64,000 nucleotides of DNA, taken from the NCBI RefSeq assembly GCF_007859765.1, contig NZ_SIHJ01000004.1, forward strand, positions 62,001 to 126,000, read 5' to 3'. Shown here one piece after another: positions 1 through 64,000 of the stretch (its first letter is position 1; each line of letters opens with the position of its first letter). The notes beneath the pieces are model-generated. The model was not told the DNA's origin and did not search any database. It saw only the letters and a list, made by a program, of their open reading frames with translations. The position numbers and the translations under genes are program-made. This DNA comes from Posidoniimonas corsicana (GTDB lineage Bacteria; Planctomycetota; Planctomycetia; Pirellulales; Lacipirellulaceae).

Positions 1-287
1 GGGATCAGCCGGCGGGCCAGGAACCAGGCGGCGAAGAAGCCGACCCACCACGTGGCGAGCAGACCGATGGTGCCGACAAACACGCGGTCGCCCAGCCCGG
101 GGTCGGCGCCCTGGAACTGGTGGAACTTGAAGTTGGTGAAGTACTCCGGACCGATCGCGTAGGTGATCTGGTCGTGCACGACGCCGTACACGCCGGCGAT
201 CACCGCGCCGACGACCGCGGCGCCCAGCATCCAGGGCAGGTCGGCCAACGCGACGCGTGGCGCCAGCCGCCTCAGCACGCTCGGCAT
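1..287 (-). CDS. Partial membrane protein (C-terminus outside window)
   Basis: The minus-strand frame opens with ATG at 285-287 and runs off the left edge of the window, giving about 95 residues. Two hydrophobic stretches are visible: one around residues 18-36 (rich in Ala, Val and Gly) and one around residues 75-95 that contains a double Trp and ends in positively charged residues. The loop between them is polar and aromatic (motif EYFTNFKFHQF). It looks like an integral membrane protein of a planctomycete family without a known function. The start lies just 7 bp from the stop of the upstream DUF4261 gene on the same strand, so the two may be cotranscribed. Nothing visible shows a specific activity. 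Confidence 0.6.
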   Translation of the reverse strand, partial: MPSVLRRLAPRVALADLPWMLGAAVVGAVIAGVYGVVHDQITYAIGPEYFTNFKFHQFQGADPGLGDRVFVGTIGLLATWWVGFFAAWFLARRLI

Positions 288-294
288 CGCTCCC

Positions 295-1086
295 TCACCC
301 CCGCCCGAACCAGCGGCGTTTCGTCTTCTTGCTGGAGTAGTCCAGATGCATCACCTCGCCCTCGTGGCCGAACGGCGACTCGCTAAACCGGGCGGTGATC
401 TTTTCTTGGGCGTCGTGCCCGAGGGTGTGGCCGTCCTCGATCACGGGCCCGTTGTTCAGCAGGTAGGTGGCCAGGTCCATCATGCGGATCCGCAGGTCAC
501 CGACGCTGTCGGTCGAGTTCTTGGTGACGATCTCGCGGTGGCCGAGCGGCTCGAGCCCGACCGAGAACCCGTAGGTGAGGCCGCTGTCGCCGTCGACCGG
601 GCCGGCGCGGAAGTCGCACCACAGCGGCAGCACCGCGTCGGGCAGGAAGTGCGCGGCCATCTCGCAGAACGACTTCTTGGCGATCAGCATGGTGGCGTCG
701 CCCCAGTAGACGCCGAGGCAGCCCCGGCCGGACGCCAGCACCGACGCGGTCGCCATGGTCAGCAGCTTGCGTTGCTCGATCGGGTCGTCGCCCTCGCCGA
801 TGACGGTGATAATCATGTGCCCCGCCTGGCGGGGCAGGTCCTCCGCGGCGGTGGGCCACAGCCAGCTGGTCTGGGCGGGCCCGGCGAGCTCGTCCGGCGG
901 GTAGGGCGCCGGCATCAGGGCGATCGCCACGAGCCACGGCCCGTGGCTGAATGTGAGCACACGGTCTTCCTTCTCCACCTCCGTCGGCGCGTCGACGCCG
1001 TCCCACGTGGCAAAGTGCTCTGCCAGACCGCTCCGCGAAACCTTGGCGCCCTGCTCCAGCAAGACAAACGCGATAGCAGGACTCAA
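295..1086 (-). CDS. DUF4261 domain protein
   Basis: A protein of about 263 residues with no signal peptide. The middle and C-terminal part fit the DUF4261 family: an N-terminal segment with SWLWP and GHMIITV, a region GCLGVYWGDATML, and a C-terminal half with LGHREIV and TLGHDAQEKI. The function of DUF4261 is not established. In other bacteria such proteins often occur near SMI1/KNR4-type or immunity-like genes, which is family knowledge and not shown here. The frame begins at a TTG at 1084-1086; no ATG lies near the N-terminus, so the exact start is uncertain. It is followed on the same strand by the partial membrane protein gene 7 bp downstream. Confidence 0.65.
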   Translation of the reverse strand: MSPAIAFVLLEQGAKVSRSGLAEHFATWDGVDAPTEVEKEDRVLTFSHGPWLVAIALMPAPYPPDELAGPAQTSWLWPTAAEDLPRQAGHMIITVIGEGDDPIEQRKLLTMATASVLASGRGCLGVYWGDATMLIAKKSFCEMAAHFLPDAVLPLWCDFRAGPVDGDSGLTYGFSVGLEPLGHREIVTKNSTDSVGDLRIRMMDLATYLLNNGPVIEDGHTLGHDAQEKITARFSESPFGHEGEVMHLDYSSKKTKRRWFGRG

Positions 1087-1174
1087 GGCGACCCCTCCGC
1101 TGCTGATGGCGATGTGAACGCGTCGCCCCAGTATAGCGGATCCCGGCGCCGACCGAGCAGGTCAGCCGCAGTGC

Positions 1175-1247
1175 GTAGGCCGGAACAAGCGCAGCGCAGT
1201 TCCGGCGCGAGCAGCGGGGTCTGCCGGAACGGCTTGTTCCGGCCTAC
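1175..1247. repeat. Dispersed palindromic repeat, family A (GTAGGCCGGAACAAG)
   Basis: An imperfect palindrome of 73 bp. The left arm reads GTAGGCCGGAACAAGCGC (from 1175) and the right arm is its reverse complement (ending 1247), with a second internal GTTCCGGC. Related copies lie at 9397-9428, 18335-18372, 18482-18515, 32211-32238 (decayed) and 37971-38052. The right end directly abuts the stop codon of the minus-strand gene at 1248. It may work as a transcription terminator or be a REP-like mobile element; the sequence does not decide between these. Confidence 0.85.
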
Positions 1248-1766
1248 CTACAACTCGTCTCCACGGTGCTGGCGTAACAGCGTTACAACAGATTCGCAAT
1301 AGCCTTGGGATCGCTCTGGTCCCAGTAGAGAAAGCAGCTTGAGATCCTCTTCCTCGGCAAACCCTCCCTGAATCAGGCACTTAGTAACAACTTCTTCTAA
1401 GAGCCAATAGAACTTCCCCGATTCCGGCGTCGATGTGTGAGAGAGTTCGAGCACTCTAGCCATTGGCCAGATCAGAAGACTGGGGTACCGGGTCGACCCA
1501 AGCATGAGTTCGCCAGCATCACTTATGAGCCAATCAAGAAGTTCGGACTTGGCGATAACGTTGCCCCAGATCAGTGCGGCCCCAGGTAGACCTTGTGGGT
1601 GATGGCCTGCTTCGTACTCAATAAAGTCGAGCGCGTCTATGTCGATCCTTGTGCCAGCGAATGCGCACGGGTATGGCGGTCCGATAGCCGACCACATCTC
1701 ACAGTAATTGTTTGCGGTCGCTTCGATTGCTTCGAGTTGGTCGGCTGTTGCAGGTTGCAGGTCCAC
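1248..1766 (-). CDS. Hypothetical protein, 172 aa
   Basis: Predicted acidic cytoplasmic protein with no signal peptide or membrane segment. It starts at a GTG (1764-1766). I do not recognise the family. Segments such as NYCEMWSAIGPPYP and DIDALDFIEYEAGHH, followed by a predicted helical region, resemble the many small single-domain proteins found with SMI1/SUKH-like immunity genes, but this is only an impression. Its GC content is visibly lower than its neighbours, and its stop codon directly abuts a family A repeat, so it may be a recently acquired or cassette-like gene. The opposite-strand frame is less plausible because it carries no recognisable protein features. Confidence 0.55.
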   Translation of the reverse strand: MDLQPATADQLEAIEATANNYCEMWSAIGPPYPCAFAGTRIDIDALDFIEYEAGHHPQGLPGAALIWGNVIAKSELLDWLISDAGELMLGSTRYPSLLIWPMARVLELSHTSTPESGKFYWLLEEVVTKCLIQGGFAEEEDLKLLSLLGPERSQGYCESVVTLLRQHRGDEL

Positions 1767-1841
1767 CCAGTGCGGCTAATCTGTGGTGAGGAGTACTGTG
1801 AAACGAGAAGTTGCTATGAAAGCCGGCAGGCCCTCGATTCG

Positions 1842-3110
1842 CTACTCCGCCCCAATGCAGTAGATCGCCTTGTCGGTCCGCAGGAACAGCCGGCCCTCGC
1901 CCACGGCCATCGCCGCGTTGACGCGGCTGTCGTCGGATTCGAAGGTGTTGACCACCAGCTGCTCCAGCTCGTCGGGCGTGGCCTTAAGCACGAAGGTGCC
2001 GTCGAAGCGGCTGCTGGCGTAGATCTTGCCGTCCGCCGCGGTGGCCGACGCGTACATGATGTCGGGCCGCGGGCGGAGGCGCTCCTCGTACATCAGCTCG
2101 CCGGACTTGGCGTCCACGCAGTACGCGACGCCGTTCTTGTCGTGCAGCAGGTACAGGTAGCCGTCGTGGTAGACCAGCGAGTTGACGTTCGAACCCTTGT
2201 CGATCCGCCACAGCACCTTCTCGGACATGTCGCCCGACCCGCCGGCGGGGACGGCCAGCGACTGGTTGCGGCGGGCGCCGGTCGCGTACACCACGCCGTC
2301 GACCGCGATGATCGACGGGCAGAGGTAGCCGTCGTCGACGCCGTTGCAGTGCCACAGCTCCTCGCCGGTGGCCGGGTCGTACGAGGTCAGCCGGCGGGGG
2401 ACGTTCAGCACCGCCTCGGTGCGGCCGTTGGCTTCCACCAGCAGCGGGGTGGCCCAGCAGCTGTCGATGCCCTCGACGCGCCACTTCTCCTCGCCGGTGT
2501 GCTTGTCAAGCCCGACCAGCGAGTTGCTCTCGATGCTGGCGTTAACGATCACGATGTCCCCGTGCACAACGGGCGACGCGCCGGACCCCCAGCCGTGGGT
2601 CTTGTCGCCGACGTCGGCTTGCCAGATTTGGTTGCCCTCCATGTCCAGGCAGTAGACGCCCGACACGCCGAAGAAGGCGTACAGCCGCTCGCCGTCGGAG
2701 GTGAGCGTGCTGGTGGCGTAGCCGTGCATCGAGTCAAAGCCCGGCTGGTACTTGCTCTCCGGCAGCTTGGCGGGGAAGTCCTTCTTCCAGAGCGGCGCGC
2801 CGCTATCGCGGTCCAGGCAGACCACGTGGCGGACCAGGCTGGACTGCTCGCCCGGGTCCTCGGCGTTCTCGCCGTAGCCGGAGTAGCAGGTGAGGTACAC
2901 CCGCTGGCCGATCAGCACGGGGCAGGACGAGCCGGGGCCCGGCAGCTCCCGCTTCCAGACGATGTTCTGCTGGTCGCCCCACTCGGTGGGCAGTTCGGTG
3001 GTCTTGGCGGCGCCGAAGTGGTCGCCGCCACGGAAACCGATCCAATCCTCCGCGACCAGCACGGGGGAAGCCAACAGCAGCAACAGCAGCACGCCGGGGA
3101 CGCGGTTCAT
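1842..3110 (-). CDS. PQQ-like beta-propeller repeat protein, exported
   Basis: A 422-residue protein with an N-terminal signal peptide (a leucine-rich core at residues 6-18 ending ASPVLVAED). The remainder is built of repeated blades with the pattern of the PQQ-like/BamB propeller: short motifs such as YLTCYSGYG, VVCLDRDSG, YCLDMEGNQIW, LVGLDKHTGEEKWR, TSYDPATGEELW and YCVDAKSGELMYEE. Each contains a D-x-x-(T/S)-G turn followed by a Trp or equivalent. Planctomycetes have very many such periplasmic propellers of unknown ligand. The catalytic residues of true quinoprotein dehydrogenases were not recognised, so a binding or scaffold role is as likely as enzyme activity. ATG start at 3108-3110. 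Confidence 0.85.
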   Translation of the reverse strand: MNRVPGVLLLLLLASPVLVAEDWIGFRGGDHFGAAKTTELPTEWGDQQNIVWKRELPGPGSSCPVLIGQRVYLTCYSGYGENAEDPGEQSSLVRHVVCLDRDSGAPLWKKDFPAKLPESKYQPGFDSMHGYATSTLTSDGERLYAFFGVSGVYCLDMEGNQIWQADVGDKTHGWGSGASPVVHGDIVIVNASIESNSLVGLDKHTGEEKWRVEGIDSCWATPLLVEANGRTEAVLNVPRRLTSYDPATGEELWHCNGVDDGYLCPSIIAVDGVVYATGARRNQSLAVPAGGSGDMSEKVLWRIDKGSNVNSLVYHDGYLYLLHDKNGVAYCVDAKSGELMYEERLRPRPDIMYASATAADGKIYASSRFDGTFVLKATPDELEQLVVNTFESDDSRVNAAMAVGEGRLFLRTDKAIYCIGAE

Positions 3111-3208
3111 GGGAGGCCTTGCGGAAAGCGGGGGTGGGACTGCAGGGGAAGCCCCCTCGTTCTACCCGATCCGCAACCGCCACGCCACCAAACCCGGTGG
3201 GAGCAGGG

Positions 3209-3901
3209 CTAGACGCCGCCGTCCATGCCGAGCCGCATCTTCAGCTCCTCGAAGTCCTGCATGAACCGCTCCGTGGTGGAGTGCACGTGCTCGGCCTCGG
3301 TGATGAACTTCATCTCCTCGCGGCAGTCGAGGTAGTTGTCGATCATGATGCCCTCGTAGGCGGTGAGGTCGTTGCCGTAGACGATCAGCAGCTTGTGCTC
3401 GTCCAGCTGGACCTCCTGCGGCAGCGTCGGGTTCAGCACGGCGATGCCGGTGCAGCCGTCGTTGACCAGCAGGTCCTCGAAGTCCCACAGGATGCTCTGC
3501 AGGATGGGCATGTCGATCGATTCGCGGTACAGGTCGGTGTGACCGCCCGCGTTGTGGGCGTGGCTGGTCTCGAGGACGACATCCACCACCGGACCCAGCG
3601 GCTGCAGCAGGTCGATGAAGGTTTCCATCAGGCGGCCGCGGGTGGCGGCGCCCATCAGCACCGGCACGTTGCTGCGGGTCTCTTCGTCGCGGTAGAAGTC
3701 GTGGCGGAAGCCGGCGCTGGGCACCACCTCCAGCGCGTAGCTGGGGCGGACCGCGTCGGACAGCTCGAAGTCGCCGTACCGCGCGACGCCGAGGTGCGCC
3801 TCCAGCTCGTCCTCGCTCAGGCAGTCAAAGCTGCTGGCGGGGGCGGCGACGGCCTGGTCCTCGTCGAAGACGGTCGTGAAGAAATCTTTGAGAAAACCCA
3901 T
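3209..3901 (-). CDS. Conserved-looking hypothetical protein, 230 aa
   Basis: An acidic soluble protein with no signal peptide. It starts with a hydrophobic helix (MGFLKDFFTTVFDED) and contains stretches such as YGDFELSDAVRPSYALEV, GRLMETFIDLLQPLGPVV, DDCTG-like turns and LLIVYGNDLTAYEGIM. The C-terminus is helical and charged. The layout, with alternating predicted strands and helices, indicates a folded globular protein and codon use matches the neighbours, so the gene is likely real. I do not recognise a named family, and no catalytic motif is obvious. A 98-bp gap separates it from the PQQ-propeller gene downstream on the same strand. Confidence 0.6.
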   Translation of the reverse strand: MGFLKDFFTTVFDEDQAVAAPASSFDCLSEDELEAHLGVARYGDFELSDAVRPSYALEVVPSAGFRHDFYRDEETRSNVPVLMGAATRGRLMETFIDLLQPLGPVVDVVLETSHAHNAGGHTDLYRESIDMPILQSILWDFEDLLVNDGCTGIAVLNPTLPQEVQLDEHKLLIVYGNDLTAYEGIMIDNYLDCREEMKFITEAEHVHSTTERFMQDFEELKMRLGMDGGV

Positions 3902-4376
3902 CAGAGATTCTCACCTCTATAAATCGAATTCGTCGGCTAAACGCCGGACGCGGTGCGGCCGGCTTCGGTCAGATTGGTGGGGTGAGAGCGTCCTGGTTCT
4001 CGGCTGTCAGAGCGTCCGCACCGTGCGCCGCCTGGCATGCTGAACCCTAGGTCACCCATTGCGGCGCACGCGGGGGCGCCCTCGGCGGCCGCCGGATAAC
4101 GGGTCGCCCCCCCGGGCGCAACCGCTACAGCCGGTCGGCGGGCCGCTCCGCGGGGCCCCAGTAGGCTCTGCGCTGCAGAAAACTGAAGCCGGCAGGCCCT
4201 GCCGCTACAGAAACCACGGCCGTCGGGCGCCGCTTTGCGTCGCGGCCGGCGGGGCGTGCCCAATAACCCGCGCCGTTGGCACAGGCGGACCACCGCCGAC
4301 CCGGCGGCCGCCAACCTAGAAACGCAGCTGCCGCCTAACAAAGAAAAGGAGAAGAGAAACCGTGGGCAGACCCGGG
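3902..4376. other. Gene-free stretch, GC-rich with short palindromes
   Basis: A 475-bp gap between two minus-strand genes. Open frames cross it but none has a recognisable start, domain or protein-like composition. It holds several short GC-rich inverted repeats (around 4130-4160, GGTCGGCGGGCCGCTCCGC) and two copies of a CCGCTACAG-type sequence (near 4120 and 4200), which resemble the sequences after some stop codons elsewhere in the window. The A-rich tract near 4340 lies just downstream of the quinone-reductase stop and could be part of a terminator. No promoter can be assigned with confidence. Confidence 0.5.
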
Positions 4377-5369
4377 CTAGCCGACCTTCACTACGATCTT
4401 GCCGGCCAGCGTGCCGGCGCCCGAAAGAGTGTTCTGCTCCTGCAGCCGGTGCGCGTCGGCCGCCTGGTCGAGCGTGAACGTCTGGCCGACCTTCGGCCGG
4501 TACTCGCCGCTGGCGAGCCACGCGTTGATCGACTCGGCCGCTTCTCGCTGCTCTTCGGGCGTGGCCTTGAACATCACGAATCCGTGCAGGCTGGCGCCCT
4601 TCACGTAGAACGGGCCGACGGGGAACTCGGGCCGCGCGTCGCGGCCCGCCATCAGCACCACGCGGCCCCGCTCGGCCAGGCAGGAAAGGATGCGGTCGAA
4701 GTCCGGTTCGCGGGTGGTCTCCCACCAGACGTTGGCGCCCGAGAACGAGGGGATTTCGCCCGCGAGCGCGTCCGCCAGGTCATCGACCTTGTAATCCACG
4801 GCCACGTCGGCGCCCAGGTCGCGGCAGGCCTGGCGTTTCACGTCCGTGCCGGCGGTGGCGATCACCGTGGCGCCCAGCGCTTTGGCCATCTGCACCACGG
4901 TCGAACCAACACCGCCCGAACCGCCGTTGACCAGCAGGGTCTCGCCCGACTGCACCCGCGCCTCGCGGACCAGGCCCAGGTGCGACGTGATGCCCACCAG
5001 CGCGCCCGCCGCGGCGGCCTCGTCGGTGACGCCATCGGGGATCGGGTACAGCCACTGTTCGCCCACGGCCGCCAGCTCGCACAGCGTCCCCTGCCGGCCC
5101 AGCAGCCCCTGGTTGCTGCCCCACACCCGCTGCCCCGGCCGGAAGCCCCCGCCGGACCGCACCACCTCGCCCGCCAGGTCGCAGCCCGGGATGTACGGCG
5201 CCGGCAGGTCCATCGCCACCATGCCGCCGCGGACATACGTGTCGATCGGGTTGACCGCCGAGTAGGTCACCCGCACCAACGCGTCGCCGGGGCCGGGCTG
5301 CGGCTCGGGCAGCTCGCCGACCTGGATCGAATCCGCGGGGCCCGGTTTCTCCACAAAGGCGGCTTTCAT
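4377..5369 (-). CDS. Zinc-independent MDR oxidoreductase, NADPH:quinone reductase-like
   Basis: A 330-residue medium-chain dehydrogenase/reductase. The N-terminal GroES-like domain has the family start (MKAAFVEKPG) and the motifs SAVNPIDTYVRGG and PGCDLAGEVV. The Rossmann domain begins with GGSGGVGSTVVQMAKALGA, the NADPH-binding glycine motif of quinone oxidoreductases. The cysteines that bind catalytic zinc in alcohol dehydrogenases are absent, which supports the quinone reductase subgroup. The real substrate cannot be read from sequence. ATG start at 5367-5369. It is divergent from the GTPase gene across a 154-bp gap that must hold both promoters. Confidence 0.88.
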   Translation of the reverse strand: MKAAFVEKPGPADSIQVGELPEPQPGPGDALVRVTYSAVNPIDTYVRGGMVAMDLPAPYIPGCDLAGEVVRSGGGFRPGQRVWGSNQGLLGRQGTLCELAAVGEQWLYPIPDGVTDEAAAAGALVGITSHLGLVREARVQSGETLLVNGGSGGVGSTVVQMAKALGATVIATAGTDVKRQACRDLGADVAVDYKVDDLADALAGEIPSFSGANVWWETTREPDFDRILSCLAERGRVVLMAGRDARPEFPVGPFYVKGASLHGFVMFKATPEEQREAAESINAWLASGEYRPKVGQTFTLDQAADAHRLQEQNTLSGAGTLAGKIVVKVG

Positions 5370-5523
5370 AACGCAAGTCCTGGCTCGGCGAGACGAATAC
5401 TAGGCACGGGTACGCGGCGGGCGTCCCTCTGCGATCTAGGCCGGCTGTGCGGTAAGATGGAGGGGCCCGCTCGAGTCCCAGAATCTTACCCACTCCCGCC
5501 CCGCCCGGTAACCAAGCCCACGC

Positions 5524-7083
5524 ATGATGGGAATCCGCAAACCGTCCGCCGGCCTGCTGCTGGTCCTGCTGCTGATCGGCGGCGGCTACGCGGTGGTGAG
5601 CGTCACGCCGAACGTCGTCGAGCAGTTCAAGGGTGCCAGCGATATCAACCCGGCGGTTGGCTACGCGTACCTGGCGGTGGTTTCGCTCGGCGCGCTGGCG
5701 TTCCTGATCGGCGTCGGCTACCTGTTCTTCCGCTTGGCCCAGAACGCCCGCGCCAAACACCGCGACCTGTCGCGGCGTTCGACGGACCCCAGCAAGCTGA
5801 CCGCCAAGCAGCGCGAGGCGGAGCTGGCCGACAACCTGGCCGCCGGGCGCGAGTTCGCCGCCACCGCCGCGATGAAGGAGAAGCTCCGCGAGGAGCTGGA
5901 GCGGTTGACCGAGGAGCTCGAGGCCAAACGCAAGCACCGCCGGCTGGAGATCGTGGCGTTCGGCACCATCTCCAGCGGCAAGTCGTCCCTGCTGAACGCG
6001 CTGTGCGGGCAGGACGCGTTCCGCTCCAGCGTGGTGGGCGGCACTACGGTGGCCAAGAGCAGCGTGCCCTGGCCGGGCGAGGACAAGGTGGTGCTGGTCG
6101 ACACGCCCGGCCTGGCCGAGGCCGACGACGAGTCGCACGGCGCGGTGGCGATCGAGGCCGCCGAGCAGGCCGACCTGGTGCTGTTTGTTGTCGACGGCCC
6201 GCTGAAGCACTACGAGCAGGAGCTGCTGGAGCTGCTCGCCAAGATGGAGAAGCGGGTGGTGCTCTGCCTGAACAAGGAAGACTGGTACGACAGCCGCCAG
6301 CAGCCGGAGCTGCTGGCGCAGCTCGCCGAGCAGGCCAGCCCGGCCGTGGCGCCGGAGGACATCGTCGCCGTCCGCGCGAGCGCCGCAACCCGCCGGCAGG
6401 TGCGCGTGCTGCCCGACGGCACGGAGGAGGTGGGCGAGGTGACCGACCCGCCGGACATCTCGCCGTTGGCCGACCGGCTGCTGAAGATCGTCCGCCGGGA
6501 GGGGGGCGACCTGCTGCTGGCCAACCTGCTGACCCGCTCCCGCGGCCTGGTGGACGACGCCAAGGAGAAGGTGCTCGTCGCGCTCGACGAGGAGGCCGAC
6601 CGCGTGATCAACCGCTACATGTGGGCCGCCGGCGGCGCGGGGCTGATCCCGATCCCGCTGCTGGACCTCGCCGGCGGCAGCGCGGTCACGATCAAGATGA
6701 TCATCGACCTGGCCGAGGTGTACAAGCAGAAGATCGACACCGACACGGTCGTCGAGATGCTCGCCCAGCTCAGCAAGAACCTGATCGCCTCCCTTGGCGC
6801 CAGTGCCGCCGCCACTGGCTTGAGCGCTGCGCTCGGGTCGGTGCTCAAGACCGTGCCGGGCGTGGGCACCATCACCGGCGGATTGTTGCAGGGCACGGTG
6901 CAGGCGTTGGTGACCCGCTGGATCGGCAAGGTGTTCTGCGAGTACTACCGCAATGAGATGAAGACCCCGCCCGGCGGTCTGGCCGAGATGGCCAAACGCC
7001 AATGGAAGGCCGTGACCGCGCCGGATGAGCTGCGGAAGCTGGTGCGATTGGGTCGCGAGCATATTGAAGATCCCGATGACTAA
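5524..7083 (+). CDS. Membrane-anchored GTPase with DUF697-like C-terminal domain
   Basis: A 519-residue protein. Two membrane segments lie near residues 9-28 and 46-66, followed by a charged coiled-coil-like stretch (about 75-140, rich in Glu, Lys and Arg). The Era/YcjX-like G domain follows: P-loop GTISSGKSSLLNAL, switch region GGTTVAKSS, G3 LVDTPGLAEA and G4 LNKEDW. The C-terminal third (AAGGAGLIPIPLLDLAGGS and a later Gly/Ala-rich amphipathic region) fits DUF697, which in other GTPases interacts with membranes. A role in membrane or envelope homeostasis is inferred from the family. ATG at 5524 is used; the next codon but one offers an alternative at 5527. The stop overlaps the start of the rlmN-like gene. 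Confidence 0.85.
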   Translation: MMGIRKPSAGLLLVLLLIGGGYAVVSVTPNVVEQFKGASDINPAVGYAYLAVVSLGALAFLIGVGYLFFRLAQNARAKHRDLSRRSTDPSKLTAKQREAELADNLAAGREFAATAAMKEKLREELERLTEELEAKRKHRRLEIVAFGTISSGKSSLLNALCGQDAFRSSVVGGTTVAKSSVPWPGEDKVVLVDTPGLAEADDESHGAVAIEAAEQADLVLFVVDGPLKHYEQELLELLAKMEKRVVLCLNKEDWYDSRQQPELLAQLAEQASPAVAPEDIVAVRASAATRRQVRVLPDGTEEVGEVTDPPDISPLADRLLKIVRREGGDLLLANLLTRSRGLVDDAKEKVLVALDEEADRVINRYMWAAGGAGLIPIPLLDLAGGSAVTIKMIIDLAEVYKQKIDTDTVVEMLAQLSKNLIASLGASAAATGLSAALGSVLKTVPGVGTITGGLLQGTVQALVTRWIGKVFCEYYRNEMKTPPGGLAEMAKRQWKAVTAPDELRKLVRLGREHIEDPDD

Positions 7084-8152
7084 CCTCATCCCCATCCACG
7101 ACGCCCACCGCATCGACCAGCTCCGCGGCGAGCTGCGGATCGAACCCGGTCTGCTGCGCCGGCTGCGGATCGCGTTCTTCAAGAAGGGCGCCACGGCCGA
7201 CGACGCGCTCGCACAGCTGCCCGAGGGCGTGCGGGAGCGGTTTGCCGAGCGTGTCGCTTTCCATCCATTGCGGCTCGACCACCGCGCCGACTCGCAGCAG
7301 GACGGCGCTTCCAAGCTGATCTTCAAGACCGACGCCGATTACCTGATCGAGTCGGTGATCCTCCGGCCGGGCACTGGGCGCACGGCGTTGTGCGTCTCTA
7401 GCCAAGTCGGCTGCGCCGCCGCGTGCGACTTCTGCGCCACTGGCAAGATGGGCATGGCCCACAGCCTGCCGGCCGCCGCGATCCTCGACCAGCTCGTGCA
7501 GGCCAACCAGCTGCTGGCCGCCGAGGACCGCCGCGTGCGCAACCTCGTGTTCATGGGCATGGGCGAGCCGCTGCACAACGAGGAGAACATTTACGAGGTG
7601 CTCGCCGCGCTGGCGAATCCGCAGCTGTTCCACCACTCGATGAACCGGGTGCTGGTCAGCACGGTCGGCATCCCCGACGCCATGATCCGCCTCGCGCGAC
7701 GTTTCCCCCAAGTCAACATCGCGTTGAGCCTGCACGCGGTGCGGCAGCAGGCCCGCGAGCAGATCGTCCCCCTCGCCCGCAAGCACCCCGTCGACCAGCT
7801 CCGCGCCACGATCCAGCAGCTCAACACGCTGCAGGGCCGCCCGGTGATGCTGGAGCACCTGATGCTGGCCGGCGTGAACGACTCGCTCGACGAGGCCCGC
7901 GAGCTGGCCGCCTGGTGCGAGGGCCTGTTGGTGCACGTGAACCTGATCCCCTACAACCCGATCGCCGGCGCGCCGCACCTCATCGGCACGCCGCCCGCCG
8001 AACGCAAGGCGTTCGCCCAGGTGCTGAAGGACGCCGGCGTCACGACCACCACCCGCTATTCCATGGGCCAGGACATCGAAGCCGCCTGCGGCCAGCTGGT
8101 GCAGCAGGGCAACCGCGAGGTGGCCAAACGCGCGGCCGCCGCCCGCGCGTAA
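7076..8152 (+). CDS. rlmN: RlmN-type radical SAM RNA methyltransferase
   Basis: A protein of about 358 residues of the RlmN/Cfr family, which methylates C2 of an adenosine in 23S rRNA (and tRNA) using two SAM molecules and a 4Fe-4S cluster. Visible features are the radical SAM cysteine motif CAAACDFCATGKMG, the family motif NLVFMGMGEPLHNE, a mid-protein ALSLHA motif, and the C-terminal catalytic cysteine within AACGQL. The ATG at 7076 is chosen because it overlaps the last codons of the GTPase gene, a typical coupled arrangement, whereas an upstream GTG at 7025 would extend far into that gene. Planctomycetes often hold more than one RlmN-like paralogue, so exact target specificity is inferred. 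Confidence 0.88.
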   Translation: MTNLIPIHDAHRIDQLRGELRIEPGLLRRLRIAFFKKGATADDALAQLPEGVRERFAERVAFHPLRLDHRADSQQDGASKLIFKTDADYLIESVILRPGTGRTALCVSSQVGCAAACDFCATGKMGMAHSLPAAAILDQLVQANQLLAAEDRRVRNLVFMGMGEPLHNEENIYEVLAALANPQLFHHSMNRVLVSTVGIPDAMIRLARRFPQVNIALSLHAVRQQAREQIVPLARKHPVDQLRATIQQLNTLQGRPVMLEHLMLAGVNDSLDEARELAAWCEGLLVHVNLIPYNPIAGAPHLIGTPPAERKAFAQVLKDAGVTTTTRYSMGQDIEAACGQLVQQGNREVAKRAAAARA

Positions 8153-8194
8153 CGGGAGGATCTCCACTTGAGTCGGGGGTTACCTTCTCCAAAG

Positions 8195-8357
8195 TCCGAT
8201 TCGTTTTGTCCAAAAACACGCGCGAAGGGGACAAAACTCTGGGCACACCTTTCCCCCTAGGTTCGTGGTCTACGCTTCTATAGCAGTGTTTCCTGTGTTT
8301 GTGGCAGAAAGCGGCCGCGGGGGTTTTGTCCGTTTTTAGGCGCCAAGAGGACAAAAC
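8195..8357. repeat. Palindromic GTTTTGTCC / GGACAAAAC repeat pair
   Basis: Two hairpin-like units: GTTTTGTCC at 8203-8211 with GGACAAAAC at 8229-8237, and GTTTTGTCC at 8323-8331 with GGACAAAAC at 8349-8357. The first unit with flanks (8195-8245) recurs in inverted orientation at about 63275-63326 with only about three differences over 49 positions, so it is a dispersed repeat and not chance. Loop lengths are 17 bases in both units. It lies directly downstream of the rlmN-like gene. Function is unknown: a protein-binding palindrome, terminator or miniature mobile element are all possible. Confidence 0.8.
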
Positions 8358-8596
8358 AGTCCTAATCACGCGGCGCCACTCGTTTACTCAACCGCGCAGC
8401 ACAAACGCGCGGCCCGCGCTGCAGAGAACGCCCCGCTAAGGTGGGCACACCGGTGCACCAGCATTAGATCACGCCAGGTGGCCTGTTTTCTACAAGAAAA
8501 GCCCCGTCGTTTCCACTGTGCGGAACATCGTGCCAGGGTGGGGGCCATCAGGCCGTTAGGGAGACGCGCACCACAGTGCGAGCGAGTACGTTGAGA
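8358..8596. other. Gene-free stretch
   Basis: Together with the repeats on either side, this makes a gap of 627 bp between the rlmN-like gene and the small gene at 8780. It is GC-rich without a convincing reading frame. I see no tRNA or other structured RNA in it. Confidence 0.5.
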
Positions 8597-8670
8597 GAAC
8601 CACGAAGGACACTAAGAGCACAAAGAAGTATGGAGACACAGCTTCGTGCTCTTAGTGTCCTTCGTGGTTC
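8597..8670. repeat. Dispersed inverted repeat, family B (GAACCACGAAGGACAC)
   Basis: A 74-bp near-perfect inverted repeat: GAACCACGAAGGACACTAAG at the left end and its reverse complement at the right, joined by a short A/G-rich centre. Copies with drift occur at 9304-9380, 17602-17680, 18394-18460 and 33247-33333, and half-copies near 10745 and 11135. Such sequences are widespread between genes of planctomycetes and some other phyla, and their origin is not established. The long self-complementary arms would form a stable hairpin in either transcript. Confidence 0.85.
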
Positions 8671-8779
8671 AACTCGGTCCCGATCATAGGCCGAAACATG
8701 CGACAGCGCCTTCGTGGCAGGCGGAGGTGTTTGAATCGGGATGACGCTGAGCCATGTTCTGCCTCGCCGCCTCGAAAAA

Positions 8780-9175
8780 CTAAGTTCCTAGGTCATTTCG
8801 GCAGTGCGTGTTGTTCAACAAGGCTATTGCAATCATCTCTGTTGCTTCTGCGACACACCGAGCTTGCCCATGCACCCAAGCATTGTCCCATGGAGCGAAA
8901 TCAGGCGCTAGCTCGTAAGACACATCGTAGACGTCGACGTCCGGAGCAATGACGACGAGCGTCTCAGACCTGTAGTCGTTCTTGGCAACCAAGCGAAGTC
9001 TTAGGTGAGAAGTGACCCCAAAAACATCAGGCGAACTGATGGTCGCCTCGACATAATCTATCAGTTCCACCATGCCGTTGAGAATGTCAGAGAGTGCCGG
9101 GAACTCTTCCGCCGCGCGAGAATAGAATTCTCGAAGCGTGCAGCCCCGTTGCGCGGTGATGCGACTGATCTTCAT
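8780..9175 (-). CDS. Hypothetical protein, 131 aa
   Basis: A small soluble protein with an ATG start at 9173-9175 and no signal peptide. It has alternating predicted strands and helices (SHLRLRLVAKNDYRSETLVV looks like a pair of beta strands), and one Cys near each end. No family is recognised. GC content is lower than in the neighbouring genes. Family B repeats stand on both sides (8597-8670 and 9304-9380), so the gene sits like a cassette between repeats. Real coding is supported by balanced composition and by the absence of a better frame on the other strand; it could still be a decayed fragment. Confidence 0.5.
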   Translation of the reverse strand: MKISRITAQRGCTLREFYSRAAEEFPALSDILNGMVELIDYVEATISSPDVFGVTSHLRLRLVAKNDYRSETLVVIAPDVDVYDVSYELAPDFAPWDNAWVHGQARCVAEATEMIAIALLNNTHCRNDLGT

Positions 9176-9303
9176 GAGATGATTTGAGTCCTATGGCGTG
9201 ATCTGTCAGCCAGGCACACCTTCTTCGAGTTAGAACCCTGCTAGTATTGGGCGTGGCTCGGCCGCCGCCCACACCACGATTTTTGCATGTTTATCGCAGA
9301 ATG

Positions 9304-9380
9304 AACAACCACAAAGGACACCAGGAGCACTAAGGCGTTCGCCCAATTCCCTTCGTGTTCTTGGCGTCCTTGGCGGTTCA
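9304..9380. repeat. Family B repeat, diverged copy
   Basis: Left arm ACAACCACAAAGGACACC and right arm ending TCCTTGGCGGTTCA pair as in the copy at 8597-8670 but with several mismatches and a shorter pairing core (GGAGCAC). It lies 17 bp from the family A copy at 9397-9428, as also seen in the composite at 18335-18515. Confidence 0.75.
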
Positions 9381-9396
9381 AACACTCCCCGTCGCC

Positions 9397-9428
9397 TGCC
9401 GGAACAGCGCTGCGCTTGTTCCGGCCTA
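9397..9428. repeat. Family A repeat, supplies the stop codon of the glycosyltransferase gene
   Basis: The unit reads, on the minus strand, GTAGGCCGGAACAAGCGC followed by AGCGCTGTTCCGGC. The TAG stop codon of the minus-strand gene at 9426 is the TAG of the repeat's leading GTAGG. The same arrangement occurs at the nadD stop codon. Confidence 0.85.
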
Positions 9429-10724
9429 CGCCTTGCTCGCCGCCAGCTCTTGATACAGACTGACCGTCTCGCGCGCCATCCGCTCGTCGTGGTAGTGGTC
9501 GTGCACCACGCCGTGGCCCTCGTCGGACAGCTGCTTGGCGAAGGCCCGCTCGGTCAGCAGGCGGGCGATCTGGGCGGCCAGGGCGTTGACGTCGCCTGGG
9601 GGGAACAGCAGGCCGCCGCCGGTGTGGCGGACAAACTCCGGGAACGCGCCGTGCTCCGGCAGCACCAGCGGCACGCCGTTGGCCAGCGCCTCGATGGCGG
9701 GCAGGCCTTTGCTCTCGCGGTACACGGTGGGCGTGCTGAACACGTCGAGCGACTTGAGGAACGTTAGCTTCTGGTCGCGGTCCAGTTCGCCGAGGTACTC
9801 GAACCGGCCGGCCAGCGGTCCGCTGTTGGCCTGCTCGGTGACCGCCGAAAGGTAGGCCCGGTCCGCCTTGCCGAGGTAGCCGGCCGCCTTGACGCGGAAG
9901 TCGAGGTCGGGCCGCGACGCCGCCAGGTGGGTGCAGGCCTCGACCAGCAGGTGCAGGCCCTTGTCGTGGCAGATGCGGGCCAGGTAGCCGACGGTCTGCG
10001 TTGGGGACCCCTGGTCGTCGTCGGGCTTGCCGTGCCCTTCCAGGTTCAGCCCGTGGGGGATCACGTGCACCTTCTGCCGGTCGACGCTGAGGTAGTCGGC
10101 CATGAAGTCGGCGTAGTACCCGTTCAGCGCGGTGAAGGCCTGGACCTCCGCCGCTCGCTCGCGGAGCAGTTCGCGCGCCTGCTCGTAGTGGGGCGGCCTT
10201 AGCGCCTCGAGGAAGATGTCCTCGCCGGACAGTGCGCAGACCACCGGCGGTCCGCACCGCTCGTTGATCCGACGCGCCATGCCGATCAGCATCGAGTTGG
10301 ACAGGTGCACCACGTCGGGCTTGATCTCTTCCAGCAGCCAGTCGACCAGCTCGTCGAGCTGGGCGGCCTGGTTGCCGAGCTCGCCCTGGAGCATGCTGAC
10401 GGTCATGCCGCCCAGCTTGGCCGGGTCGACGCTGCCCGCGCCGCGGGTGACGTAGCTCAGGAAGCCCGGCCGGTCGAGCAGCCCGGTCAGCCACCGCGGC
10501 ATCAGCCGGAACAGCCGCGAGGTCTGCAGCAGGTACGCGTTGACGCCGCCCATGAACACCCGGTTGTGGCTGACGTCGACCGCGTCGGTCCGGATGGGCG
10601 TGTAGGTGGGGACCAGCACCACGTCCTCGCCCTGGCGGAGCATGGCCGCGGCCAGCGTGTTGTCGTGCAGGCAACTGCCGCAGTACATCCCAGCGGCGCC
10701 GGCGGCGATGTAGGCGATCTTCAC
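9426..10724 (-). CDS. GT4-type glycosyltransferase
   Basis: A 432-residue GT-B fold glycosyltransferase. The N-terminus (MKIAYIAAGAAGMYCGSC) carries the glycine-rich donor-domain entry and two close cysteines typical of a planctomycete subgroup. The C-terminal Rossmann domain has VGYLARICHDKGLHLLVEA and the nucleotide-sugar EX7E-type region GLPAIEALANGVPLVLPEHG. Glycosyltransferase family 4 members transfer sugars from NDP-sugars to lipids or polysaccharides. The acceptor cannot be deduced because no polysaccharide cluster is nearby. It begins with GTG at 10722-10724, overlapping the stop of the preceding small gene by 3 bases. The stop codon is inside a family A repeat. Confidence 0.85.
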   Translation of the reverse strand: MKIAYIAAGAAGMYCGSCLHDNTLAAAMLRQGEDVVLVPTYTPIRTDAVDVSHNRVFMGGVNAYLLQTSRLFRLMPRWLTGLLDRPGFLSYVTRGAGSVDPAKLGGMTVSMLQGELGNQAAQLDELVDWLLEEIKPDVVHLSNSMLIGMARRINERCGPPVVCALSGEDIFLEALRPPHYEQARELLRERAAEVQAFTALNGYYADFMADYLSVDRQKVHVIPHGLNLEGHGKPDDDQGSPTQTVGYLARICHDKGLHLLVEACTHLAASRPDLDFRVKAAGYLGKADRAYLSAVTEQANSGPLAGRFEYLGELDRDQKLTFLKSLDVFSTPTVYRESKGLPAIEALANGVPLVLPEHGAFPEFVRHTGGGLLFPPGDVNALAAQIARLLTERAFAKQLSDEGHGVVHDHYHDERMARETVSLYQELAASKA

Positions 10725-11110
10725 GGGCGGGGCAACTGGGGATTAACCACGGAGGGCACAGGGGTCACGGAGCAGACTGAGCGCCACTTTGTGCCCCACG
10801 CAATCGATGGATAGGGGCGGACCTGAAAGCGAAGCGGCAATAAGCATTCTTCAAGGAAGGTGACGTTGAGCGCACTGACTCCCTTCTCAGTCTCGGCAGA
10901 AATGCCCTTCACCCAGCGGAGCTCTAGGTTGCCAGCTGCTTCCTTGCCCCTCCACCATCGCAGTATGACTTCCGTGTCGTGTGGCCAGACTTCGAAGAGG
11001 ATCCGGTTCTCGTCGACCTCGGCATCGAATCGAGTGTACACCTCGTCGGATTCCTCGGGGTCGCACTCAAAGACCCATAAGAACTCCCAATCATCTGGAA
11101 ATGGGTCCAT
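10721..11110 (-). CDS. Hypothetical protein, 129 aa, C-terminus read from repeat DNA
   Basis: A small acidic, Trp-rich protein (MDPFPDDWEFLWVFECD, HDTEVILRWW). I recognise no family; the composition recalls small immunity-type or SUKH-like proteins, but that is not proven. The last 15 or so codons (CSVTPVPSVVN) come from a family B half-repeat at 10745-10780, so the original 3' end has probably been replaced by repeat DNA. A matching inverted half-repeat (11135-11152) lies just upstream of the start, so the gene is bracketed. Its stop overlaps the GTG of the glycosyltransferase gene, which may be a chance result of the repeat insertion. Confidence 0.5.
   Translation of the reverse strand: MDPFPDDWEFLWVFECDPEESDEVYTRFDAEVDENRILFEVWPHDTEVILRWWRGKEAAGNLELRWVKGISAETEKGVSALNVTFLEECLLPLRFQVRPYPSIAWGTKWRSVCSVTPVPSVVNPQLPRP
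10745..10780. repeat. Family B half-repeat, partner at 11135-11152
   Basis: Sequence AACCACGGAGGGCACAGG starting at 10745 is matched in inverted orientation by CTCCGTGCCCTCTGTGGT at 11135-11152, on the other side of the small gene at 10721-11110. Confidence 0.65.
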
Positions 11111-11194
11111 CGGCTTGCGATCTCATCTCGGCGTCCTCCGTGCCCTCTGTGGTGCACGTCGCTACGGATCCCACAGCTGGCGAGAGGAATCAGC

Positions 11195-12769
11195 TTATGC
11201 CTTCTCCGGGAAGAACTTACGCAGTGTGGCCGGGTCGGGTTTGGGGGTCACGAGCGACACCGCCACCAGCGCCACCGCCGACGCGACGAAGATGGGCGCC
11301 ACCGGCTGCAGCTTGTAGACGGCCTCGCCCAGGGTGAGGTCGAAGGTGTAGTCGCGGTCGGCGCCGAACCGCGAGTCGTAGAACAGCCAGCTCCACATGC
11401 CGATGGCGGTCAGGATGCACGCGTACGCGCCCGCCTTGGTGAGCCCCCGCCAGTACAGCGCGGCGAACACCAGCGGGAACAGGGACGAGAAGCCGCTGAA
11501 GCTCCACACGCCCAGGTTGAACACGCTCTTGTTGTTGCTCAGGCTCAGCAGGTAGGTGACCGCGACGATGCCGATAATGAAGCCGCGGGTGGTAATCACC
11601 TGCGCGCGGTCGGAGAGGGGCTGCTTGCGGTAGTGGTTGACGATGTCGGTGCTGAACATGGTCCCCAGGCAGAGGAACTGGCTGTCGAGCGACGACATAA
11701 TGGCCGCCAGCACGCCGGCCGCCAGGAACCCGCCCAAGAGGGCGCTGGTCTGCGTCTTGACCAGGAAGGGCAGGATAGCGTTGGGGTTCACGGCGTCGGT
11801 CCCCGGCACCTTGGGCAGCGGCGGGCGGTCCGGCATGAGGCTGGTGGTCGCCCAGATGCCGATCAGGATGCACGGCACCCAAACGATCATGATGAAGATC
11901 GGGTGCGCCACCACGGGCAGTTTGAAGCTCTCGGCGCTCTTGGCGGTGAGCCAGTGCTGGAACAGGTGGGGGAACATGCCGACCGAGAACGGCACGAACA
12001 GGTAGGTGAAGAACTCGGTCTTGGACATCGCGATGCGGGTCGCCTTGTCGGGCGGCACCGCCGCGCTCAGCTTCTGCATGTTGGCCAGCAGGCTGTCCTC
12101 GCCGCCCAGCTTGTTGGCGATGACGCAGAACGTCACCACGCCGAGGATCATGAACACGGCCGTCTGGAACGCGTTGGCCCAGGCGGTGCCACGCATGCCG
12201 CCGAAGAACACGTACACCAGCACCACCCCGCAGATCATCAGCATGCCGTACTTGGGGGGGATGCCGCCGCTGGTGCCGGGGCTGGCGGTCGGGAACAGGT
12301 CCGGGAAGGCGCCGGCGGTCATCGCCTGCATCACCGTGCCGCTGGAGATCACCCCCACCAGCAGGTAGGGCACCACCAGCCCGACCAGGATGGGGAACAG
12401 CAGCACGCCGATCTTGTCGCTCGCCAAGCGGTCGCGGAAGAACTGCACCTGGGTGCTGTAGCCGTGCCGGCGTCCCAGCCGCCAGAGCTTGATGCCCAGC
12501 AGGAAGAAGCAGAGGGAGTGGATGATGCCGCTGGACGAGGCCATCAGCCCGTACACGCCGATGCCGGCGGTGTACGCCTCGCCGGTCGAGCCGACCAGCG
12601 CGAACGCGGTCATCGTGGTCCCGAACAGCGACATCAGCAGCAGGAACGGCCCGATGGAGTGGCTGGCGAGCTGGAAGTCCTCCTTCGATCCGGAGAACAG
12701 CCGGCTGGCCGAGAGCCCCAGCAGCACCAGCAGCCCGAGGTAGCAGCAGATAACGATCAGCTCGGTCAC
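11195..12769 (-). CDS. Sodium:solute symporter (SSS family)
   Basis: A 524-residue polytopic inner-membrane protein with about 13-14 hydrophobic segments. It shows the SSS pattern: an N-terminal segment VICCYLGLLVLLGLSASR, the conserved stretch SLFGTTMTAFALVGSTGEAY around residues 48-67, and the signature-like region ending GGFLAAGVLAAIMSSLDSQ with the sodium-site serines. It would couple Na+ entry to uptake of an organic solute, but the substrate cannot be named. It starts with GTG at 12767-12769 and overlaps the stop of the DUF3311 gene (GTGA), a conserved pairing of these two genes. Confidence 0.9.
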   Translation of the reverse strand: MTELIVICCYLGLLVLLGLSASRLFSGSKEDFQLASHSIGPFLLLMSLFGTTMTAFALVGSTGEAYTAGIGVYGLMASSSGIIHSLCFFLLGIKLWRLGRRHGYSTQVQFFRDRLASDKIGVLLFPILVGLVVPYLLVGVISSGTVMQAMTAGAFPDLFPTASPGTSGGIPPKYGMLMICGVVLVYVFFGGMRGTAWANAFQTAVFMILGVVTFCVIANKLGGEDSLLANMQKLSAAVPPDKATRIAMSKTEFFTYLFVPFSVGMFPHLFQHWLTAKSAESFKLPVVAHPIFIMIVWVPCILIGIWATTSLMPDRPPLPKVPGTDAVNPNAILPFLVKTQTSALLGGFLAAGVLAAIMSSLDSQFLCLGTMFSTDIVNHYRKQPLSDRAQVITTRGFIIGIVAVTYLLSLSNNKSVFNLGVWSFSGFSSLFPLVFAALYWRGLTKAGAYACILTAIGMWSWLFYDSRFGADRDYTFDLTLGEAVYKLQPVAPIFVASAVALVAVSLVTPKPDPATLRKFFPEKA

Positions 12770-12996
12770 TTGGCGGCCTCCTCAGCGTTGGGCGCCGCGG
12801 CGATCTCGGCGAGGTCGTCGTCCCAGCAGAAGCGGGTCGCGAGGAACCAGACGACGCTGGCCGCGATCGAGATGCACGCGTGGTAGAACAGGCCGATCGG
12901 CATGAACCCGAACACGAGGTAGTCGTCGTCCCAGAACCAATTGTCCTGGTGGATCACCACCAGCAACAACACTAGCGCCCAGACAAGCTTTCGCAT
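12766..12996 (-). CDS. DUF3311-type small membrane protein, symporter partner
   Basis: A 76-residue protein with two membrane helices (about residues 5-16 and 32-52) linked by a short WFWDDDYLVFGFMPIG loop and ending in an acidic cytoplasmic tail. Family DUF3311 genes are very often found directly upstream of SSS symporters, comparable to YhdT/PanF, and are thought to be accessory subunits. ATG start at 12994-12996; its stop overlaps the start of the symporter gene. Confidence 0.8.
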   Translation of the reverse strand: MRKLVWALVLLLVVIHQDNWFWDDDYLVFGFMPIGLFYHACISIAASVVWFLATRFCWDDDLAEIAAAPNAEEAAK

Positions 12997-13241
12997 GAAA
13001 ACCGCCAGTCAATGAAGTTGTGCAACGCCAAGGAACGCCGCGGGGGAGTGTCGAGGAGCCGCTAGTCTAACAGAACCGGCCGCGGGAAGGGCAGGGCGGT
13101 CGTGGGCCGCGTGGTTGGGTTCGGCCACATGACAGGCGTGCGGGCGGGGCCAACTTGGGGCGGCCGCAAGCGGCTGACTTAGGCGGCGGGGCGCGCAACA
13201 CGCCCTGCCGATTGAACAGCGCGGGGCGGCAGGGGTTCCGC

Positions 13242-15086
<1,845 letters not shown>

Positions 15087-15159
15087 TGCCAGCGGGCGAT
15101 CGGTGAGGGGACGCGGGGCTCAGGTATCTTAGGGAGACTGCACAGCCCGACCAATGGCA

Positions 15160-15248
15160 TTGTAGGGCCTGCAGGCGCCCGAGGGGGCGCTTGGCGGCCG
15201 GTAGATCCGTGGGTTTTCACGGCGAATCCGCTGAGGGGCCGGCCGCTA
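15160..15248. repeat. GTAGCGGCC-type palindromic sequence after priA
   Basis: A stretch of GC-rich inverted repeats ending at the priA stop codon: reading outward from the stop on the minus strand, TAGCGGCCGGCCCCTCAGC, then TTCACGGCG / CGGCGAATCCG and GGCGCCCGAGGGGGCGCTTG. A similar TAGCGGCCCGCGGG hairpin follows the hisF stop at 58617. This could be another stop-codon-associated repeat or a factor-independent terminator without a U tract. Confidence 0.45.
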
Positions 15249-17555
15249 CATCATCTCCCAGGGGTCGACGTCCACCACCCAGCGGACCCCCTCCGGCGGC
15301 GTTAGTTTGGCCAGGGCCGCCTTGACCGCGGCCTTGAGCCGCGGCCCGTCGGGGTGCGTGGCCTGCAGGTGGTAGCGGAACTCGCCCCGCAGCTTGGCGA
15401 TGGGCGCCGGCGCCGGGCCGCGTAGCCGCAGCGGATCGTCGGGTTGCTGCTGCTCGAGCTGGCCCCACGCGGCGCGGATCTCGGCGACCGCCTGGTCCGC
15501 CACGGCGCTGGTTTGGCTCTCGTTCTCGCCGCGGCACACGAACCGGATCATCGACCCGAAGGGCGGGTAGCCCAACGCCTCGCGCTGCGGCAGCTCGGTG
15601 CGGGCGAAGGCGCCGTAGTCGTGCCGCGCGGCGGCGGCGATGGCCGGGTGCTCGGGGTCGAAGGTCTGCACCAGCACGCGGCCCCCCTTCTCGCCGCGGC
15701 CCGTGCGGCCGGCGACCTGCGTGACGAGGTGGAAGGTGCGCTCCCCGGCGCGGAAGTCGGGCCAGTTGAGCGCCGTGTCCGCATTAATCACGCCCACCAC
15801 CGTGACGTTCGGGAAGTCGAGGCCCTTGGCGATCATCTGCGTGCCCAGCAGCACGCCGTACTCGCCCCGGCGGAACGCGTCGAGCGCCTGCTCGTGGCTG
15901 CCGGGACGGCGCATGGTGTCGGCGTCCATCCGCAGGCAGCGGGCCTTGGGGAACCGGGCCTGGACCTCGGCCTCCAGCTTCTGCGTGCCGAGGCCGCCGT
16001 AGCGGATGGCGGGGCTGCGGCAGTCGGGGCACGCGCGGGGCGGCGCCTGGCGGTGGTCGCACCAGTGGCACAGCAGGATCTGTTCGTGTCGGTGGAACGT
16101 GAGGGCGATCTCGCACTCGGGGCACTTGGCCGAGGCGCCGCAGGCGGGGCACTGCACGTGGGTGGAGAACCCGCGGCGGTTGAGCAGCAGGATCGCCTGC
16201 CCGCCGTCCCGCAGCGCGTGCTCCATCGCCTGCTGCAGCGGGCGGCTGATGGAGCCGCGGCGGTTCTGGTCCTCGCGGAGGTCGACCAGCCGCACGGCGG
16301 GCATCGGCCAGTCGTTCACGCGGCGGGGCATCGACAGCAGACGGTACTCGCCGCTGGCGGCCCGCTGCCACGACTCGAGCGACGGCGTGGCGCTGCCCAG
16401 GATGAGCGGCACGTTCTCGTCCGCCGCCCGCTGCTGGGCCACGTCCCGCGCGTGGTACCGCGGCGCCGAGTCCTGCTTGAAGGTGGTCTCGTGCTCCTCG
16501 TCTACGACGATCAGCCCCAGGTCGGGCGTGGGGGCGAACACCGCGCTGCGGGCGCCGACCACCACCTGCACCTCGCCGGCGGCGATCCGCTTCCAGTGCC
16601 GGTGGCGCTCGACGTCGGTCAGGTGGCTGTGCAGCACCGCGATGTGGTCGAACCGGGCGCGGAACCGCCCCACGGTCTGCGGCGTGAGACTGATCTCCGG
16701 CACCAGCACAATCGCCTGCCGGCCGAACGAGACCACCTTCTCGATCGCCTGGATGTAGACCTCGGTCTTGCCGCTGCCGGTGACGCCGTGGATCAGCAGC
16801 GTGCTGTGCTGCGCGGCGTCCAGCTCGCGGTGGATCTCCGTGAGCACCGCGGTCTGATCGTTGTTGAGCTGCTTGGGCGTCTCCCGCTGGACCTCCAGCG
16901 CCGCCAGCTCTCCCTGGTCGAGGCGCTCGACGCTCGACTCGATAAGGCCCTGCTTGCGGAGCGTGTTGATGGGCGCCGACGTGCAGCCGACGCGGGTGGC
17001 GAGCTGTTTGAGCGTCAGCGGCTTGGGGCTGGCCGCCAACGCCTGCAGCACAGCCCGCTGCTTGTCGGTCACGTCGAGCGTGGTCAACCGAGCGGCGACC
17101 CGCGTAGGGAGCGACAGCAGCGTCATCTCCCGCGTGCCCGCCTGCCCCCGCACGCCCGCCGGCACGACCGCCTCCAGCACCTGCCCCCACGGGCAGAGGT
17201 AGTAGTCGGCCATCCAGCGGGTGAGCCGCAGCATGTGCGGCGTGAGCAGCGACTGCTTGTCGAGCACGCCCGCGACGGACTTCAGCTTGCGGCCCGGAGC
17301 TTCCTTCACGCCCAGGGCAACGCAGTAGCCGACCGCGGTGCGGTTGCCCCGGCCGAACGGGACCCGCACCCGGCGTCCCACCTCCAGCAGCGTCTCCGGC
17401 CGGCGGGCGTCGAGCAGCTCGTCGGGCACGAGGTAGTCGTACTGGTTGTCCGGGCCGGTGGTCAGCACCACGGTGGCCAGCATCTGCTGCGCAGCCGCGT
17501 CCAGCTCCCAGGGGGCGGGGTCATCGTCGAACAGCGATTGCTGGCTGTTGGCCAA
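15246..17555 (-). CDS. priA: Primosomal replication restart helicase PriA
   Basis: A DNA helicase that reloads the replisome at collapsed forks. The N-terminal DNA-binding domain carries the family motif YDYLVPDELL. The helicase core has Walker A GVTGSGKTEVYIQAI, the DEEH box VVDEEHETTFKQD, and later QMIAKGLDFP and AGRTGRG. Between the helicase lobes is the zinc-binding region CPACGASAKCPEC, then LCHWC and CPDC, which together supply eight cysteines. The end fits the family C-terminal domain. The start is uncertain: the frame is open back to a TTG at 17627 inside a repeat, the only ATG is at 17483, and a TTG at 17555 keeps the QQSLFDDDPAPWE segment that looks planctomycete-conserved. I use the last. 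Divergent from nadD. Confidence 0.9.
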   Translation of the reverse strand: MANSQQSLFDDDPAPWELDAAAQQMLATVVLTTGPDNQYDYLVPDELLDARRPETLLEVGRRVRVPFGRGNRTAVGYCVALGVKEAPGRKLKSVAGVLDKQSLLTPHMLRLTRWMADYYLCPWGQVLEAVVPAGVRGQAGTREMTLLSLPTRVAARLTTLDVTDKQRAVLQALAASPKPLTLKQLATRVGCTSAPINTLRKQGLIESSVERLDQGELAALEVQRETPKQLNNDQTAVLTEIHRELDAAQHSTLLIHGVTGSGKTEVYIQAIEKVVSFGRQAIVLVPEISLTPQTVGRFRARFDHIAVLHSHLTDVERHRHWKRIAAGEVQVVVGARSAVFAPTPDLGLIVVDEEHETTFKQDSAPRYHARDVAQQRAADENVPLILGSATPSLESWQRAASGEYRLLSMPRRVNDWPMPAVRLVDLREDQNRRGSISRPLQQAMEHALRDGGQAILLLNRRGFSTHVQCPACGASAKCPECEIALTFHRHEQILLCHWCDHRQAPPRACPDCRSPAIRYGGLGTQKLEAEVQARFPKARCLRMDADTMRRPGSHEQALDAFRRGEYGVLLGTQMIAKGLDFPNVTVVGVINADTALNWPDFRAGERTFHLVTQVAGRTGRGEKGGRVLVQTFDPEHPAIAAAARHDYGAFARTELPQREALGYPPFGSMIRFVCRGENESQTSAVADQAVAEIRAAWGQLEQQQPDDPLRLRGPAPAPIAKLRGEFRYHLQATHPDGPRLKAAVKAALAKLTPPEGVRWVVDVDPWEMM

Positions 17556-17601
17556 AGGGGCAAAGCAACTGTGAAAATTGGAACTAGGAAAGTCGCGCTC
17601 C

Positions 17602-17680
17602 TGAACCACGGAAGCGCAAAGGCACAAAGGATAAGAACCTGGTAGAGCGTTCTATTTGGTGTCTTGGCGCCTTCGTGGTT
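17602..17680. repeat. Family B repeat between priA and nadD
   Basis: Left arm TGAACCACGGAAGCGCAAAG and right arm GGCGCCTTCGTGGTT form an inverted repeat around an A/T-richer centre. It occupies most of the divergent intergenic gap, so priA and nadD promoters must lie in or around it. Confidence 0.75.
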
Positions 17681-17768
17681 GTAGCTTCGCGGCATGACTC
17701 TGGCGCCGCTACCGACTACGATAGCGGCTTGACCCACCAACCCACCACCCACATCGAACGGCAGACCC

Positions 17769-18338
17769 CTGACCAACCGCATCGGCATCTTCGGCGGCAG
17801 CTTCGACCCGGTGCACCACGGGCATCTGGCGCTCGCCCGTGCGTGCCGTGACGCGGCCGGTCTGGACGAGGTGTGGCTGGTCCCCGCCGCGGTGCAGCCG
17901 CACAAACCACACGGGCCGGTCGCCTCGAATGAAGACCGCCTGACGATGCTCCGCCTGGCGACCGACGCCGACCCTACGCTGCGGGTCAGCGACCTGGAGA
18001 TCGCCCGCGGCGGCGTCAGCTATACGGTCGACACGCTCCGCGCGGTCCACGCCGACCGCCCCGACGCCGAGCTCTACCTGTTGATGGGCGCCGACACGCT
18101 GGCTGACTTGGCCAAGTGGCGCGAGCCCGAGGCAATCCGCCAGCTCGCCAGCCTGCTGGTCGTCCACCGCCCCGGCGAACCGCTGCCCGATGGCGAAGGC
18201 TTCACCGTCGTGGAGATGCCGCTGTCGGACCTCAGCAGCAGCGAGATCCGCCGGCGTGTCGCCGCTGGAGAATCAATAGATGGCATGACGCCCGAGCAGG
18301 TCGTGTCCTACATCGCAGATCGCGGGCTCTACCGGTAG
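17769..18338 (+). CDS. nadD: Nicotinate-nucleotide adenylyltransferase NadD
   Basis: This enzyme joins nicotinate mononucleotide to AMP from ATP in NAD synthesis. The nucleotidyltransferase entry motif GIFGGSFDPVHHGHLALA contains the catalytic (H/T)xGH signature, and the C-terminal part carries SSSEIRRRV, the ATP-binding ISSTxIR equivalent, and the family end PEQVVSYIADRGLYR. Length is close to the usual 190-210 residues. An in-frame TGA lies shortly upstream, and the only start that keeps the GGSFDP motif is a CTG at 17769 (the first GTG, at 17811, would delete it), so a CTG start is proposed. The TAG stop is part of a family A repeat. Confidence 0.88.
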   Translation: MTNRIGIFGGSFDPVHHGHLALARACRDAAGLDEVWLVPAAVQPHKPHGPVASNEDRLTMLRLATDADPTLRVSDLEIARGGVSYTVDTLRAVHADRPDAELYLLMGADTLADLAKWREPEAIRQLASLLVVHRPGEPLPDGEGFTVVEMPLSDLSSSEIRRRVAAGESIDGMTPEQVVSYIADRGLYR

Positions 18339-18515
18339 GCCGGAACAAGCGCCAGCGCCGTTCCGGCGGGAGTCGCTCTCGTCAAACCGGAGTGAACCAC
18401 GAAGGGCACAAAGAGGAGACGTGCTGTTTCCTTCGTGCTCTTCGTGTCCTTTGTGGTTCAGCTTCAGTAGGCAGTTGATCTGCCGGAACTGCGCTGCCGC
18501 TTGTTGCCGGCTTAC
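18335..18515. repeat. Composite repeat: family A, family B, family A inverted
   Basis: Nested arrangement: family A at 18335-18372 (GTAGGCCGGAACAAGCGC, giving the nadD stop), a complete family B inverted repeat at 18394-18460 (GTGAACCACGAAGGGCAC and its complement), then a family A copy in the opposite orientation at 18482-18515 (GCCGGAACTGCGCTGCC). The whole makes a palindrome of about 180 bp. This shows that the two families can travel or assemble together. Confidence 0.8.
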
Positions 18516-18542
18516 GCGGAGATGTGCCGCCGCGATGCCAAT

Positions 18543-18567
18543 AAAAAAGCCCCGCCGGGCGGGGCTG
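18543..18567 (-). terminator. Intrinsic terminator of the STAS-like gene
   Basis: On the minus strand, the hairpin AGCCCCGCC / GGCGGGGCT is followed by six T residues (A tract at 18543-18548 on the plus strand). It lies about 55 bp after the stop of the gene at 18620. Confidence 0.85.
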
Positions 18568-18619
18568 TGGTTTCTGCTGGATGACTGACCCCCGGCGTGA
18601 ACGCTGGGGCTTGGCTCGA

Positions 18620-18985
18620 TTAACCCTGCACGGCCGCGGTGCGGTTGGCGTGGTTCTTCAGCGGCAGCGCGAAGTGTGAGCCCGAAAGGGTCTGCTCGCA
18701 CTTGGTGTTGGCGCCGCACAGGCGGAGGGCGCCGCCCTGGGCGGTGAGCTTGCTGCGGAGCTCGTCGAGCTGGCTGGCCAGCTGCTCCGGCATCGCCTGC
18801 AGGTCGTCCAGCTCAACGACCAGGCGGTAGGTGAAGTGCCGCGAGCAGATCTCCCACATCTCGTCGACCAGGTGCTCGGTCGGCGACCCGGCCGAGGTCT
18901 TGGGCAGGCGTACGAAGAGCCAGTTGGGCCCGCGGTCGATGCGGCAGTGTTGGCCCAGCAGGCTGGGCGCCAGGGTAGCAGCCAT
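18620..18985 (-). CDS. STAS-domain-like protein
   Basis: A protein of about 121 residues. The pattern WLFVRLPK, a helix, YRLVVELDDLQAMPEQLASQLDELRSKL (shown in part: beta strand LVVELDD then a long helix), GGALRLCGA and a final strand/helix resembles STAS domains such as anti-sigma-factor antagonists. The usual phosphorylatable Ser of the DSSGL motif is not evident: the corresponding place reads DDLQAMP. It may therefore be a non-phosphorylated structural STAS member, known in planctomycetes. ATG at 18983-18985 is chosen because upstream codons are low-complexity. A terminator follows, so it is transcribed alone or as the end of a unit. Confidence 0.6.
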   Translation of the reverse strand: MAATLAPSLLGQHCRIDRGPNWLFVRLPKTSAGSPTEHLVDEMWEICSRHFTYRLVVELDDLQAMPEQLASQLDELRSKLTAQGGALRLCGANTKCEQTLSGSHFALPLKNHANRTAAVQG

Positions 18986-19166
18986 CTTGTTCGCTCCGTC
19001 GTCAAAAAGGGGGGAGGAGTTGCTCCGTCTTTGTGGCGGGCGGCGCGACGCGCAGGACGCGCGTCGGGAAAGAATGCGGCGCTCGGCCGACCGCCCGGCA
19101 ACACCGCTCATGTTACGCGGCCGGCCGAAGAAGGGGCAAGCCGTGTTTCCGCTTTTTGATTGCGCG

Positions 19167-21992
19167 CTAACGTTCTAGCATTTCAGCGGCGGTGGCCTTG
19201 GCGACCGTCATCGCCTCGGGCAGCTTGGTCGGCTGCTTGCCGCCGGCCTGCGCCATGTCGGGGCGGCCGCCGCCGCCGCCGCCTACCGCCTGCGCGACCG
19301 GGCCGATCCACTTGCCGGCGCTGAAGCCGCGGTCCTGCAGGTCCTTGGTGATGCCGGCCACCAGCGTGACCTTGCTGTCGCCTTGGGTGGATGCTAGCAG
19401 CACCGCGGCGGGCTGGGTCTTTTGCCGCACGGCGTCGATCAGCTTGCGCATCATGTCGGGCGTGGCGCCGGGCGTCTCGGCGACGACGAGCGTCACGCCG
19501 TCGAGCGCCTCGGCCTGCTCCAGCAGGATGTCGGCTGACAGCGGGCCGGCCGCCTCGCGCTCGTCGAGCTGCTGCTCGAGCGACGCGATCTCCGCCAGCA
19601 GCGCCTCGACGCGGGCCGGCACGTCGTGCAGGCCGACCGACAACTGCCGCGCGGCCTCCGAAAGCGACAGCTTCTTCTGCTCGTGCGACGTGGCGGCCTG
19701 CGAGTCCGACTTGTACTTCGCGGCGCCGCTGTGGCCGCCGCCGGCGATCGCCTTCTTGAGCGACTTCTGCTGCTCGAGCAGGGCGCTCACGGCGCTGGCC
19801 AGGTCGCCCGGCCCGACGCCCAGCAGCTTGGCGGCGGCGTCGGCCGCCCGGTCGATGTCGTGCACCAGGTCGTCGGCCCGCTTGCCGGTCAGGGCGACGA
19901 TGCGGCGGGTGCCCGCGGACACGCCCTCCTCGCTGAGGATTTCAAACGCGGCGACCTGGGCGGTGTTGGTAAGGTGGGTGCCGCCGCAGAGCTCGCGGCT
20001 GAACGCGCTCTCGGCGATCGGGCCCATCGACACCATCCGCACCGGGTCGGGGTACTTCTCGCCGAACAGCATCATCGCGCCCTGCTTGCGGGCGTCGGCC
20101 AGGGGGAGCGTCTGCCACTCGACCGGCGCGCCGGACGCGACGTACTGCTTCACGTCGGTGGCGATGGCCGACAGCTCGTCGGCGCTGACGGGCGAGAGGT
20201 TCGTGAAGTCGAACCGCAGCCAGTCGGCGTCGACCTTCGATCCCTGCTGCTGGGCGTGGCTGCCCAGGTGCTTCTGCAGCGCGTGGTGCAGCAGGTGGGT
20301 GGCGGAGTGCGCCCGGGCGATGGCCGCGCGGCGGTCGGGGTCGACGACCGCCTTGACCTTGTCGCCGCCGACAATCTTGCCGCTCCGCAGGTGGCCGGCG
20401 TGGATGAACAGCTGGCCGTCCTTCTGGGTGTCGATCACCTCGAACTCGAAGTTCTTGCCCACCAGCCGGCCGGTGTCGCCCACCTGGCCGCCCGACTCGC
20501 CGTAGAACGGCGTCTTGTCCAGCACGACGCGCACCAGGTGCTCGTGGCCGATCTCTTCCATCGAGTCGCAGAGGTGATCCTCGGGCGGCTTGCCGGCGAT
20601 GATCCCGGCGATGGTCGCGTCGCACTCCAGGGCGTCGTAGCCGACGAACTCGGTCTTGTGCAGCGCCCGCTTGAGCGAGTCGACGGGGCCCTTGGAGTCC
20701 ATCACGCTGTGCGCCAGCTTGCCGGATGCCTCGCCGTGCTCGTCCATCGCCTTTTCGTAGCCGGGCCAGTCGAACGCCAGGTTGTGCTCGGCGGCGAGCG
20801 ACTCGAACAGCTCGGGCGGCACGCCGTAGGTCTGGTACAGGTCGGCCGCCACGCCGCCGTCGACCTTGAGGCGGTTGTCACGCCGCATCTCGTCGAACAC
20901 GCTCTCGATGCGGCTGAGGCCGCCATCGATGGTGCCGAAGAAGTTGGCCTCTTCCTTGGCGATCACGTCGCTGACCCGCTTGGTGGTCTCTTTCAGCTCG
21001 GGGTAGGCGCTGGCCATGGCGTCAACCACCGCCGGCACCAGCCGGCACAGGAACGGCTCGCGCATGCCGAGCTGGTGCCCGTCCAGCACAGCGCGGCGGA
21101 GCAGCCGTTTGACGACGTACTTCTCCTTGTTCGGGCCGGGGTAGACGTTCTCGTGCACGGCGAAGGTGCAGGCCCGCACGTGGTCGGTGATCCGCCGCAG
21201 CCGGCGGCCGTCCTCGCCCTCGTACTGGTACTTGACGCCGCACACCTCGGCGGCGGAGTGGACGATCGGCAGCAGGGTGTCGATGTGGAAGTTGGTCTCG
21301 ACGTCCTGCAGCGCGGCGGCGGTCCGCTCCAGGCCCATGCCGGTGTCGATGTTCTTGCTGGGCAGCGGCCGCAGGTTGTCCGGCGGGTCGCCCACGCGGT
21401 TGAACTGCGTGAACACTAGGTTCCAGATCTCCAGCTCCTCGCGGCCGGGGGCGGTGTAGTAGATCTCGCTGCACGGGCCGCAGACGCCGTCGGGGCCCTG
21501 GCTGGGGGCGCTGGCGGGCCAGAAGTTCTCGTCCTCCTCCTCGAACGAGATCCGCGCGGTCGGCAGGCCGATCTCCTGGTTCCAGATGTCGGCCGCCTCT
21601 TGGTCGTCCTTGTAGACCGTGACGCTCAGCGTGTCCGGCGACAGGCCGAGCCACTTCTTGTCGGTCAGGAACTCCCACGCCCAGTGGATCGCGTCCCGCT
21701 TGAAGTAGTCGCCGAAGCTGAAATTGCCCAGCATCTCGAAGAAGGTGTGGTGCCGGGGCGTGCGGCCCACGTTGTCGATGTCGCCCGTCCGCATGCACTT
21801 CTGGCAGGTGGTGGCGCGTGTGTAGTCCAGCTTCACCTTCCCCAGGAAGTGGTCCTTGAACTGGTTCATGCCCGCCGGCGTGAACAGCACGCTGGGGTCC
21901 CAGGTCGGCACCAGCACGTCCGACGCGACGCGGGTGTGGCCCTTGGACTCGAAGAATTCGAGGTACTTCTCGCGGAGTTCGTTCGTTTTCAT
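19167..21992 (-). CDS. alaS: Alanyl-tRNA synthetase
   Basis: A 941-residue cytoplasmic enzyme that charges tRNA-Ala. The class II catalytic core starts with MKTNELREKYLEFFESKGH and contains TPAGMNQFKDHF and RTPRHHTFFEMLGNFSFG. The editing domain has the zinc/His motif HSATHLLHHAL (around residue 565) and CGGTHLTNTAQ. The C-terminal part carries a coiled coil and the glycine-rich C-Ala end GGGGGGRPDMAQAGG. The length is slightly above the typical 875 residues because of insertions in the C-terminal half. ATG start at 21990-21992. The region before it (21993-22194) is shared with the divergent exported protein gene. Confidence 0.96.
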   Translation of the reverse strand: MKTNELREKYLEFFESKGHTRVASDVLVPTWDPSVLFTPAGMNQFKDHFLGKVKLDYTRATTCQKCMRTGDIDNVGRTPRHHTFFEMLGNFSFGDYFKRDAIHWAWEFLTDKKWLGLSPDTLSVTVYKDDQEAADIWNQEIGLPTARISFEEEDENFWPASAPSQGPDGVCGPCSEIYYTAPGREELEIWNLVFTQFNRVGDPPDNLRPLPSKNIDTGMGLERTAAALQDVETNFHIDTLLPIVHSAAEVCGVKYQYEGEDGRRLRRITDHVRACTFAVHENVYPGPNKEKYVVKRLLRRAVLDGHQLGMREPFLCRLVPAVVDAMASAYPELKETTKRVSDVIAKEEANFFGTIDGGLSRIESVFDEMRRDNRLKVDGGVAADLYQTYGVPPELFESLAAEHNLAFDWPGYEKAMDEHGEASGKLAHSVMDSKGPVDSLKRALHKTEFVGYDALECDATIAGIIAGKPPEDHLCDSMEEIGHEHLVRVVLDKTPFYGESGGQVGDTGRLVGKNFEFEVIDTQKDGQLFIHAGHLRSGKIVGGDKVKAVVDPDRRAAIARAHSATHLLHHALQKHLGSHAQQQGSKVDADWLRFDFTNLSPVSADELSAIATDVKQYVASGAPVEWQTLPLADARKQGAMMLFGEKYPDPVRMVSMGPIAESAFSRELCGGTHLTNTAQVAAFEILSEEGVSAGTRRIVALTGKRADDLVHDIDRAADAAAKLLGVGPGDLASAVSALLEQQKSLKKAIAGGGHSGAAKYKSDSQAATSHEQKKLSLSEAARQLSVGLHDVPARVEALLAEIASLEQQLDEREAAGPLSADILLEQAEALDGVTLVVAETPGATPDMMRKLIDAVRQKTQPAAVLLASTQGDSKVTLVAGITKDLQDRGFSAGKWIGPVAQAVGGGGGGRPDMAQAGGKQPTKLPEAMTVAKATAAEMLER

Positions 21993-22194
21993 AGAAGCAG
22001 GGGATTGGGTGGGCGGTCACCCGGGCGGGTGATAGCAGCGGTGGGGGTCGCGTCCGTTTCGGCAGGCCGCTCGCAAACCGCGATGATACCGCATTGCCCG
22101 CCGCTCTGGCAGGCCGACGCCGCGGCTGGCGACCGCCGTTTGGGTCCGGTATTCTCGTAACCCGGGGGTGGGCCCCAACCCGAAAGCCGGAACC

Positions 22195-23619
22195 ATGACC
22201 TACACGACCCTCCGCACCGCCCGGTGGGCAGCCGCCAGTCTGGCGGCCGCCCTTTCCGCCCTGCCGCCGCAGGCCGCCTGGGCCGAGCCAGCCATGACCA
22301 CCGCCGCCCCAACCACCGCCCGCCAGACCACGGCCCTCGATCGTTACGTCGAGCTGCCGGACCCCGAGTACGGGTGGCGGCTGGTTGAGCGGAACGAGCA
22401 CGCGGCCGGCGTCGAGCTGATCGCCGAGCTGACCTCACAGGCCTGGCGCAGCCCCGACGAGGTCAGCCAGAGCGTCTGGAAGCACGCGATGACGATCGTC
22501 ATCCCGCGGGGCGCCGATCCCAAGACGGCCATGCTGTTCATCTCCGGCGGACGCAACGGCGGCGAACTTCCCGACGGCGCCAGCGGGCACACCCGCACCG
22601 TGGCCCTGGCGACCGGCAGCATCGTGGTCGAGCTGGGCATGGTCCCGAACCAGCCGCTCGAGATCGGCGGCGACGGCGTCCCCCGCACGGAGGACGGTCT
22701 GCTGGCGCGCTCCTGGAACAAGTACCTCGAGACCAAAGACCCGACCTGGATCGCCCAGCTGCCGATGGCCAAGTCGGCCGTCCGCGCGATGGACGCCGTG
22801 CAGGAGATCCTGCAGCAAGAGGCGCCCGAGCTGCCGGTCGAGCGGTTCGTCGTGGCGGGCGCGTCGAAGCGGGGCTGGACCACCTGGCTGACCGCCGCGG
22901 TCGACCCCCGCGTGGCGGCCATCGCGCCGATCGTGATCGACGTGCTCAATGTCGACGAGTCGATGCGTCGCCACCACGCCGCCTACGGCGGCTGGTCGCC
23001 CGCTCTGCGCGACTACGAGGAGCAGGGCCTGGCCGGGCTGTTCCTGGAGGACCGCGGGCGGGAGATCCTCAGCCTGGTCGACCCGTACGAGTACCGCGAT
23101 CGGTTCACCATGCCCAAGTGTGTGATCAACGCCACGGGCGACGAGTTCTTCCTGCCGGACTCGTCCGAGTTCTACTTTGACGACCTGCCGGGCGAGAAGC
23201 ACCTGTGCTACGTGCCCAACGCCGGGCACTCGCTCAAGGGCTCCAACGCGCTGGACACGCTGGTGGCGTTCCACCACAGCGTGGTGCACGGCGTCGAGCG
23301 GCCGTCGATCGACTGGCGCCGCGACGCCGACGGGCAGGTCTGCGTGAGCTGCTCGGCGGAGCCGAAACGGCTGACCCTGTTCCAGGCCGAGAACCCCGAC
23401 GCCCGCGACTTCCGCAAACCGGTCATATGCGACGCCTACCAGCCGCAGCCGCTGGAGGTCGACGACAATCGTCAGGCGTTCGTCGAGCTCGACGCGCCCG
23501 GCAAGGGGTGGCGGGCCAGCTTCGTGCAGGCGGAGTTCGACATCGGCGCCCCCACGCCGCTGCGCGTGACCACACCGGTGTGGGTCACGCCCGACACGCT
23601 GCCGCATGCAGAGGAGTAA
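22195..23619 (+). CDS. PhoPQ-activated pathogenicity-related (PqaA-type) exported protein
   Basis: A protein of about 474 residues with a signal peptide (Ala-rich core at about 14-33). The mature part fits the PhoPQ-activated pathogenicity-related family, an alpha/beta-hydrolase fold: WKHAMTIVIPRG, LFISGGRNGG, the nucleophile-elbow-like motif VVAGASKRGWTTWL, the acidic segment INATGDEFFLPDSS and the His region VPNAGHSLKG. The presumed catalytic Ser-Asp-His is consistent with those three motifs. The family name comes from Salmonella PqaA, and planctomycete members have no known role in virulence. ATG at 22195 follows the divergent alaS promoter region; an upstream in-frame GTG at 22168 is less likely. 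Confidence 0.85.
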   Translation: MTYTTLRTARWAAASLAAALSALPPQAAWAEPAMTTAAPTTARQTTALDRYVELPDPEYGWRLVERNEHAAGVELIAELTSQAWRSPDEVSQSVWKHAMTIVIPRGADPKTAMLFISGGRNGGELPDGASGHTRTVALATGSIVVELGMVPNQPLEIGGDGVPRTEDGLLARSWNKYLETKDPTWIAQLPMAKSAVRAMDAVQEILQQEAPELPVERFVVAGASKRGWTTWLTAAVDPRVAAIAPIVIDVLNVDESMRRHHAAYGGWSPALRDYEEQGLAGLFLEDRGREILSLVDPYEYRDRFTMPKCVINATGDEFFLPDSSEFYFDDLPGEKHLCYVPNAGHSLKGSNALDTLVAFHHSVVHGVERPSIDWRRDADGQVCVSCSAEPKRLTLFQAENPDARDFRKPVICDAYQPQPLEVDDNRQAFVELDAPGKGWRASFVQAEFDIGAPTPLRVTTPVWVTPDTLPHAEE

Positions 23620-23628
23620 ACAACTTTT

Positions 23629-23788
23629 CCCTCCCTTGCCGGGGGAGGGGCTAGGGGAGGGGGCTCGGGTGTCTGTCAGGGACAGTGGTCCTGTACTGAG
23701 CAGTGCACCGGCTTCTTAGTCACGGGTCGACGGTTGCTAGCGGACAATCAACCCCCTCCCTAGATCCTTCCCCTGCCGGGGAGGGAGA
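23629..23788. repeat. CTCCC/GGGAGG inverted repeat pair
   Basis: Left unit 23629-23664 (CCCTCCCTTGCCGGGGGAGG then GGCTAGGGGAGGGGG) and right unit 23752-23788 (CCCCCTCCCTAGATCCTTCC then CCTGCCGGGGAGGGAG) are inverted copies separated by about 90 bp. The longer frame preceding recQ passes through the right unit, which argues that the recQ start lies downstream of it. Shorter relatives occur at about 41763-41786 and 43471-43500. Confidence 0.75.
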
Positions 23789-23864
23789 TGAACGTCGTCG
23801 AAATCCTTCAGCCATCACCACGGTCGACTTAGCCCCACTAGAACGAACGAGTCTCTTTACGTCG

Positions 23865-26048
23865 ATGCAGGAAGCGACCGAACACACCGAGCAACTCGCC
23901 GAGGCGCTCCTCAGCTACTGGGGCTACGACTCCTTCCGCCCGCTGCAGCGGGAGGCGATGGAGTGCGGCATGACCGGCCGCGACAGCGTCGTGGTGCTGC
24001 CGACCGGCGGGGGCAAGTCGCTCTGCTACCAGGCGCCGGCCGCGTGCCGCGACGGGGTGGCGGTGGTGGTGTCGCCGCTGATCTCGCTGATGAAGGACCA
24101 GGTCGACGCGCTAACCGCGTGCGGCATCCCCGCCGCGGCGCTCAACAGCACGCTGTCGACCGAAGAGAAACGCGACATCACCCAGCGGCTCCGCGAGGGC
24201 GAGATCAAGCTGCTGTACGCCGCGCCCGAACGGTTGTTGCTCGACGGCACGCTCACATTCCTCACGCAGCTGAACGTGTCGTTCGTCGCGATCGACGAGG
24301 CCCACTGCATCAGCGCCTGGGGGCACGACTTCCGCCCGGAGTACCGGGGGCTGAAGGTGCTGCGCGAGGCGCTGCCGCAGGTGTCGATGCACGCCTACAC
24401 GGCGACCGCGTCGGAAAAGGTGCGGCAGGATATTGCGTCGCAGCTCGAGCTGCGCGACCCGGCCATGCTGGTCGGCTCGTTCGACCGCCCCAACCTGGTG
24501 TACCGCGTCCGTCGGGCGAACCAGAAGCTCAAGCAGATTACCGACCTGGTCGACCGCCACCGCGGCGAGTCGGGCATCGTGTACTGCATCAGCCGCAAGG
24601 AGGTGGAGCGCACCGCCGAGGCGCTCCGCGGGCTGGGCGTTCACGCCGCGCCGTACCACGCCGGCCTGTCCGACCAGGAGCGCCACCGCAACCAGGAGGA
24701 CTTCATCGAGGACCGGGTGCAGGTGATCGTGGCCACCGTGGCGTTCGGCATGGGCATCGACAAGCCCGACGTGCGGTTCGTCGCGCACACCGGGCTGCCG
24801 AAGTCGGTCGAGCACTACCAGCAGGAGAGCGGCCGCGCCGGCCGCGACGGGCTGAAGTCCGACTGCCTGCTGCTCTTCAGCCCGGGCGACGCCAACACCT
24901 GGCGGCGGATGCTCGCCTCGTCGGACGACCAGCAGTCGTTCAACTCGGCGATGCAGGCCCTCAACCACATGTGCGACTACGCCAACAGCGTCACGTGCCG
25001 GCACAAGTCGCTGGTGGAATTCTTCGGCCAGGCCTACGAGAAGGACAACTGCGGCGCGTGCGACGTCTGCCTGGCGGAGCTGGAAACGGTCGACGAGCCG
25101 CTGGTCCTCGCCCAGAAGATCGTGAGCTGCGTAGCGCGGCTCGACCAGCGGTTCGGCGGCGACTACACGTCCAAGGTGCTCGCCGGTTCGGGCGAGGCGC
25201 GGATCCTCAGCTCCGGGCACGACCGCCTGAGCACCTACGGCCTGCTGAAGGAGTATAAGCCGCCGGTGATCCGCGACTGGATCGAGCAGCTGGTCGGCCA
25301 GGGCTACCTGCAGAAGGAGGGCGAGTACGACGTGCTGCAGATCACCGAGACCGGCCTGCAGCTCCTCAAGGGCGACGCCCAGCCCCGCCTGCTCCGCCCG
25401 TCGGCGCCCGCCGCGCGGCAGAAGAAGAAAGCCAGCGGCGACGACTGGGAGGGGGTCGACCGCAAGCTGTTCGAGAAGCTCCGCACCCTCCGCGGCGAGC
25501 AGGCCGCCGAGCGGGGCGTGCCGGCCTACATCGTGTTCGGCGACACCGCGCTGCGTGACATGGCCCGGCTGCGGCCTGCGACGCTCGACGCGTTCTCCAA
25601 CGTGAAGGGCGTCGGGGCGAAAAAGCTCGAAGACTTCGGCAAGCTATTTGTCGACGCCATCGCCGACTACTGCCGCGCCAACGACGTCGCGCCCGCCGAC
25701 CCTGCGCCCACGGTCGCCGCCCGCTACGCTGCGTCCGAAGACGACAGCCCCTCGCTGCCCGCCGTGGCCGCCTTCCGGCACTTCCGCGAGGGCCTCAGCA
25801 TCGAAGAGACCGCCGCCCACTTAGCCAAGGCGAACTCCACGGTCGTGGGCTACCTGAACCAGTACCTCCAGCACGAGCAGATTACCGACCCGACGCCCTG
25901 GGTCGAGCGGGGCCTGGCCCTGCGGATCGAGGACGCCATCGAGCAGGTCGGCCTCGGCCGGCTCAAGCCGATCTACGAGCACCTCGGTGGCGACGTCGGG
26001 TATGACGAGATCCGGATCGTGGCGAGTTGTGTAGCGAACCGGGGGTAA
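23865..26048 (+). CDS. recQ: ATP-dependent DNA helicase RecQ
   Basis: A helicase of about 727 residues. Motifs in order: a Q-motif region YDSFRPLQREAM, Walker A VVLPTGGGKSLCYQ, the DEAH box AIDEAHCISAWGHDFRPEY, TATAS and motif VI QESGRAGRDG. The RecQ-C-terminal zinc site uses Cys residues in MCDYANSVTC and CGACDVC. After it come a winged helix, an HRDC domain (about residues 530-610) and a C-terminal helix-turn-helix (FREGLSIEETAAHLAKAN). The start at 23865 is chosen because earlier codons of the same frame come from the repeat at 23752-23788. It acts in recombination and replication-fork repair. Confidence 0.92.
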   Translation: MQEATEHTEQLAEALLSYWGYDSFRPLQREAMECGMTGRDSVVVLPTGGGKSLCYQAPAACRDGVAVVVSPLISLMKDQVDALTACGIPAAALNSTLSTEEKRDITQRLREGEIKLLYAAPERLLLDGTLTFLTQLNVSFVAIDEAHCISAWGHDFRPEYRGLKVLREALPQVSMHAYTATASEKVRQDIASQLELRDPAMLVGSFDRPNLVYRVRRANQKLKQITDLVDRHRGESGIVYCISRKEVERTAEALRGLGVHAAPYHAGLSDQERHRNQEDFIEDRVQVIVATVAFGMGIDKPDVRFVAHTGLPKSVEHYQQESGRAGRDGLKSDCLLLFSPGDANTWRRMLASSDDQQSFNSAMQALNHMCDYANSVTCRHKSLVEFFGQAYEKDNCGACDVCLAELETVDEPLVLAQKIVSCVARLDQRFGGDYTSKVLAGSGEARILSSGHDRLSTYGLLKEYKPPVIRDWIEQLVGQGYLQKEGEYDVLQITETGLQLLKGDAQPRLLRPSAPAARQKKKASGDDWEGVDRKLFEKLRTLRGEQAAERGVPAYIVFGDTALRDMARLRPATLDAFSNVKGVGAKKLEDFGKLFVDAIADYCRANDVAPADPAPTVAARYAASEDDSPSLPAVAAFRHFREGLSIEETAAHLAKANSTVVGYLNQYLQHEQITDPTPWVERGLALRIEDAIEQVGLGRLKPIYEHLGGDVGYDEIRIVASCVANRG

Positions 26049-26077
26049 ACGGCTATTCTCTCTTCGGGATCGATTGC

Positions 26078-26505
26078 ATGCAGCTCCGTCTGCGACTCTG
26101 TGGCGTACTTTTCGCGCTGGCAGTTATTGTCAGCTGCGATGGATGCACTCAGCGGCCCAACCCTCCGCAGGTCGATCCCCTGGTGGCCGGCGTGGATCCA
26201 TTTCCCCCGTTTCCGAGTTCACAGAGGTGCGGGCACGGATCGAGAGTGTGGACGGCCCCGACACCGTGTGGATTGATATCCCGCGCAACCGGTGGCACGG
26301 CGTCGTCGACGCGTTCCTTCCATCTGCGGCGGATCCAGAGCCGGTGCCTTGGGAGATTTCGGGATGGGTTGAAATCGTAACCGCCACGGAAACTGTACGC
26401 GTGATGTTCTCCGCAGGCGATGATGTGCTCTTTCGCGTTAAGGATCAGTACTACCAGGGCGGTGACGGCGAGGAACTGTTGCGGCAGTTGTCAGATGCCA
26501 GGTAG
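26078..26505 (+). pseudogene. Frameshifted lipoprotein gene
   Basis: One frame starts with ATG at 26078 and encodes a typical lipoprotein signal (MQLRLRLCGVLFALAVIVSC, with the cysteine as lipobox) but then turns into low-quality sequence after about residue 45. The next frame, from about 26210 to the stop at 26505, encodes a well-formed globular end (FTEVRARIESVDGPDTVW ... VMFSAGDDVLFRVKDQYYQGG). A one-base slip in or near the run TTTCCCCCGTTTCC (about 26203-26217) would join both into a protein of about 140 residues. It could be a genuine pseudogene, a sequencing error or, less likely, programmed frameshifting. No domain family is recognised. Confidence 0.6.
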
Positions 26506-26559
26506 CACCAGGAAGAGAAGGAGAGCTGAGCATCGCTCTGGCCCCTCTACCGGGATTAG

Positions 26560-26703
26560 ATGAGCAGGAAGCCTCGGTACGCCATTCTGAGCATCGACCT
26601 GTGGGCCCACGGCTCTGGCCTGCACCGCAGCGCATGTGCCGTCTGCCTTTATCGCCGAACGATGGAGAGCGGCGAGGCGATTCTTCAGTCGTTGCTCGGG
26701 TAA
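26560..26703 (+). CDS. Possible very small protein or gene fragment, 47 aa
   Basis: An ATG-started frame (MSRKPRYAILSIDLWAHGSG) sits in the gap between the frameshifted lipoprotein and the SBBP gene and ends with TAA. It contains two Cys (SACAVC). No family is recognised. It may be the remains of a larger gene, and the chance of a random open frame of this length is considerable. Confidence 0.2.
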   Translation: MSRKPRYAILSIDLWAHGSGLHRSACAVCLYRRTMESGEAILQSLLG

Positions 26704-26757
26704 GTAAGAGAGTGGCCTTTGTGTCGAAGTTGGACCTGAGCTGTGAAACTCTCGGGG

Positions 26758-28116
26758 TTAGCCGAGCTTGTTGAACGTCTGTTTCTGTCGTGCTCCCCGC
26801 TTTCCCCTTATTGGTAGAGTTAGGCTGACGCAGGCGAATACCCCTAACAGCACTGAATGGGGTTCGGGAACAGGGTCAGAAAACTTTGCTAAGAAGGCGT
26901 CGCTACTGCCCGCGTTGGGTCCGCTAAGAGAGCCGTCAGTGCGTCCCGACAAGTAAACGCCTCCAAAACCATCCACGCTGACCCTGAAGCCGGAATCGAT
27001 TCTTGTCGTGCCGAATTGCTCCGTCCACACTAGATTCCCCTCGTCGTCGTACTTCGCCAAGAAGGCATCGGACGGGCCTGCGTTAGCGTTTGCGAGGTCG
27101 CCCGAAGTATGTCCAGAGAGATAGACGTTTCCAAATCTGTCTGCACTTACTCCGCCGTTTACATCGAGCCGCGAAGTGCCGAGTTGTCTTGTCCAGAGCA
27201 AGTTTCCCGCTTGGTCTAGCTTGCTCAAGAAGACGTCTCTGGTTCCTCCAGCATGCATCCCGCCAAGGTCGCCTTCGGTCGATCCAGAGATATAGACGTT
27301 TCCAAGTCCGTCGACGCTTACACTATTGCTCTCATCCAATCCAACTGTGCCGAGTTGCTGGACCCAAAGGCGGTTTCCTGATGCATCATACTTGCTCACA
27401 AATGCGTCAGTCTGGCCAGCATTTGCTCCACCGAGTGATCCAAACGTAAATCCCGATATGTAGACATTCCCGAGCCCATCAGAGCTGACGCCAAAGCTCT
27501 GATCTATTCGTGACAAGCCGATTTGCTCGGTCCAGAGAAGTTTACCGTCGGAGTCGTACTTGCTTACGAATCCATCGTATGAACCAAAGTTTTCGGCCCC
27601 GAGGGCCCCAGCCGTAGAGCCGGAGACGTAGACTCCACCAAGGCGATCAGCCGTCACGCCCCAGTCTTCGTCGCTAGCGTTTGAGCCGAGTTGCTCAGTC
27701 CACAGGAGGTTGCCCGCCGAATCGAATTTACTCAGGAATACGTCGTAGCTACCCGCGTTGACGCCTCCTAGATCCCCGCGTGTGTGACCCGAGACATAAA
27801 CGTTTCCTAGGCCATCCGCGCTCACTCCACGACTGTAGTCGTTGGCTATTGAACCCAGTTGACGAGTCCAGAGTAAATCGCCCGCACTGTTAAACTTGCT
27901 GACAAACGCATCGCTAATTCCAGCGTTGGGCCCGCCTAGATCGCCCTCCGTGTACCCCGATATGTAGACGTTGCCTAGCCCATCTGCGCTGGTGCCCCAA
28001 CTATCATCTCGCCCAGCGGAGCCGATTTGTTTGATCCAATCGAGTGTAACTGCGTTAGTCGAACTAAAGGACAAGAAGTAGAGAGTAGTGGTGAGAATAA
28101 GAACTTGTCGATTCAT
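26758..28116 (-). CDS. SBBP-repeat surface protein with PEP-CTERM signal
   Basis: A 452-residue exported protein. A signal peptide (residues 1-22) is followed by seven repeats of about 56 residues, each with the pattern LLWTRQLG, a serine/aspartate turn, GNVYISG(F/Y/H)T, GDLGG, NAG and DAFVSK(F/Y). This is the SBBP beta-propeller repeat. The C-terminus has VPEPHS followed by a hydrophobic helix and a basic tail (RGKRG), a PEP-CTERM-like anchor recognised by exosortase. GC content is clearly lower than in the neighbours (near half), and the gene lies between a frameshifted gene and a fucosidase, suggesting horizontal acquisition. Ligands of such propellers are mostly unknown. Confidence 0.85.
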   Translation of the reverse strand: MNRQVLILTTTLYFLSFSSTNAVTLDWIKQIGSAGRDDSWGTSADGLGNVYISGYTEGDLGGPNAGISDAFVSKFNSAGDLLWTRQLGSIANDYSRGVSADGLGNVYVSGHTRGDLGGVNAGSYDVFLSKFDSAGNLLWTEQLGSNASDEDWGVTADRLGGVYVSGSTAGALGAENFGSYDGFVSKYDSDGKLLWTEQIGLSRIDQSFGVSSDGLGNVYISGFTFGSLGGANAGQTDAFVSKYDASGNRLWVQQLGTVGLDESNSVSVDGLGNVYISGSTEGDLGGMHAGGTRDVFLSKLDQAGNLLWTRQLGTSRLDVNGGVSADRFGNVYLSGHTSGDLANANAGPSDAFLAKYDDEGNLVWTEQFGTTRIDSGFRVSVDGFGGVYLSGRTDGSLSGPNAGSSDAFLAKFSDPVPEPHSVLLGVFACVSLTLPIRGKRGARQKQTFNKLG

Positions 28117-28312
28117 TAGGTCGCCTTCTTAGGTGTAGTCGTCCGCGATGCAGGATGAGATTCAACGATCCGGTTTTCGCAATCTTTACATTGGCCGATG
28201 CGAGGGTTCATTGTACCAAATAACGGGCGGTCAATGACTGTGACGGGATCCGCTATGCCTTTCGCCAACGCGGCAGGTGAACTGAAAACTGCCGAATTGG
28301 CTTGTGATAGAC

Positions 28313-29806
28313 TCACTGCAGGGTTTCAACGGTGACCTTGTAGACGATGGCCAGCTCATTCGGCGCCGTGTCCGGCGCCGTCACGCGGACGCCTTTCGCT
28401 GACTGCTCGAACTCGATCGGCGCGTCGGAGCCGAGCAGGGTGACGCTGGCCACGTTGGGCTGATCGGCGCCGTCGGCGGCAAAGCCCTCCAGCAGCGTGG
28501 CCGCGCCGGCGCCGGGCCAGCCCATGACGACCGCGTACACATGGTCGCCGTTCTGCGTGTAGCGGACGTCGTTGGCGGTGTAGCCCTTGTCCAACGCGAT
28601 GCCGCCGAAGTGGCCCTTGCCGGCGGTGGTGGGGCCGTGGCCGTAGGTCCTGAACGGGCGGGTGTTGTAGATCGCCTCGCCGTACTTGTCGAGCCACGCG
28701 CCCAGCTCGAGCAGCACCTTCTGCTGGTTGTCCGGGATGACGCCGTCCGCCCGCGGCGAGACGTTCAGCAGCAGCTGGCCGTTCTTGCTGACGATGTCGA
28801 TCAGGCTGTGGAGCACGACCCGGGCGTCCTTCACGCGGAGGTTGTCGGTGTAGCACCAGCTGCCGAGGCTGATGGTGTCGTCGGTGAGCCAGGTGAACTC
28901 GGTCAGATCGCCCATGCCGCCCTTCTCCAGGTCCAGCACGCCGACGTCCTGCGGCAGGTCCTGCTGCTTGTACGTGACCAGCACCTGCTGACCCTCCTCG
29001 TCCGCCTGGTTGAAGTAGTGGGCCAGGAACCGCATCTTCTGCTGGTCGGGGATCTCGTCGAGCCAGCTGTCGAACCAGATCAGGTCGGGGCTGTAGTTGT
29101 CGATCACCTCGGTCAGCTTAGCCAGCCACATGCCGAGGAACTGGTCGCGGGGCATGTACCCATACAGCAGCGCGCGGTCCGGGTCGTCGAGCAACGCGGG
29201 GAAGTCGCGCTTGGCGCCGTCGTAGTGGCCGGTCCAGCTGCTCGGATCTGATGGTTGCTTCTGCCACAGGTTGTTCCGGGCGTGGTGGAAGGTGGCCACG
29301 ACCTTTAGGTCGCGTTTGCGGGCCGCGGCGGCGATCTCGCCCATGATGTCGCGCTGCGGGCCGCGGTCGGCGGCGTTCCACGGCGTGACGGCGCTGTCCC
29401 ACATGGCGAAGCCGTCGTGGTGCTCGGCGACCGGGCCTACGAACTTGGCGCCCGCCCGCTGGAACAGGTCGACCCACTCGTCGGCGTCGAAGTGCTCGGC
29501 GCGGAACTTCGGCACGAAAGCGTCGTAGGCGAACTCGGTCGGTTCGCCGTAGGTCTCGCGGTGGTGGCGGTAGACGCCGTTGTCACGCTGGTGCATGTTG
29601 CGCGGGTACCACTCGCTCCCGTGCGCGGGCACGCTGTACACGCCCCAGTGGAAGTAGATGCCGAACTTGGCGTCGCGGAACCACTCGGGCGCGGGCGTGT
29701 GTCGGCGTAGCGACTCCCAGGTGGGCTGGTACGGTTCCGCCGCCCAGGCGATTGAGGTAGTGCAGAGCAGCGTCAGGAAGAGCGCGAATCGGAGGCAGTG
29801 CTTCAC
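28313..29806 (-). CDS. Alpha-L-fucosidase, GH29
   Basis: A 497-residue exported glycoside hydrolase. It has a signal peptide (residues 1-22, ending IAWAAEP), then the GH29 start WFRDAKFGIYFHWGVYSVPA and the AEHHDGFAMWDS motif. The catalytic nucleophile aspartate is in DLIWFDSW (residue about 240). The C-terminal part is a beta-sandwich. Retaining alpha-L-fucosidases remove fucose from algal or host glycans, in line with the marine, sulfated-polysaccharide-degrading habit of many planctomycetes. No other polysaccharide genes are adjacent, so the natural substrate is unknown. ATG start at 29804-29806. The gene has normal high GC. Confidence 0.92.
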   Translation of the reverse strand: MKHCLRFALFLTLLCTTSIAWAAEPYQPTWESLRRHTPAPEWFRDAKFGIYFHWGVYSVPAHGSEWYPRNMHQRDNGVYRHHRETYGEPTEFAYDAFVPKFRAEHFDADEWVDLFQRAGAKFVGPVAEHHDGFAMWDSAVTPWNAADRGPQRDIMGEIAAAARKRDLKVVATFHHARNNLWQKQPSDPSSWTGHYDGAKRDFPALLDDPDRALLYGYMPRDQFLGMWLAKLTEVIDNYSPDLIWFDSWLDEIPDQQKMRFLAHYFNQADEEGQQVLVTYKQQDLPQDVGVLDLEKGGMGDLTEFTWLTDDTISLGSWCYTDNLRVKDARVVLHSLIDIVSKNGQLLLNVSPRADGVIPDNQQKVLLELGAWLDKYGEAIYNTRPFRTYGHGPTTAGKGHFGGIALDKGYTANDVRYTQNGDHVYAVVMGWPGAGAATLLEGFAADGADQPNVASVTLLGSDAPIEFEQSAKGVRVTAPDTAPNELAIVYKVTVETLQ

Positions 29807-29907
29807 GGGGGAACTCCCGATGTGGATGAGGCTGCGTGGCGCGGATCACGTGAAGCCCCATGATACCGTCGGCGGGATCGCGATGGCAGCGCGCCGGGGC
29901 CGTGCCG

Positions 29908-30573
29908 CTAGTTTGCCGGCCGGCTGTCGGGCAGCAGGCACTCCAGCGGGCAGCCCTCGCACTTGGGGGTCCGCCGGCAGTGCCGCTTGCCGACTTCAAC
30001 AATCAATGCGTGGTACTCGTTGAACAGCGGCGCGTCGCGGGGCAGGGCGGTCTCGAAGAGCCGCTGAAGCTGGTCGTAGCTGGCGGTCGGCTCGGCCCAC
30101 CCGTGCCGCTCCAGCACGCGGCGGGTGTAGGCGTCGATGACGAAGCTGGGGTGCTCGGCGGCGTACAGCAGGATCGAGTCGGCGGTCTCCGGGCCGACGC
30201 CGTGCAGGGCGAGCAGTTCTCGCCGCAGCTGGCCGGACGGCGTCTGCGCCAGCGACGCGGTGTCGCCGTTGTGCTCTTCGACCAGGTAGGTGAGCACGGC
30301 CGCCAGACGCTTCGCCTTCACCCGGAACACGCCCGCGGGGCGGATCAGCTCTTGCAACTCCTCGGCCGACAGCCGGTGCAGCGCGTGCGGGTCCAGCACC
30401 CCGGCGGACTTGATGCCGGCGATCGCCCGCTCGACGTTTTCCCAGCGGGTGTTCTGCACCAGCACCGCGCCGACGATCACCTCGAACGCCGTCTCCGCCG
30501 GCCACCAGCCCTGCGGGCCGTAGGCCGCAAGCAGGCGGTCGAAGATCTCGCGGATGGGCGGGGCGGATTCCAT
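29908..30573 (-). CDS. EndoIII/MagIII-like HhH-GPD DNA glycosylase with 4Fe-4S cluster
   Basis: A 221-residue base-excision repair glycosylase. The helix-hairpin-helix is LLALHGVGPETADSILLYA and the catalytic aspartate is in FVIDAYTRR. The C-terminal iron-sulfur motif is HCRRTPKCEGCPLECL, with four cysteines. At the place of the catalytic lysine of Nth (G-x-G-x-x-K/T-A) there is glutamate (GPETAD), so a classic EndoIII lyase reaction is not expected. This pattern is known in the monofunctional MagIII-type 3-methyladenine glycosylases of the EndoIII superfamily. Substrate is thus inferred as alkylated purines. ATG start at 30571-30573. Confidence 0.85.
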   Translation of the reverse strand: MESAPPIREIFDRLLAAYGPQGWWPAETAFEVIVGAVLVQNTRWENVERAIAGIKSAGVLDPHALHRLSAEELQELIRPAGVFRVKAKRLAAVLTYLVEEHNGDTASLAQTPSGQLRRELLALHGVGPETADSILLYAAEHPSFVIDAYTRRVLERHGWAEPTASYDQLQRLFETALPRDAPLFNEYHALIVEVGKRHCRRTPKCEGCPLECLLPDSRPAN

Positions 30574-30772
30574 AGTGGCACGGTGGTCTCCACCGTGAGA
30601 GCGGGTTGGTTCTCGGCGGGGACCGCCGAGCTATAGAACGAACGCCAAGTGCTAGCACCGCCCTCGGCACTGTTATGGACGGCTTCTCCAGCTTGCTGAA
30701 TAATGCCCGTCTTGCCAATGCTATCGTGGCCGGTGGTGTGTCCACCGGTTCCGCACGCACCGTTGGGGACGC

Positions 30773-32041
30773 ATGGACGCATCCTTCCACCCGCTGCTGT
30801 TTGCCGCCGGCGCCGCCTCGTGCGCGCTGGTGCTGGTGGGGGGAGGGGGGATGGCGGCCTCGCTCTGGAAACGCCGCGCCGGAATCCGGCTGCGGCGGCG
30901 CGAAAGCCACTTGGCGTTCCGCGCCCAGGTAGAAGCCGCCGCCGAACGCGCCCGGGCGAACCTGAACCACGCGCTCGCCTGGCAGGGCGTCCGCCCGCTG
31001 AGGGTGGCGGCGGTGGTGGACGAGTGCGACGGCGTGAAGTCGTTCTACCTGGCGTCAACCGACGGGCGTCCGCTGCCCGCCTTCCTGCCCGGCCAGTACC
31101 TCACGCTGCACGTGCCGTGCTCGGCCGGCGGCAAGCCGGTGGTGCGGTGCTACTCGCTGTCCGACCGGCCGCGCGAGGAGTACTACCGCTGCACCATCAA
31201 GCGACAAGGCCCGCCGAGCGATGAGCCCGAGCTGCCGCCGGGCATCGGCAGCAACTTCCTGCACGACCACATCCGCACCGGCGATGTCATCCCGTGCGAG
31301 GCGCCCCGCGGGCCGTTCTACCTGTCCGCCGGCCAGCCCGGCCCGATCGTGCTGATCGGCGGCGGCATCGGGCTGACGCCGATGGTCAGCATGGCCAACA
31401 CCGTCGCGCAGGCGAACCCCGGTCGCGAGGTCTACCTGTTCGCCGGGGTGCGCAACCGCCGGGAGTTCCCCTTCCGAGAGCACCTGCGTCGGCTGGCCGA
31501 GTCGCTCCCCAGCCTGCGGCTGTTCTGCGTCTACTCCCGCCCGGACCAAAACGATGTGGACCAGCACGACTTCCAGCACCAGGGTCGCATCACCGTGGAC
31601 TACCTGCGTTCGGTGCTCCCCTCGTGCAACTTCCCGTTCTACCTGTGCGGCCCGCCGGCGCTGATGCAGGCGCTCGTGCCGGGGTTGCTGGAGTGGGGCG
31701 TGCCTGACGACCAGATCCACTTCGAGGCGTTCGGCCCGGCCAGCGTGCGGCTGCCGAGTCAACGCAACCCGGCCGCCGAGGCGATCGGCGAGCCGGTCCG
31801 GTTCGAGCGGCAGGGCAAGGAGTTCGTCTGGCAGGCGGGCGACGATTCGCTGCTGGACGTCGCGGTCAAGAACGGCGTGCCGGTGGAGTCCGGCTGCCGG
31901 GCGGGCAACTGCGGCCAGTGCGCGGTGAAAGTGCTCTCGGGCAGCGTCGCTACGCTGCGCACCCCGGGCGCCACCCCGCCAGAAGGCCACTGCCTGGCCT
32001 GCGTGAGCGTCCCCGACGGCCCGTTGGTGGTGGACGCGTAA
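30773..32041 (+). CDS. FAD/NAD(P)H oxidoreductase with C-terminal 2Fe-2S ferredoxin domain, membrane-anchored
   Basis: A 422-residue protein. One N-terminal membrane helix (about residues 7-28) is followed by a ferredoxin-reductase-type core: FLPGQYLTLHV and RCYSLSD (FAD binding), then IGGGIGLTPMVSM (NAD(P)H pyrophosphate site), FYLCGPPALM and GVPDDQIHFEAFGP. The C-terminal plant-type 2Fe-2S domain has CRAGNCGQCAVKVLSGS and CLACV, supplying four cysteines. It would pass electrons one at a time from NAD(P)H through FAD to the iron-sulfur centre, then probably to the membrane and haem proteins encoded downstream. The gap to the cytochrome gene is 8 bp. It belongs to a five-gene redox cluster. 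Confidence 0.85.
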   Translation: MDASFHPLLFAAGAASCALVLVGGGGMAASLWKRRAGIRLRRRESHLAFRAQVEAAAERARANLNHALAWQGVRPLRVAAVVDECDGVKSFYLASTDGRPLPAFLPGQYLTLHVPCSAGGKPVVRCYSLSDRPREEYYRCTIKRQGPPSDEPELPPGIGSNFLHDHIRTGDVIPCEAPRGPFYLSAGQPGPIVLIGGGIGLTPMVSMANTVAQANPGREVYLFAGVRNRREFPFREHLRRLAESLPSLRLFCVYSRPDQNDVDQHDFQHQGRITVDYLRSVLPSCNFPFYLCGPPALMQALVPGLLEWGVPDDQIHFEAFGPASVRLPSQRNPAAEAIGEPVRFERQGKEFVWQAGDDSLLDVAVKNGVPVESGCRAGNCGQCAVKVLSGSVATLRTPGATPPEGHCLACVSVPDGPLVVDA

Positions 32042-32049
32042 GACGATTC

Positions 32050-33222
32050 ATGAGTGAGAATTTGCGAATGCCGTCAGCAAAACAAATGGCCAAACCGCCT
32101 AGCTGGTTGCCCGTAGCCCTCGGCTCTGCCGGGGGATCGTTTGAAGCAGCGGATCCAGCCCGGCGCCATCCCCCGGCAGAGCCGGGGGCTACGAGTCACA
32201 CGGCTCGCGGGCCGGAACTGCGCTGCGCGTGTTCTTGCCTGCTGGTGGTGTCGCTTGTTTGCGGCGGCGTGCAAGCTCAGGAAACCACAGAGCTTCCCCG
32301 GTGCGACCCTGCCAAGGTGCTCGGCGACGACGCGTGCGCAAAGTGCCATCAGCAGGAGATCAACCAGTGGCGGCTGACGCCCCACTACCGCACCTTCGAC
32401 GTGCTGCACCGCAAGCCGGAGGCCAAGGAGATCGCCGATAAGCTTGGGCTGCGGTCGGTCAAGCGGAACGACACCTGCGTCCGCTGCCACTACACGCAGC
32501 AGGAGCAGCGGCCCGGCCGCGTGCGGGTGGTTGCCGGCGTGAGCTGCGAGTCGTGCCACGGCGCGGCGGCCGACTGGGTGAATCTGCACGCCGACTACGG
32601 CGGTCCTAACGCCACCAAGTCGTCGGAGAGCCCGCAGCACAAGCAGCATCGCCGCGAGGCGAGCGTCGCCGCCGGCATGAACAACCCATCGGACATCTAC
32701 CTGATTGCTCGCCAGTGCCTGGGTTGCCACACCACGCCCGACGAGCAGCTGGTGAACGTCGGCGGGCACAACGCCGGCAGTCAGGGCTTCGAGCTGGTGA
32801 GCTGGTCGCAGGGCATGGTGCGGCACAACTTCCAACGCACCGACGGCCACACCAACGCCCCCAGCAGCGTCGAGCGGCTCCGCGTGATGTACCTGGTGGG
32901 CGCCATGGCCGACCTGGAGATGAGCCTCCGCGCTGCGGCCAAAGCAACCACCGCCTCGACCTTCGGCCAAACCGCCGCCGCCCGTGCCGCGCGGGTCAAG
33001 CAGCGGCTGTGGGAAGCCCAACGCCGACTGGACGACCGGCTGCTCGCCAAGGCGCTCGACGCGGTGTCCGACTTGCAGCTCACGCTCGACAACAGCGAGG
33101 CCATCGTACAAGCGGCCGACCGGGTTGGCCGAGTCGCGCAGGAGTTCTCACGGACCGCCGACGGCGCGACGCTGGGCGCCATCGACCCACTACTGCCGCC
33201 GCCGGGCCAGTACAAGAACTAA
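32050..33222 (+). CDS. Tetrahaem cytochrome c (c554-like)
   Basis: A protein of about 390 residues with four CxxCH haem-binding motifs: CAKCH, CVRCH, CESCH and CLGCH, all in the first two thirds. The start of the mature protein resembles cytochrome c554-type proteins (LGDDACAKCHQQEINQW with a following HY). The C-terminal third is helical and haem-free. The export signal appears to be CLLVVSLVCGGVQA at about residues 62-75, so translation from the ATG at 32050 gives an unusually long N-terminus. That N-terminus is encoded by repeat DNA (32113-32193 and 32211-32238), suggesting insertion of repeats between the original promoter/start and the signal sequence. The true start is therefore uncertain. 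Confidence 0.8.
   Translation: MSENLRMPSAKQMAKPPSWLPVALGSAGGSFEAADPARRHPPAEPGATSHTARGPELRCACSCLLVVSLVCGGVQAQETTELPRCDPAKVLGDDACAKCHQQEINQWRLTPHYRTFDVLHRKPEAKEIADKLGLRSVKRNDTCVRCHYTQQEQRPGRVRVVAGVSCESCHGAAADWVNLHADYGGPNATKSSESPQHKQHRREASVAAGMNNPSDIYLIARQCLGCHTTPDEQLVNVGGHNAGSQGFELVSWSQGMVRHNFQRTDGHTNAPSSVERLRVMYLVGAMADLEMSLRAAAKATTASTFGQTAAARAARVKQRLWEAQRRLDDRLLAKALDAVSDLQLTLDNSEAIVQAADRVGRVAQEFSRTADGATLGAIDPLLPPPGQYKN
32113..32238. repeat. Palindromic repeats inserted at the 5' end of the tetrahaem cytochrome gene
   Basis: An inverted repeat: GTAGCCCTCGGCTCTGCCGG starting at 32113 is complementary to CCGGCAGAGCCGGGGGCTAC ending near 32192. Directly after it (32211-32238) is a decayed family A copy, GCCGGAACTGCGCTGCGC then GTGTTC. 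Both lie in frame inside the coding region upstream of the hydrophobic export core. Confidence 0.7.
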
Positions 33223-33246
33223 CCGACTTACACCCACACCCTTAGT

Positions 33247-33333
33247 TCACCACAGAGGTCACAGAGAGCACGGAGTTATCAACAGCGAAATTCGTAGACT
33301 CTCGCTCTGTGTCCCCCGTGTCCCCTGTGTTTT
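33247..33333. repeat. Family B repeat between redox genes
   Basis: ACCACAGAGGTCACAGAGAG near the left end and CTCTGTGTCCCCCGTGTCC near the right end form an imperfect inverted repeat. It separates the tetrahaem cytochrome gene from the ferredoxin fusion gene and could weaken or modulate read-through in the cluster. Confidence 0.7.
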
Positions 33334-33340
33334 AATCAGC

Positions 33341-35074
33341 TTGGTCACCACGCAAGCCATCACCCGACCGCAACGCTGGGACGAGCCCTTTGACCGCGCC
33401 ATGGACGACCGCGTGGTCGACCGGCTGCTGGGCGTGCCGCCGTTCCGGGCGATGGACCACGCCGCGTTCCCCGACCGGCTGCCGCTGCGGTCGCTGCTGG
33501 CTAACGATACACGGGTGCTCAACTTCAAGCAGGGCGACCTCATCATCCGCGAGGGCGAGTACGGCGACAGCGCCTACCTGATGCTGCACGGCGCCGGCCG
33601 CATCGCCCTCGACGCGCTCGAGGAGGTCGCCGACAACGCGCCGCAGAAGAAGAGCGGCCGCCTGGCCCGCGCCGTCGCGCGGCTGTGGAACGCCCCGCTC
33701 GCCCGCGAGGTCCGCAGCCGCCCCCGCGGCGAACGCTCCGCCCGCCGGCTCGGCGTGCGTGGCTCGGGCGACCACCCCACCTTCTTCCTGCAGGACATCC
33801 CGCGGGTGATCAGCGACTGCTACACCTTGCCGATCCAGCCGGGCGAGGTGTTCGGCGAGCTCGGCGCACTGACCCGCAGCCCGCGGTCCGCGTCGGTGTT
33901 CGCCGAGTCGGACTCGGTGGTGCTGGAGATCCGCTGGCAGGGCCTCCGCGACCTGATGCGGTACTCGCCGGAGATGAAGCGGCACGTCGAACGGGCGTAC
34001 CGCGAGAACAGCCTGCGGGTGCACCTCCGCGAGACGCCGCTGCTCGCGCACCTCAGCGAGGAGCAGCTGGCGGAGGTCGCCAACGCCACGCAGTTCGTAA
34101 CGCACGGCGCCTTCGACTGGCACAGCGAGCTGCTCGCCGAGAAGCCCGGGGACCTGTTCGCCCGCGTCGAACGTGAGCCTGTGGTGGCCGAGGAGGGGAC
34201 CCTGCCCGAGGGCCTGCTGCTGCTGCGTTCGGGCTTCGGGCGGGTGAGCCAGCGCCGCGGGGACGGCCACCAGACCGTTTTGTACATTGGCAAGGGCGCC
34301 GTCTTCGGCGCCTGCGCGTTGGCCCACGGCGTGCGGACCGGCCAGACGCCGACGCTGCCGCTGTCGCTCCGCGCGGTGGGCTACCTGGATGTGCTCCTGA
34401 TCCCCACGCGGGTGTTCCAAGAAGTGATCGCCCCCGCGCTGCCGGCCGAGGAGCTCGACGCGCTCGTCAAGCAGTACGAGCGTCAGCACTGCGCGGCCGA
34501 GACCGGTCTGCCGGCCCGCACGCTCGACTTCCTGGTCGACCGCCGGCTAGTCAATGGCGAGCAGACCATGGTCATCGACCTGGACCGCTGCACCCGCTGC
34601 GACGACTGCGTCCGCGCGTGCGCCGCCACGCACGACGGCAACCCCCGCTTCGTGCGGCAGGGTCCGATCCACGACCACTTCCAGTACGCCAACGCGTGCA
34701 TGCACTGCGTCGACCCGGTCTGTATGATCGGCTGCCCGACCGGCGCCATCCACCGCGACCTGGAGTCGGGCGTCGTAAAGATCAACGACCCTACCTGCAT
34801 CGGCTGCTCGACCTGCGCCAACAGCTGCCCGTACCACAACATCCGCATGGTCGAGGCCCGCACGCCCGCTGGCGCGGTCCTGTCGGACGACGCCGGGCTG
34901 CCGATCATCAAGGCGACCAAGTGCGACCTCTGCGGCGACCAACCGACCGGCCCCGCGTGCCAGCACGCCTGCCCCCACGACGCGCTCACGCGGGTGAGCG
35001 TCGCGGCCGGCGCGCCGCTGGCGGAGTTCCTCGGCGCCGACACGCCTGCTGCTCCCTCCGGCGGGACAGCCTGA
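33341..35074 (+). CDS. Cyclic-nucleotide-binding domains fused to a four-cluster ferredoxin
   Basis: A protein of about 577 residues, no signal peptide. Two cyclic-nucleotide-binding-like folds come first: residues 60-210 (FKQGDLIIREGEYGDSAYLM, EVFGELGALTRSPRSASV; split by a basic insertion) and about 275-370 (PEGLLLLRSG, GAVFGACALA). The C-terminal 190 residues hold 16 cysteines in four 4Fe-4S patterns: CTRCDDCVRAC, CMHCVDPVCMIGC, CIGCSTCANSC and CDLCGDQPTGPACQHAC, as in the electron-transfer subunits NrfC/HybA/DmsB. A cytosolic redox relay gated by a nucleotide or redox signal is inferred. The TTG at 33341 is proposed; the longer open frame lies in repeat DNA and the previous gene. The next gene begins 5 bp after the stop. 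Confidence 0.82.
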   Translation: MVTTQAITRPQRWDEPFDRAMDDRVVDRLLGVPPFRAMDHAAFPDRLPLRSLLANDTRVLNFKQGDLIIREGEYGDSAYLMLHGAGRIALDALEEVADNAPQKKSGRLARAVARLWNAPLAREVRSRPRGERSARRLGVRGSGDHPTFFLQDIPRVISDCYTLPIQPGEVFGELGALTRSPRSASVFAESDSVVLEIRWQGLRDLMRYSPEMKRHVERAYRENSLRVHLRETPLLAHLSEEQLAEVANATQFVTHGAFDWHSELLAEKPGDLFARVEREPVVAEEGTLPEGLLLLRSGFGRVSQRRGDGHQTVLYIGKGAVFGACALAHGVRTGQTPTLPLSLRAVGYLDVLLIPTRVFQEVIAPALPAEELDALVKQYERQHCAAETGLPARTLDFLVDRRLVNGEQTMVIDLDRCTRCDDCVRACAATHDGNPRFVRQGPIHDHFQYANACMHCVDPVCMIGCPTGAIHRDLESGVVKINDPTCIGCSTCANSCPYHNIRMVEARTPAGAVLSDDAGLPIIKATKCDLCGDQPTGPACQHACPHDALTRVSVAAGAPLAEFLGADTPAAPSGGTA

Positions 35075-35079
35075 CCGAC

Positions 35080-35904
35080 ATGAACGCCTTCGCCCGCCGC
35101 CGACTCCGCTACAGCGCCGCCGCGCTGACGCTGGTCGCTGCGCTGTGGGCGTGGCTGTGGTGGGTGGACGCCTCGCTCGGGGCGACCGCGTACCAAAGCG
35201 GCTACGTGCTGTACGGCATGGTGGTATTCCTGGCCGCGTACAACCTCCGCAAGAAGCTGCCCGGCCTGCCGCTGGGCAGCAGTCGCGTGTGGCTGCAGCT
35301 GCACCTGTACGTGGGCGTCACGAGCGTGTTCTTGCTCGGCACGCACATCAGTTGGCGGCAGCCCAACGGCTACTTCGAGACAGCCCTCTTCGCCCTCTAC
35401 GCCGCCACGGTCGGCAGCGGCGTGTGGGGCCTGTACCTGACCCGCACCATCCCCAAGCAACTCGCCCGCACGTCGGAGCAGTTCGTGTGGGAGCGGATCC
35501 CCCGCCTGCGGAGCGACCTGCTGCGGCGGTCCCGCGCGGCGGTGCTGCAGTGCGTGTCGCAGACCGGCGTCACGACACTGGCCGAGTTCTATTCCGACCG
35601 CGTTGACAACTACCTCGCCGCGCCCCGCGGCGCCGCGTACTTCGTGCGTCCCTCGAGCGCCGTGCGGCGGCGCGTGATGGCCGAGCTGACCGACCTGCGG
35701 CGGTTCCTCACCGAGGCCGAGGAGGCCGCCAGCGAGAAGCTGTTCGCCATCATCCGCAAAAAGGACGACCTCGACTTCCACCAGGCGCGGCAGGGACTGC
35801 TCAAGGGTTGGCTGTTCCTGCACATCGCGCTCACGTACACGCTGATCGCCTTCGCCACGCTGCACGGTGTGGTCGCGCTCGCCATGCGGGGGGGACCGCG
35901 GTGA
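35080..35904 (+). CDS. Integral membrane protein of the redox cluster
   Basis: A protein of about 274 residues with four predicted membrane segments: about residues 9-28, 42-58, 70-90 (with an LHLYVG and LGTHISW pattern supplying His residues), 100-115, and one at about 250-270 (FLHIALTYTLIAFATLHGV, again with His on one face). The conserved His pairs within membrane helices suggest binding of b-type haem or a quinone-interacting subunit, as in cytochrome b-like anchors. A charged soluble part of about 120 residues lies between helices 4 and 5. It is sandwiched between a ferredoxin gene (5 bp) and a decahaem gene (4-base overlap), so it is probably the membrane link between them. Confidence 0.7.
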   Translation: MNAFARRRLRYSAAALTLVAALWAWLWWVDASLGATAYQSGYVLYGMVVFLAAYNLRKKLPGLPLGSSRVWLQLHLYVGVTSVFLLGTHISWRQPNGYFETALFALYAATVGSGVWGLYLTRTIPKQLARTSEQFVWERIPRLRSDLLRRSRAAVLQCVSQTGVTTLAEFYSDRVDNYLAAPRGAAYFVRPSSAVRRRVMAELTDLRRFLTEAEEAASEKLFAIIRKKDDLDFHQARQGLLKGWLFLHIALTYTLIAFATLHGVVALAMRGGPR

Positions 35905-37913
35905 GAAGACTCTTCGAGGACTTTGCCGGCGGCGAGTACGACCGCCCCAACCAGCGCTGGGTCTGCGGCCTGGCGGACGAGGGCTGCGCCTGCCCCTTTG
36001 GGCCTACGCCCAAGGGCGCCTGCCCCGAGCTGGCCGAGTGCCAGCCCGTCAAGCAGGGCGACCGCTGGCGGTGCAACCGCCCCGCAACCCGGGGCGGCCC
36101 CTGCGACCTTGACGACCAGCACGGCGCCGGCGACGCCGGGCCCACGCCCGACGGCAAGTGCTGCCGCGTGAACAAGTGCGCGCCCCGCGCGAGCCTCCGC
36201 GTGCACCGGGGCCGCATCGCCTGGGGCGCCGCGCTGCTGGCCGCTGGGCTGCTGGCGATGTTGATCGCCTCGCCGCTGCGGACCGAGGTGCTCGCGCCCG
36301 GGCCGTTGACCCAACCGCACGCCCAATTGCTCGCCCGGGGCGACTGGGCGGGCCGCTGCGCCGCCTGCCACGTCGACCAGGACCGGCCGATGCTGCTCAT
36401 GGCGGTGGGCGCTCTCACCGGCGCCCACGCCGAAGGCCCCTCGCAGTCTGACCTGTGCATGAAGTGCCACGAGCAGCAGATCCCCACCGGCTCGGCCCTG
36501 CTGGCCCACAGCCTGCCAGAGAAGACGCTCGCGTTGGTCAGCGGCCAGGCGGCCGGCGGCCTGACGGTCGAATGCTCGGCCTGCCACCGCGAGCACCACG
36601 GCGCCATGTTCGACCTGACCGCCATCTCCAGCGGCCGCTGCCAGTCGTGCCATCAACAACAGTACGACAGCTTCGCCGGTAGCCACCCCGACTTCGGCGC
36701 CTGGCCGTACGAGCGCCGCACACGGATCGCGTTCGACCACGTCTCGCACCAGTCCAAGCATCACGTCGAATCAAAGCAGGCGTTTGATTGCCGCGCCTGC
36801 CACCTCGAGTCGCCCGACGGCCACACGCTCGTGCTGGCCGACTACCAGGCGGCCTGCGCCTCGTGCCACGACAGCGGCATCGCCGCCAGCAGCGGCGCCG
36901 GCCTGCCGATGGTTTCGTTGCTCTCGCTCGACCTGGACGCGATGGCCGACCACGGCGTCCCGGTCGACAACTGGCCGGAGCAAGCCACCGGCGACTTCGA
37001 CGGCGACCTGCCCGCCGCGCTCAAGCTGCTGCTGGCCGACAACCCTGCCCTCGGGTCGCTGCTCCAGAAGTACGGCCCCGGGTTCAGCTTCTTTGACATC
37101 GACCCGGACTCCGCCGAGGACGTCCGCCACGCCGCGGCGGTAGTCGACGCCATCAAGCAACTCCTCACACGGGTCGACGCCGAAGGCCAGCAGGCGTTGA
37201 TCGACCGCATCGAGACCATCTCCGGCCGCCCGCTGACCGCCGACCAGCGGGTCACGCTGCTCGCGGGCCTGCCGGTCGACCTGGTCGACCGCGCGCGGCG
37301 CGACTGGTTCTCGCAGGCCGCCGAGTCGTCGGGCGCCACGCCCAGCGAAGAGGCGGCCAAGCTGCCCGCCGGCGGCTGGTTCGTCAGCGACCTGGCCCTG
37401 AGCCTGAACTACCGGCCGCAGGGCCACGCGGACCCGCTGCTGACCGGCTGGATCGAGCTTGCCGTTTCCCTGGGCGACGACCACCGGCTCGTACGCGAGG
37501 CGGCGCGGGCCGAGCTCGCCCGGCCCGAATCGCCCGGCCAGTGCCTCACCTGCCACAGCGTCGAACGCAACCCGGCCGGCGGCGTGGTGGTCAACTGGGC
37601 GCCCTACGACGCCTCGCAGCAGCCACGCGGCTTCACCCGCTTCAACCACGGCCCGCACGTGACCGTGAGCGAGCTGTCCGACTGCACCGCGTGCCACCAA
37701 CTCGACGAGTCGGCCAACTCATCGGCGGCGTACGCGTCGAGCAACCCGCAAGACTTCGTCAGCCACTTCCGGCCGATGAGCAAAGCCACCTGCGCTGCGT
37801 GCCACCAGCCCCACGCCGCCGGCGACAACTGCGCGCAGTGCCACAACTATCATGTGGATCCGCTGGCTGGCGGGTTACCTACACTGGCCGAGCCAGCCGT
37901 GGGGCAGCGTTAA
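35901..37913 (+). CDS. Decahaem cytochrome c, membrane-anchored
   Basis: A protein of about 670 residues. A Cys-rich N-terminal cytoplasmic stretch (about ten Cys in the first 95 residues, for example CGLADEGCACPFGP and GKCCRVNKC) precedes a membrane helix (about 103-125). The exported part has ten CxxCH motifs: CAACH, CMKCH, CSACH, CQSCH, CRACH, CASCH, then a haem-free helical segment of about 210 residues, then CLTCH, CTACH, CAACH and CAQCH. The cytoplasmic cysteines are spaced irregularly and may bind a metal or Fe-S cluster. The GTG start overlaps the stop of the membrane protein gene (GTGA). It would collect electrons at the periplasmic side of the inner membrane. Not a known named family to me. 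Confidence 0.82.
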   Translation: MRRLFEDFAGGEYDRPNQRWVCGLADEGCACPFGPTPKGACPELAECQPVKQGDRWRCNRPATRGGPCDLDDQHGAGDAGPTPDGKCCRVNKCAPRASLRVHRGRIAWGAALLAAGLLAMLIASPLRTEVLAPGPLTQPHAQLLARGDWAGRCAACHVDQDRPMLLMAVGALTGAHAEGPSQSDLCMKCHEQQIPTGSALLAHSLPEKTLALVSGQAAGGLTVECSACHREHHGAMFDLTAISSGRCQSCHQQQYDSFAGSHPDFGAWPYERRTRIAFDHVSHQSKHHVESKQAFDCRACHLESPDGHTLVLADYQAACASCHDSGIAASSGAGLPMVSLLSLDLDAMADHGVPVDNWPEQATGDFDGDLPAALKLLLADNPALGSLLQKYGPGFSFFDIDPDSAEDVRHAAAVVDAIKQLLTRVDAEGQQALIDRIETISGRPLTADQRVTLLAGLPVDLVDRARRDWFSQAAESSGATPSEEAAKLPAGGWFVSDLALSLNYRPQGHADPLLTGWIELAVSLGDDHRLVREAARAELARPESPGQCLTCHSVERNPAGGVVVNWAPYDASQQPRGFTRFNHGPHVTVSELSDCTACHQLDESANSSAAYASSNPQDFVSHFRPMSKATCAACHQPHAAGDNCAQCHNYHVDPLAGGLPTLAEPAVGQR

Positions 37914-37970
37914 GCACTGCTCTACCCACTCAGCAACTGGCGACGGAAGCCGCTAGGTTACGCGCCGGAA

Positions 37971-38052
37971 GTAGGTCGGTACGTGTTCCAACGCAATTTC
38001 TGCGTTTGGGATTTGACGTGTCGGAACGGCGCTGTCGCTTGTTCCGGCCTAC
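37971..38052. repeat. Family A repeat, overlaps the stop of the membrane protein gene
   Basis: Left end GTAGGTCGGTACGTGTTCC and right end TCGCTTGTTCCGGCCTAC form an imperfect palindrome of 82 bp with a T-rich centre. The terminal G of the minus-strand TAG stop (38052-38054) is the first base of GTAGGCC. It lies between the convergent ends of the redox cluster and the tandem membrane protein genes, where a bidirectional terminator would be useful. Confidence 0.8.
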
Positions 38053-39842
38053 TATTGTTCACTATTTTCATTTTCATCCGGTTCGACGGGTACAAGCGGC
38101 GGTTCGTTGTAGGTTGGGTAGAGCCCGTCGAGGGTTGCATCTCCCGATTGACTAGGAACGTATAAGTTATCGGTGGGGGAAACCCCACCGTCGTCTATTT
38201 GATCAATCCAGACGCTGTAGACCGAGTACTCGTCGCCGTTCTTGCGGTACCGGACTGGCGTTAGATCGGCCGCGAACGGATCAAGGGGGACGAACGGTAG
38301 GATCTCAGGTGTGAGGTCCGAGAGTAGACTCGGGAACTCACCGTGCTTGCTGCGGTAGATCCCGAGGGCAATCTCAACCTGAAGCAGTCGGAGGCCAACT
38401 AGGTAGTGCGCGACTAGATACGAATACCCTATCTCAGTTGAGGTTCCTCCACCACTACTCCAATCACATAGGATCTGTGTTAGGTGTCCTTCCCAGCCTA
38501 GGGCGTGCTGCGTCCATACCAGCTCTCGGGCAAGGAAGGCAGCGTCCCCCTCGTAATCGGAGTCGAGCCCTCTCAGATGAGCCAGCAGGCGCAACGCTTC
38601 CCCTTTCGGGTAGTTTGGGTGACACCGATAGATGGCGCTAATGGCGATGCCGCCTATTGAGGCGCCCACTTGGCTATCAACGATCAAGCCGTTTTTCATG
38701 GTGCTGTTGGCCAAATCGAGCATGTCGGAGTAGATCTTGATTGCCCGGCTTCCGTCGTTCTCGCGCTCCGCAAGGTAGCCCAGCGACCGCAGACCCCGCG
38801 AGAGGGAACGCACCTTGCGACGGAAGCTGGGATCGAGGTCTGCTTGGGTGTATGTAAGTGACCGGCAGCAACCTCTCTGAATCGATTCACGCAACGCATC
38901 GTAGGCGGGTTGCACTTCGGCCGCGGCTGACTCTAGTTGCGCCAGGGTGATGGACCCATCGTATAACGCATCGTCGAACGTGGGAGTGTCTACTATTGGC
39001 GAGTTGGGCCAACGCGCAAGCACCCCATTCAATCGTGCGGCACCTTGTCGCTGCTCCTGCGTGGCTGGGAGAATAGGATCGGGGTGCATGAGCTTAGTTA
39101 GCACTAGCAGAGGAAGAACCGCCAACGCCGCTATCGCAGTCGCGGCCGACATGACGCACAAACGCGGTCGATTTAGTAGGCGCCGAGATAGCCTTGAGGC
39201 GCCAAAGGCTGAAAGTGTCGCCAAGACGCCTATGGCGGCCCAAGTGGGCTGCACGCGCATTCTGTTGGCTATCATTGCGGCGCGACTGACCATGTCGCTG
39301 AGCGTTCTAGTGGCCCAGTAAATCGCTTCCAACAGGGCTGGGAAGATTGGTTCGTAAAGGACGAGTGGAACCGAGGCCGCTGCGACAAGCAGTATCGCTG
39401 CAGCCAATCGCCGCAACAGCTTGGAGTCTCTTGCTCCCGCCCAGAGTCCGGCCAACATCCAAATTGCGGCACTGATTCCAACAATCGCAGCGTTGCTTAG
39501 ACGAGCCAGGTCGAGCGCCGACAACCGCACTGCCGCCGCCGTCAGTACAGCCAGCGGAACCACCGCCAGCAATGCGTCCTGCAACGCAAACCGTGTCCCG
39601 TTTCCCTCAGCAGACTCACGCCGCCGCCAACGCCACGTCTGGACGCCGAACGCGACCACCAGCCCCTGCAGCACGAAGGCGACGAACATTTCGTACGCCG
39701 GGATCAAGAGCGGCAGCGAGGCGATGCACAAAAACAGTAGTGTCCGCACAAACCAATGTCTGCGGGAGGTAGCAGCCCAGGCGGCAAGCAGACCAACCGA
39801 GGTCAGGGTAGTAAAGAGTAGTAATGCAGGTGTGAGGATCAT
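38052..39842 (-). CDS. Membrane protein with pseudopilin-like C-terminal motif, paralogue 1
   Basis: A 596-residue protein. Its N-terminal 260 residues form about six to seven hydrophobic helices starting with LLLFTTLTSVGLLAAWAATS and LLIPAYEMFVAFV. A large soluble helical domain with several Cys follows. Near the end lies a pattern common to GspG-like major pseudopilins and related planctomycete proteins: LLQVEIALGIYRSKHGEFP, then LDPFAADLTPVRYRKNGD and YSVYSVW. The neighbour at 39839 has the same architecture and clear sequence similarity, so these are tandem duplicates. The ATG overlaps the neighbour's stop (ATGA). GC is lower than in flanking genes. Function is unknown. Confidence 0.75.
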   Translation of the reverse strand: MILTPALLLFTTLTSVGLLAAWAATSRRHWFVRTLLFLCIASLPLLIPAYEMFVAFVLQGLVVAFGVQTWRWRRRESAEGNGTRFALQDALLAVVPLAVLTAAAVRLSALDLARLSNAAIVGISAAIWMLAGLWAGARDSKLLRRLAAAILLVAAASVPLVLYEPIFPALLEAIYWATRTLSDMVSRAAMIANRMRVQPTWAAIGVLATLSAFGASRLSRRLLNRPRLCVMSAATAIAALAVLPLLVLTKLMHPDPILPATQEQRQGAARLNGVLARWPNSPIVDTPTFDDALYDGSITLAQLESAAAEVQPAYDALRESIQRGCCRSLTYTQADLDPSFRRKVRSLSRGLRSLGYLAERENDGSRAIKIYSDMLDLANSTMKNGLIVDSQVGASIGGIAISAIYRCHPNYPKGEALRLLAHLRGLDSDYEGDAAFLARELVWTQHALGWEGHLTQILCDWSSGGGTSTEIGYSYLVAHYLVGLRLLQVEIALGIYRSKHGEFPSLLSDLTPEILPFVPLDPFAADLTPVRYRKNGDEYSVYSVWIDQIDDGGVSPTDNLYVPSQSGDATLDGLYPTYNEPPLVPVEPDENENSEQ

Positions 39843-41626
39843 TCGGAAGAGTTCGGATCATCCTGGCGGTAAGATTGGGCTCCGTACAGCGCTTCCAAGC
39901 TCAAATCGCCGCGCAGCTCAGGATTCCACGAGACCGCGCCGTTCGCCTCGCGGGGAGGGGCGCCTTGGTCGTCTTGGCCGTCGGCCCACACGCTGTAGAG
40001 TTGGTAGCTGTTGGCATCGCGGTGGTAGCGGAACGGCCCGCCATCGGGCGCGAACGGGTCGGTCGGGAGGGTTTCGAGGATGCCGGGAGTAAGCGCCTTG
40101 AGCTCGCTGGGCCATTCGCCGTGCTGATCGTGGTAGCTCAGCAGCGCGTACTGGATCTGCAGCAGACGAAGCGAGGCAAGGAACTGCTGGTACGACAGAC
40201 GCGAGGACTCGTACGCGGGGCGTTGCAGCTCCGAGTTGATGCCGAGGACGTTGAGTAGTCGGGTCGTCCAGCCACCGACCCGCTGTGACCAGACTTGCTC
40301 CCTCAGCGTAATGTTGTGCAGATCATCAGCACGCTGTTCTGCGGCTTTGATCGCCTCGATTAGGTTCGGATACGCATCCGGCGGGGTTGCGTCACGCACT
40401 GAGTACAAACCTTCGGCGCCTTGGCCTCCGCACGCCGCGGCGACCAGGGCGTCTACAAGTAGCCCACCCTGACTCAGGCTGGCCCCGTACTGTGCGAGAG
40501 CTGCAAATCGAAACGCATCAGCATCAGTGCCCGACTCATCACCGGGAGTGTGAGATCTTGCGCTAGCGTAGAGGGATCGGGCCAGCGAGCGATAGCCATT
40601 TAACTGCTCCAGGTGCTGCTCAATATTGGAGTTGGTGGGATCTTCTTGGAACGACAACTCGCGCTGCACGCCCTTGGCAAGCCCCGTTTCAACGATTCGG
40701 TAAAGCTGCTCCTGCCGCTCTACCATCGCGTCGATCTCTTCTTGTGAGGCGATGCCAGACTCCGCGTCGGACGCGGCCGCGTCAAGCGGGGCGTTCAGCA
40801 ACGCTACGGCACGGTTATAGTCTTCGATTCCGTTGGGATTCGGCGCCGATTGCTGAGGGATGGCAGGTGGGTTGGCCAACAGGAAGAGCGCCATGACCGG
40901 CGCGGCGATCACAACGACGCCAAGCATCGCGTAGACGCTGATGATTGCTACGCGCATCGGTCGTTCACCCTGCCACGGCGGCGCCGCCCAGGCGAGGCAC
41001 CCCGCCAGCAGCACGCACGCGACCGCGACGCCCGGCCAGTGGAGACTCGCGACCAAGTCCTGACGGTCCCACGGCAGCAGCGACTCGGCGGGCCAGCCAA
41101 TCTGATAGGCCAGGGAGGTGAGCAATTGTCCCCAACCCGACGCCACCAGGACTGCAGCCACGCCGGCAAACGCGGCCAGCACGCTGCGTGCCCAACGATT
41201 CCAGGGAACCGCGGCGGCCAGCCACAGCCCCACCAAAATCACCAACCCGCTGAAACAACCAGAGAGCAGCATGCCGAACCACCGGTCGGCGCCGAGCGGC
41301 GGCATCTGCACAACTACCGCACACACCGCCGCGACCGGGATCACCGCCAGCAGCAGGTCGCGCGTGGCGAATTGCGACGGACGCCGCTCGCCCGCGGCGC
41401 GGCGCCTCAGCCACTTCCAAACCAGAACGCCAGCCACGACCGTTCCCATGAGCGCCATCGCCGCGATTGACAGCTCATACGCAGGGATGAGCAGCGGCAG
41501 CGCGGCGACCCCCAGGCAGAGCATCGCCCGCACGAACCAGTGCCAACGGGACGTGGCGGCCCACGCGGCGATCAATCCGACGGTGGTGACGGTGGTGAGG
41601 AGCAGCAGCAGTGGAGGGAGGAGCAT
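39839..41626 (-). CDS. Membrane protein with pseudopilin-like C-terminal motif, paralogue 2
   Basis: A 595-residue paralogue of the neighbouring protein: LLLLTTVTTVGLIAAWAATS at the N-terminus, then LLIPAYELSIAAMAL, six to seven membrane helices to about residue 260, a helical soluble domain, and the end LLQIQYALLSYHDQHGEWP with TDPFAPDGGPFRYHRD and YQLYSVW. The soluble domain is the more diverged part, which suggests different ligands or partners. The C-terminal motif corresponds to the end of the long helix and beta sheet of pseudopilins, but the type IV prepilin cleavage motif is absent at the N-terminus. Its stop overlaps the start of paralogue 1, so they are translated together. Confidence 0.75.
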   Translation of the reverse strand: MLLPPLLLLLTTVTTVGLIAAWAATSRWHWFVRAMLCLGVAALPLLIPAYELSIAAMALMGTVVAGVLVWKWLRRRAAGERRPSQFATRDLLLAVIPVAAVCAVVVQMPPLGADRWFGMLLSGCFSGLVILVGLWLAAAVPWNRWARSVLAAFAGVAAVLVASGWGQLLTSLAYQIGWPAESLLPWDRQDLVASLHWPGVAVACVLLAGCLAWAAPPWQGERPMRVAIISVYAMLGVVVIAAPVMALFLLANPPAIPQQSAPNPNGIEDYNRAVALLNAPLDAAASDAESGIASQEEIDAMVERQEQLYRIVETGLAKGVQRELSFQEDPTNSNIEQHLEQLNGYRSLARSLYASARSHTPGDESGTDADAFRFAALAQYGASLSQGGLLVDALVAAACGGQGAEGLYSVRDATPPDAYPNLIEAIKAAEQRADDLHNITLREQVWSQRVGGWTTRLLNVLGINSELQRPAYESSRLSYQQFLASLRLLQIQYALLSYHDQHGEWPSELKALTPGILETLPTDPFAPDGGPFRYHRDANSYQLYSVWADGQDDQGAPPREANGAVSWNPELRGDLSLEALYGAQSYRQDDPNSSE

Positions 41627-41841
41627 CCGGCCGATTGTAGATGATGCGGAGGTAGGGCGTCGGTCAGCGCACGCCGGAACATGGCAGCCGGTTGGCTTGG
41701 CGGTTGTTCGCTCGCGCGGCTCGAGGATTGGACGAAATCTCTCACGGCCTGCACATCCTGTGTCTCTCCCTCCTACGGGGGAGAGAGCGGCACGCTCCGC
41801 TGTGCGGATTGCCTTGCCAAGAAGAGGCTAAGTAGGGACGC

Positions 41842-43455
41842 TTAGAATTTCCACCGCAGTTCGCCGCGTACGCCTGAGATGTCGCGCGAGTTCTCCAGCC
41901 AGCCGTGCATCGCGTCGCAGCGGATAAGGTACGCGTTGGTGATCGGCAGCTGCCAGCGGAGGCCCAGGCCGTACTGCGGGCCGGGTGCGTTGCGTGTTGC
42001 TTTGTCGCCGAAGGTGTGCAGCGCGGCGGCCTCGACGATCAGCTGCTGGTCGAAGTTGGGCGCGCCCAGCAGGTCCAGGCCGATCGACCCGCCCACCGTG
42101 TTGTTGCCGGTCGCGTCGAGCGTGGGGTAGCCGGTGAGCGCGTCGCTCTGGAACAGGATGCCCGTGTTGAACAGCACGCCGCCGGCCGCGGCCGCGCGGG
42201 CGGCCGGCTGGGGACTGCCGATGCCGGCGAACAGGTTGACGTAGGGGATAACGTAGTACGGGTTCTCGGTGATCAGCGAGTTCTCCATCAGCAGCAGTAC
42301 GCCGTCGGCGGTGCGCTGGTCGCGGGGGCCGCTCTGGCCCGTGTTGATGATGGCCCGCACGGAGTTGGAAACCCGCCCGAGGTACCGCCGGGTGTAGGAG
42401 AGCCCGAGGTTGTGGTAGTCGCGTCCGACGTCCTCGTCGTCCGCCGCGTACGCGTAGCCGACCTCGAAGTACCCGCCGCGGGCCTCGATGAATGTGGTGG
42501 CGCCGAACAGCGAGCCGGTGTGCAGCGAGTTGGCGAACGCGTCGGTCGACACCTGGTCGAACGCGGCGAAGAAGGTGATGTCGTAGTTCGACCAGTCGAG
42601 CCACGGGTTGTTGCGGGCCGGCAGCGTGACCGCGGCGCCCCAGAACGCGTCGAGCATCCAGGTGCCGTTCTGGAACAGCATCGGGATCAGCCCGACCGTT
42701 ACCGGCATATCAAACGGCGCGTAGGTGTGTTCCCAGCCGCCCAGCATCTGGCCGAGGTCGCCCTCGAAGAACAGCGTGTCGGTGTCGGCGCTCCAGAAGT
42801 CGATCTCATTCTTGAAGTCGCCGTTCTCGATGCGGGTGAAGTTGTTGCCGTCCTGCAGGGGGCCGCTGAACGCGTGGAACCGCTCGGTCGACGTGATCCA
42901 GTAGTCGAGCTCCAGGTTGAGCCGCGCGGCGAGCACGTCCGCCTGCCGGTTGACGTCCTGGTTCACGGCGGCGCCGATGCGGTAGTCGCCGTACACGTAG
43001 AACTTCTGCTGAACCGGGTTGGTGGGCCCGCACCAGGTTTCCGTCTTGGGGATCGGCCCAAGGTCATAGAAAGGCAGCCCCCACTCCACCAGCGGCCGCT
43101 GCACCGGCACGTTGTACCGCCCGGCGTACACGTCGAGGGCGGCGCACGGGTCGTACTCGTCGCACCAGTAGGCGGGGTCCGGGCTGAAGTCGCACCCGCC
43201 CGGCAGCGTGGGGCAGGAGCGGCGGTCAACGGCGCGCTCCTCCACCGGGGGCAGGCAGCGGACCGACGCGGGCGGGGGCGGCAGAAAACCGTATCGGCCG
43301 ACGCTCGGCTTGAAGTACGACTGCGCCTCGGTTGTCGGGCAGGTCGGCGCGCACTGGAAGTTCGCCCCCGGCGCCACGGCGCACGCCGGTTGGGCCGCGA
43401 CCGCAAGGATCGCGAGCGAGCAGACGATTCGGCGGGTGGCGGGGCTGGGGTTCAA
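41842..43455 (-). CDS. Outer-membrane beta-barrel protein next to pentahaem cytochrome
   Basis: A protein of about 537 residues with a signal peptide (RRIVCSLAILAVAAQPACA). A Cys/Pro-rich spacer follows (about residues 30-140, with patterns such as CDEYDPCAALDVYAG). The last 400 residues alternate hydrophobic and polar residues with frequent aromatic girdles (YVYGDYRIGAAV, ITFFAAFDQV, YFEVGYAYAADDEDVG), and the protein ends in aromatic Phe (LRWKF), all typical of an outer-membrane barrel. No ATG exists in the N-terminal region; a TTG at 43455 gives the cleanest signal peptide, while an earlier TTG (43485) is in repeat DNA. The adjacent cytochrome gene suggests a shared role in transport or extracellular electron transfer. 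Confidence 0.75.
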   Translation of the reverse strand: MNPSPATRRIVCSLAILAVAAQPACAVAPGANFQCAPTCPTTEAQSYFKPSVGRYGFLPPPPASVRCLPPVEERAVDRRSCPTLPGGCDFSPDPAYWCDEYDPCAALDVYAGRYNVPVQRPLVEWGLPFYDLGPIPKTETWCGPTNPVQQKFYVYGDYRIGAAVNQDVNRQADVLAARLNLELDYWITSTERFHAFSGPLQDGNNFTRIENGDFKNEIDFWSADTDTLFFEGDLGQMLGGWEHTYAPFDMPVTVGLIPMLFQNGTWMLDAFWGAAVTLPARNNPWLDWSNYDITFFAAFDQVSTDAFANSLHTGSLFGATTFIEARGGYFEVGYAYAADDEDVGRDYHNLGLSYTRRYLGRVSNSVRAIINTGQSGPRDQRTADGVLLLMENSLITENPYYVIPYVNLFAGIGSPQPAARAAAAGGVLFNTGILFQSDALTGYPTLDATGNNTVGGSIGLDLLGAPNFDQQLIVEAAALHTFGDKATRNAPGPQYGLGLRWQLPITNAYLIRCDAMHGWLENSRDISGVRGELRWKF

Positions 43456-43577
43456 ACTGAGTCGCGCGGGTTCCCCTCCGCTCAAGGGGGAGGGGGAAGT
43501 GTTCTGTTAGTTGGCGTGTGCTTCTATCGGTGGCTTCTTGCTCTAGACTCTGGATTCTTCCAACTTCCAACCGCCAA

Positions 43578-46500
43578 CTACTCCACCCAAAACTCCACCG
43601 ACCGTTCGTGCATGTTGAGGATCCCCTCGTTCATCATGCGGACCATCTCGTCGGTGGCGTCGCAGAATCGCATGAACCAGATCGGCTCGATGCGGTTCCG
43701 CAGCCGGAACGATAGGCGGTACTTGCCGGGCGCCTGGATCAGCTCTTTGGGGATCTTGTAGTGCACCCGCTTCGTGCCCAGCGGCGCAATCGAGCGGCTC
43801 TCCATCCGGATGAACGGCGGGTGGTTGGTGGTGGTGATCGGGATGGCGCCCGGGCGGAGGAACGGCAGCTGGTCGATGTCGACGTTGACCGGCAGCGGCA
43901 TCTCGCGGTCGGTCCCCGTGGCGCCGGTGATCAGGAACATGGTCTGCAGGTTGAACAGCTGGTGGTCGAACGGCGCCCTGCCGAGCTGCACGTCCCGCGA
44001 GTGGATATCGCAGAGGTCGCCGTCGGAGTCGGTGTAGCCCGACTCCCACAGCCGGCAGCCGTTGGGGCCGATCAGCACCACGTTGGCCCACAGCTGCGGC
44101 TGGGCGCCGAGCGACGCGGTCAGCACGTTGTGCCCCTCGTTCAGGTTCGTGACGTCGTAGAACAGCCGCACCGGCGCCCCGCGGCGGGGCTTGTGCTGGA
44201 AGAACGGGCCGGCCACGTGCATGTGGTCGGACATGATCGCGCGGCGTTTCTCGTTCTTCTTCTCGAGCGCCTCGAGGTTGTCGTCGATGACCTCGCGGGC
44301 GTCGTAGCGGTCGTCGGCCTCCTGCCACTCCTGCGGGAACTGGGCGACCAGCTTGCCGTCGTCGAGCGCCTCCTCAAACTCGTCAGTGCCCCAGCCCGCC
44401 CGCCAGTTGAACCGCAGCCACTCCTGCATGCTCCACCGCTTGGCGTCCTTGTTGTGGGGGAACACGCCCGGGTGGCTGATCGAGTAGTTGGGCCCGTAGA
44501 ACATGTGGTTGGCGTGCTTGCGCTGCTTGTTGACGCTCTTGCCGCCCACCTCGGCGATGCTGCAGATCTCGTAGCCGGACGCCTCGCCCGGCTTGAGGCC
44601 CATGTGGCAGTCCTGGCACGTGACGCCCTTCTTGCACGCGGGCGACTGGCGGTACTGCTCCCACACCACCTCGAGCTTGATGCCCGGGTGCACCGCCACC
44701 TGGTGGCAGCTGGTGCAGAACTCGGCCTTGCTGAGCTGGTCGAAGTACCGGCCTTCAAGATGGATCGGCTGGCCAGCGCCCTTCTGGTCGGGCGAGGTCT
44801 TGACCTTGAAGTGCTCCGGCCGAGACAACGCCTCGGCGACCCCGCCGCCGCCGATGCCGCCGTAGATGGGCGAGTAGATGTCGCCCGGCACGATCCGCCG
44901 CTCGCCGTTGGCCTTGGTGTACCGCTCGTTGATGCGGTGGCAGGCGATGCAGGTCACCCCCTCGCGGGCGACCTCCGGCATCTCCCACAGCGGCGTCGCG
45001 CGGTTCTCGCCCAGGCTGGTCGCGACCGGCGAGTGGCAGCGGTAGCAGAAGTAGCCCACCGTGCCCTGGCTGAGGTTGGTGATCTTCTGCTCGAACTTCT
45101 GGAACATCGGCGACACGAACGCGTACGCGTGGCTCGACACCCGCCACTCGTCGTACAGCTTCTTGTGGCACTCGCCGCACTGCTGGGCCGAGGGGTAGCA
45201 GTTCTTGGCGAATAAGTCGCGGTGCGCCTCGATGGAGCTGAGCTGGCTGTCGGTCGATGGCTTCCCCTGCTGTGAGGGGACCGAGTGCGGCGCGCCGTGG
45301 GTGTGCGCATCGGCTGCTGGCATTGAACGGTTCGGCTGGGCGGCCGGGGCGCCAAAGATCGGCTCCGGCGTGATCGGGCGGCGGGTCTCAACCGGCGTGG
45401 GCGCCGCAATCGATTCTGGACCGGCGTTCACGTGCGGCGGCTCGGCCGCGCGCTCGACCTCTGGCTGAGCTGGCGGCGTCGGCGGCTGCTCGTACCGCGG
45501 CTCTGGCTCTTCTGGCGTTGGCGCCACGCCTGGCGCCGAGAACAACGGCGCGGTCGGTGTTGCAGGAGTTGAGGGCGCCGGATTGTCGGCCGGCAGCGGC
45601 ACAACCACCGGCGCCGCATCGGATGGCGAGCCGGGCTCGCTCTCTAACCCGAGCGACGGTCCTTCCACCACGTTGGGGGTCCACGGCTGCTGCTCGTCAG
45701 CGCTGTTCGCCGCCGGCGCCTGCGGTTGGCGAAGCTCGGGCGCCGTCAGGTTGGGCGCGTCGTTGGGTTCCTCGACCCGATCTTCGTGGGCCGGTTCCGC
45801 GTGCTTGATGATCGGGGCTGGGCTCATCACTTCCGGGGCAGCCGCGGGTTCGGCGGGCACGTCGATCGGGTCGGGCCCGTCGAACGAGGGGCCGGCGTCG
45901 ACAGGATCGGGCTCGACGGCGGGCGCAGGGGCCGGTATCGGCAGCGGGCGGACCGGCGCGGGGGCGGTCGGCTCGGTTGACTGCTCAGGCGGCGCCGGCG
46001 CGGCGGGCGGCTCTTCCGCGGGTTCCCTGGCCGGGGCCGCGGGCGCCGGTTCGCGATCGCTCGACGTGTCCTCGGGCACAAACCAAGAGTCGGGGTCCAC
46101 CAGCCATTCGCCTGTGCGTTGCGCCACCCGCAGGGGCGGACCGGGCGCCGGCGTCGGGCGCATCGCCACGCGGATCGGCGCGGGGGTTGGTTGGGGCTTC
46201 GGCGGGGCGGGCGTCGGCCGCGTGGGCGGCGGCTCCGTCAGGCCTTCGCGGTCGAACAGCTCCAGCGCGTGCGGGCAGGCGGCGCCGATCATCGCCCGCA
46301 GTTCCGGGTCTGGCGGCAGCCGCCGGACCTGCGGGTCCTCTGCGGCCGCCGGAGCGGCCAGCTGGGCGGCGAGCTCTGCTGCGGGACGAACATCGTTGCT
46401 CGTCGGCGGCGGGGGCGTGACGGCCACGGAGTCCTGCGCGGCCGGCTGCGCCAGATCACGCGTGGCCAGCTGCACCGCCCGAACGCCCACCAGCACAGCG

Positions 46501-46613
46501 GCGGCCACGATCAGGCCGACCAGCACGGGCGGCGACGAGTTGCGACGCGGTGGCGCCAACGGGCTTCCTTGCCTGGGTCCTGGACACGGCCCCCACGCTG
46601 CGGGGGCCTGCAT
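43578..46613 (-). CDS. Pentahaem cytochrome c with long proline-rich arm
   Basis: A protein of about 1011 residues. A membrane helix at about 28-50 (VLVGLIVAAAVLVGV) is followed by a Pro/Ala/Glu-rich, low-complexity stretch of about 400 residues (for example PPTRPTPAPPKPQPTPAP), then a cytochrome c554-like domain with five CxxCH motifs (CGECH, CYRCH, CIACH, CTSCH, CQDCH) at about residues 476-670. The last 330 residues are haem-free and mostly beta (VRLFYDVTNLNEGHNV). The arm resembles the periplasm-spanning part of TonB. The protein could carry haems from the inner membrane to the outer-membrane barrel encoded next door. ATG at 46613 is used; an in-frame GTG at 46631 is possible. Confidence 0.82.
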   Translation of the reverse strand: MQAPAAWGPCPGPRQGSPLAPPRRNSSPPVLVGLIVAAAVLVGVRAVQLATRDLAQPAAQDSVAVTPPPPTSNDVRPAAELAAQLAAPAAAEDPQVRRLPPDPELRAMIGAACPHALELFDREGLTEPPPTRPTPAPPKPQPTPAPIRVAMRPTPAPGPPLRVAQRTGEWLVDPDSWFVPEDTSSDREPAPAAPAREPAEEPPAAPAPPEQSTEPTAPAPVRPLPIPAPAPAVEPDPVDAGPSFDGPDPIDVPAEPAAAPEVMSPAPIIKHAEPAHEDRVEEPNDAPNLTAPELRQPQAPAANSADEQQPWTPNVVEGPSLGLESEPGSPSDAAPVVVPLPADNPAPSTPATPTAPLFSAPGVAPTPEEPEPRYEQPPTPPAQPEVERAAEPPHVNAGPESIAAPTPVETRRPITPEPIFGAPAAQPNRSMPAADAHTHGAPHSVPSQQGKPSTDSQLSSIEAHRDLFAKNCYPSAQQCGECHKKLYDEWRVSSHAYAFVSPMFQKFEQKITNLSQGTVGYFCYRCHSPVATSLGENRATPLWEMPEVAREGVTCIACHRINERYTKANGERRIVPGDIYSPIYGGIGGGGVAEALSRPEHFKVKTSPDQKGAGQPIHLEGRYFDQLSKAEFCTSCHQVAVHPGIKLEVVWEQYRQSPACKKGVTCQDCHMGLKPGEASGYEICSIAEVGGKSVNKQRKHANHMFYGPNYSISHPGVFPHNKDAKRWSMQEWLRFNWRAGWGTDEFEEALDDGKLVAQFPQEWQEADDRYDAREVIDDNLEALEKKNEKRRAIMSDHMHVAGPFFQHKPRRGAPVRLFYDVTNLNEGHNVLTASLGAQPQLWANVVLIGPNGCRLWESGYTDSDGDLCDIHSRDVQLGRAPFDHQLFNLQTMFLITGATGTDREMPLPVNVDIDQLPFLRPGAIPITTTNHPPFIRMESRSIAPLGTKRVHYKIPKELIQAPGKYRLSFRLRNRIEPIWFMRFCDATDEMVRMMNEGILNMHERSVEFWVE

Positions 46614-46746
46614 TCCTTGCAATGCTATCACTCACCGTGAGCAGCGCATCCAGAAGAACAGATCGAGTGGCGGCCAGCCCCAAGCCCGGCATTTCCCCTC
46701 ACCGCCGCACAGCAGGCAGGACCGGCAAGGTTTGCCGGGGTTCCGG
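46614..46746. other. Upstream region of the pentahaem gene
   Basis: First part of a 307-bp gap between the pentahaem cytochrome and a PEP-CTERM gene. It should hold the promoter of the cytochrome; AAGGA lies directly before ATG 46613 but is too close to be an ideal ribosome site. The remainder of the gap holds a heptamer tandem repeat and a terminator, listed separately. Confidence 0.4.
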
Positions 46747-46821
46747 TTGGCTGTTGGCTGTTGGCTGTTGGCTGTTGGCTGATGGCTGATGGCTGATGGC
46801 TGATGGCTGATGGCTGATGGC
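46747..46821. repeat. Heptanucleotide tandem repeat TTGGCTG / ATGGCTG
   Basis: Five units of TTGGCTG are followed by five units of ATGGCTG and a partial sixth, with no interruptions. A seven-base unit is not a multiple of three and the locus is intergenic. The number of units is likely to vary among strains by slipped-strand replication. Confidence 0.95.
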
Positions 46822-46840
46822 GACCAGTGTCAGCGGGTAA

Positions 46841-46876
46841 CCAAAAGAAAAAGAGCCCCTGGAAAACCAGGGGCTC
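46841..46876 (-). terminator. Intrinsic terminator of the first PEP-CTERM gene
   Basis: On the minus strand the stem GAGCCCCTGG / CCAGGGGCTC with loop TTTT is followed by a T-rich tract (CTTTTTCTTTTGG). It lies about 45 bp after the stop of the gene at 46921. Almost the same hairpin follows the paralogous gene at 47652. Confidence 0.9.
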
Positions 46877-46920
46877 GTTGTGGGTATCAAGCTGTTTGAT
46901 CCGGAGGCCAAACGTTTCGC

Positions 46921-47406
46921 TCAGCGACGACGGCGGAAGCCGAGGACGCCGGCGATGGCCAGGCCGGCCAGGCCAGCGGTGGCCGGCTCGGGGAAGGTGA
47001 CTATTAAGTCCGCAACCTGAGTGGGGTTGCCGAAACCGGCACTCCACAGCAAGGTCAGATCCTGCGACAAGAACTCCTGGGTTAATCCCACGCCGATGTT
47101 AGCCAAGCGAACATCGGGAAGGGTGCTGCCGGTGCCCGCGTTGATCACTACCGACATACGGGTATCGGTGTCGACGGGAAACAGCCCGCCGGGCACAGTC
47201 CGGTCCGAGAAGATGCCGCTCGCCGACTGCGCGTCAATGAGTCCAATACCAATCCCTTCGCCATCGGCCCAGAACTCGCCGCTATACATGTTGTAGTAAT
47301 AGGATGGGACGCCGGGCGTGGCATTCTCATAGTGAACCATCACCGCCGCATCCGCCTGCGAGAGCAGTATCAGTGCAGCGACGATTGCGTAGAGGAGTTT
47401 CCACAT
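46921..47406 (-). CDS. PEP-CTERM exported protein, duplicate 1
   Basis: A 161-residue protein with a signal peptide (residues 1-20, ALILLSQADA) and a C-terminal PEP-CTERM anchor: FPEPATAGLAGLAIAGVLG followed by FRRRR. Such proteins are cleaved and anchored by an exosortase. The mature part shares long stretches with the neighbouring gene (for example DAQSASGIFSDRTVPGGLFP and NAGTGSTLPDVRLANIG), so the two are recent duplicates. A good Shine-Dalgarno (AAGGAG, 7 bases before ATG) is visible, unlike most genes here. The mature protein is predicted beta-rich, of unknown function. Confidence 0.85.
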   Translation of the reverse strand: MWKLLYAIVAALILLSQADAAVMVHYENATPGVPSYYYNMYSGEFWADGEGIGIGLIDAQSASGIFSDRTVPGGLFPVDTDTRMSVVINAGTGSTLPDVRLANIGVGLTQEFLSQDLTLLWSAGFGNPTQVADLIVTFPEPATAGLAGLAIAGVLGFRRRR

Positions 47407-47574
47407 CGTTCTGCTCCTTAGCTAGGCTGGTTGCCGCCATCGGATCGAGGACCGGACTTATAGGAGGGCAGACTGCCCAGGGACCTGCTCAGGATCAACG
47501 CACCTAAGAGTATCAGCCATCGATGCGTCGGTTCCAACAAGTTCGGCTTCCAGGCCTCGAACTAGGGGACTGCG

Positions 47575-47607
47575 AAAAAAAAAGAGCCCCTGGTAAACCA
47601 GGGGCTC
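47575..47607 (-). terminator. Intrinsic terminator of the second PEP-CTERM gene
   Basis: On the minus strand the stem GAGCCCCTGG / CCAGGGGCTC with loop TTTA is followed by a run of nine T residues. It differs from the first terminator by only a few bases and keeps the same flanking sequence, so the duplicated segment includes the terminator. Confidence 0.92.
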
Positions 47608-47651
47608 TTTGTGGGTATCAAGCTGTTTGACCTGACGGTCAAACGTATCGC

Positions 47652-48161
47652 TTAGCGACGACGGCGGAAGCCGAGGACGCCGGCGATGGCCAGGCCGGCC
47701 AAGCCAGCGGTGGCCGGCTCGGGAACACCCTGCCAGACCAAGCCGGTCTCAACATTGGGGTTGCCGAAACCAGCACTCCACAGGAGGGTCAGGTCCTGAG
47801 CCAAGAAATCCGGGGTTAGCCCCATGCCGATGTTGGCCAGGCGAACGTCCGGGAGGGTGCTGCCGGTGCCGGCGTTGATCACGACCGACATACGGGACTC
47901 GGTGTCAACCGGGAACAGGCCGCCAGGAACGCTGCGGTCGGAGAACAGGCCGCTAGCGGACTGAGCGTCCACCAAGCCGATCCCAGTCCCCTCACCATCC
48001 AGCCAGAACTCGCCGGTGATGGCATCGTAGTAGTACGACGGGAGGCCGTCATTCGCCTCGTCGGCCGAACCCGGGGGGTTGTCGACCACAACCATGGTGG
48101 CGGCATTGGCGAAAGACGTAAGAGCGAACAACGCGGCGAAAGCTAGTGCAGTATTCTTCAT
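47652..48161 (-). CDS. PEP-CTERM exported protein, duplicate 2
   Basis: A protein of about 169 residues: signal peptide (MKNTALAFAALFALTSFANA), a mature beta-rich part highly similar to that of the gene at 46921 (DGLPSYYYDAITGEFWLDGE, RMSVVINAGTGSTLPDV), and the C-terminal VPEPATAGLAGLAIAGVLG then FRRRR. The last 25 codons are nearly identical in both copies. The ATG at 48159-48161 is chosen because it begins a clean signal peptide and is preceded by a ribosome site (AAGGAT); a longer open frame back to 48296 encodes no sensible signal. Confidence 0.85.
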   Translation of the reverse strand: MKNTALAFAALFALTSFANAATMVVVDNPPGSADEANDGLPSYYYDAITGEFWLDGEGTGIGLVDAQSASGLFSDRSVPGGLFPVDTESRMSVVINAGTGSTLPDVRLANIGMGLTPDFLAQDLTLLWSAGFGNPNVETGLVWQGVPEPATAGLAGLAIAGVLGFRRRR

Positions 48162-48341
48162 TGCGAATTTATCCTTGATTCGGACTTTGTAGTGTTGATA
48201 CATCAACTCGGGTGACAGCGATCGAGATGTGTTCAGCAGGAGCTGTCGTTCCATTTGCTGTCGTGGTGCTTCAGCATTAGCCCTCTCAAAGTCCACAAAC
48301 GCTAAATGTGCAAATGCTATACGAAGGCGGTCTGTGCTAAC

Positions 48342-49112
48342 TTAGCGGCGACGGCGGACTGCAGCCGAGCAGGCAAGCAGGCCAGCCAGGGCCAGCGAGG
48401 CGGGCTCCGGAGCCGAAGCGCCACCAGCAGTGGCGGCGGGCGCCGAGGTGCCGAAGTTAGGCGACAGGACCAGGATGTCGTCGAAGTTCACCAGACCATC
48501 GCCAGTGAAGTCAGCGCCGGCCCAGCCGTTGGTGACGGCTCCGCCGAAGTTCGGCGAAACGATCAGCACGTCGTCGAAGTTGACGTTGCCGTCGAGGTTG
48601 GCGTCGCCACCGTAGGCGGTGCGGGACTCGCTGGCCGAAACCGAGTTGTTGGTTCCCAGCTGAGCAATGATGCCACTCACACCAACCGAGGTGGTAAGCG
48701 AGCCGGTGGTCGAGGGACCAGCAGTGGTGAAGGTGCCGAGCAGGTAGGTGCCGGCGGCGACATCGTCGCTACCAAGCGCGGCGGTGGCTTCGTTGTTGGC
48801 GGGGCTGGCCTGGAAGCCAACAACGCCGTCGCCATCGCGGGTAACCCACCCCAAGGTGGTGCCGCTCGGGTTCTCAAAGTCAAACACAGTCGTGTTGCCG
48901 ATGACGCCGGCCAGCAGGTCCGCGTCGGAGAAGGTCGCGTCCAACTCAGTCGCAACCGACCCTTCGGCGTCAGTCACAACGTTGACTTCCCAAACCCAGT
49001 CGCCGTTGGCGTCAAGGCCGGTGTTGGTGGCGGTAACAATCGGCTGGGCCAGCACAGGCGAGGCCGTCAGAGCGGCCATGGCCGCGACACAGAGGATGTT
49101 CTTCAAGGACAT
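48342..49112 (-). CDS. Exported protein with dockerin-like repeats and PEP-CTERM
   Basis: A protein of about 256 residues. Signal peptide MSLKNILCVAAMAALTASP is followed by a beta-rich domain of about 150 residues, then two calcium-binding dockerin/EF-hand-like repeats, GDANLDGNVNFDDVLIVSP and GADFTGDGLVNFDDILVLSP, with Asp at positions 1, 3, 5 and 12 of each loop. It ends with APEPASLALAGLLACSAAV and four Arg, the PEP-CTERM anchor. In planctomycetes such dockerin-like repeats are widespread in surface proteins without cellulosomes. A ribosome site (GGAG, 9 bases before ATG) supports the start at 49112. Ligand unknown. Confidence 0.85.
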   Translation of the reverse strand: MSLKNILCVAAMAALTASPVLAQPIVTATNTGLDANGDWVWEVNVVTDAEGSVATELDATFSDADLLAGVIGNTTVFDFENPSGTTLGWVTRDGDGVVGFQASPANNEATAALGSDDVAAGTYLLGTFTTAGPSTTGSLTTSVGVSGIIAQLGTNNSVSASESRTAYGGDANLDGNVNFDDVLIVSPNFGGAVTNGWAGADFTGDGLVNFDDILVLSPNFGTSAPAATAGGASAPEPASLALAGLLACSAAVRRRR

Positions 49113-50599
49113 CTGAGTTTTCTCCACCCACTTATCTAGAGAAACGAGTTTAATTCCACAGAGTTGCCGAACTGTGCGATAAGTGCTCAACGCGTCTTTC
49201 GGCGCCCCTAACATTGGCTTGGTGAGCTCCAAAACCAACCGGCACTAACGCCCACTCAGTATGACTAACCAGCCATCCTCTTGTCGAGGAAATGGAACCG
49301 AAATTCCACTGATTTGCCCCGCTGGTGGTCGCCCGATACCGATCTGTTTCGAAAAGAGTTTCGGCGTGGTCTGCAGGAAGCCCCAAAAACCCCTGCAATA
49401 CGCAGAAACCGGCTCAACGGACCGCATTATGTTGGGGTCAATGTGGGGTGTCAAGCAGTTTTCAAGCAGTTGGGTGGTTTTTGCGCGATTGCGCGAAGCG
49501 CTGAAGGGCCTTAGAATAGCGGGGTTTTTGGCCGTTCCCGCGGTTCAGGCGGTCAGCGGCGTCGCTTGACCTGTCTGGATTCGAGGCCGGGTGGCGCCCC
49601 GTTTGCGCTGTCTGGGTTTGGTGATTTGGGGCAGCGGGGCTGCTTCTCGTCGGTTTGCTGTTAGGGAAGGCCGACGGATGCGACCTCTTGGTCCGCGGCG
49701 CCTATTCAGAGCGGGCGGGCCGGTTTCTCTCCTCTGTGTCACGCTCTGCTTCTTCCTGATTCTGTTCGTTTGGGGCCTTGACGTGTGACGGGTCGGAGGC
49801 GCCGCGCGGCGCCACTGGCGAGCGAACGCTAATTCATTCACGGTGGTCGCAGGATTCGACGCGCGAGGGGCGAGTAGATCACAGCGTTGTTGCGATGCGT
49901 TACGACTCGTGCGTTGCGTCCAGCGGTTTATGTGCACGCTTGTCGAAGGACGCGAACGTTCGATAGGCATTGCGTCAGGTCAACACGCATCGGTGCTGCG
50001 AGCGCCGCCGTTGCAGGGGAATCAGGCTGCTCTAAGCGTGCGGTCGATAGGCGTGAAGAGTGCGCCGGGCGACTCCTGTGCAGCGCGAAACGTTGCGTCC
50101 ACCGATGGCGGACGCCGCAGCACCGCTACAACCGATGTGTTGCGAACGCAACGGCTGATAAAGAACCTTGTCCGAGCCAGATTGCTCCAAATTGCTTTGC
50201 ATCGCCGCGTGCGATTTTGATAAACCACTCCTGTCGACAACGCGGGCCGCGGAGACGTCCGACGGCCGGCAGAGCGGTGGGGTGGGCTGGGTCGCCCGCC
50301 CGGCGACTTCTTCACAACGCATCACGAAAGGAGGCCACGATTACAGCGACGACTGGTTCCGATGACTCGTGCGATACGCCTAACGGGCACGCACGGGGCG
50401 GTCGGCGCCACGCGGGCGTTTGTCGTGACTCCCCACAGAAGACCGTGCGGCGGTTAGCCTGATACCTACAGGCAGCAACCGCCGCGGTCAGGCCCGACAG
50501 GGCGGATGGCATTGAGCCGACCGACGCTTGACTGGCGCCTTCTCGCTCCGGCGTGCAGGACCAAGTTTCGAGCCCCTGACAATTAAGAAGACCACGAAT
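49113..50599. other. Long gene-free stretch ending in a plus-strand terminator
   Basis: The first 450 bp is AT-richer and is presumably the promoter region of the dockerin/PEP-CTERM gene, with a short direct repeat (CAAGCAGTT twice near 49453). From about 49540 to 50600 the sequence is GC-rich, frames on both strands are short, basic, and without recognisable protein features. At 50449-50483 a strong hairpin GGCGGTT / AACCGCC with an inner GCCTG / CAGGC stem is present, with the plus-strand terminator about 120 bp further. This could be a non-coding RNA gene or a decayed region. tmRNA, RNase P and SRP RNA signatures were looked for and not found. Confidence 0.5.
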
Positions 50600-50637
50600 C
50601 AAAGCCCGCTCCATCACGCGATGGGGCGGGCTTTTTC
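50600..50637 (+). terminator. Strong plus-strand terminator without a known upstream gene
   Basis: AAAGCCCGCTCCAT pairs almost perfectly with ATGGGGCGGGCTTT around a loop CACGCG and is followed by TTTTT. It is oriented for plus-strand transcription although no plus-strand gene precedes it for over 12 kb; the next gene (50794) is on the minus strand with its own terminator. Confidence 0.85.
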
Positions 50638-50725
50638 TGTTGGCGGTTGGGGGCGCTGGTTGCAGGCTGCTGGGCGCTGGTTGTTGCCAGCGCCTCGCGT
50701 GCTGCCGTTGACGCTTGCCCAACAA

Positions 50726-50760
50726 AAAAACCCCCGATCGCCGCTGGGGCGATCGGGGGG
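50726..50760 (-). terminator. Intrinsic terminator of the Cys-rich barrel gene
   Basis: On the minus strand CCCCCCGATCGCCC pairs with CGATCGGGGG across a short loop, followed by seven T residues (A tract 50724-50730 on the plus strand). It lies about 35 bp after the stop codon. Confidence 0.9.
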
Positions 50761-50793
50761 TGAAGGGGTCTAAAGCTAGCCCGGGGGCTATGA

Positions 50794-52182
50794 TTAGAAG
50801 GTCAGGATCGCATCCACGTTGAAGGTGGTGTTGTTGTAGTCACCCTCGGTGGCGAAGCCAACAGCCTGGGCGCCGGTGTCCGACGCGGCCCAGTCCCAGC
50901 GAACCTCGGGGCGAATGATCACGTTGGCGTGGGCCTTGTAGTTGATGCCCGCGGTGATCTCGTAGTAGCTCTCGCCCTCGTTCTTCCACCACTCGGCCCG
51001 GCCGCCCAGGGCGACGCAGTCGTTGAGGGTGTAGAACAGGTACTGGTTGAGGCCGATCTGGTCGTGGCCGACGCCGCTGCGGACGCTGACCATGTCGCTC
51101 TGGCAGACGTAGTTGAGGTTGTCGCTCAGGGTGACGTCGAAGACCAGCGAGTGGCTGTAGGCGTCGTCGTCAACCACACCAGCCGGGCCACCGTACAGGG
51201 TGGCGTCGCTGCGGGCGCCGAAGTTGCCGATGGTGGTGATGTAGGTGAACGAGATGTCGTCCATCAGGTCGGCGCTGAAGCCGCCCAGGAAGTTCGAGCC
51301 GGCCGATCCGTTCTGGTTGTACTGGTCGAAACCGGTATCCCAGCCCGCGGTCCAGCCGCCGTACAGGGTCATGCCGTCGATGCCGCTGTAGGTGCCGAGC
51401 ACACCGGTGTGGGTGAACGGCTCGCTGTTGAACATCGTCAGCGAGTGGGTGAAGAAGAAGTTATCCGGAGCGGTAACCACTTCGTAGCCCACCAGGGTGT
51501 AGAAGTGACCAGCGATGACCGAGAAGTCGCCGGCGGCCAGCTCGATGTAGGCCTGGGGCATGGCCCAGCCGTAAACGCCGTGGGCGAAGCCGGTCGAGGC
51601 GTCCCAGGTGGCGTCGTCGTTGCCGAAGGCGATGGTCTTCGACGCGTCGGTGCCGTACATGACGTCGAAGCGGAAACCCCAGTCGAGGCCGTTCGAGCCG
51701 TCAGCGACCTTCTCGAACCACATCCACTGCTGGTTGAGGTTCAGCTGGTCGGGGGTGTCGCCGAAGGCGAGCACGTCGCCGCGGTTCTGCGACAGACGCA
51801 CGTTGTCCGAGTTGTAACCCAGCTCGGTCCAGCCGCCGAAGCTCCAGCAGGCGCAGGGGCCCAGCACGTGGGAGCTCAGGGTGCAGGGGTCGCCCAGGCA
51901 GCAGTCGCCCAGCAGGCAGCAGTCGAATCCGCCGCAGGTGTCCCCGCAGCCGCAGCCGTCGCAGCAGCCGTCGCCGCAGCAGCCGTCGTCGCATCCACAG
52001 CTGGGCTCTTCGCAGCAGCAGCTGGGGTCTTCACAGCAGCAGCTGGGCTCGTCGCAGCCGCAGCTGGGCTCCTCGCAACATCCGCTGTAGTTGAATGCCG
52101 TTTGAATCGCCGTTTGCGCCATCGCGGGGGATGCGCTCAGGGCGATCAAGGCAACGCCGATCGTCCATTTCGCAGTGTTCAC
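50794..52182 (-). CDS. Outer-membrane beta-barrel with Cys-rich N-terminal repeats
   Basis: A 462-residue porin-like protein. Signal peptide: residues 1-22 (ALSASPAMAQ). Residues 33-112 are extremely Cys-rich, with 26 Cys and tandem repeats of CC-E/D-E/D-P-S-C or GCDEPSC. The remaining 350 residues form an amphipathic barrel with alternating aromatic residues (WTELGYNSDNVRL, YIELAAGDFSVIAGHFYTLV) and end in Phe (VDAILTF). The Asp/Glu-Cys pattern could bind metals or cross-link by disulfides, anchoring the barrel to the Cys-rich outer layer known from planctomycetes. GTG start with a good AAGGAG ribosome site 8 bases away. A strong terminator follows, so it is probably a monocistronic abundant protein. 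Confidence 0.82.
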   Translation of the reverse strand: MNTAKWTIGVALIALSASPAMAQTAIQTAFNYSGCCEEPSCGCDEPSCCCEDPSCCCEEPSCGCDDGCCGDGCCDGCGCGDTCGGFDCCLLGDCCLGDPCTLSSHVLGPCACWSFGGWTELGYNSDNVRLSQNRGDVLAFGDTPDQLNLNQQWMWFEKVADGSNGLDWGFRFDVMYGTDASKTIAFGNDDATWDASTGFAHGVYGWAMPQAYIELAAGDFSVIAGHFYTLVGYEVVTAPDNFFFTHSLTMFNSEPFTHTGVLGTYSGIDGMTLYGGWTAGWDTGFDQYNQNGSAGSNFLGGFSADLMDDISFTYITTIGNFGARSDATLYGGPAGVVDDDAYSHSLVFDVTLSDNLNYVCQSDMVSVRSGVGHDQIGLNQYLFYTLNDCVALGGRAEWWKNEGESYYEITAGINYKAHANVIIRPEVRWDWAASDTGAQAVGFATEGDYNNTTFNVDAILTF

Positions 52183-52500
52183 CTTCAGACTCCTTCTTCG
52201 GAACTATCTCGCGGCAGGGTCGTCCTGCCAGCAACTAGGGGGATACTCACGACGCGTCAGCGGGGAATGCCCTCAGGACGCGTCGCCCATTTCTGACCGC
52301 CTCGCAGGAACTATCGACGCCCCCTTTGGCCGCGATGCATTCCCAGAGCCAGCATGCGGCAGAAAAAACCGGGCTAGAGGCCTAGTTTTGGTAAACCTTG
52401 CGGCCTGCAGAGAGTTGCCCGGCGAGACGCCTGGGCGAGTTTGCCGGTTGGGAGAACGGAGCACGCTGCGGGACGCCGAGGGCCGCCCCCGGGGCGCGTG
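52183..52500. other. Promoter region of the Cys-rich barrel gene
   Basis: A 318-bp gap. It contains a ribosome site (AAGGAG) for the gene at 52182 and an inverted pair GACGCGTC (near 52255 and 52280). The AT-rich stretch with GGGCTAGAGGCCTAG near 52371 could be part of a promoter. No reading frame of note is present. Confidence 0.4.
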
Positions 52501-53250
52501 CTACAGGGCGCTGGCGTCCGCCTGCGTGACGCCGATCACCCGCCAGACGGGTGGCGCCGCGGCGTTGCTGGGGCCTTCCAGGCCGACCGAATAACGCCGG
52601 GCGGGGCCGGCGGCGGGCCGGACCTCGTAGGTTTGGGCGATGGCCAGGCGGCCGCCCGGCCGCGGCACCACCGGGCCTCGCGAAACAATTGTCCAGCCTT
52701 CGAACGGGGCCGAGGCCACGAGCGCTTCAACCCCGGCCATGTCGAGGAACTGCTCGAGCTGCTGCTCCGGCGAGTTGGGGCCGTCGTGCGAGTGCCCGTC
52801 GTGGAACTGGCCGTCGTCGGTCTGCTCGGCGGAGTGGTCGCCTGCAAAGTGGGCGGCCAGGACGCCGCGTTCCTTATCCCCCAGGGTCAGGAGGAAGGCG
52901 TCCTGGGTATTGCCCTCGCTGAGGAGCTCTAGCATGAGGTCCGCCGTGGGAGCGGCTTGGGCGTGCACCCGTTGCCGGTAGGCGGTTCGGTAGCCCCCCC
53001 AGGCGCCAAGCGAGAGCAGCGCGACCGCCATCCCAATCAGCGCCAGGCCCCGGCCTGCGGCGCCGGACCGGGCGATCCCGCGGAGCGCGACCACGGCCAG
53101 CACCACCGCCAGGCAAGGGAGCACGACCAGCAGCTGCCAGACCAGGACGGCCGGCGAGAGCAATCCTAAAACCAGCGCGAGCACGGCCGCTACGCTGAGG
53201 GACCGGTACTCGTCGTCGGCGGGGAAGTCGTCGTGCTGGGTGCTGCTCAT
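52501..53250 (-). CDS. DUF4190-type membrane protein
   Basis: A 249-residue protein. Two to three N-terminal membrane helices (about residues 17-58 and 68-86) follow the DUF4190 pattern: SVAAVLALVLGLLSP and, after the loop, GRGLALIGMAVALLSLG. The C-terminal 150 residues are soluble, with a His/Asp-rich stretch (HDGHSHDGPN) that may bind metal, and a beta-rich end. The function of DUF4190 is not known. It lies 23 bp downstream of the cvpA-like gene on the same strand, so it probably belongs to the same operon as the secretion-ATPase-like genes. Confidence 0.7.
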   Translation of the reverse strand: MSSTQHDDFPADDEYRSLSVAAVLALVLGLLSPAVLVWQLLVVLPCLAVVLAVVALRGIARSGAAGRGLALIGMAVALLSLGAWGGYRTAYRQRVHAQAAPTADLMLELLSEGNTQDAFLLTLGDKERGVLAAHFAGDHSAEQTDDGQFHDGHSHDGPNSPEQQLEQFLDMAGVEALVASAPFEGWTIVSRGPVVPRPGGRLAIAQTYEVRPAAGPARRYSVGLEGPSNAAAPPVWRVIGVTQADASAL

Positions 53251-53273
53251 GGCTTCGTGCCTGTTGGCGGCGG

Positions 53274-53906
53274 CTAGCGGGATTCCGAGCGGCTGGCCTT
53301 GAGTTCCCAGGCCGCCTTGGCGGCGGCCATCACGCCCTCAAACCGCTCGCGGCGGTCGGCGTAGTCGTCCACCCACAGGCCGGCGTCAAACTCGCCGCCG
53401 TCGCCCAGGCCGGCGGGGTCGGAGAAGATCTCCGCGGCGCCGAGGAACGCCAGGTCGGGCGAGGTGTTGACGATCGAAGGGCTGTCGACGCCCCCCTCGT
53501 GCAGGATGGCGCCGCCCATGGTGTCCTTGGGCAGGGGCGCCAGGTGGATCGACATCGCGGTGATCGACGCCAGGGCGACGCCGCACAGCAGGCCGAACAC
53601 CGGGCCGCCGTACACCTCCAGCGGGTGCAGGAACTTGACCTTGGTGGGCGAGAGGCTCGTGCCGAGGGTCTTGAGGAGCAGGATCGACAGGGCGAACAGG
53701 GCCCAGAAGATCAGTATGTCGAGCACGTAGGTGTACTCGCCGCCGGACGCCTCGTCGGCCAGCACGGTCAGCGGCTGGTAGAAGCCGAACGCGATGATGC
53801 CCGCCAGGATCAGGTGGCAGAGCAGCAGCAGGTTGTGCCACAGCCCCTCGCGGACGGTCATCGCCCAGCCGGCGACAAAGACCACGGCTACGATTGCAAT
53901 GTACAT
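53274..53906 (-). CDS. CvpA-family membrane protein
   Basis: A 210-residue inner-membrane protein with four hydrophobic helices (about residues 3-17, 26-44, 60-82 and 100-122), the pattern of the CvpA (colicin V production) family: short loops and a Gly/Ala-rich fourth helix (VYGGPVFGLLCGVALASI). After these comes a soluble C-terminal tail of 90 residues with Trp and Arg clusters. CvpA is associated with envelope stability, though its mechanism is not defined. It follows the membrane-anchored GspE-like gene with a 55-bp gap and may serve the same envelope machinery. Confidence 0.75.
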   Translation of the reverse strand: MYIAIVAVVFVAGWAMTVREGLWHNLLLLCHLILAGIIAFGFYQPLTVLADEASGGEYTYVLDILIFWALFALSILLLKTLGTSLSPTKVKFLHPLEVYGGPVFGLLCGVALASITAMSIHLAPLPKDTMGGAILHEGGVDSPSIVNTSPDLAFLGAAEIFSDPAGLGDGGEFDAGLWVDDYADRRERFEGVMAAAKAAWELKASRSESR

Positions 53907-53961
53907 GGGAACTCGCGGCTTACGGGGACTCGGGGTTGGGTCGGGGGTGGGCCGGCGGGGG

Positions 53962-55998
53962 CTACTGCTTGAGCACCCGCTGCAGCTCCTGGAGTGACGT
54001 GCTGCCCTTGGCGATCAGCAGCACGCCCTCCTCCTGTAGGGTCCGCATGCCGGCGGCGCGGGACGCCTTGCGGACCAGCTCGACCTTGGGCTGCTTGCGG
54101 AGCACCTCGCGGACCTGGTCGTCGACGATCAGCAGCTCGAACAGGCCGGTGCGGCCGAAGTAGCCGCTGCCCGCACACTTCTTGCAAGGCTTGTTGGCCT
54201 CCTCGGCGGTGGGGGGGCGGTAGAGCTGCTCCACCTTGCCCGCCGGGATCCCCAGCTTCTTGAGCAGCTCGGGGGCCGGCTCGTAGCCCACCTTGCACTC
54301 GGGGCAGAGCACGCGGATCAGGCGGGTGTTGAGCACCGCCGAGATCGCCTGGCAGAACTCCTTGTGGGGGGCCTTCTTCTGCAGCACCCGCAGCATCGAC
54401 TCGGCGGCGTCCTTCGCGCGGGTGGTGGTGAGCACCAGCTTGCCTTCGTTGGCCTGCTCGATCATCACCTTGGCCGACTCGGCGTCCTCGAAGTCGCGGA
54501 CGATGTAGAAGTCCGGGTACTTGCGAATCAGCTTCGGCATCAGCGTCGCCGGCGACTCGCCGGCGGCGGCGTCGTAGTAGTGGGGGGCGATGTTCTCGAT
54601 CTCCCGCTGCGGGGCGGACTTCTCCTCGATCGAGAAGACGTCCCGCATCAGGCGGTCGGTCTCGAGCAGCGACACGTCGACCAGCGTGGTGAGGCCGCCC
54701 TCGGGCATCGCGGAGACCAGCAGCAGCCCCTCGCTCTGCTGCAGGGCCGCCTGCCACGGCTCGGAGATCTTGTCCCGCATGCCGAGCTCGACGAACGTGT
54801 CGAGCGCCTTGTTGTCGACGTTCTGCAGCGAGACCATCACCCGCTCGCCCGTCTTCACGCCCTGGCTGACGATGGGGCAGGTGTACTTGGAGCCATTGAA
54901 CGCAGCGGCGAACTTGCCCTTCTGCTTCTTGGACCGCTCCTTGACGTCCAGGTTGGCCAGCTGCTTCATGACGGCCAGCATGACGTCGCCGGACTCGCGG
55001 TCGCGGGGGTCTGAGGCGTCCCACACGCCGTCGATGTAGTGCCGCACGCCCACCGACTCCTGCCCATAGTCCAGCAGCACGCGGTCGCTGCGGCGGTTGG
55101 CCATGTCGGCGATCAGCTCCTTGACCAGCACGTAGCCGGGCGAGAGCCGGGCGGTCATCAGGTTGGCCTGGTTGGCGCGGTCGTCCTCACCGCCCCGCGC
55201 GATCAGGTCGACCGGCGGGCCCTTCTCGTAGTCGGCCCGCTTTTCGACGTCGATCTTAGCGCCGAACTTGTTCGCCAAGGTGGCCATGCTGTACTGCCAC
55301 CAGTCCTTGGTGAACACCTTCTGGTGCTGCTCGACCGACTTGTTGTGGACGATCGAAAACGCGATGAACGGCCCGAACACCAGCAGGGCGTAGATGGGCA
55401 TGCTGGCCGCGTACAACGGCACGAGCGCCACGATCAGCAGCCCCGCCAGCCCGCAGAACGTCACGATGCCGTTCCACTTGGCGTAGCCCAGCTTGTGGAT
55501 CTGCGAGGCCCGGTTCACCCAGTCGCAGGTGCGGATCCAGAACAGGAACACCAGCACCACCGGCAGCAGCTTCAGCCACGACACGAACGGCCGGGTGTCG
55601 CGGTACATGGCGTGGGCGTCGCCCCACTTGTCCTGCATGCCGTCGGCCCGTCCGCGGGCGAGCCCGTCGCTGTCGGTGTAGCTGGGGGCGTTGGCGTTGC
55701 GGTTCGCGGCGGGGACCGGCGCGGGCGCGTCTGCGGCGCCCTCGTCCTGTGCGGCCTCGGCGTCGGCTTCGCCCTGGATGTCGTTGCGGGCGTCTGCCGC
55801 GCGGCGGGCGTTCGCCCCCTCGAGCTCCTGGCCGGCCGCCTGGGCGCCGAGCACGTCGCCTAGGCCCGCCTGGCCGAACGAGGATGAGCAACAGAGCAGC
55901 ACAGCCGCCAGGGCTACTGGCGTGAGGGCGAAGAACGCCCTCGGGGGGGCCCAGCGAGGGGCCCCGGGGTGGGATAGTCGGAGCACAGCTTGCTTCAT
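53962..55998 (-). CDS. Membrane-anchored, degenerate GspE/PilB-like protein
   Basis: A 678-residue protein. A signal peptide or TM (about 21-43) and an Ala/Asp-rich linker are followed by three more membrane helices (141-157, 177-195, 201-217). The C-terminal 380 residues match GspE/PilB ATPases: N-terminal sensor-like part VRHYIDGVWDASDPRDRES, then DVKERSKKQKGKFA, and the zinc region CPEC (565-568) and CKKC (605-608) with GYFGRTGLFELL. But the Walker A site reads SAMPEGGLTT (429-438) where GPTGSGKTTT is expected, losing the lysine, and the Walker B/His region is also changed. So it is likely an ATPase-dead partner of PilT (55998), whose stop overlaps its ATG. Secretion ATPases normally are cytoplasmic and lack such anchors. 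Confidence 0.85.
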   Translation of the reverse strand: MKQAVLRLSHPGAPRWAPPRAFFALTPVALAAVLLCCSSSFGQAGLGDVLGAQAAGQELEGANARRAADARNDIQGEADAEAAQDEGAADAPAPVPAANRNANAPSYTDSDGLARGRADGMQDKWGDAHAMYRDTRPFVSWLKLLPVVLVFLFWIRTCDWVNRASQIHKLGYAKWNGIVTFCGLAGLLIVALVPLYAASMPIYALLVFGPFIAFSIVHNKSVEQHQKVFTKDWWQYSMATLANKFGAKIDVEKRADYEKGPPVDLIARGGEDDRANQANLMTARLSPGYVLVKELIADMANRRSDRVLLDYGQESVGVRHYIDGVWDASDPRDRESGDVMLAVMKQLANLDVKERSKKQKGKFAAAFNGSKYTCPIVSQGVKTGERVMVSLQNVDNKALDTFVELGMRDKISEPWQAALQQSEGLLLVSAMPEGGLTTLVDVSLLETDRLMRDVFSIEEKSAPQREIENIAPHYYDAAAGESPATLMPKLIRKYPDFYIVRDFEDAESAKVMIEQANEGKLVLTTTRAKDAAESMLRVLQKKAPHKEFCQAISAVLNTRLIRVLCPECKVGYEPAPELLKKLGIPAGKVEQLYRPPTAEEANKPCKKCAGSGYFGRTGLFELLIVDDQVREVLRKQPKVELVRKASRAAGMRTLQEEGVLLIAKGSTSLQELQRVLKQ

Positions 55999-57146
55999 CA
56001 GAGGATACCGCCCTGGGAGACGTCGATGCCCTTGAGGGCCATTTTCAGTTGCTCGGGGTCCGGGGCCACTTCCATGGCCACGGTGCGGTCGATGAGCTCT
56101 TTGTCGACCAGTCCCTTGAGGCTTTGGGTGAAGTTCTGCATGCCGTCCTCGGCGCCGATGCGGATGGCGTCGCCGAGCTTGGAGTCCTGCTCCTCCAGCA
56201 CCAGCTTGCGGATCAGCGGGGTGAAGTTCATGATCTCGACCGTCGGCACCCGGCTGACGCCCGGCTTGATGCTCTTGAGCAGCTTCTGGGCGATGATCCC
56301 CTTCATGTTGAACGCGATCGCGCTCCGCAGGGCGGGGTGCATGTCCTGGGGGAACAGGTCGAGGATACGGCCGATGGTGCTCGACGCGCTGGACGCGTGG
56401 ATGGTCCCGAACACCAGGTGGCCCGTTTCAGCCGCGTGGATGGCGGTCATGAAGGTCTCTTTGTCACGCATCTCGCCGACCAGGATGATGTCCGGGTCCT
56501 GGCGGACGGCGTGCTTCATGCCGATCTCGAAGTCGATCACGTCCAGGCCGATCTCCCGCTGGTTCACCAGGCACTTGTCCTCGGTGAACACGAACTCGAT
56601 CGGGTCCTCTAGCGTGAGGATATGCTTGCGGTAGTGCCGGTTGATCCAGTTGAGCATCGAGCCGATGGTCGTGCTCTTGCCGGAACCCGTAACGCCCGCC
56701 AGCAGGATCATGCCCTGGTCGAACTTGCAGAGGTTCTCGACCGTGGAGGGCAGGTACAGGCCCTCGAAGTCGGGGATGAAGTTGTTGACCCGCCGGGCGA
56801 CCAGGCCCATGTGGCCCAGCTGCTGCAGCAGGTTGACGCGGAACCGCCACTCGGTGCCGTCGACGGCCACCGTGTGGGCGAAGTCGGCGCCGCCGTCCCG
56901 CTCGAAGATCTTGCGGCTGCGGTCGTTCATCAGCGGGTAGAGGAGGTGCAGCATCTCCTCGTCGCGGATGGGCGGAGAGTTGAGCGCCCGCAGCGTGCCG
57001 CCGACCCGCATCATCGGCGGCTTGCCGACCTTCAGGTGCAGGTCGGAGGCCTCCTGCTTGACGCAGGCCCGGAACAGCTTGTTGACCTCAAGATCGGCCG
57101 TGTTTGGGATCAGGCCGCTCTTGACGGCCTCGGCGACACTCGCCAT
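55998..57146 (-). CDS. pilT: PilT-family twitching motility/type IV pilus retraction ATPase
   Basis: A 382-residue cytoplasmic ATPase. Recognised motifs in order: ACVKQEASDLHLKVGKPPM (PilT N-terminal), Walker A GVTGSGKSTTIGSM, the Asp box ILTLEDPIEFVF, Walker B PDIILVGEMRDKET and the His box GTIHASSAS. In contrast to its neighbour all nucleotide-binding residues are intact. The protein normally disassembles pilus filaments by ATP hydrolysis. The ATG at 57146 follows a short non-coding gap, and the stop overlaps the start of the GspE-like gene by one base (TGATG), so they are cotranslated. No pilin or PilC gene is nearby. Confidence 0.92.
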   Translation of the reverse strand: MASVAEAVKSGLIPNTADLEVNKLFRACVKQEASDLHLKVGKPPMMRVGGTLRALNSPPIRDEEMLHLLYPLMNDRSRKIFERDGGADFAHTVAVDGTEWRFRVNLLQQLGHMGLVARRVNNFIPDFEGLYLPSTVENLCKFDQGMILLAGVTGSGKSTTIGSMLNWINRHYRKHILTLEDPIEFVFTEDKCLVNQREIGLDVIDFEIGMKHAVRQDPDIILVGEMRDKETFMTAIHAAETGHLVFGTIHASSASSTIGRILDLFPQDMHPALRSAIAFNMKGIIAQKLLKSIKPGVSRVPTVEIMNFTPLIRKLVLEEQDSKLGDAIRIGAEDGMQNFTQSLKGLVDKELIDRTVAMEVAPDPEQLKMALKGIDVSQGGIL

Positions 57147-57317
57147 CGGTCGCTCTCCTCTTGCCTAGCAGTCTCGTCCCGCAGAGGGACTCTCCCCGTG
57201 CCCCGTGCCGGGAAACCCCCAGCATACACGGAAGAACCCCCAAGGTGGACCTCCGGCGGCAGGAATCTGCCCGCTTCCGAGCCAGCCTCGACGGGCGGCC
57301 GACGCGGCGGTTGGGGG

Positions 57318-58541
57318 CTACTGGGGCCCGGCCGCTGCGGCCTCGGCCTGTTTGGCGTCTTGCCGGGCCAGCACCCAGTAGCCGAGGGGCAACGCGACGG
57401 CCATGGCCAGGCAGCACCACCACACCAGCTGCGGGTCGATGGCGTACAGCAGCCCGCCGATCAGCGGCGCGCCGACCGCCGACACCGAGAACACCACGGA
57501 GTTCAGGCCGAGGTACGCGGCGCGGTTGCGTCCGGCCGCCCGCTCGGCGGCGTAGGTGATGGCGAACGGGGCGCTGAGCATCTCGCCGGCCGTCCACACC
57601 ACGGCCAGGGCCGCCATGGCGCCCGCCCCGCCGCCCAGCACGGTGCCGCCGAACCCCAGGCACAGCAGGCAGACGCCCAGGCTCACCAGGTTGATGGCGG
57701 ACCGCCCCCGCAGCCGGTCGGTGACCAGCATCTCCAGCAGCACGATCAGCGAGGTGTTGATCACGAACAGGAACCCGATCTGGTCCTCGCTCATGTGCAC
57801 CTGCTCAGAGAGGTACAGCGGGTAGGTGCTCATCATCTGGAAGAACACGACCCCAGACAGCAGCTGAAGCGCCAGGAACCACAGGTAGTGCCGGTCGGAC
57901 CACGGCCCGGCCAGGCCGCGGAACTCCCGCCGGTCCTGGGCGATGTGCGGCGGCTCGTGGAGCCCGAAGGACCACAGCTCGGCGGCCGCGGCCAGCAGCG
58001 GCGTGACCGTGTTCACCCAGAACATCGCGTCCCAGTAGCCCGCGGCCGCCAGCAAGCCGCCCACCGCCGGGGCGATGGAGAACCCCAGATTGGCCGCCAG
58101 CCGGTTGAGCGCAAAACTCTTGGCGAGCGCATCGCCCGGGCTGTAGTCGGTGGTGGCGATCGCGATGGCGGGGCGGCTCATCTCGGCGATTAGGCTCACG
58201 TACAGCAGCGCCAGGCCGATCGCGGCGCCCGAGTCGAAATGCGGCATGATCAGGTAGCCCGGCGCCCGCAGCACGAGCGACGCCAGGAGCGTCCGCAGCG
58301 GGCCGAACCACTCGCACAGCCGGGCGCCCAGCAGCGATCCCAGGATGCCGCCGACGCCGTACACCGCCAGGAACTGGACCGCGACTTCCGGCTCGAACCC
58401 TTTGACCTTAACTAGGAAGATGGTCAGGAACGGCAGCACGGTCGACCCGCAGCGGCTGACGAACATCAGCGCCGAGAGCATCCACACCTCGCGCGGCAGG
58501 CCGCTGTAGGCTTGTCGGTAGGCGTCGAAGAGGGGGCGCAT
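57318..58541 (-). CDS. MFS transporter
   Basis: A 407-residue membrane protein with about 12 hydrophobic helices. The N-terminal half has the MFS motif-A-like loop GARLCEWFGPLRTLL after helix 2, and the sixth helix is followed by a long charged loop (EPPHIAQDRREFRGLAGP). The overall pattern resembles drug or metabolite:proton antiporters; the substrate is not indicated. ATG start at 58539-58541. The next upstream gene on the same strand is hisF, 76 bp away, with a possible hairpin between. Confidence 0.85.
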   Translation of the reverse strand: MRPLFDAYRQAYSGLPREVWMLSALMFVSRCGSTVLPFLTIFLVKVKGFEPEVAVQFLAVYGVGGILGSLLGARLCEWFGPLRTLLASLVLRAPGYLIMPHFDSGAAIGLALLYVSLIAEMSRPAIAIATTDYSPGDALAKSFALNRLAANLGFSIAPAVGGLLAAAGYWDAMFWVNTVTPLLAAAAELWSFGLHEPPHIAQDRREFRGLAGPWSDRHYLWFLALQLLSGVVFFQMMSTYPLYLSEQVHMSEDQIGFLFVINTSLIVLLEMLVTDRLRGRSAINLVSLGVCLLCLGFGGTVLGGGAGAMAALAVVWTAGEMLSAPFAITYAAERAAGRNRAAYLGLNSVVFSVSAVGAPLIGGLLYAIDPQLVWWCCLAMAVALPLGYWVLARQDAKQAEAAAAGPQ

Positions 58542-58583
58542 GGGCGGGACGGGGCGGTGAGGTGAGGGGGTGTCCAGTAGAGG

Positions 58584-58616
58584 CCCCCCGCGGGCCCAAG
58601 GTTCACCCGCGGGCCG
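58584..58616. other. GC-rich hairpin after hisF
   Basis: CCCGCGGG occurs at 58587-58594 and again at 58606-58613, separated by a short AAGGTTCA-containing loop. It directly follows the hisF TAG stop (TAGCGGCCCGCGGG on the minus strand), as in the sequence after priA. There is no T tract, so termination is only suspected. Confidence 0.45.
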
Positions 58617-59384
58617 CTACAGCCGCACCGGCGCCCCGTAGTCGCGCATCACGCGCTTCGTTTCTTCGATCGTGTACTCGCCGAAGTGGAAGATGCTGGC
58701 CGCCAGGGCGGCGTCGGCCTTGCCGGCGGTGACCGCCTCGGCCAGGTGCTGGGGGCCGCCGGCGCCGCCGGACGCGACCACCGGGATGCCGACCGCCTCG
58801 CTGACGGCGCGGGTGATCTCCAGGTCGTAGCCGTCTTTGGTGCCGTCGCGGTCCATGCAGGTCAGGACGATCTCGCCGGCGCCCAGTCGCTCGACCTCCT
58901 GGGCCCAGGCCACGGCCTCTAGCCCGGTCGGCAGGCGGCCGCCGTTGATGTGCACGTCCCACACCTCGCGGCCGTCGCGCTGCACGCGCTTGGGGTCGAT
59001 GTTCACCACGGTCGCGCAGCTGCCGAACGCGCGGGAGATCTGCGTGACCACCTCGGGCGTCTTGACGGCGGCCGAGTTGATGCTGACCTTCTCGGCGCCG
59101 GCCTGGATCAGCCGCCGGGCGTCCTCCAGCGTGCGGATGCCGCCCCCTACGGTGAACGGCATGAACACCACCTCCGCTACGTGGCGGACCATGTCGGCGG
59201 TGATGTCGCGGCTCTCGTGGCTGGCGGTGATGTCCAGGAACACCAGCTCGTCGGCGCCCTCGGACTCGTACCGCTTGGCGACCTCCACCGGGTCGCCGGC
59301 GTCAACCAGGTTGACGAAGTTGGTGCCCTTCACGACCCGGCCGCGGTCGACGTCCAGACAGGGGATCACACGTTTGGCAAGCAT
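58617..59384 (-). CDS. hisF: Imidazole glycerol phosphate synthase, cyclase subunit HisF
   Basis: A TIM-barrel protein of about 255 residues that, with HisH, makes imidazole glycerol phosphate and AICAR in histidine synthesis. Characteristic motifs: [20 protein letters not shown] with catalytic Asp11, [13 protein letters not shown] (phosphate site), [27 protein letters not shown] with catalytic Asp130, and [13 protein letters not shown]. The start at 59384 is chosen by this universal N-terminus; the longer open frame is GC-rich leader. hisH is not nearby, so the two subunits are encoded apart. Confidence 0.95.
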
Positions 59385-59453
59385 GGCGGCGGGGGGCTGG
59401 TAGGCGCCGGGGGCGGGCCTGTCGGCAGCAGGCAGGAGCCCCCAACATACCAA

Positions 59454-59485
59454 CAGCCGGCCGGGCGCGTCTGCGCCCGGCCGGC
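59454..59485. terminator. GC-rich hairpin after the chemoreceptor gene
   Basis: AGCCGGCCGGGCGC pairs perfectly with GCGCCCGGCCGGCT across a GTCT loop. It lies 29 bp after the stop of the chemoreceptor gene at 59515 in the minus-strand direction. No T tract follows, so termination is likely but not certain. Confidence 0.65.
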
Positions 59486-59514
59486 TGCGGAGGTTCTGCG
59501 ATTGTCCGCTTGGC

Positions 59515-61536
59515 TTAGCGGGTCTTGAACTGCGAGACCTGCTTCTGCAGGTCGGCGGCCAGCTCCGCGACCGACGCGCCGGCCGACTGCGTGCACTGGG
59601 CGCCGTCGAGCGTCGAGCTGAGCTGGTTGTCCACCGCCGACACGCTGCGGGTGATCTCCTTGCTCGCCACGGCCGACTCGCTGACGCCGGTCGCGATGGT
59701 CTGCGACGCCGCGGACGACTGCTGCATGTTGGCGGCGATGGTCGCCACGCTCTCGGACTGCTGGCCCACCTCCTTGGCGATCGCCTCGGACACCTCGTTG
59801 ATCTGGCGGATCACCTGGTCGATGTCGGCCATCGTGGTGACCGTCTCTTGTGTGGACTGCTGCATCGACAGCACCCGGGCGCGGATGCCGTCGGTCGCCT
59901 CGGCGGTCTGCTTGGCCAGCTCCTTGACCTCCGTGGCCACCACGGCGAAGCCCTTGCCGGCCTCGCCGGCGCGGGCGGCCTCGATCGTGGCGTTGAGGGC
60001 CAGCAGGTTGGTCTGCTCGGCGATGTCCTGGATCACGTCCATCACGTTGCCGATCTCGCTGGCGGCCGAGCCGAGCTGGCCGATCTGGGCGTTGCCCCCC
60101 TCGACCCGCTCGGTCGCCGACCGCGCGACGTCGGCCGACTGGGAAGACCGCTCGGCGATCTGCTCGATCGACTTGCGGATGGCGTCGATGCTCTCGGTCA
60201 CGTTCGCGATGCCGACCGACATCTCCTCGGTGGCCGACGCGGTCTGGTTCATCGTGAGCGACATCTCCTCGGCGGCCGCCGAGATCGACGTCGACTGGTG
60301 CTTCGACTCGCCGGCGCCCTCCATCAGCCCGTTGGCGGTCGAGAGCAGCTGCTCCGAGGCCGCCGCCAGCTGGTGCGACGTGCCCGCCATGCTGACGATC
60401 ACCGACTCGATCTTCTCGATCAGGGCGTTGAACCAGCCGGACAGGCGGCCCAGCTCGTCGTTGTTGACTTCCAGCCGCTGGGTGAGGTCGCCCTCGCCCT
60501 CGGCGATGTCCTTAACGCGTTCGGTCAGGCCGGCGATCCGACGCAGCACCGACCGCACCGACAGCGTCCCCGCCACGGCGACCGCCGCCGCGACCAGCAG
60601 CGAAGCGGTGAGCACGGTGACCAGCCGCGTCGACGCGGCCCGGGCCTTGGCGCCGGCCTCGCTCAGCAGCTCGGCGGCCAGGTAGTCGTCAACCTCCTTC
60701 AGCAGGTTGATCTTGGCGGTGATGGTGTCGAACCACTCGCCGGCGTCGCGGCCGAAGCCGCCGGTCTGGGCGTGCTCGGCGGCGCTGCGGCGGAAGTCCT
60801 CCACCTGCGCGACTGCCGGCGCCGACAGCTTGTCCTCGTAGAACGCGCGGTCCTGGGCAGGCGCCAGGTTCAGGAACTCGTTCAGCAGCACGTTCTGCAG
60901 CGCCACCAGGTCGGTGAACTTCTCGTACATGCCGGGGCCGAACTGGTCCTTGGCGAAGGTGTTGGCGAGCACCGCCCGCTCGATCCCCGCCCGCTCCTTC
61001 GACTTCAGGAACGACGCGTACGCGCCGGTGCGGACCGCGATGGCGCCGTCGGTCGTGGCGAGCGCGGTCTTGCCGACCGCGTTGAGCAGACGGCCGTTCA
61101 TCTGGGTGTAGTAGCCGATCGCCTCGTCGGTCGGCAGCCCGAGCGCCGAGATGGCCCGCCGCTTGGCGTCCAGCTGCGAGAGCATCGTTAGGCCGGCCTC
61201 GACCTCCTGCGAGAAGTCCTCGCCGTGCCGGCTGGGCGAGAAGCCGGTGAGGTAGTCGTTCAGCTCCTCGACGCGGGCGTCGGTCAGCTTGCGCTGCTCG
61301 TCAAGCCGGTGGGCGAACTCGTCGCTCTGGTTGCCGAGGAAGCCCGCGGTGGCGCCCCGCTCCTTCTGGGTCTCGTGCACCAGCGCGCTGATGCGCGTGG
61401 CGAAGCCGGCGAGATCCTGGATGGTGTTCATCTCGCTCGACTCGCCCCACGAGCCCCACACGATGCTGGCCGAGGCGATCAGCAAAGCCAGTAACGGGCA
61501 GGCAATAGCGGTCAGGAGTTTGGTGCGGATTGACAT
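59515..61536 (-). CDS. Methyl-accepting chemotaxis protein with NIT-type sensor
   Basis: A chemoreceptor of about 673 residues. TM1 is at about 6-26. The periplasmic region holds the nitrate/nitrite-sensing NIT pattern, [21 protein letters not shown]2 (about 308-330) is followed by a HAMP domain ([20 protein letters not shown]) and a long helical signalling domain with the hairpin tip [21 protein letters not shown], the CheA/CheW contact. Glu/Gln/Ala-rich flanks contain likely methylation sites (for example TASATEEMS). The start at 61536 ([16 protein letters not shown]) is chosen because it directly precedes TM1. No chemotaxis genes are adjacent. The signal could be nitrate or a related ion by family, not proven. 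Confidence 0.9.
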
Positions 61537-61715
61537 GGGCGGTCTCCAGGCAAAGCGGTAGTTGAGTAGTCCAGCAGGTGGGTGCGAAACCGTAGGCCCG
61601 TTGCACGAGCCGAAGGTGGTTTCCACGCTGCACAACTCCGCAGAGCGACTTGCCGCAAGCTAGATCGCGGGGATTTGACGGTTGTTCACCACGCGTGGGG
61701 GGCGTGGATGCGGGA

Positions 61716-62105
61716 TTACCCGCGGCTGCATGCGCCGTCGTCGCAGCGGCCGGTCAGCCACAGCCGCCGGCGGGCGAAGAACCGGTAGGCCATATCCAGC
61801 AGGCCCCGCACAACCGGCAGGCGGGTGGGCGCCACCAGCAGCCCCCAGCCGGTCGCCGAGTAGAGCCGCCGGAAGACCTCCACCCCCCGGATCAGCTCGC
61901 CGCTGGGCAGGCGGCCGTGGATCTCGGCCATCAGCGTCGGCATGTCGACGCCCAGCGGGCCCGGGTCGAAGCCGGGCGCCGCGATGTCGGTGAACTCGAT
62001 CCGCTCCCGCTTGTCCCAGCGGCGGAGCATGGCGATCTCCCGCTGGCAGAGCGGGCAGTCGCCGTCGTAGAAGACCTCGATCTCGCGGGGCGGGGGGGCG
62101 TTCAT
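61716..62105 (-). CDS. DCC-family thiol-disulfide oxidoreductase-like protein (DUF393)
   Basis: A 129-residue protein with the thioredoxin-like DUF393 signature [13 protein letters not shown] (DxDCPLC, CxxC pair) at residues 12-24 and a C-terminal CDDGAC motif that adds two more cysteines. Family members act in electron or disulfide transfer but few are characterised. The [10 protein letters not shown] segment and the two alpha-helical regions agree with the fold. ATG start at 62103-62105. The neighbouring genes do not reveal a partner. Confidence 0.8.
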
Positions 62106-62320
62106 GGGGAGAGATAGTCGGTTGGGGGAACTGCTAAGACCTTAGCGATGACCCTCCGAATGACCAGCCGCGGCGTACGATCGGCCTGGTAGCTGGTTGC
62201 GGTTGAGTTCGCTGCGTTGTGGCGCCTTCGCATCCGCGCGGCTTGAGTTTCGAGAAGAGTAGATTTTGGCTAGCGGGAACCGGCGGGATTGGTCCGCGTG
62301 AGTACGGGAACTTCTGATCC

Positions 62321-62917
62321 TCACGGACGCGTGCCATTCTTGGTTGGGCCGAAGTGTTCGGCCACGAGCGCTTTGGCGTGGGCCCACCAATCGGGCGAGC
62401 CGCGCTCGATGACCGGGCCGTAGCGGGTGTGGACCTGGTCCTGGGTCACGTGGTTCTCGTTCCAGGTGCCGCCGGCGTTCGTGGTGTTAAGGAGCAGCGG
62501 CTGCAGGCGGTCGAGGGCTTTGGCAAACTGGGCGTCGCGCGACTCGGAGGCTTCGAATTCCTGCCAGAGCGCAAGGTACTGGTCGCGGAGATCGTTGGGG
62601 AGCAGGCCGAAGAGGCGGTCGGCGGCTCGGGCCTCGGCCTGGGCCTGTTTCGCGGCGTCGACCGTGCCGTGGAACGGGTTGTCGCCGGCGTCAATCTCAA
62701 CGAGGTCGTGCAGCAGCAGCATGGCGATCGCCCGCGAGGGGTTCACCTCGGGGTGGTCGGCCGCCAGGGTCATGGCGAACAGGGCGAGGTGCCAAGAGTG
62801 CTCGGCCGAGTTCTCCCGCCGGCTGCCGTCGGCGATGGGGGACTGGCGCAGCACGCCCTTGAGAGCGTCGGCTTCCATGAGGAACGCGAGCTGCTTGGCG
62901 AGTCGAGAGTCGGGCAT
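62321..62917 (-). CDS. HD-domain hydrolase (YfbR/HDDC2-like)
   Basis: A protein of about 198 residues. The HD-superfamily metal site is clear: RRENSAEHSWHLALFAM (His residues), LLLHDLVEIDAGD (HD pair plus a following Asp) and a distal Asp near the middle. This pattern is the YfbR/HDDC2 type, which removes the 5'-phosphate from deoxynucleotides. Start at the ATG 62915-62917, since the upstream continuation is proline-rich leader without recognisable features. It is not clearly in an operon with the neighbours. Confidence 0.82.
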   Translation of the reverse strand: MPDSRLAKQLAFLMEADALKGVLRQSPIADGSRRENSAEHSWHLALFAMTLAADHPEVNPSRAIAMLLLHDLVEIDAGDNPFHGTVDAAKQAQAEARAADRLFGLLPNDLRDQYLALWQEFEASESRDAQFAKALDRLQPLLLNTTNAGGTWNENHVTQDQVHTRYGPVIERGSPDWWAHAKALVAEHFGPTKNGTRP

Positions 62918-63190
62918 AACGCCGAGTGTATCGATTGGTGGTGGCGTGTCAGAGCCGGCTGGTGGCGTTCCCACGGCGACGCTGCCGCGGCTTGTCCGGC
63001 AGTACGGCATCAGAACGGGGCATTTGGTTCGCCGGACGCTTCACACGCGTTCTCACGCCGCCACTTCTCCGCCGTTTTCCGTAGAAACCGGCCACCCAGC
63101 GCGATCTAATTAGTAGACGGGCAGACTCTGCCGCCCGTGTTTTACCGCTGGGGCGTGGCGGAATTGAGTCCGCAGGTGATCGACGGAATC
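62918..63190. other. Gene-free stretch
   Basis: First part of a 575-bp gap. It includes a GC-rich region near 62985 (GACGCTGCCGCGGCTTGTCC) that faintly resembles family A but cannot be firmly assigned. No convincing reading frame is present. Confidence 0.4.
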
Positions 63191-63326
63191 GGACAAAACC
63201 CCGGCTCCAGTATTCACGGGATTAGCTGTAAACGGCTTTTAGAAAAGACTTAAGTGAGGATCGGGGCCGAGATGCGCCCGGAGTTTTGTCCGCTTCGCGC
63301 GTGTTTTTGGACAAAACGATTCGGAC
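63191..63326. repeat. Palindromic GTTTTGTCC / GGACAAAAC repeat, inverted copy
   Basis: GGACAAAAC at 63191-63199, GTTTTGTCC at 63283-63291 and GGACAAAAC at 63309-63317. The segment 63275-63326 is the reverse complement of 8195-8245 with about three substitutions over 49 positions (shared core CCAAAAACACGCGCGAAG). It lies upstream of the gene starting at 63493. Confidence 0.8.
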
Positions 63327-63492
63327 ATAACCCCGGCCGGCGGGTGGCTGCGCGGGCGTCAGGCCGTGCGGGTGGGCGTCAGGTTGATTGAGGTTGGGCC
63401 AGTTTGGTGGCCTGTCATCGCTGTCGGGCAGCTGGCCTTTGGTTTGCACTTGCTGGGGCAGGAACGTCACGTGTTTTCTCCCCAGGTAGCCG

Positions 63493-64000
63493 ATGTCGTC
63501 TGTCCTGCAGCCCGCCGCCGTTGATGCTCGAGAGGGCGCTCCGTCAACCGCCCGCCGCCCGGTGGTGGAGGTCGGGTGGCTCGTCAGCGAGAACCTCGAC
63601 GAGCCCGATAAGCAGGCCATCCGCGCCGCGCACAGCGAGGTCGCCGCGTTGCTGGCCGAGCAACTGCCGGAGTTCGAGTGGCGGCTGCCGCTGGAGGTCC
63701 GCGAGTCGCCCGCGTCGCCGTGGCAGGGCGAGGCGGTGGAGCACTTGTCCTGGGCCCGCGAGGAGCGGGACCTCCGCGGCTGGGACTACGTGTTTGTGTT
63801 CGTCGCGCCCGACCTGCTCGCGCGGCAGCGTGACCACGCGTGGGAGTGCGTGTCGCGCTCGTTGGATTCGGCGGTGATCTCCACGGCGCGGGTCGACCCC
63901 CGCGCGGGCGACCCCGGGGTGGGCACGGAGCAACGCGTGGCGAGCCTCGCCCGGCGGCTGAGCGTGCTGGTGCTGCGGGGCCTGGGGAGGCTATGCGGCC
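63493..64000 (+). CDS. Partial protein of unknown family (C-terminus outside window)
   Basis: An ATG-started plus-strand frame (MSSVLQPAAVDAREGAPSTA) remains open to the right edge, giving about 169 residues. Internal features: VVEVGWLVSENLDEPDKQAI, a helical stretch with EVAALLAEQLPEFEW, and the hydrophobic strand DYVFVFVAPDLL. The alternation of strands and helices suggests a soluble alpha/beta N-terminal domain. I do not recognise the family. Opposite-strand and other frames over the same stretch lack protein-like features. Confidence 0.6.
   Translation, partial: MSSVLQPAAVDAREGAPSTARRPVVEVGWLVSENLDEPDKQAIRAAHSEVAALLAEQLPEFEWRLPLEVRESPASPWQGEAVEHLSWAREERDLRGWDYVFVFVAPDLLARQRDHAWECVSRSLDSAVISTARVDPRAGDPGVGTEQRVASLARRLSVLVLRGLGRLCG

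Follow-up and report, generated by a model that had tools for sequence, protein, structure and literature searches.

A pentahaem cytochrome with a proline-rich arm, paired with an outer-membrane barrel in a PCC4-type gene set of Posidoniimonas corsicana

The window analysed here, a stretch of 64,000 nucleotides of Posidoniimonas corsicana DNA, encodes a pentahaem cytochrome (PHC) beside an outer-membrane barrel. This pair probably forms the outer-membrane terminus of an electron chain of PCC4 type, with the pentahaem domain tethered in planctomycetes. The two genes are inherited together. Taken with the convergent genes at 30773-37913, the cluster matches PCC4 subgroup II when compared by its published description (PMC5566968). 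To this known type of gene set the lineage adds an extra, fast-changing proline-rich tether on one haem protein.

Table 1 Coordinates of the features in the window
Feature	Coordinates	Strand	Remarks
FAD/NAD(P)/2Fe-2S reductase	30773..32041	+	422 aa; Pfam NAD_binding_1, Fer2, FAD_binding_6; hydrophobic helix 8-26
Tetrahaem cytochrome, c554-type	32050..33222	+	four CxxCH; Cytochrome_C554 E 1.4e-17; start inferred
Cyclic-nucleotide-binding (cNMP) + 4Fe-4S protein	33335..35074	+	PF13247 (Fer4_11 E 1.8e-8); start approximate
Inner-membrane protein (IMP), probable dihaem cytochrome b	35080..35904	+	two WX3HX13H, SGVWG
Decahaem cytochrome	35901..37913	+	ten CxxCH; eight-Cys N-terminal domain before one membrane helix
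Outer-membrane barrel partner	41842..43485	-	547 aa frame; start TTG 43485 or 43455
Pentahaem cytochrome (PHC)	43578..46613	-	1011 aa from ATG; five CxxCH
C-terminal beta-rich part of core	43581..44222	-	AlphaFold2 model, core residues 338-551
Five-haem region	44604..45179	-	CGECH, CYRCH, CIACH, CTSCH, CQDCH
Proline-rich arm	45234..46472	-	residues 54-466, 413 residues; no haem motif
Cys119-Pro120	46272..46277	-	identical in 24/24 aligned family members
N-terminal hydrophobic helix	46473..46529	-	residues 35-53 (1017-aa frame); Kyte-Doolittle peak 2.40

The pair and its partner genes

The initial annotation placed the cytochrome at 43455-46613 and gave no strand. The cytochrome homology and the haem motifs are all on the minus strand, and the plus strand has stops in its frames at these coordinates. 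The upper end corresponds to the ATG of the minus-strand gene, the frame being open up to a GTG at 46631 (43578-46631, 1017 aa). The lower bound had to be corrected; at 43455 lies a TTG where the barrel gene may start, and the stop of the cytochrome is at 43578. Other long open reading frames of the plus strand overlap the cytochrome region.

In the window's family the two genes are adjacent on one strand in all 24 genomes that have the cytochrome. The barrel also sits beside the cytochrome in six of six divergent pairs and at 76 of 80 named loci from planctomycetes and alpha- and gammaproteobacteria, the other four being cut off by contig ends. Culturable relatives with the pair include Bythopirellula polymerisocia, Adhaeretor mobilis and Lacipirellula limnantheis. 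The barrel is thus a conserved neighbour, as the initial annotation had proposed to check, and since both homologues are found side by side in dozens of genomes the layout is not due to chance. When the organism's own genome was searched with the PHC core, the one match apart from the PHC gene was a distant C554-type protein (E 8e-5).

Within the window's family the pair co-occurs in genomes with the IMP and the decahaem cytochrome. Cytochrome and barrel are present in 24 of 36 family genomes, 23 of which also carry the other two; the exception is a genome that is 58% complete (G025). None of the four components was detected in the remaining 12, save a weak core match in one (G010, E 2.3e-12). 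The IMP was matched in 18 of 18 pair-carrying genomes, those of 18 of the 80 named loci (16 strong and two weak matches; the strong L139 and L116 are rows of the query alignment). Both the IMP and the decahaem cytochrome can be encoded at a distance from the pair; the IMP lies about 29 kb from it in G013, 194 kb away in G011 and on another contig in G023. Around the six divergent pairs, in five genomes, an IMP or decahaem match was absent nearby. The pair may thus function with partners other than these. Weak IMP-like matches occur in two order-level genomes without the pair (G048, E 4.3e-8; G057, E 5.1e-10).

PCC4 subgroup II, in which planctomycetes are named, was described by He et al. in 2017 as a porin with multihaem cytochromes of 4, 5 and 10 haems; the PCC4 IMP has two WX3HX13H motifs, SGXXG and five transmembrane helices, and a PF13247 Fe-S gene lies upstream of it (PMC5566968). 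The initial annotation held that no described system has this layout; for the gene set this is incorrect. The label PCC4 was tentative in 2017, the passages of that paper on PCC4 report no experiment on it, and we found little further use of the label in later literature. The window likewise has a porin gene clustered with the gene of a pentahaem periplasmic cytochrome, and CxxCH counts of 4, 5 and 10 in three cytochromes. Its IMP carries WLQLH-X13-H, SGVWG (which fits SGXXG) and WLFLH-X13-H, and the PF13247 reading frame ends at 35074, upstream of the IMP at 35080. The four motif histidines of the IMP and the eight cysteines that precede the helix of the decahaem cytochrome are each invariant in five aligned proteins. 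A crude hydropathy scan at a high threshold flagged one helix in the IMP. Unlike the window, PCC4 as set out in those passages includes no mention of an arm, an OprD-like barrel or an eight-Cys domain on the decahaem cytochrome.

The haem core and the barrel

The protein layout first proposed was confirmed: 1011 residues, one membrane helix, an arm rich in Pro, Ala and Glu, five CxxCH motifs and a beta tail. The motifs, expected at about residues 476-670, are found at 479-666 counted from the ATG (starts at 485, 529, 561, 639 and 672 in the 1017-aa numbering) and are packed into about 200 residues C-terminal to the arm. The core was modelled by AlphaFold2 with a mean pLDDT of 84 and a beta-rich C-terminal part. 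The cores of 79 loci, across phyla, are 50-69% identical to that of the window. In an 80-row core alignment (A2, with 79 of the 80 named loci, L117 left out) the CxxCH residues are invariant except His 177 (79/80). Five further histidines of the core (35, 158, 243, 368 and 471) are fully conserved; 158 and 471 cease to be invariant once four divergent relatives are aligned.

Plain Foldseek gave no match to the core at E <=0.001, and 5ze8, the pentahaem c552 of Thermochromatium tepidum, was not among the best 50 matches listed. A second structural comparison matched it (Z 20.2, rmsd 3.7, 346 residues). The two proteins share five haems and the overall fold, but are only 18% identical in the structural alignment; the c552 sequence also matches PHC at residues 481-683 (E 1.2e-7). 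The extKL genes of Geobacter encode a pentahaem cytochrome and cluster with a porin gene (ExtI); ExtKL and a group of cable-bacterial PHCs are related to the c552 fold, the latter having no porin gene nearby (PMC11976967). The window protein resembles both in its five haems and c552-like fold, and Geobacter in the clustered porin gene. The likeness to the ExtKL model is weak (24 bits, cut-off 250) and, unlike here, an arm is not mentioned in that paper's passages describing these proteins.

The barrel gene sits just downstream of the PHC gene. A signal-like helix at residues 20-38 and an AlphaFold2 beta barrel following about 130 low-confidence residues (mean pLDDT 81) bear out the signal peptide and barrel-like end first noted. 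Structurally the model comes closest to OprD/Occ porins (Z about 27), and the best 50 matches listed include no MtrB-type barrel. In the MtrAB, MtoAB and PioAB systems a porin gene adjoins the gene of a periplasmic multihaem cytochrome, and the MtrB barrel has 26 strands. The window shows the same adjacency. It differs from MtrAB in that the partner cytochrome has five haems rather than ten, a decahaem protein being encoded elsewhere in the cluster, and in that the barrel is modelled like OprD-size porins. With a barrel modelled as a narrow OprD-type porin, a sheath of the MtrAB or MtrCAB type is unlikely.

It is quite possible, if short of probable, that the barrel is instead an OprD-type substrate channel and PHC a periplasmic enzyme that reduces or oxidises a small compound entering through it, so that no electron leaves the cell. 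The barrel model, which also resembles MOMP and AlgE channels, is consistent with this, and the strong conservation of the core across phyla is enzyme-like. Nor was an outer-surface cytochrome gene seen in the window cluster, as judged by inspection and not by a localisation program. However, the Pfam models that match PHC above their cut-offs are those of electron-carrier cytochromes (C554, E 6.7e-9; C7; NapC/NirT N-terminal). Cytochrom_C552, the nitrite reductase model, falls just under its cut-off (22.2 vs 24.1 bits) and no NCBIfam model reaches its own. The five conserved histidines outside the CxxCH motifs might also ligate all five haems, which would leave no open haem site, but two of them vary in divergent relatives.

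The proline-rich arm

The arm consists of 24% Pro, 17% Ala and 9% Glu, with 14 EP and two KP dipeptides. A brief literature search found no description of it. A coding artefact was rejected, since third-position G+C is 0.90 over the whole PHC frame and the arms of relatives are similar in composition. Tandem repeats were also rejected as its source; the sole array in 41000-48000 (7-bp unit, 46748-46821) lies outside the gene. The arm evolves fast: its 20-residue blocks (window residues 61-460) have an average conservation of 0.06-0.42 vs 0.78 in the core, and within the genus it is 40% identical vs 91% for the core. Counted from the strongest 19-residue hydropathy peak rather than from a mapped start or site of cleavage, it spans 55-504 residues in each of the 65 non-proteobacterial members whose 5′ end is complete (L071 and L097, cut there, are omitted), and no more than 36 in any of the 13 proteobacterial members that share the core. 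A variable length was one part of what the initial annotation had named as evidence against its own proposal, and this part was observed.

One element of the arm stands out. Besides the Cys-Pro dipeptide (Table 1), several Pro columns are 0.92-0.96 conserved in the 24 aligned family sequences. Alignment of Pro-rich sequence can itself produce such columns; this explanation suits the Cys less well, as the arms hold just 31 Cys in 8138 residues. Among 15 named loci grouped with the family, mostly from the same genomes as the 24, Cys-Pro occurs in 13, while L078 has the Cys without Pro and L071 is cut. A disulfide between this Cys and one in the N-terminal stretch of the barrel was considered and rejected as unsupported; the presence of Cys in the two regions is unassociated in 48 Pirellulaceae-type pairs (Fisher p 0.52), and no conserved Cys column was found in 16 family barrels (best 8/16).

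The arm could conceivably be a near-neutral, low-complexity expansion of exported planctomycete proteins with no role in electron transfer, although we regard this as somewhat doubtful. Its rapid divergence would fit. The N-terminal stretch of the barrel, whose starts are approximate, is also longer in planctomycetes (median 247 at 15 family loci and 326 at 48 others, vs 137 at 12 proteobacterial loci) and has a somewhat higher Pro content (10-20% and 8-18%, vs 5-15%). Two facts are less easily reconciled with neutrality: in none of the 65 non-proteobacterial members with an intact 5′ end is the arm shorter than 55 residues, and Cys-Pro is identical in all 24 family arms aligned.

TonB starts with a membrane helix and continues into a Pro-rich arm, and PHC shares this order. 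Its arm is nevertheless poor in KP dipeptides, and a TonB C-terminal domain was not found in PHC with Pfam or NCBIfam. An arm and a probable anchor do exist in the window and its family, and 413 residues could in principle span a periplasm, but the initial proposal that a TonB-like arm carries the haems from the inner membrane to the barrel is very improbable: the haem motifs all follow the arm, it changes fast, and it has at most 36 residues in proteobacterial members, 12 of 13 of which keep a visible barrel (at the 13th, L141, the contig ends too soon).

Electron route and tether

The genes neighbouring the pair make trans-envelope electron transfer likely. What stands of the earlier interpretation is the conserved cytochrome-barrel unit and this transfer, not the arm as haem-carrying core of the mechanism. 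In a PCC4-type chain electrons would be exchanged with cytosolic NAD(P)H via the FAD/2Fe-2S reductase and the cNMP/4Fe-4S protein. The inner-membrane leg would consist of the dihaem b protein and the decahaem cytochrome, which bears the Cys domain, and the periplasmic leg of the tetrahaem and pentahaem cytochromes. The far end would be a substrate located at the outer membrane or beyond it, and the flow could run either way. The pentahaem domain would work alongside the barrel, whose width is probably too small for it to act as a sheath. For the window's family, the probable arrangement is that the helix and a disordered Pro-rich tether keep this domain attached to the inner membrane, so that it could swing between inner and outer partners.

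The pairing across phyla, the joint presence or absence of four components in the family and the small barrel place testable constraints on how PCC4 works, and suggest that it differs in kind from MtrAB. In addition, the arms of planctomycetes offer a natural length series with which to ask whether electrons cross the periplasm along a fixed wire, by diffusion or on a tethered shuttle. We consider it rather unlikely, but worth stating, that in planctomycetes a soluble carrier became such a swinging shuttle, with an inner-membrane anchor, Cys-Pro as a docking element and a long flexible linker. One haem domain would then serve both the inner-membrane decahaem cytochrome and the OprD-like barrel across a periplasm that is wide or changes.

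From its sequence, the N-terminal helix of PHC in the window's family is probably an uncleaved inner-membrane anchor. A cleavage-like motif, [AV]xA[ADEQSTGV], occurs C-terminal to the helix in 5 of the 22 family members counted, 11 of 13 proteobacterial members and 20 of 52 others. This count is a crude heuristic, not SignalP, and covers 22 of the 24 family members, L045 and L054 being omitted because the helix finder chose the wrong stretch. The proteobacterial pentahaem domain is probably exported by an ordinary signal peptide and soluble, and in planctomycetes outside the family, where the arm is present, the helix may be cleaved in some members.

A conserved cytochrome–barrel pair

The pentahaem cytochrome and outer-membrane barrel genes recognised in the initial annotation both exist and share a strand (table). 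The cytochrome has a hydrophobic helix (residues 35–53 in a 1017-residue numbering), an arm of 413 residues (24% Pro) and a core with five CxxCH motifs and a beta-rich C-terminal end. Its haem region matches the Pfam models Cytochrome_C554, Cytochrome_C7 and NapC/NirT N-terminal, all above cut-off; its nearest sequence relative of solved structure is 5ze8, the pentahaem cytochrome c552 of Thermochromatium tepidum. The barrel matched no family in Pfam or NCBIfam at E 1.

Features of the window (window positions)
Feature	Position	Strand	Remarks
Companion set matching that of locus L139	30773-37913	+	convergent with cytochrome and barrel
Cyclic-nucleotide-binding/4Fe-4S fusion, one protein	33335-35074	+	
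Inner-membrane protein (IMP)	35080-35904	+	
Decahaem cytochrome	35901-37913	+	
Two adjacent ~595-residue membrane proteins	38052-41626	-	between the cluster halves; paralogue-like by eye; no significant family match
Barrel frame	41842-43485	-	547 residues; downstream of cytochrome
Pentahaem cytochrome	43578-46613	-	1011 residues
7-bp tandem array	46748-46821		
Small exported proteins	46921-49238	-	upstream of cytochrome; PEP-CTERM-like ends (first by Pfam, other two by eye)

Fifty-nine whole genomes were compared: the source genome, a second from its genus, 34 others from the family and 23 from the order. By coordinates, the barrel adjoins the core on the same strand in all 24 family genomes with a core. 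Six divergent pairs, also adjacent, occur in five genomes (G032, as a second copy, G040, G043, with two, G049 and G056); G039 and G010 gave only weak core matches and no barrel match. A contig scan confirmed at least 501 relatives; in the best 80 of these, 13 of them proteobacterial by record name and the others, except L089, planctomycete, the next gene downstream, on the cytochrome's strand, is the barrel in 76. In the remaining four (L088, L109, L117, L141) the contig stops inside the cytochrome gene or within ~700 bases of it. The adjacency that the initial annotation proposed to check is thus conserved. Sister pairs at L151, L152, L153 and L154 comprise a six-CxxCH cytochrome and a divergent barrel, with no IMP nearby; the extra haem motif is N-terminal and by eye resembles a planctomycete-type cytochrome domain.

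The pair is found in 24 of 36 family genomes, 23 of which also carry the IMP and the decahaem cytochrome; the sole exception, G025, is 58% complete. The other 12, some of them fragmented or incomplete assemblies, have none of the four components, save the weak core match in G010. Weak IMP-like matches occur in G048 and G057, order-level genomes lacking the pair. Outside the family, the IMP was matched in 18 of 18 genomes chosen from the best-80 loci, 16 strongly (two of these being rows of the query alignment) and two weakly (L145, L148).

Companion genes and the PCC4 class

Neighbour clustering of the best-80 loci gave, among other clusters, recurrent genes in 13–16 loci of both phyla. Named from the annotated example L139, these encode, besides a cNMP/4Fe-4S protein and an NAD/FAD/2Fe-2S reductase, a membrane protein of ~270 residues, a c554-type cytochrome and a larger multihaem cytochrome of ~650–700 residues. 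The window's cytochromes have 4 (c554 type), 5 and 10 haems, and its IMP contains WLQLH-X13-H, SGVWG and WLFLH-X13-H. The excerpted text of He et al. 2017 (PMC5566968) describes the porin-cytochrome class PCC4 as a porin with three periplasmic multihaem cytochromes of 4, 5 and 10 haems, and an inner-membrane protein with SGXXG and two WX3HX13H motifs; in subgroup II, which includes planctomycetes, a PF13247 Fe-S gene lies upstream of the latter. Porin, haem numbers, IMP motifs and PF13247 gene all agree with subgroup II; where PCC4 has five transmembrane helices in the inner-membrane protein, a crude, high-threshold hydropathy scan of the window's IMP marked one. Judged by these described sequence features, the gene set belongs to this class, although the initial annotation knew of no described system with such a layout. 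In the portions of text available, the PCC4 name recurs with porin and cytochrome in PMC13264449 and planctomycete porin-cytochrome genes are mentioned in PMC10732223; those of PMC5615132 present a different, eight-haem porin-multihaem cluster of Verrucomicrobia and not the window's set, and those of PMC10654088 do not describe it.

The products would form a putative electron chain linking NAD(P)H or quinones with a substrate at the outer membrane. The cNMP/4Fe-4S fusion makes second-messenger control of electron entry possible. Eight Cys of the decahaem cytochrome, invariant in five of five aligned proteins, precede its single predicted membrane helix, so this domain may be cytosolic; it may bind a metal or Fe-S cluster wired straight to the periplasmic haems. 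A variant set occurs at two loci from Gammaproteobacteria. That of L145 (13262-21057) combines a Pyr_redox/cNMP/4Fe-4S fusion with a b561-like protein, two further c554-type cytochromes and an FHA domain bearing c7 haems; at the other locus, L148, only a protein beginning like the fusion was seen.

A lineage-bound arm

As far as we have seen, the new parts are the tether, a Cys-Pro element and the small barrel. The arm, taken to run from where the strongest hydrophobic stretch ends up to the core, spans 55–504 residues (median 198) in all 65 non-proteobacterial members with complete 5′ ends, and 0–36 in 13 of 13 proteobacterial members; Proteobacteria keep the pair without it, the barrel being visible at 12 of these 13 loci. 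Within the genus, identity is 40% for the arm and 91% for the core; in the 24-member family alignment, conservation is 0.06–0.42 in 20-residue arm blocks (61–460), 0.47 in the boundary block and 0.78 in the core. With this length range and low conservation, the arm cannot itself serve as the electron path. The initial proposal, in which the arm carries haems from the inner membrane to the barrel, is unlikely; the variable length is part of what its author had named as contrary evidence.

A tether is the simplest role suggested by these sequences. Directly after the helix, a motif resembling a cleavage site is present in 11 of 13 members from Proteobacteria, in 5 of 22 from the family and in 20 of 52 others; an uncleaved membrane anchor is therefore likely in the family, though not general, and there the pentahaem domain would be tethered. 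Neutral expansion of the arm is a serious rival, since the planctomycete barrel N-terminus is lengthened too. Cys119-Pro120 is identical in 24 of 24 family members, and several Pro columns reach 0.92–0.96; L078, a locus near the family, has an arm Cys without the Pro. By eye, many Pirellulaceae arms have another single-Cys element, LPPxC[TI]-like, and 19 of 52 Pirellulaceae-type arms have no Cys. An arm–barrel disulfide is not supported. A narrow literature search found no description of the planctomycete arm.

Modelled folds of core and barrel

The core model (pLDDT 84) superimposes on 5ze8 with Z 20.2 and rmsd 3.7 over 346 residues, the next rows having Z below 10; 5ze8 is absent among the 50 matches listed by plain Foldseek. 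The accessible text of PMC11976967 links the same fold to the Geobacter pentahaem cytochrome ExtKL and to cable-bacterial pentahaem cytochromes, and reports that the Geobacter extKL genes are clustered with one for a porin.

The modelled barrel (pLDDT 81) resembles OprD/Occ porins, among them OccK7 (Z 26.9, 313 residues, rmsd 2.8), as well as MOMP and AlgE. These barrels have 18 strands, and MtrB 26. On the models, the pentahaem domain is unlikely to fit inside an OprD-size barrel, which would set the system apart from MtrAB. We accordingly give weight to a reading of the barrel as a substrate channel, which gains from a barrel apparently too small for that domain.
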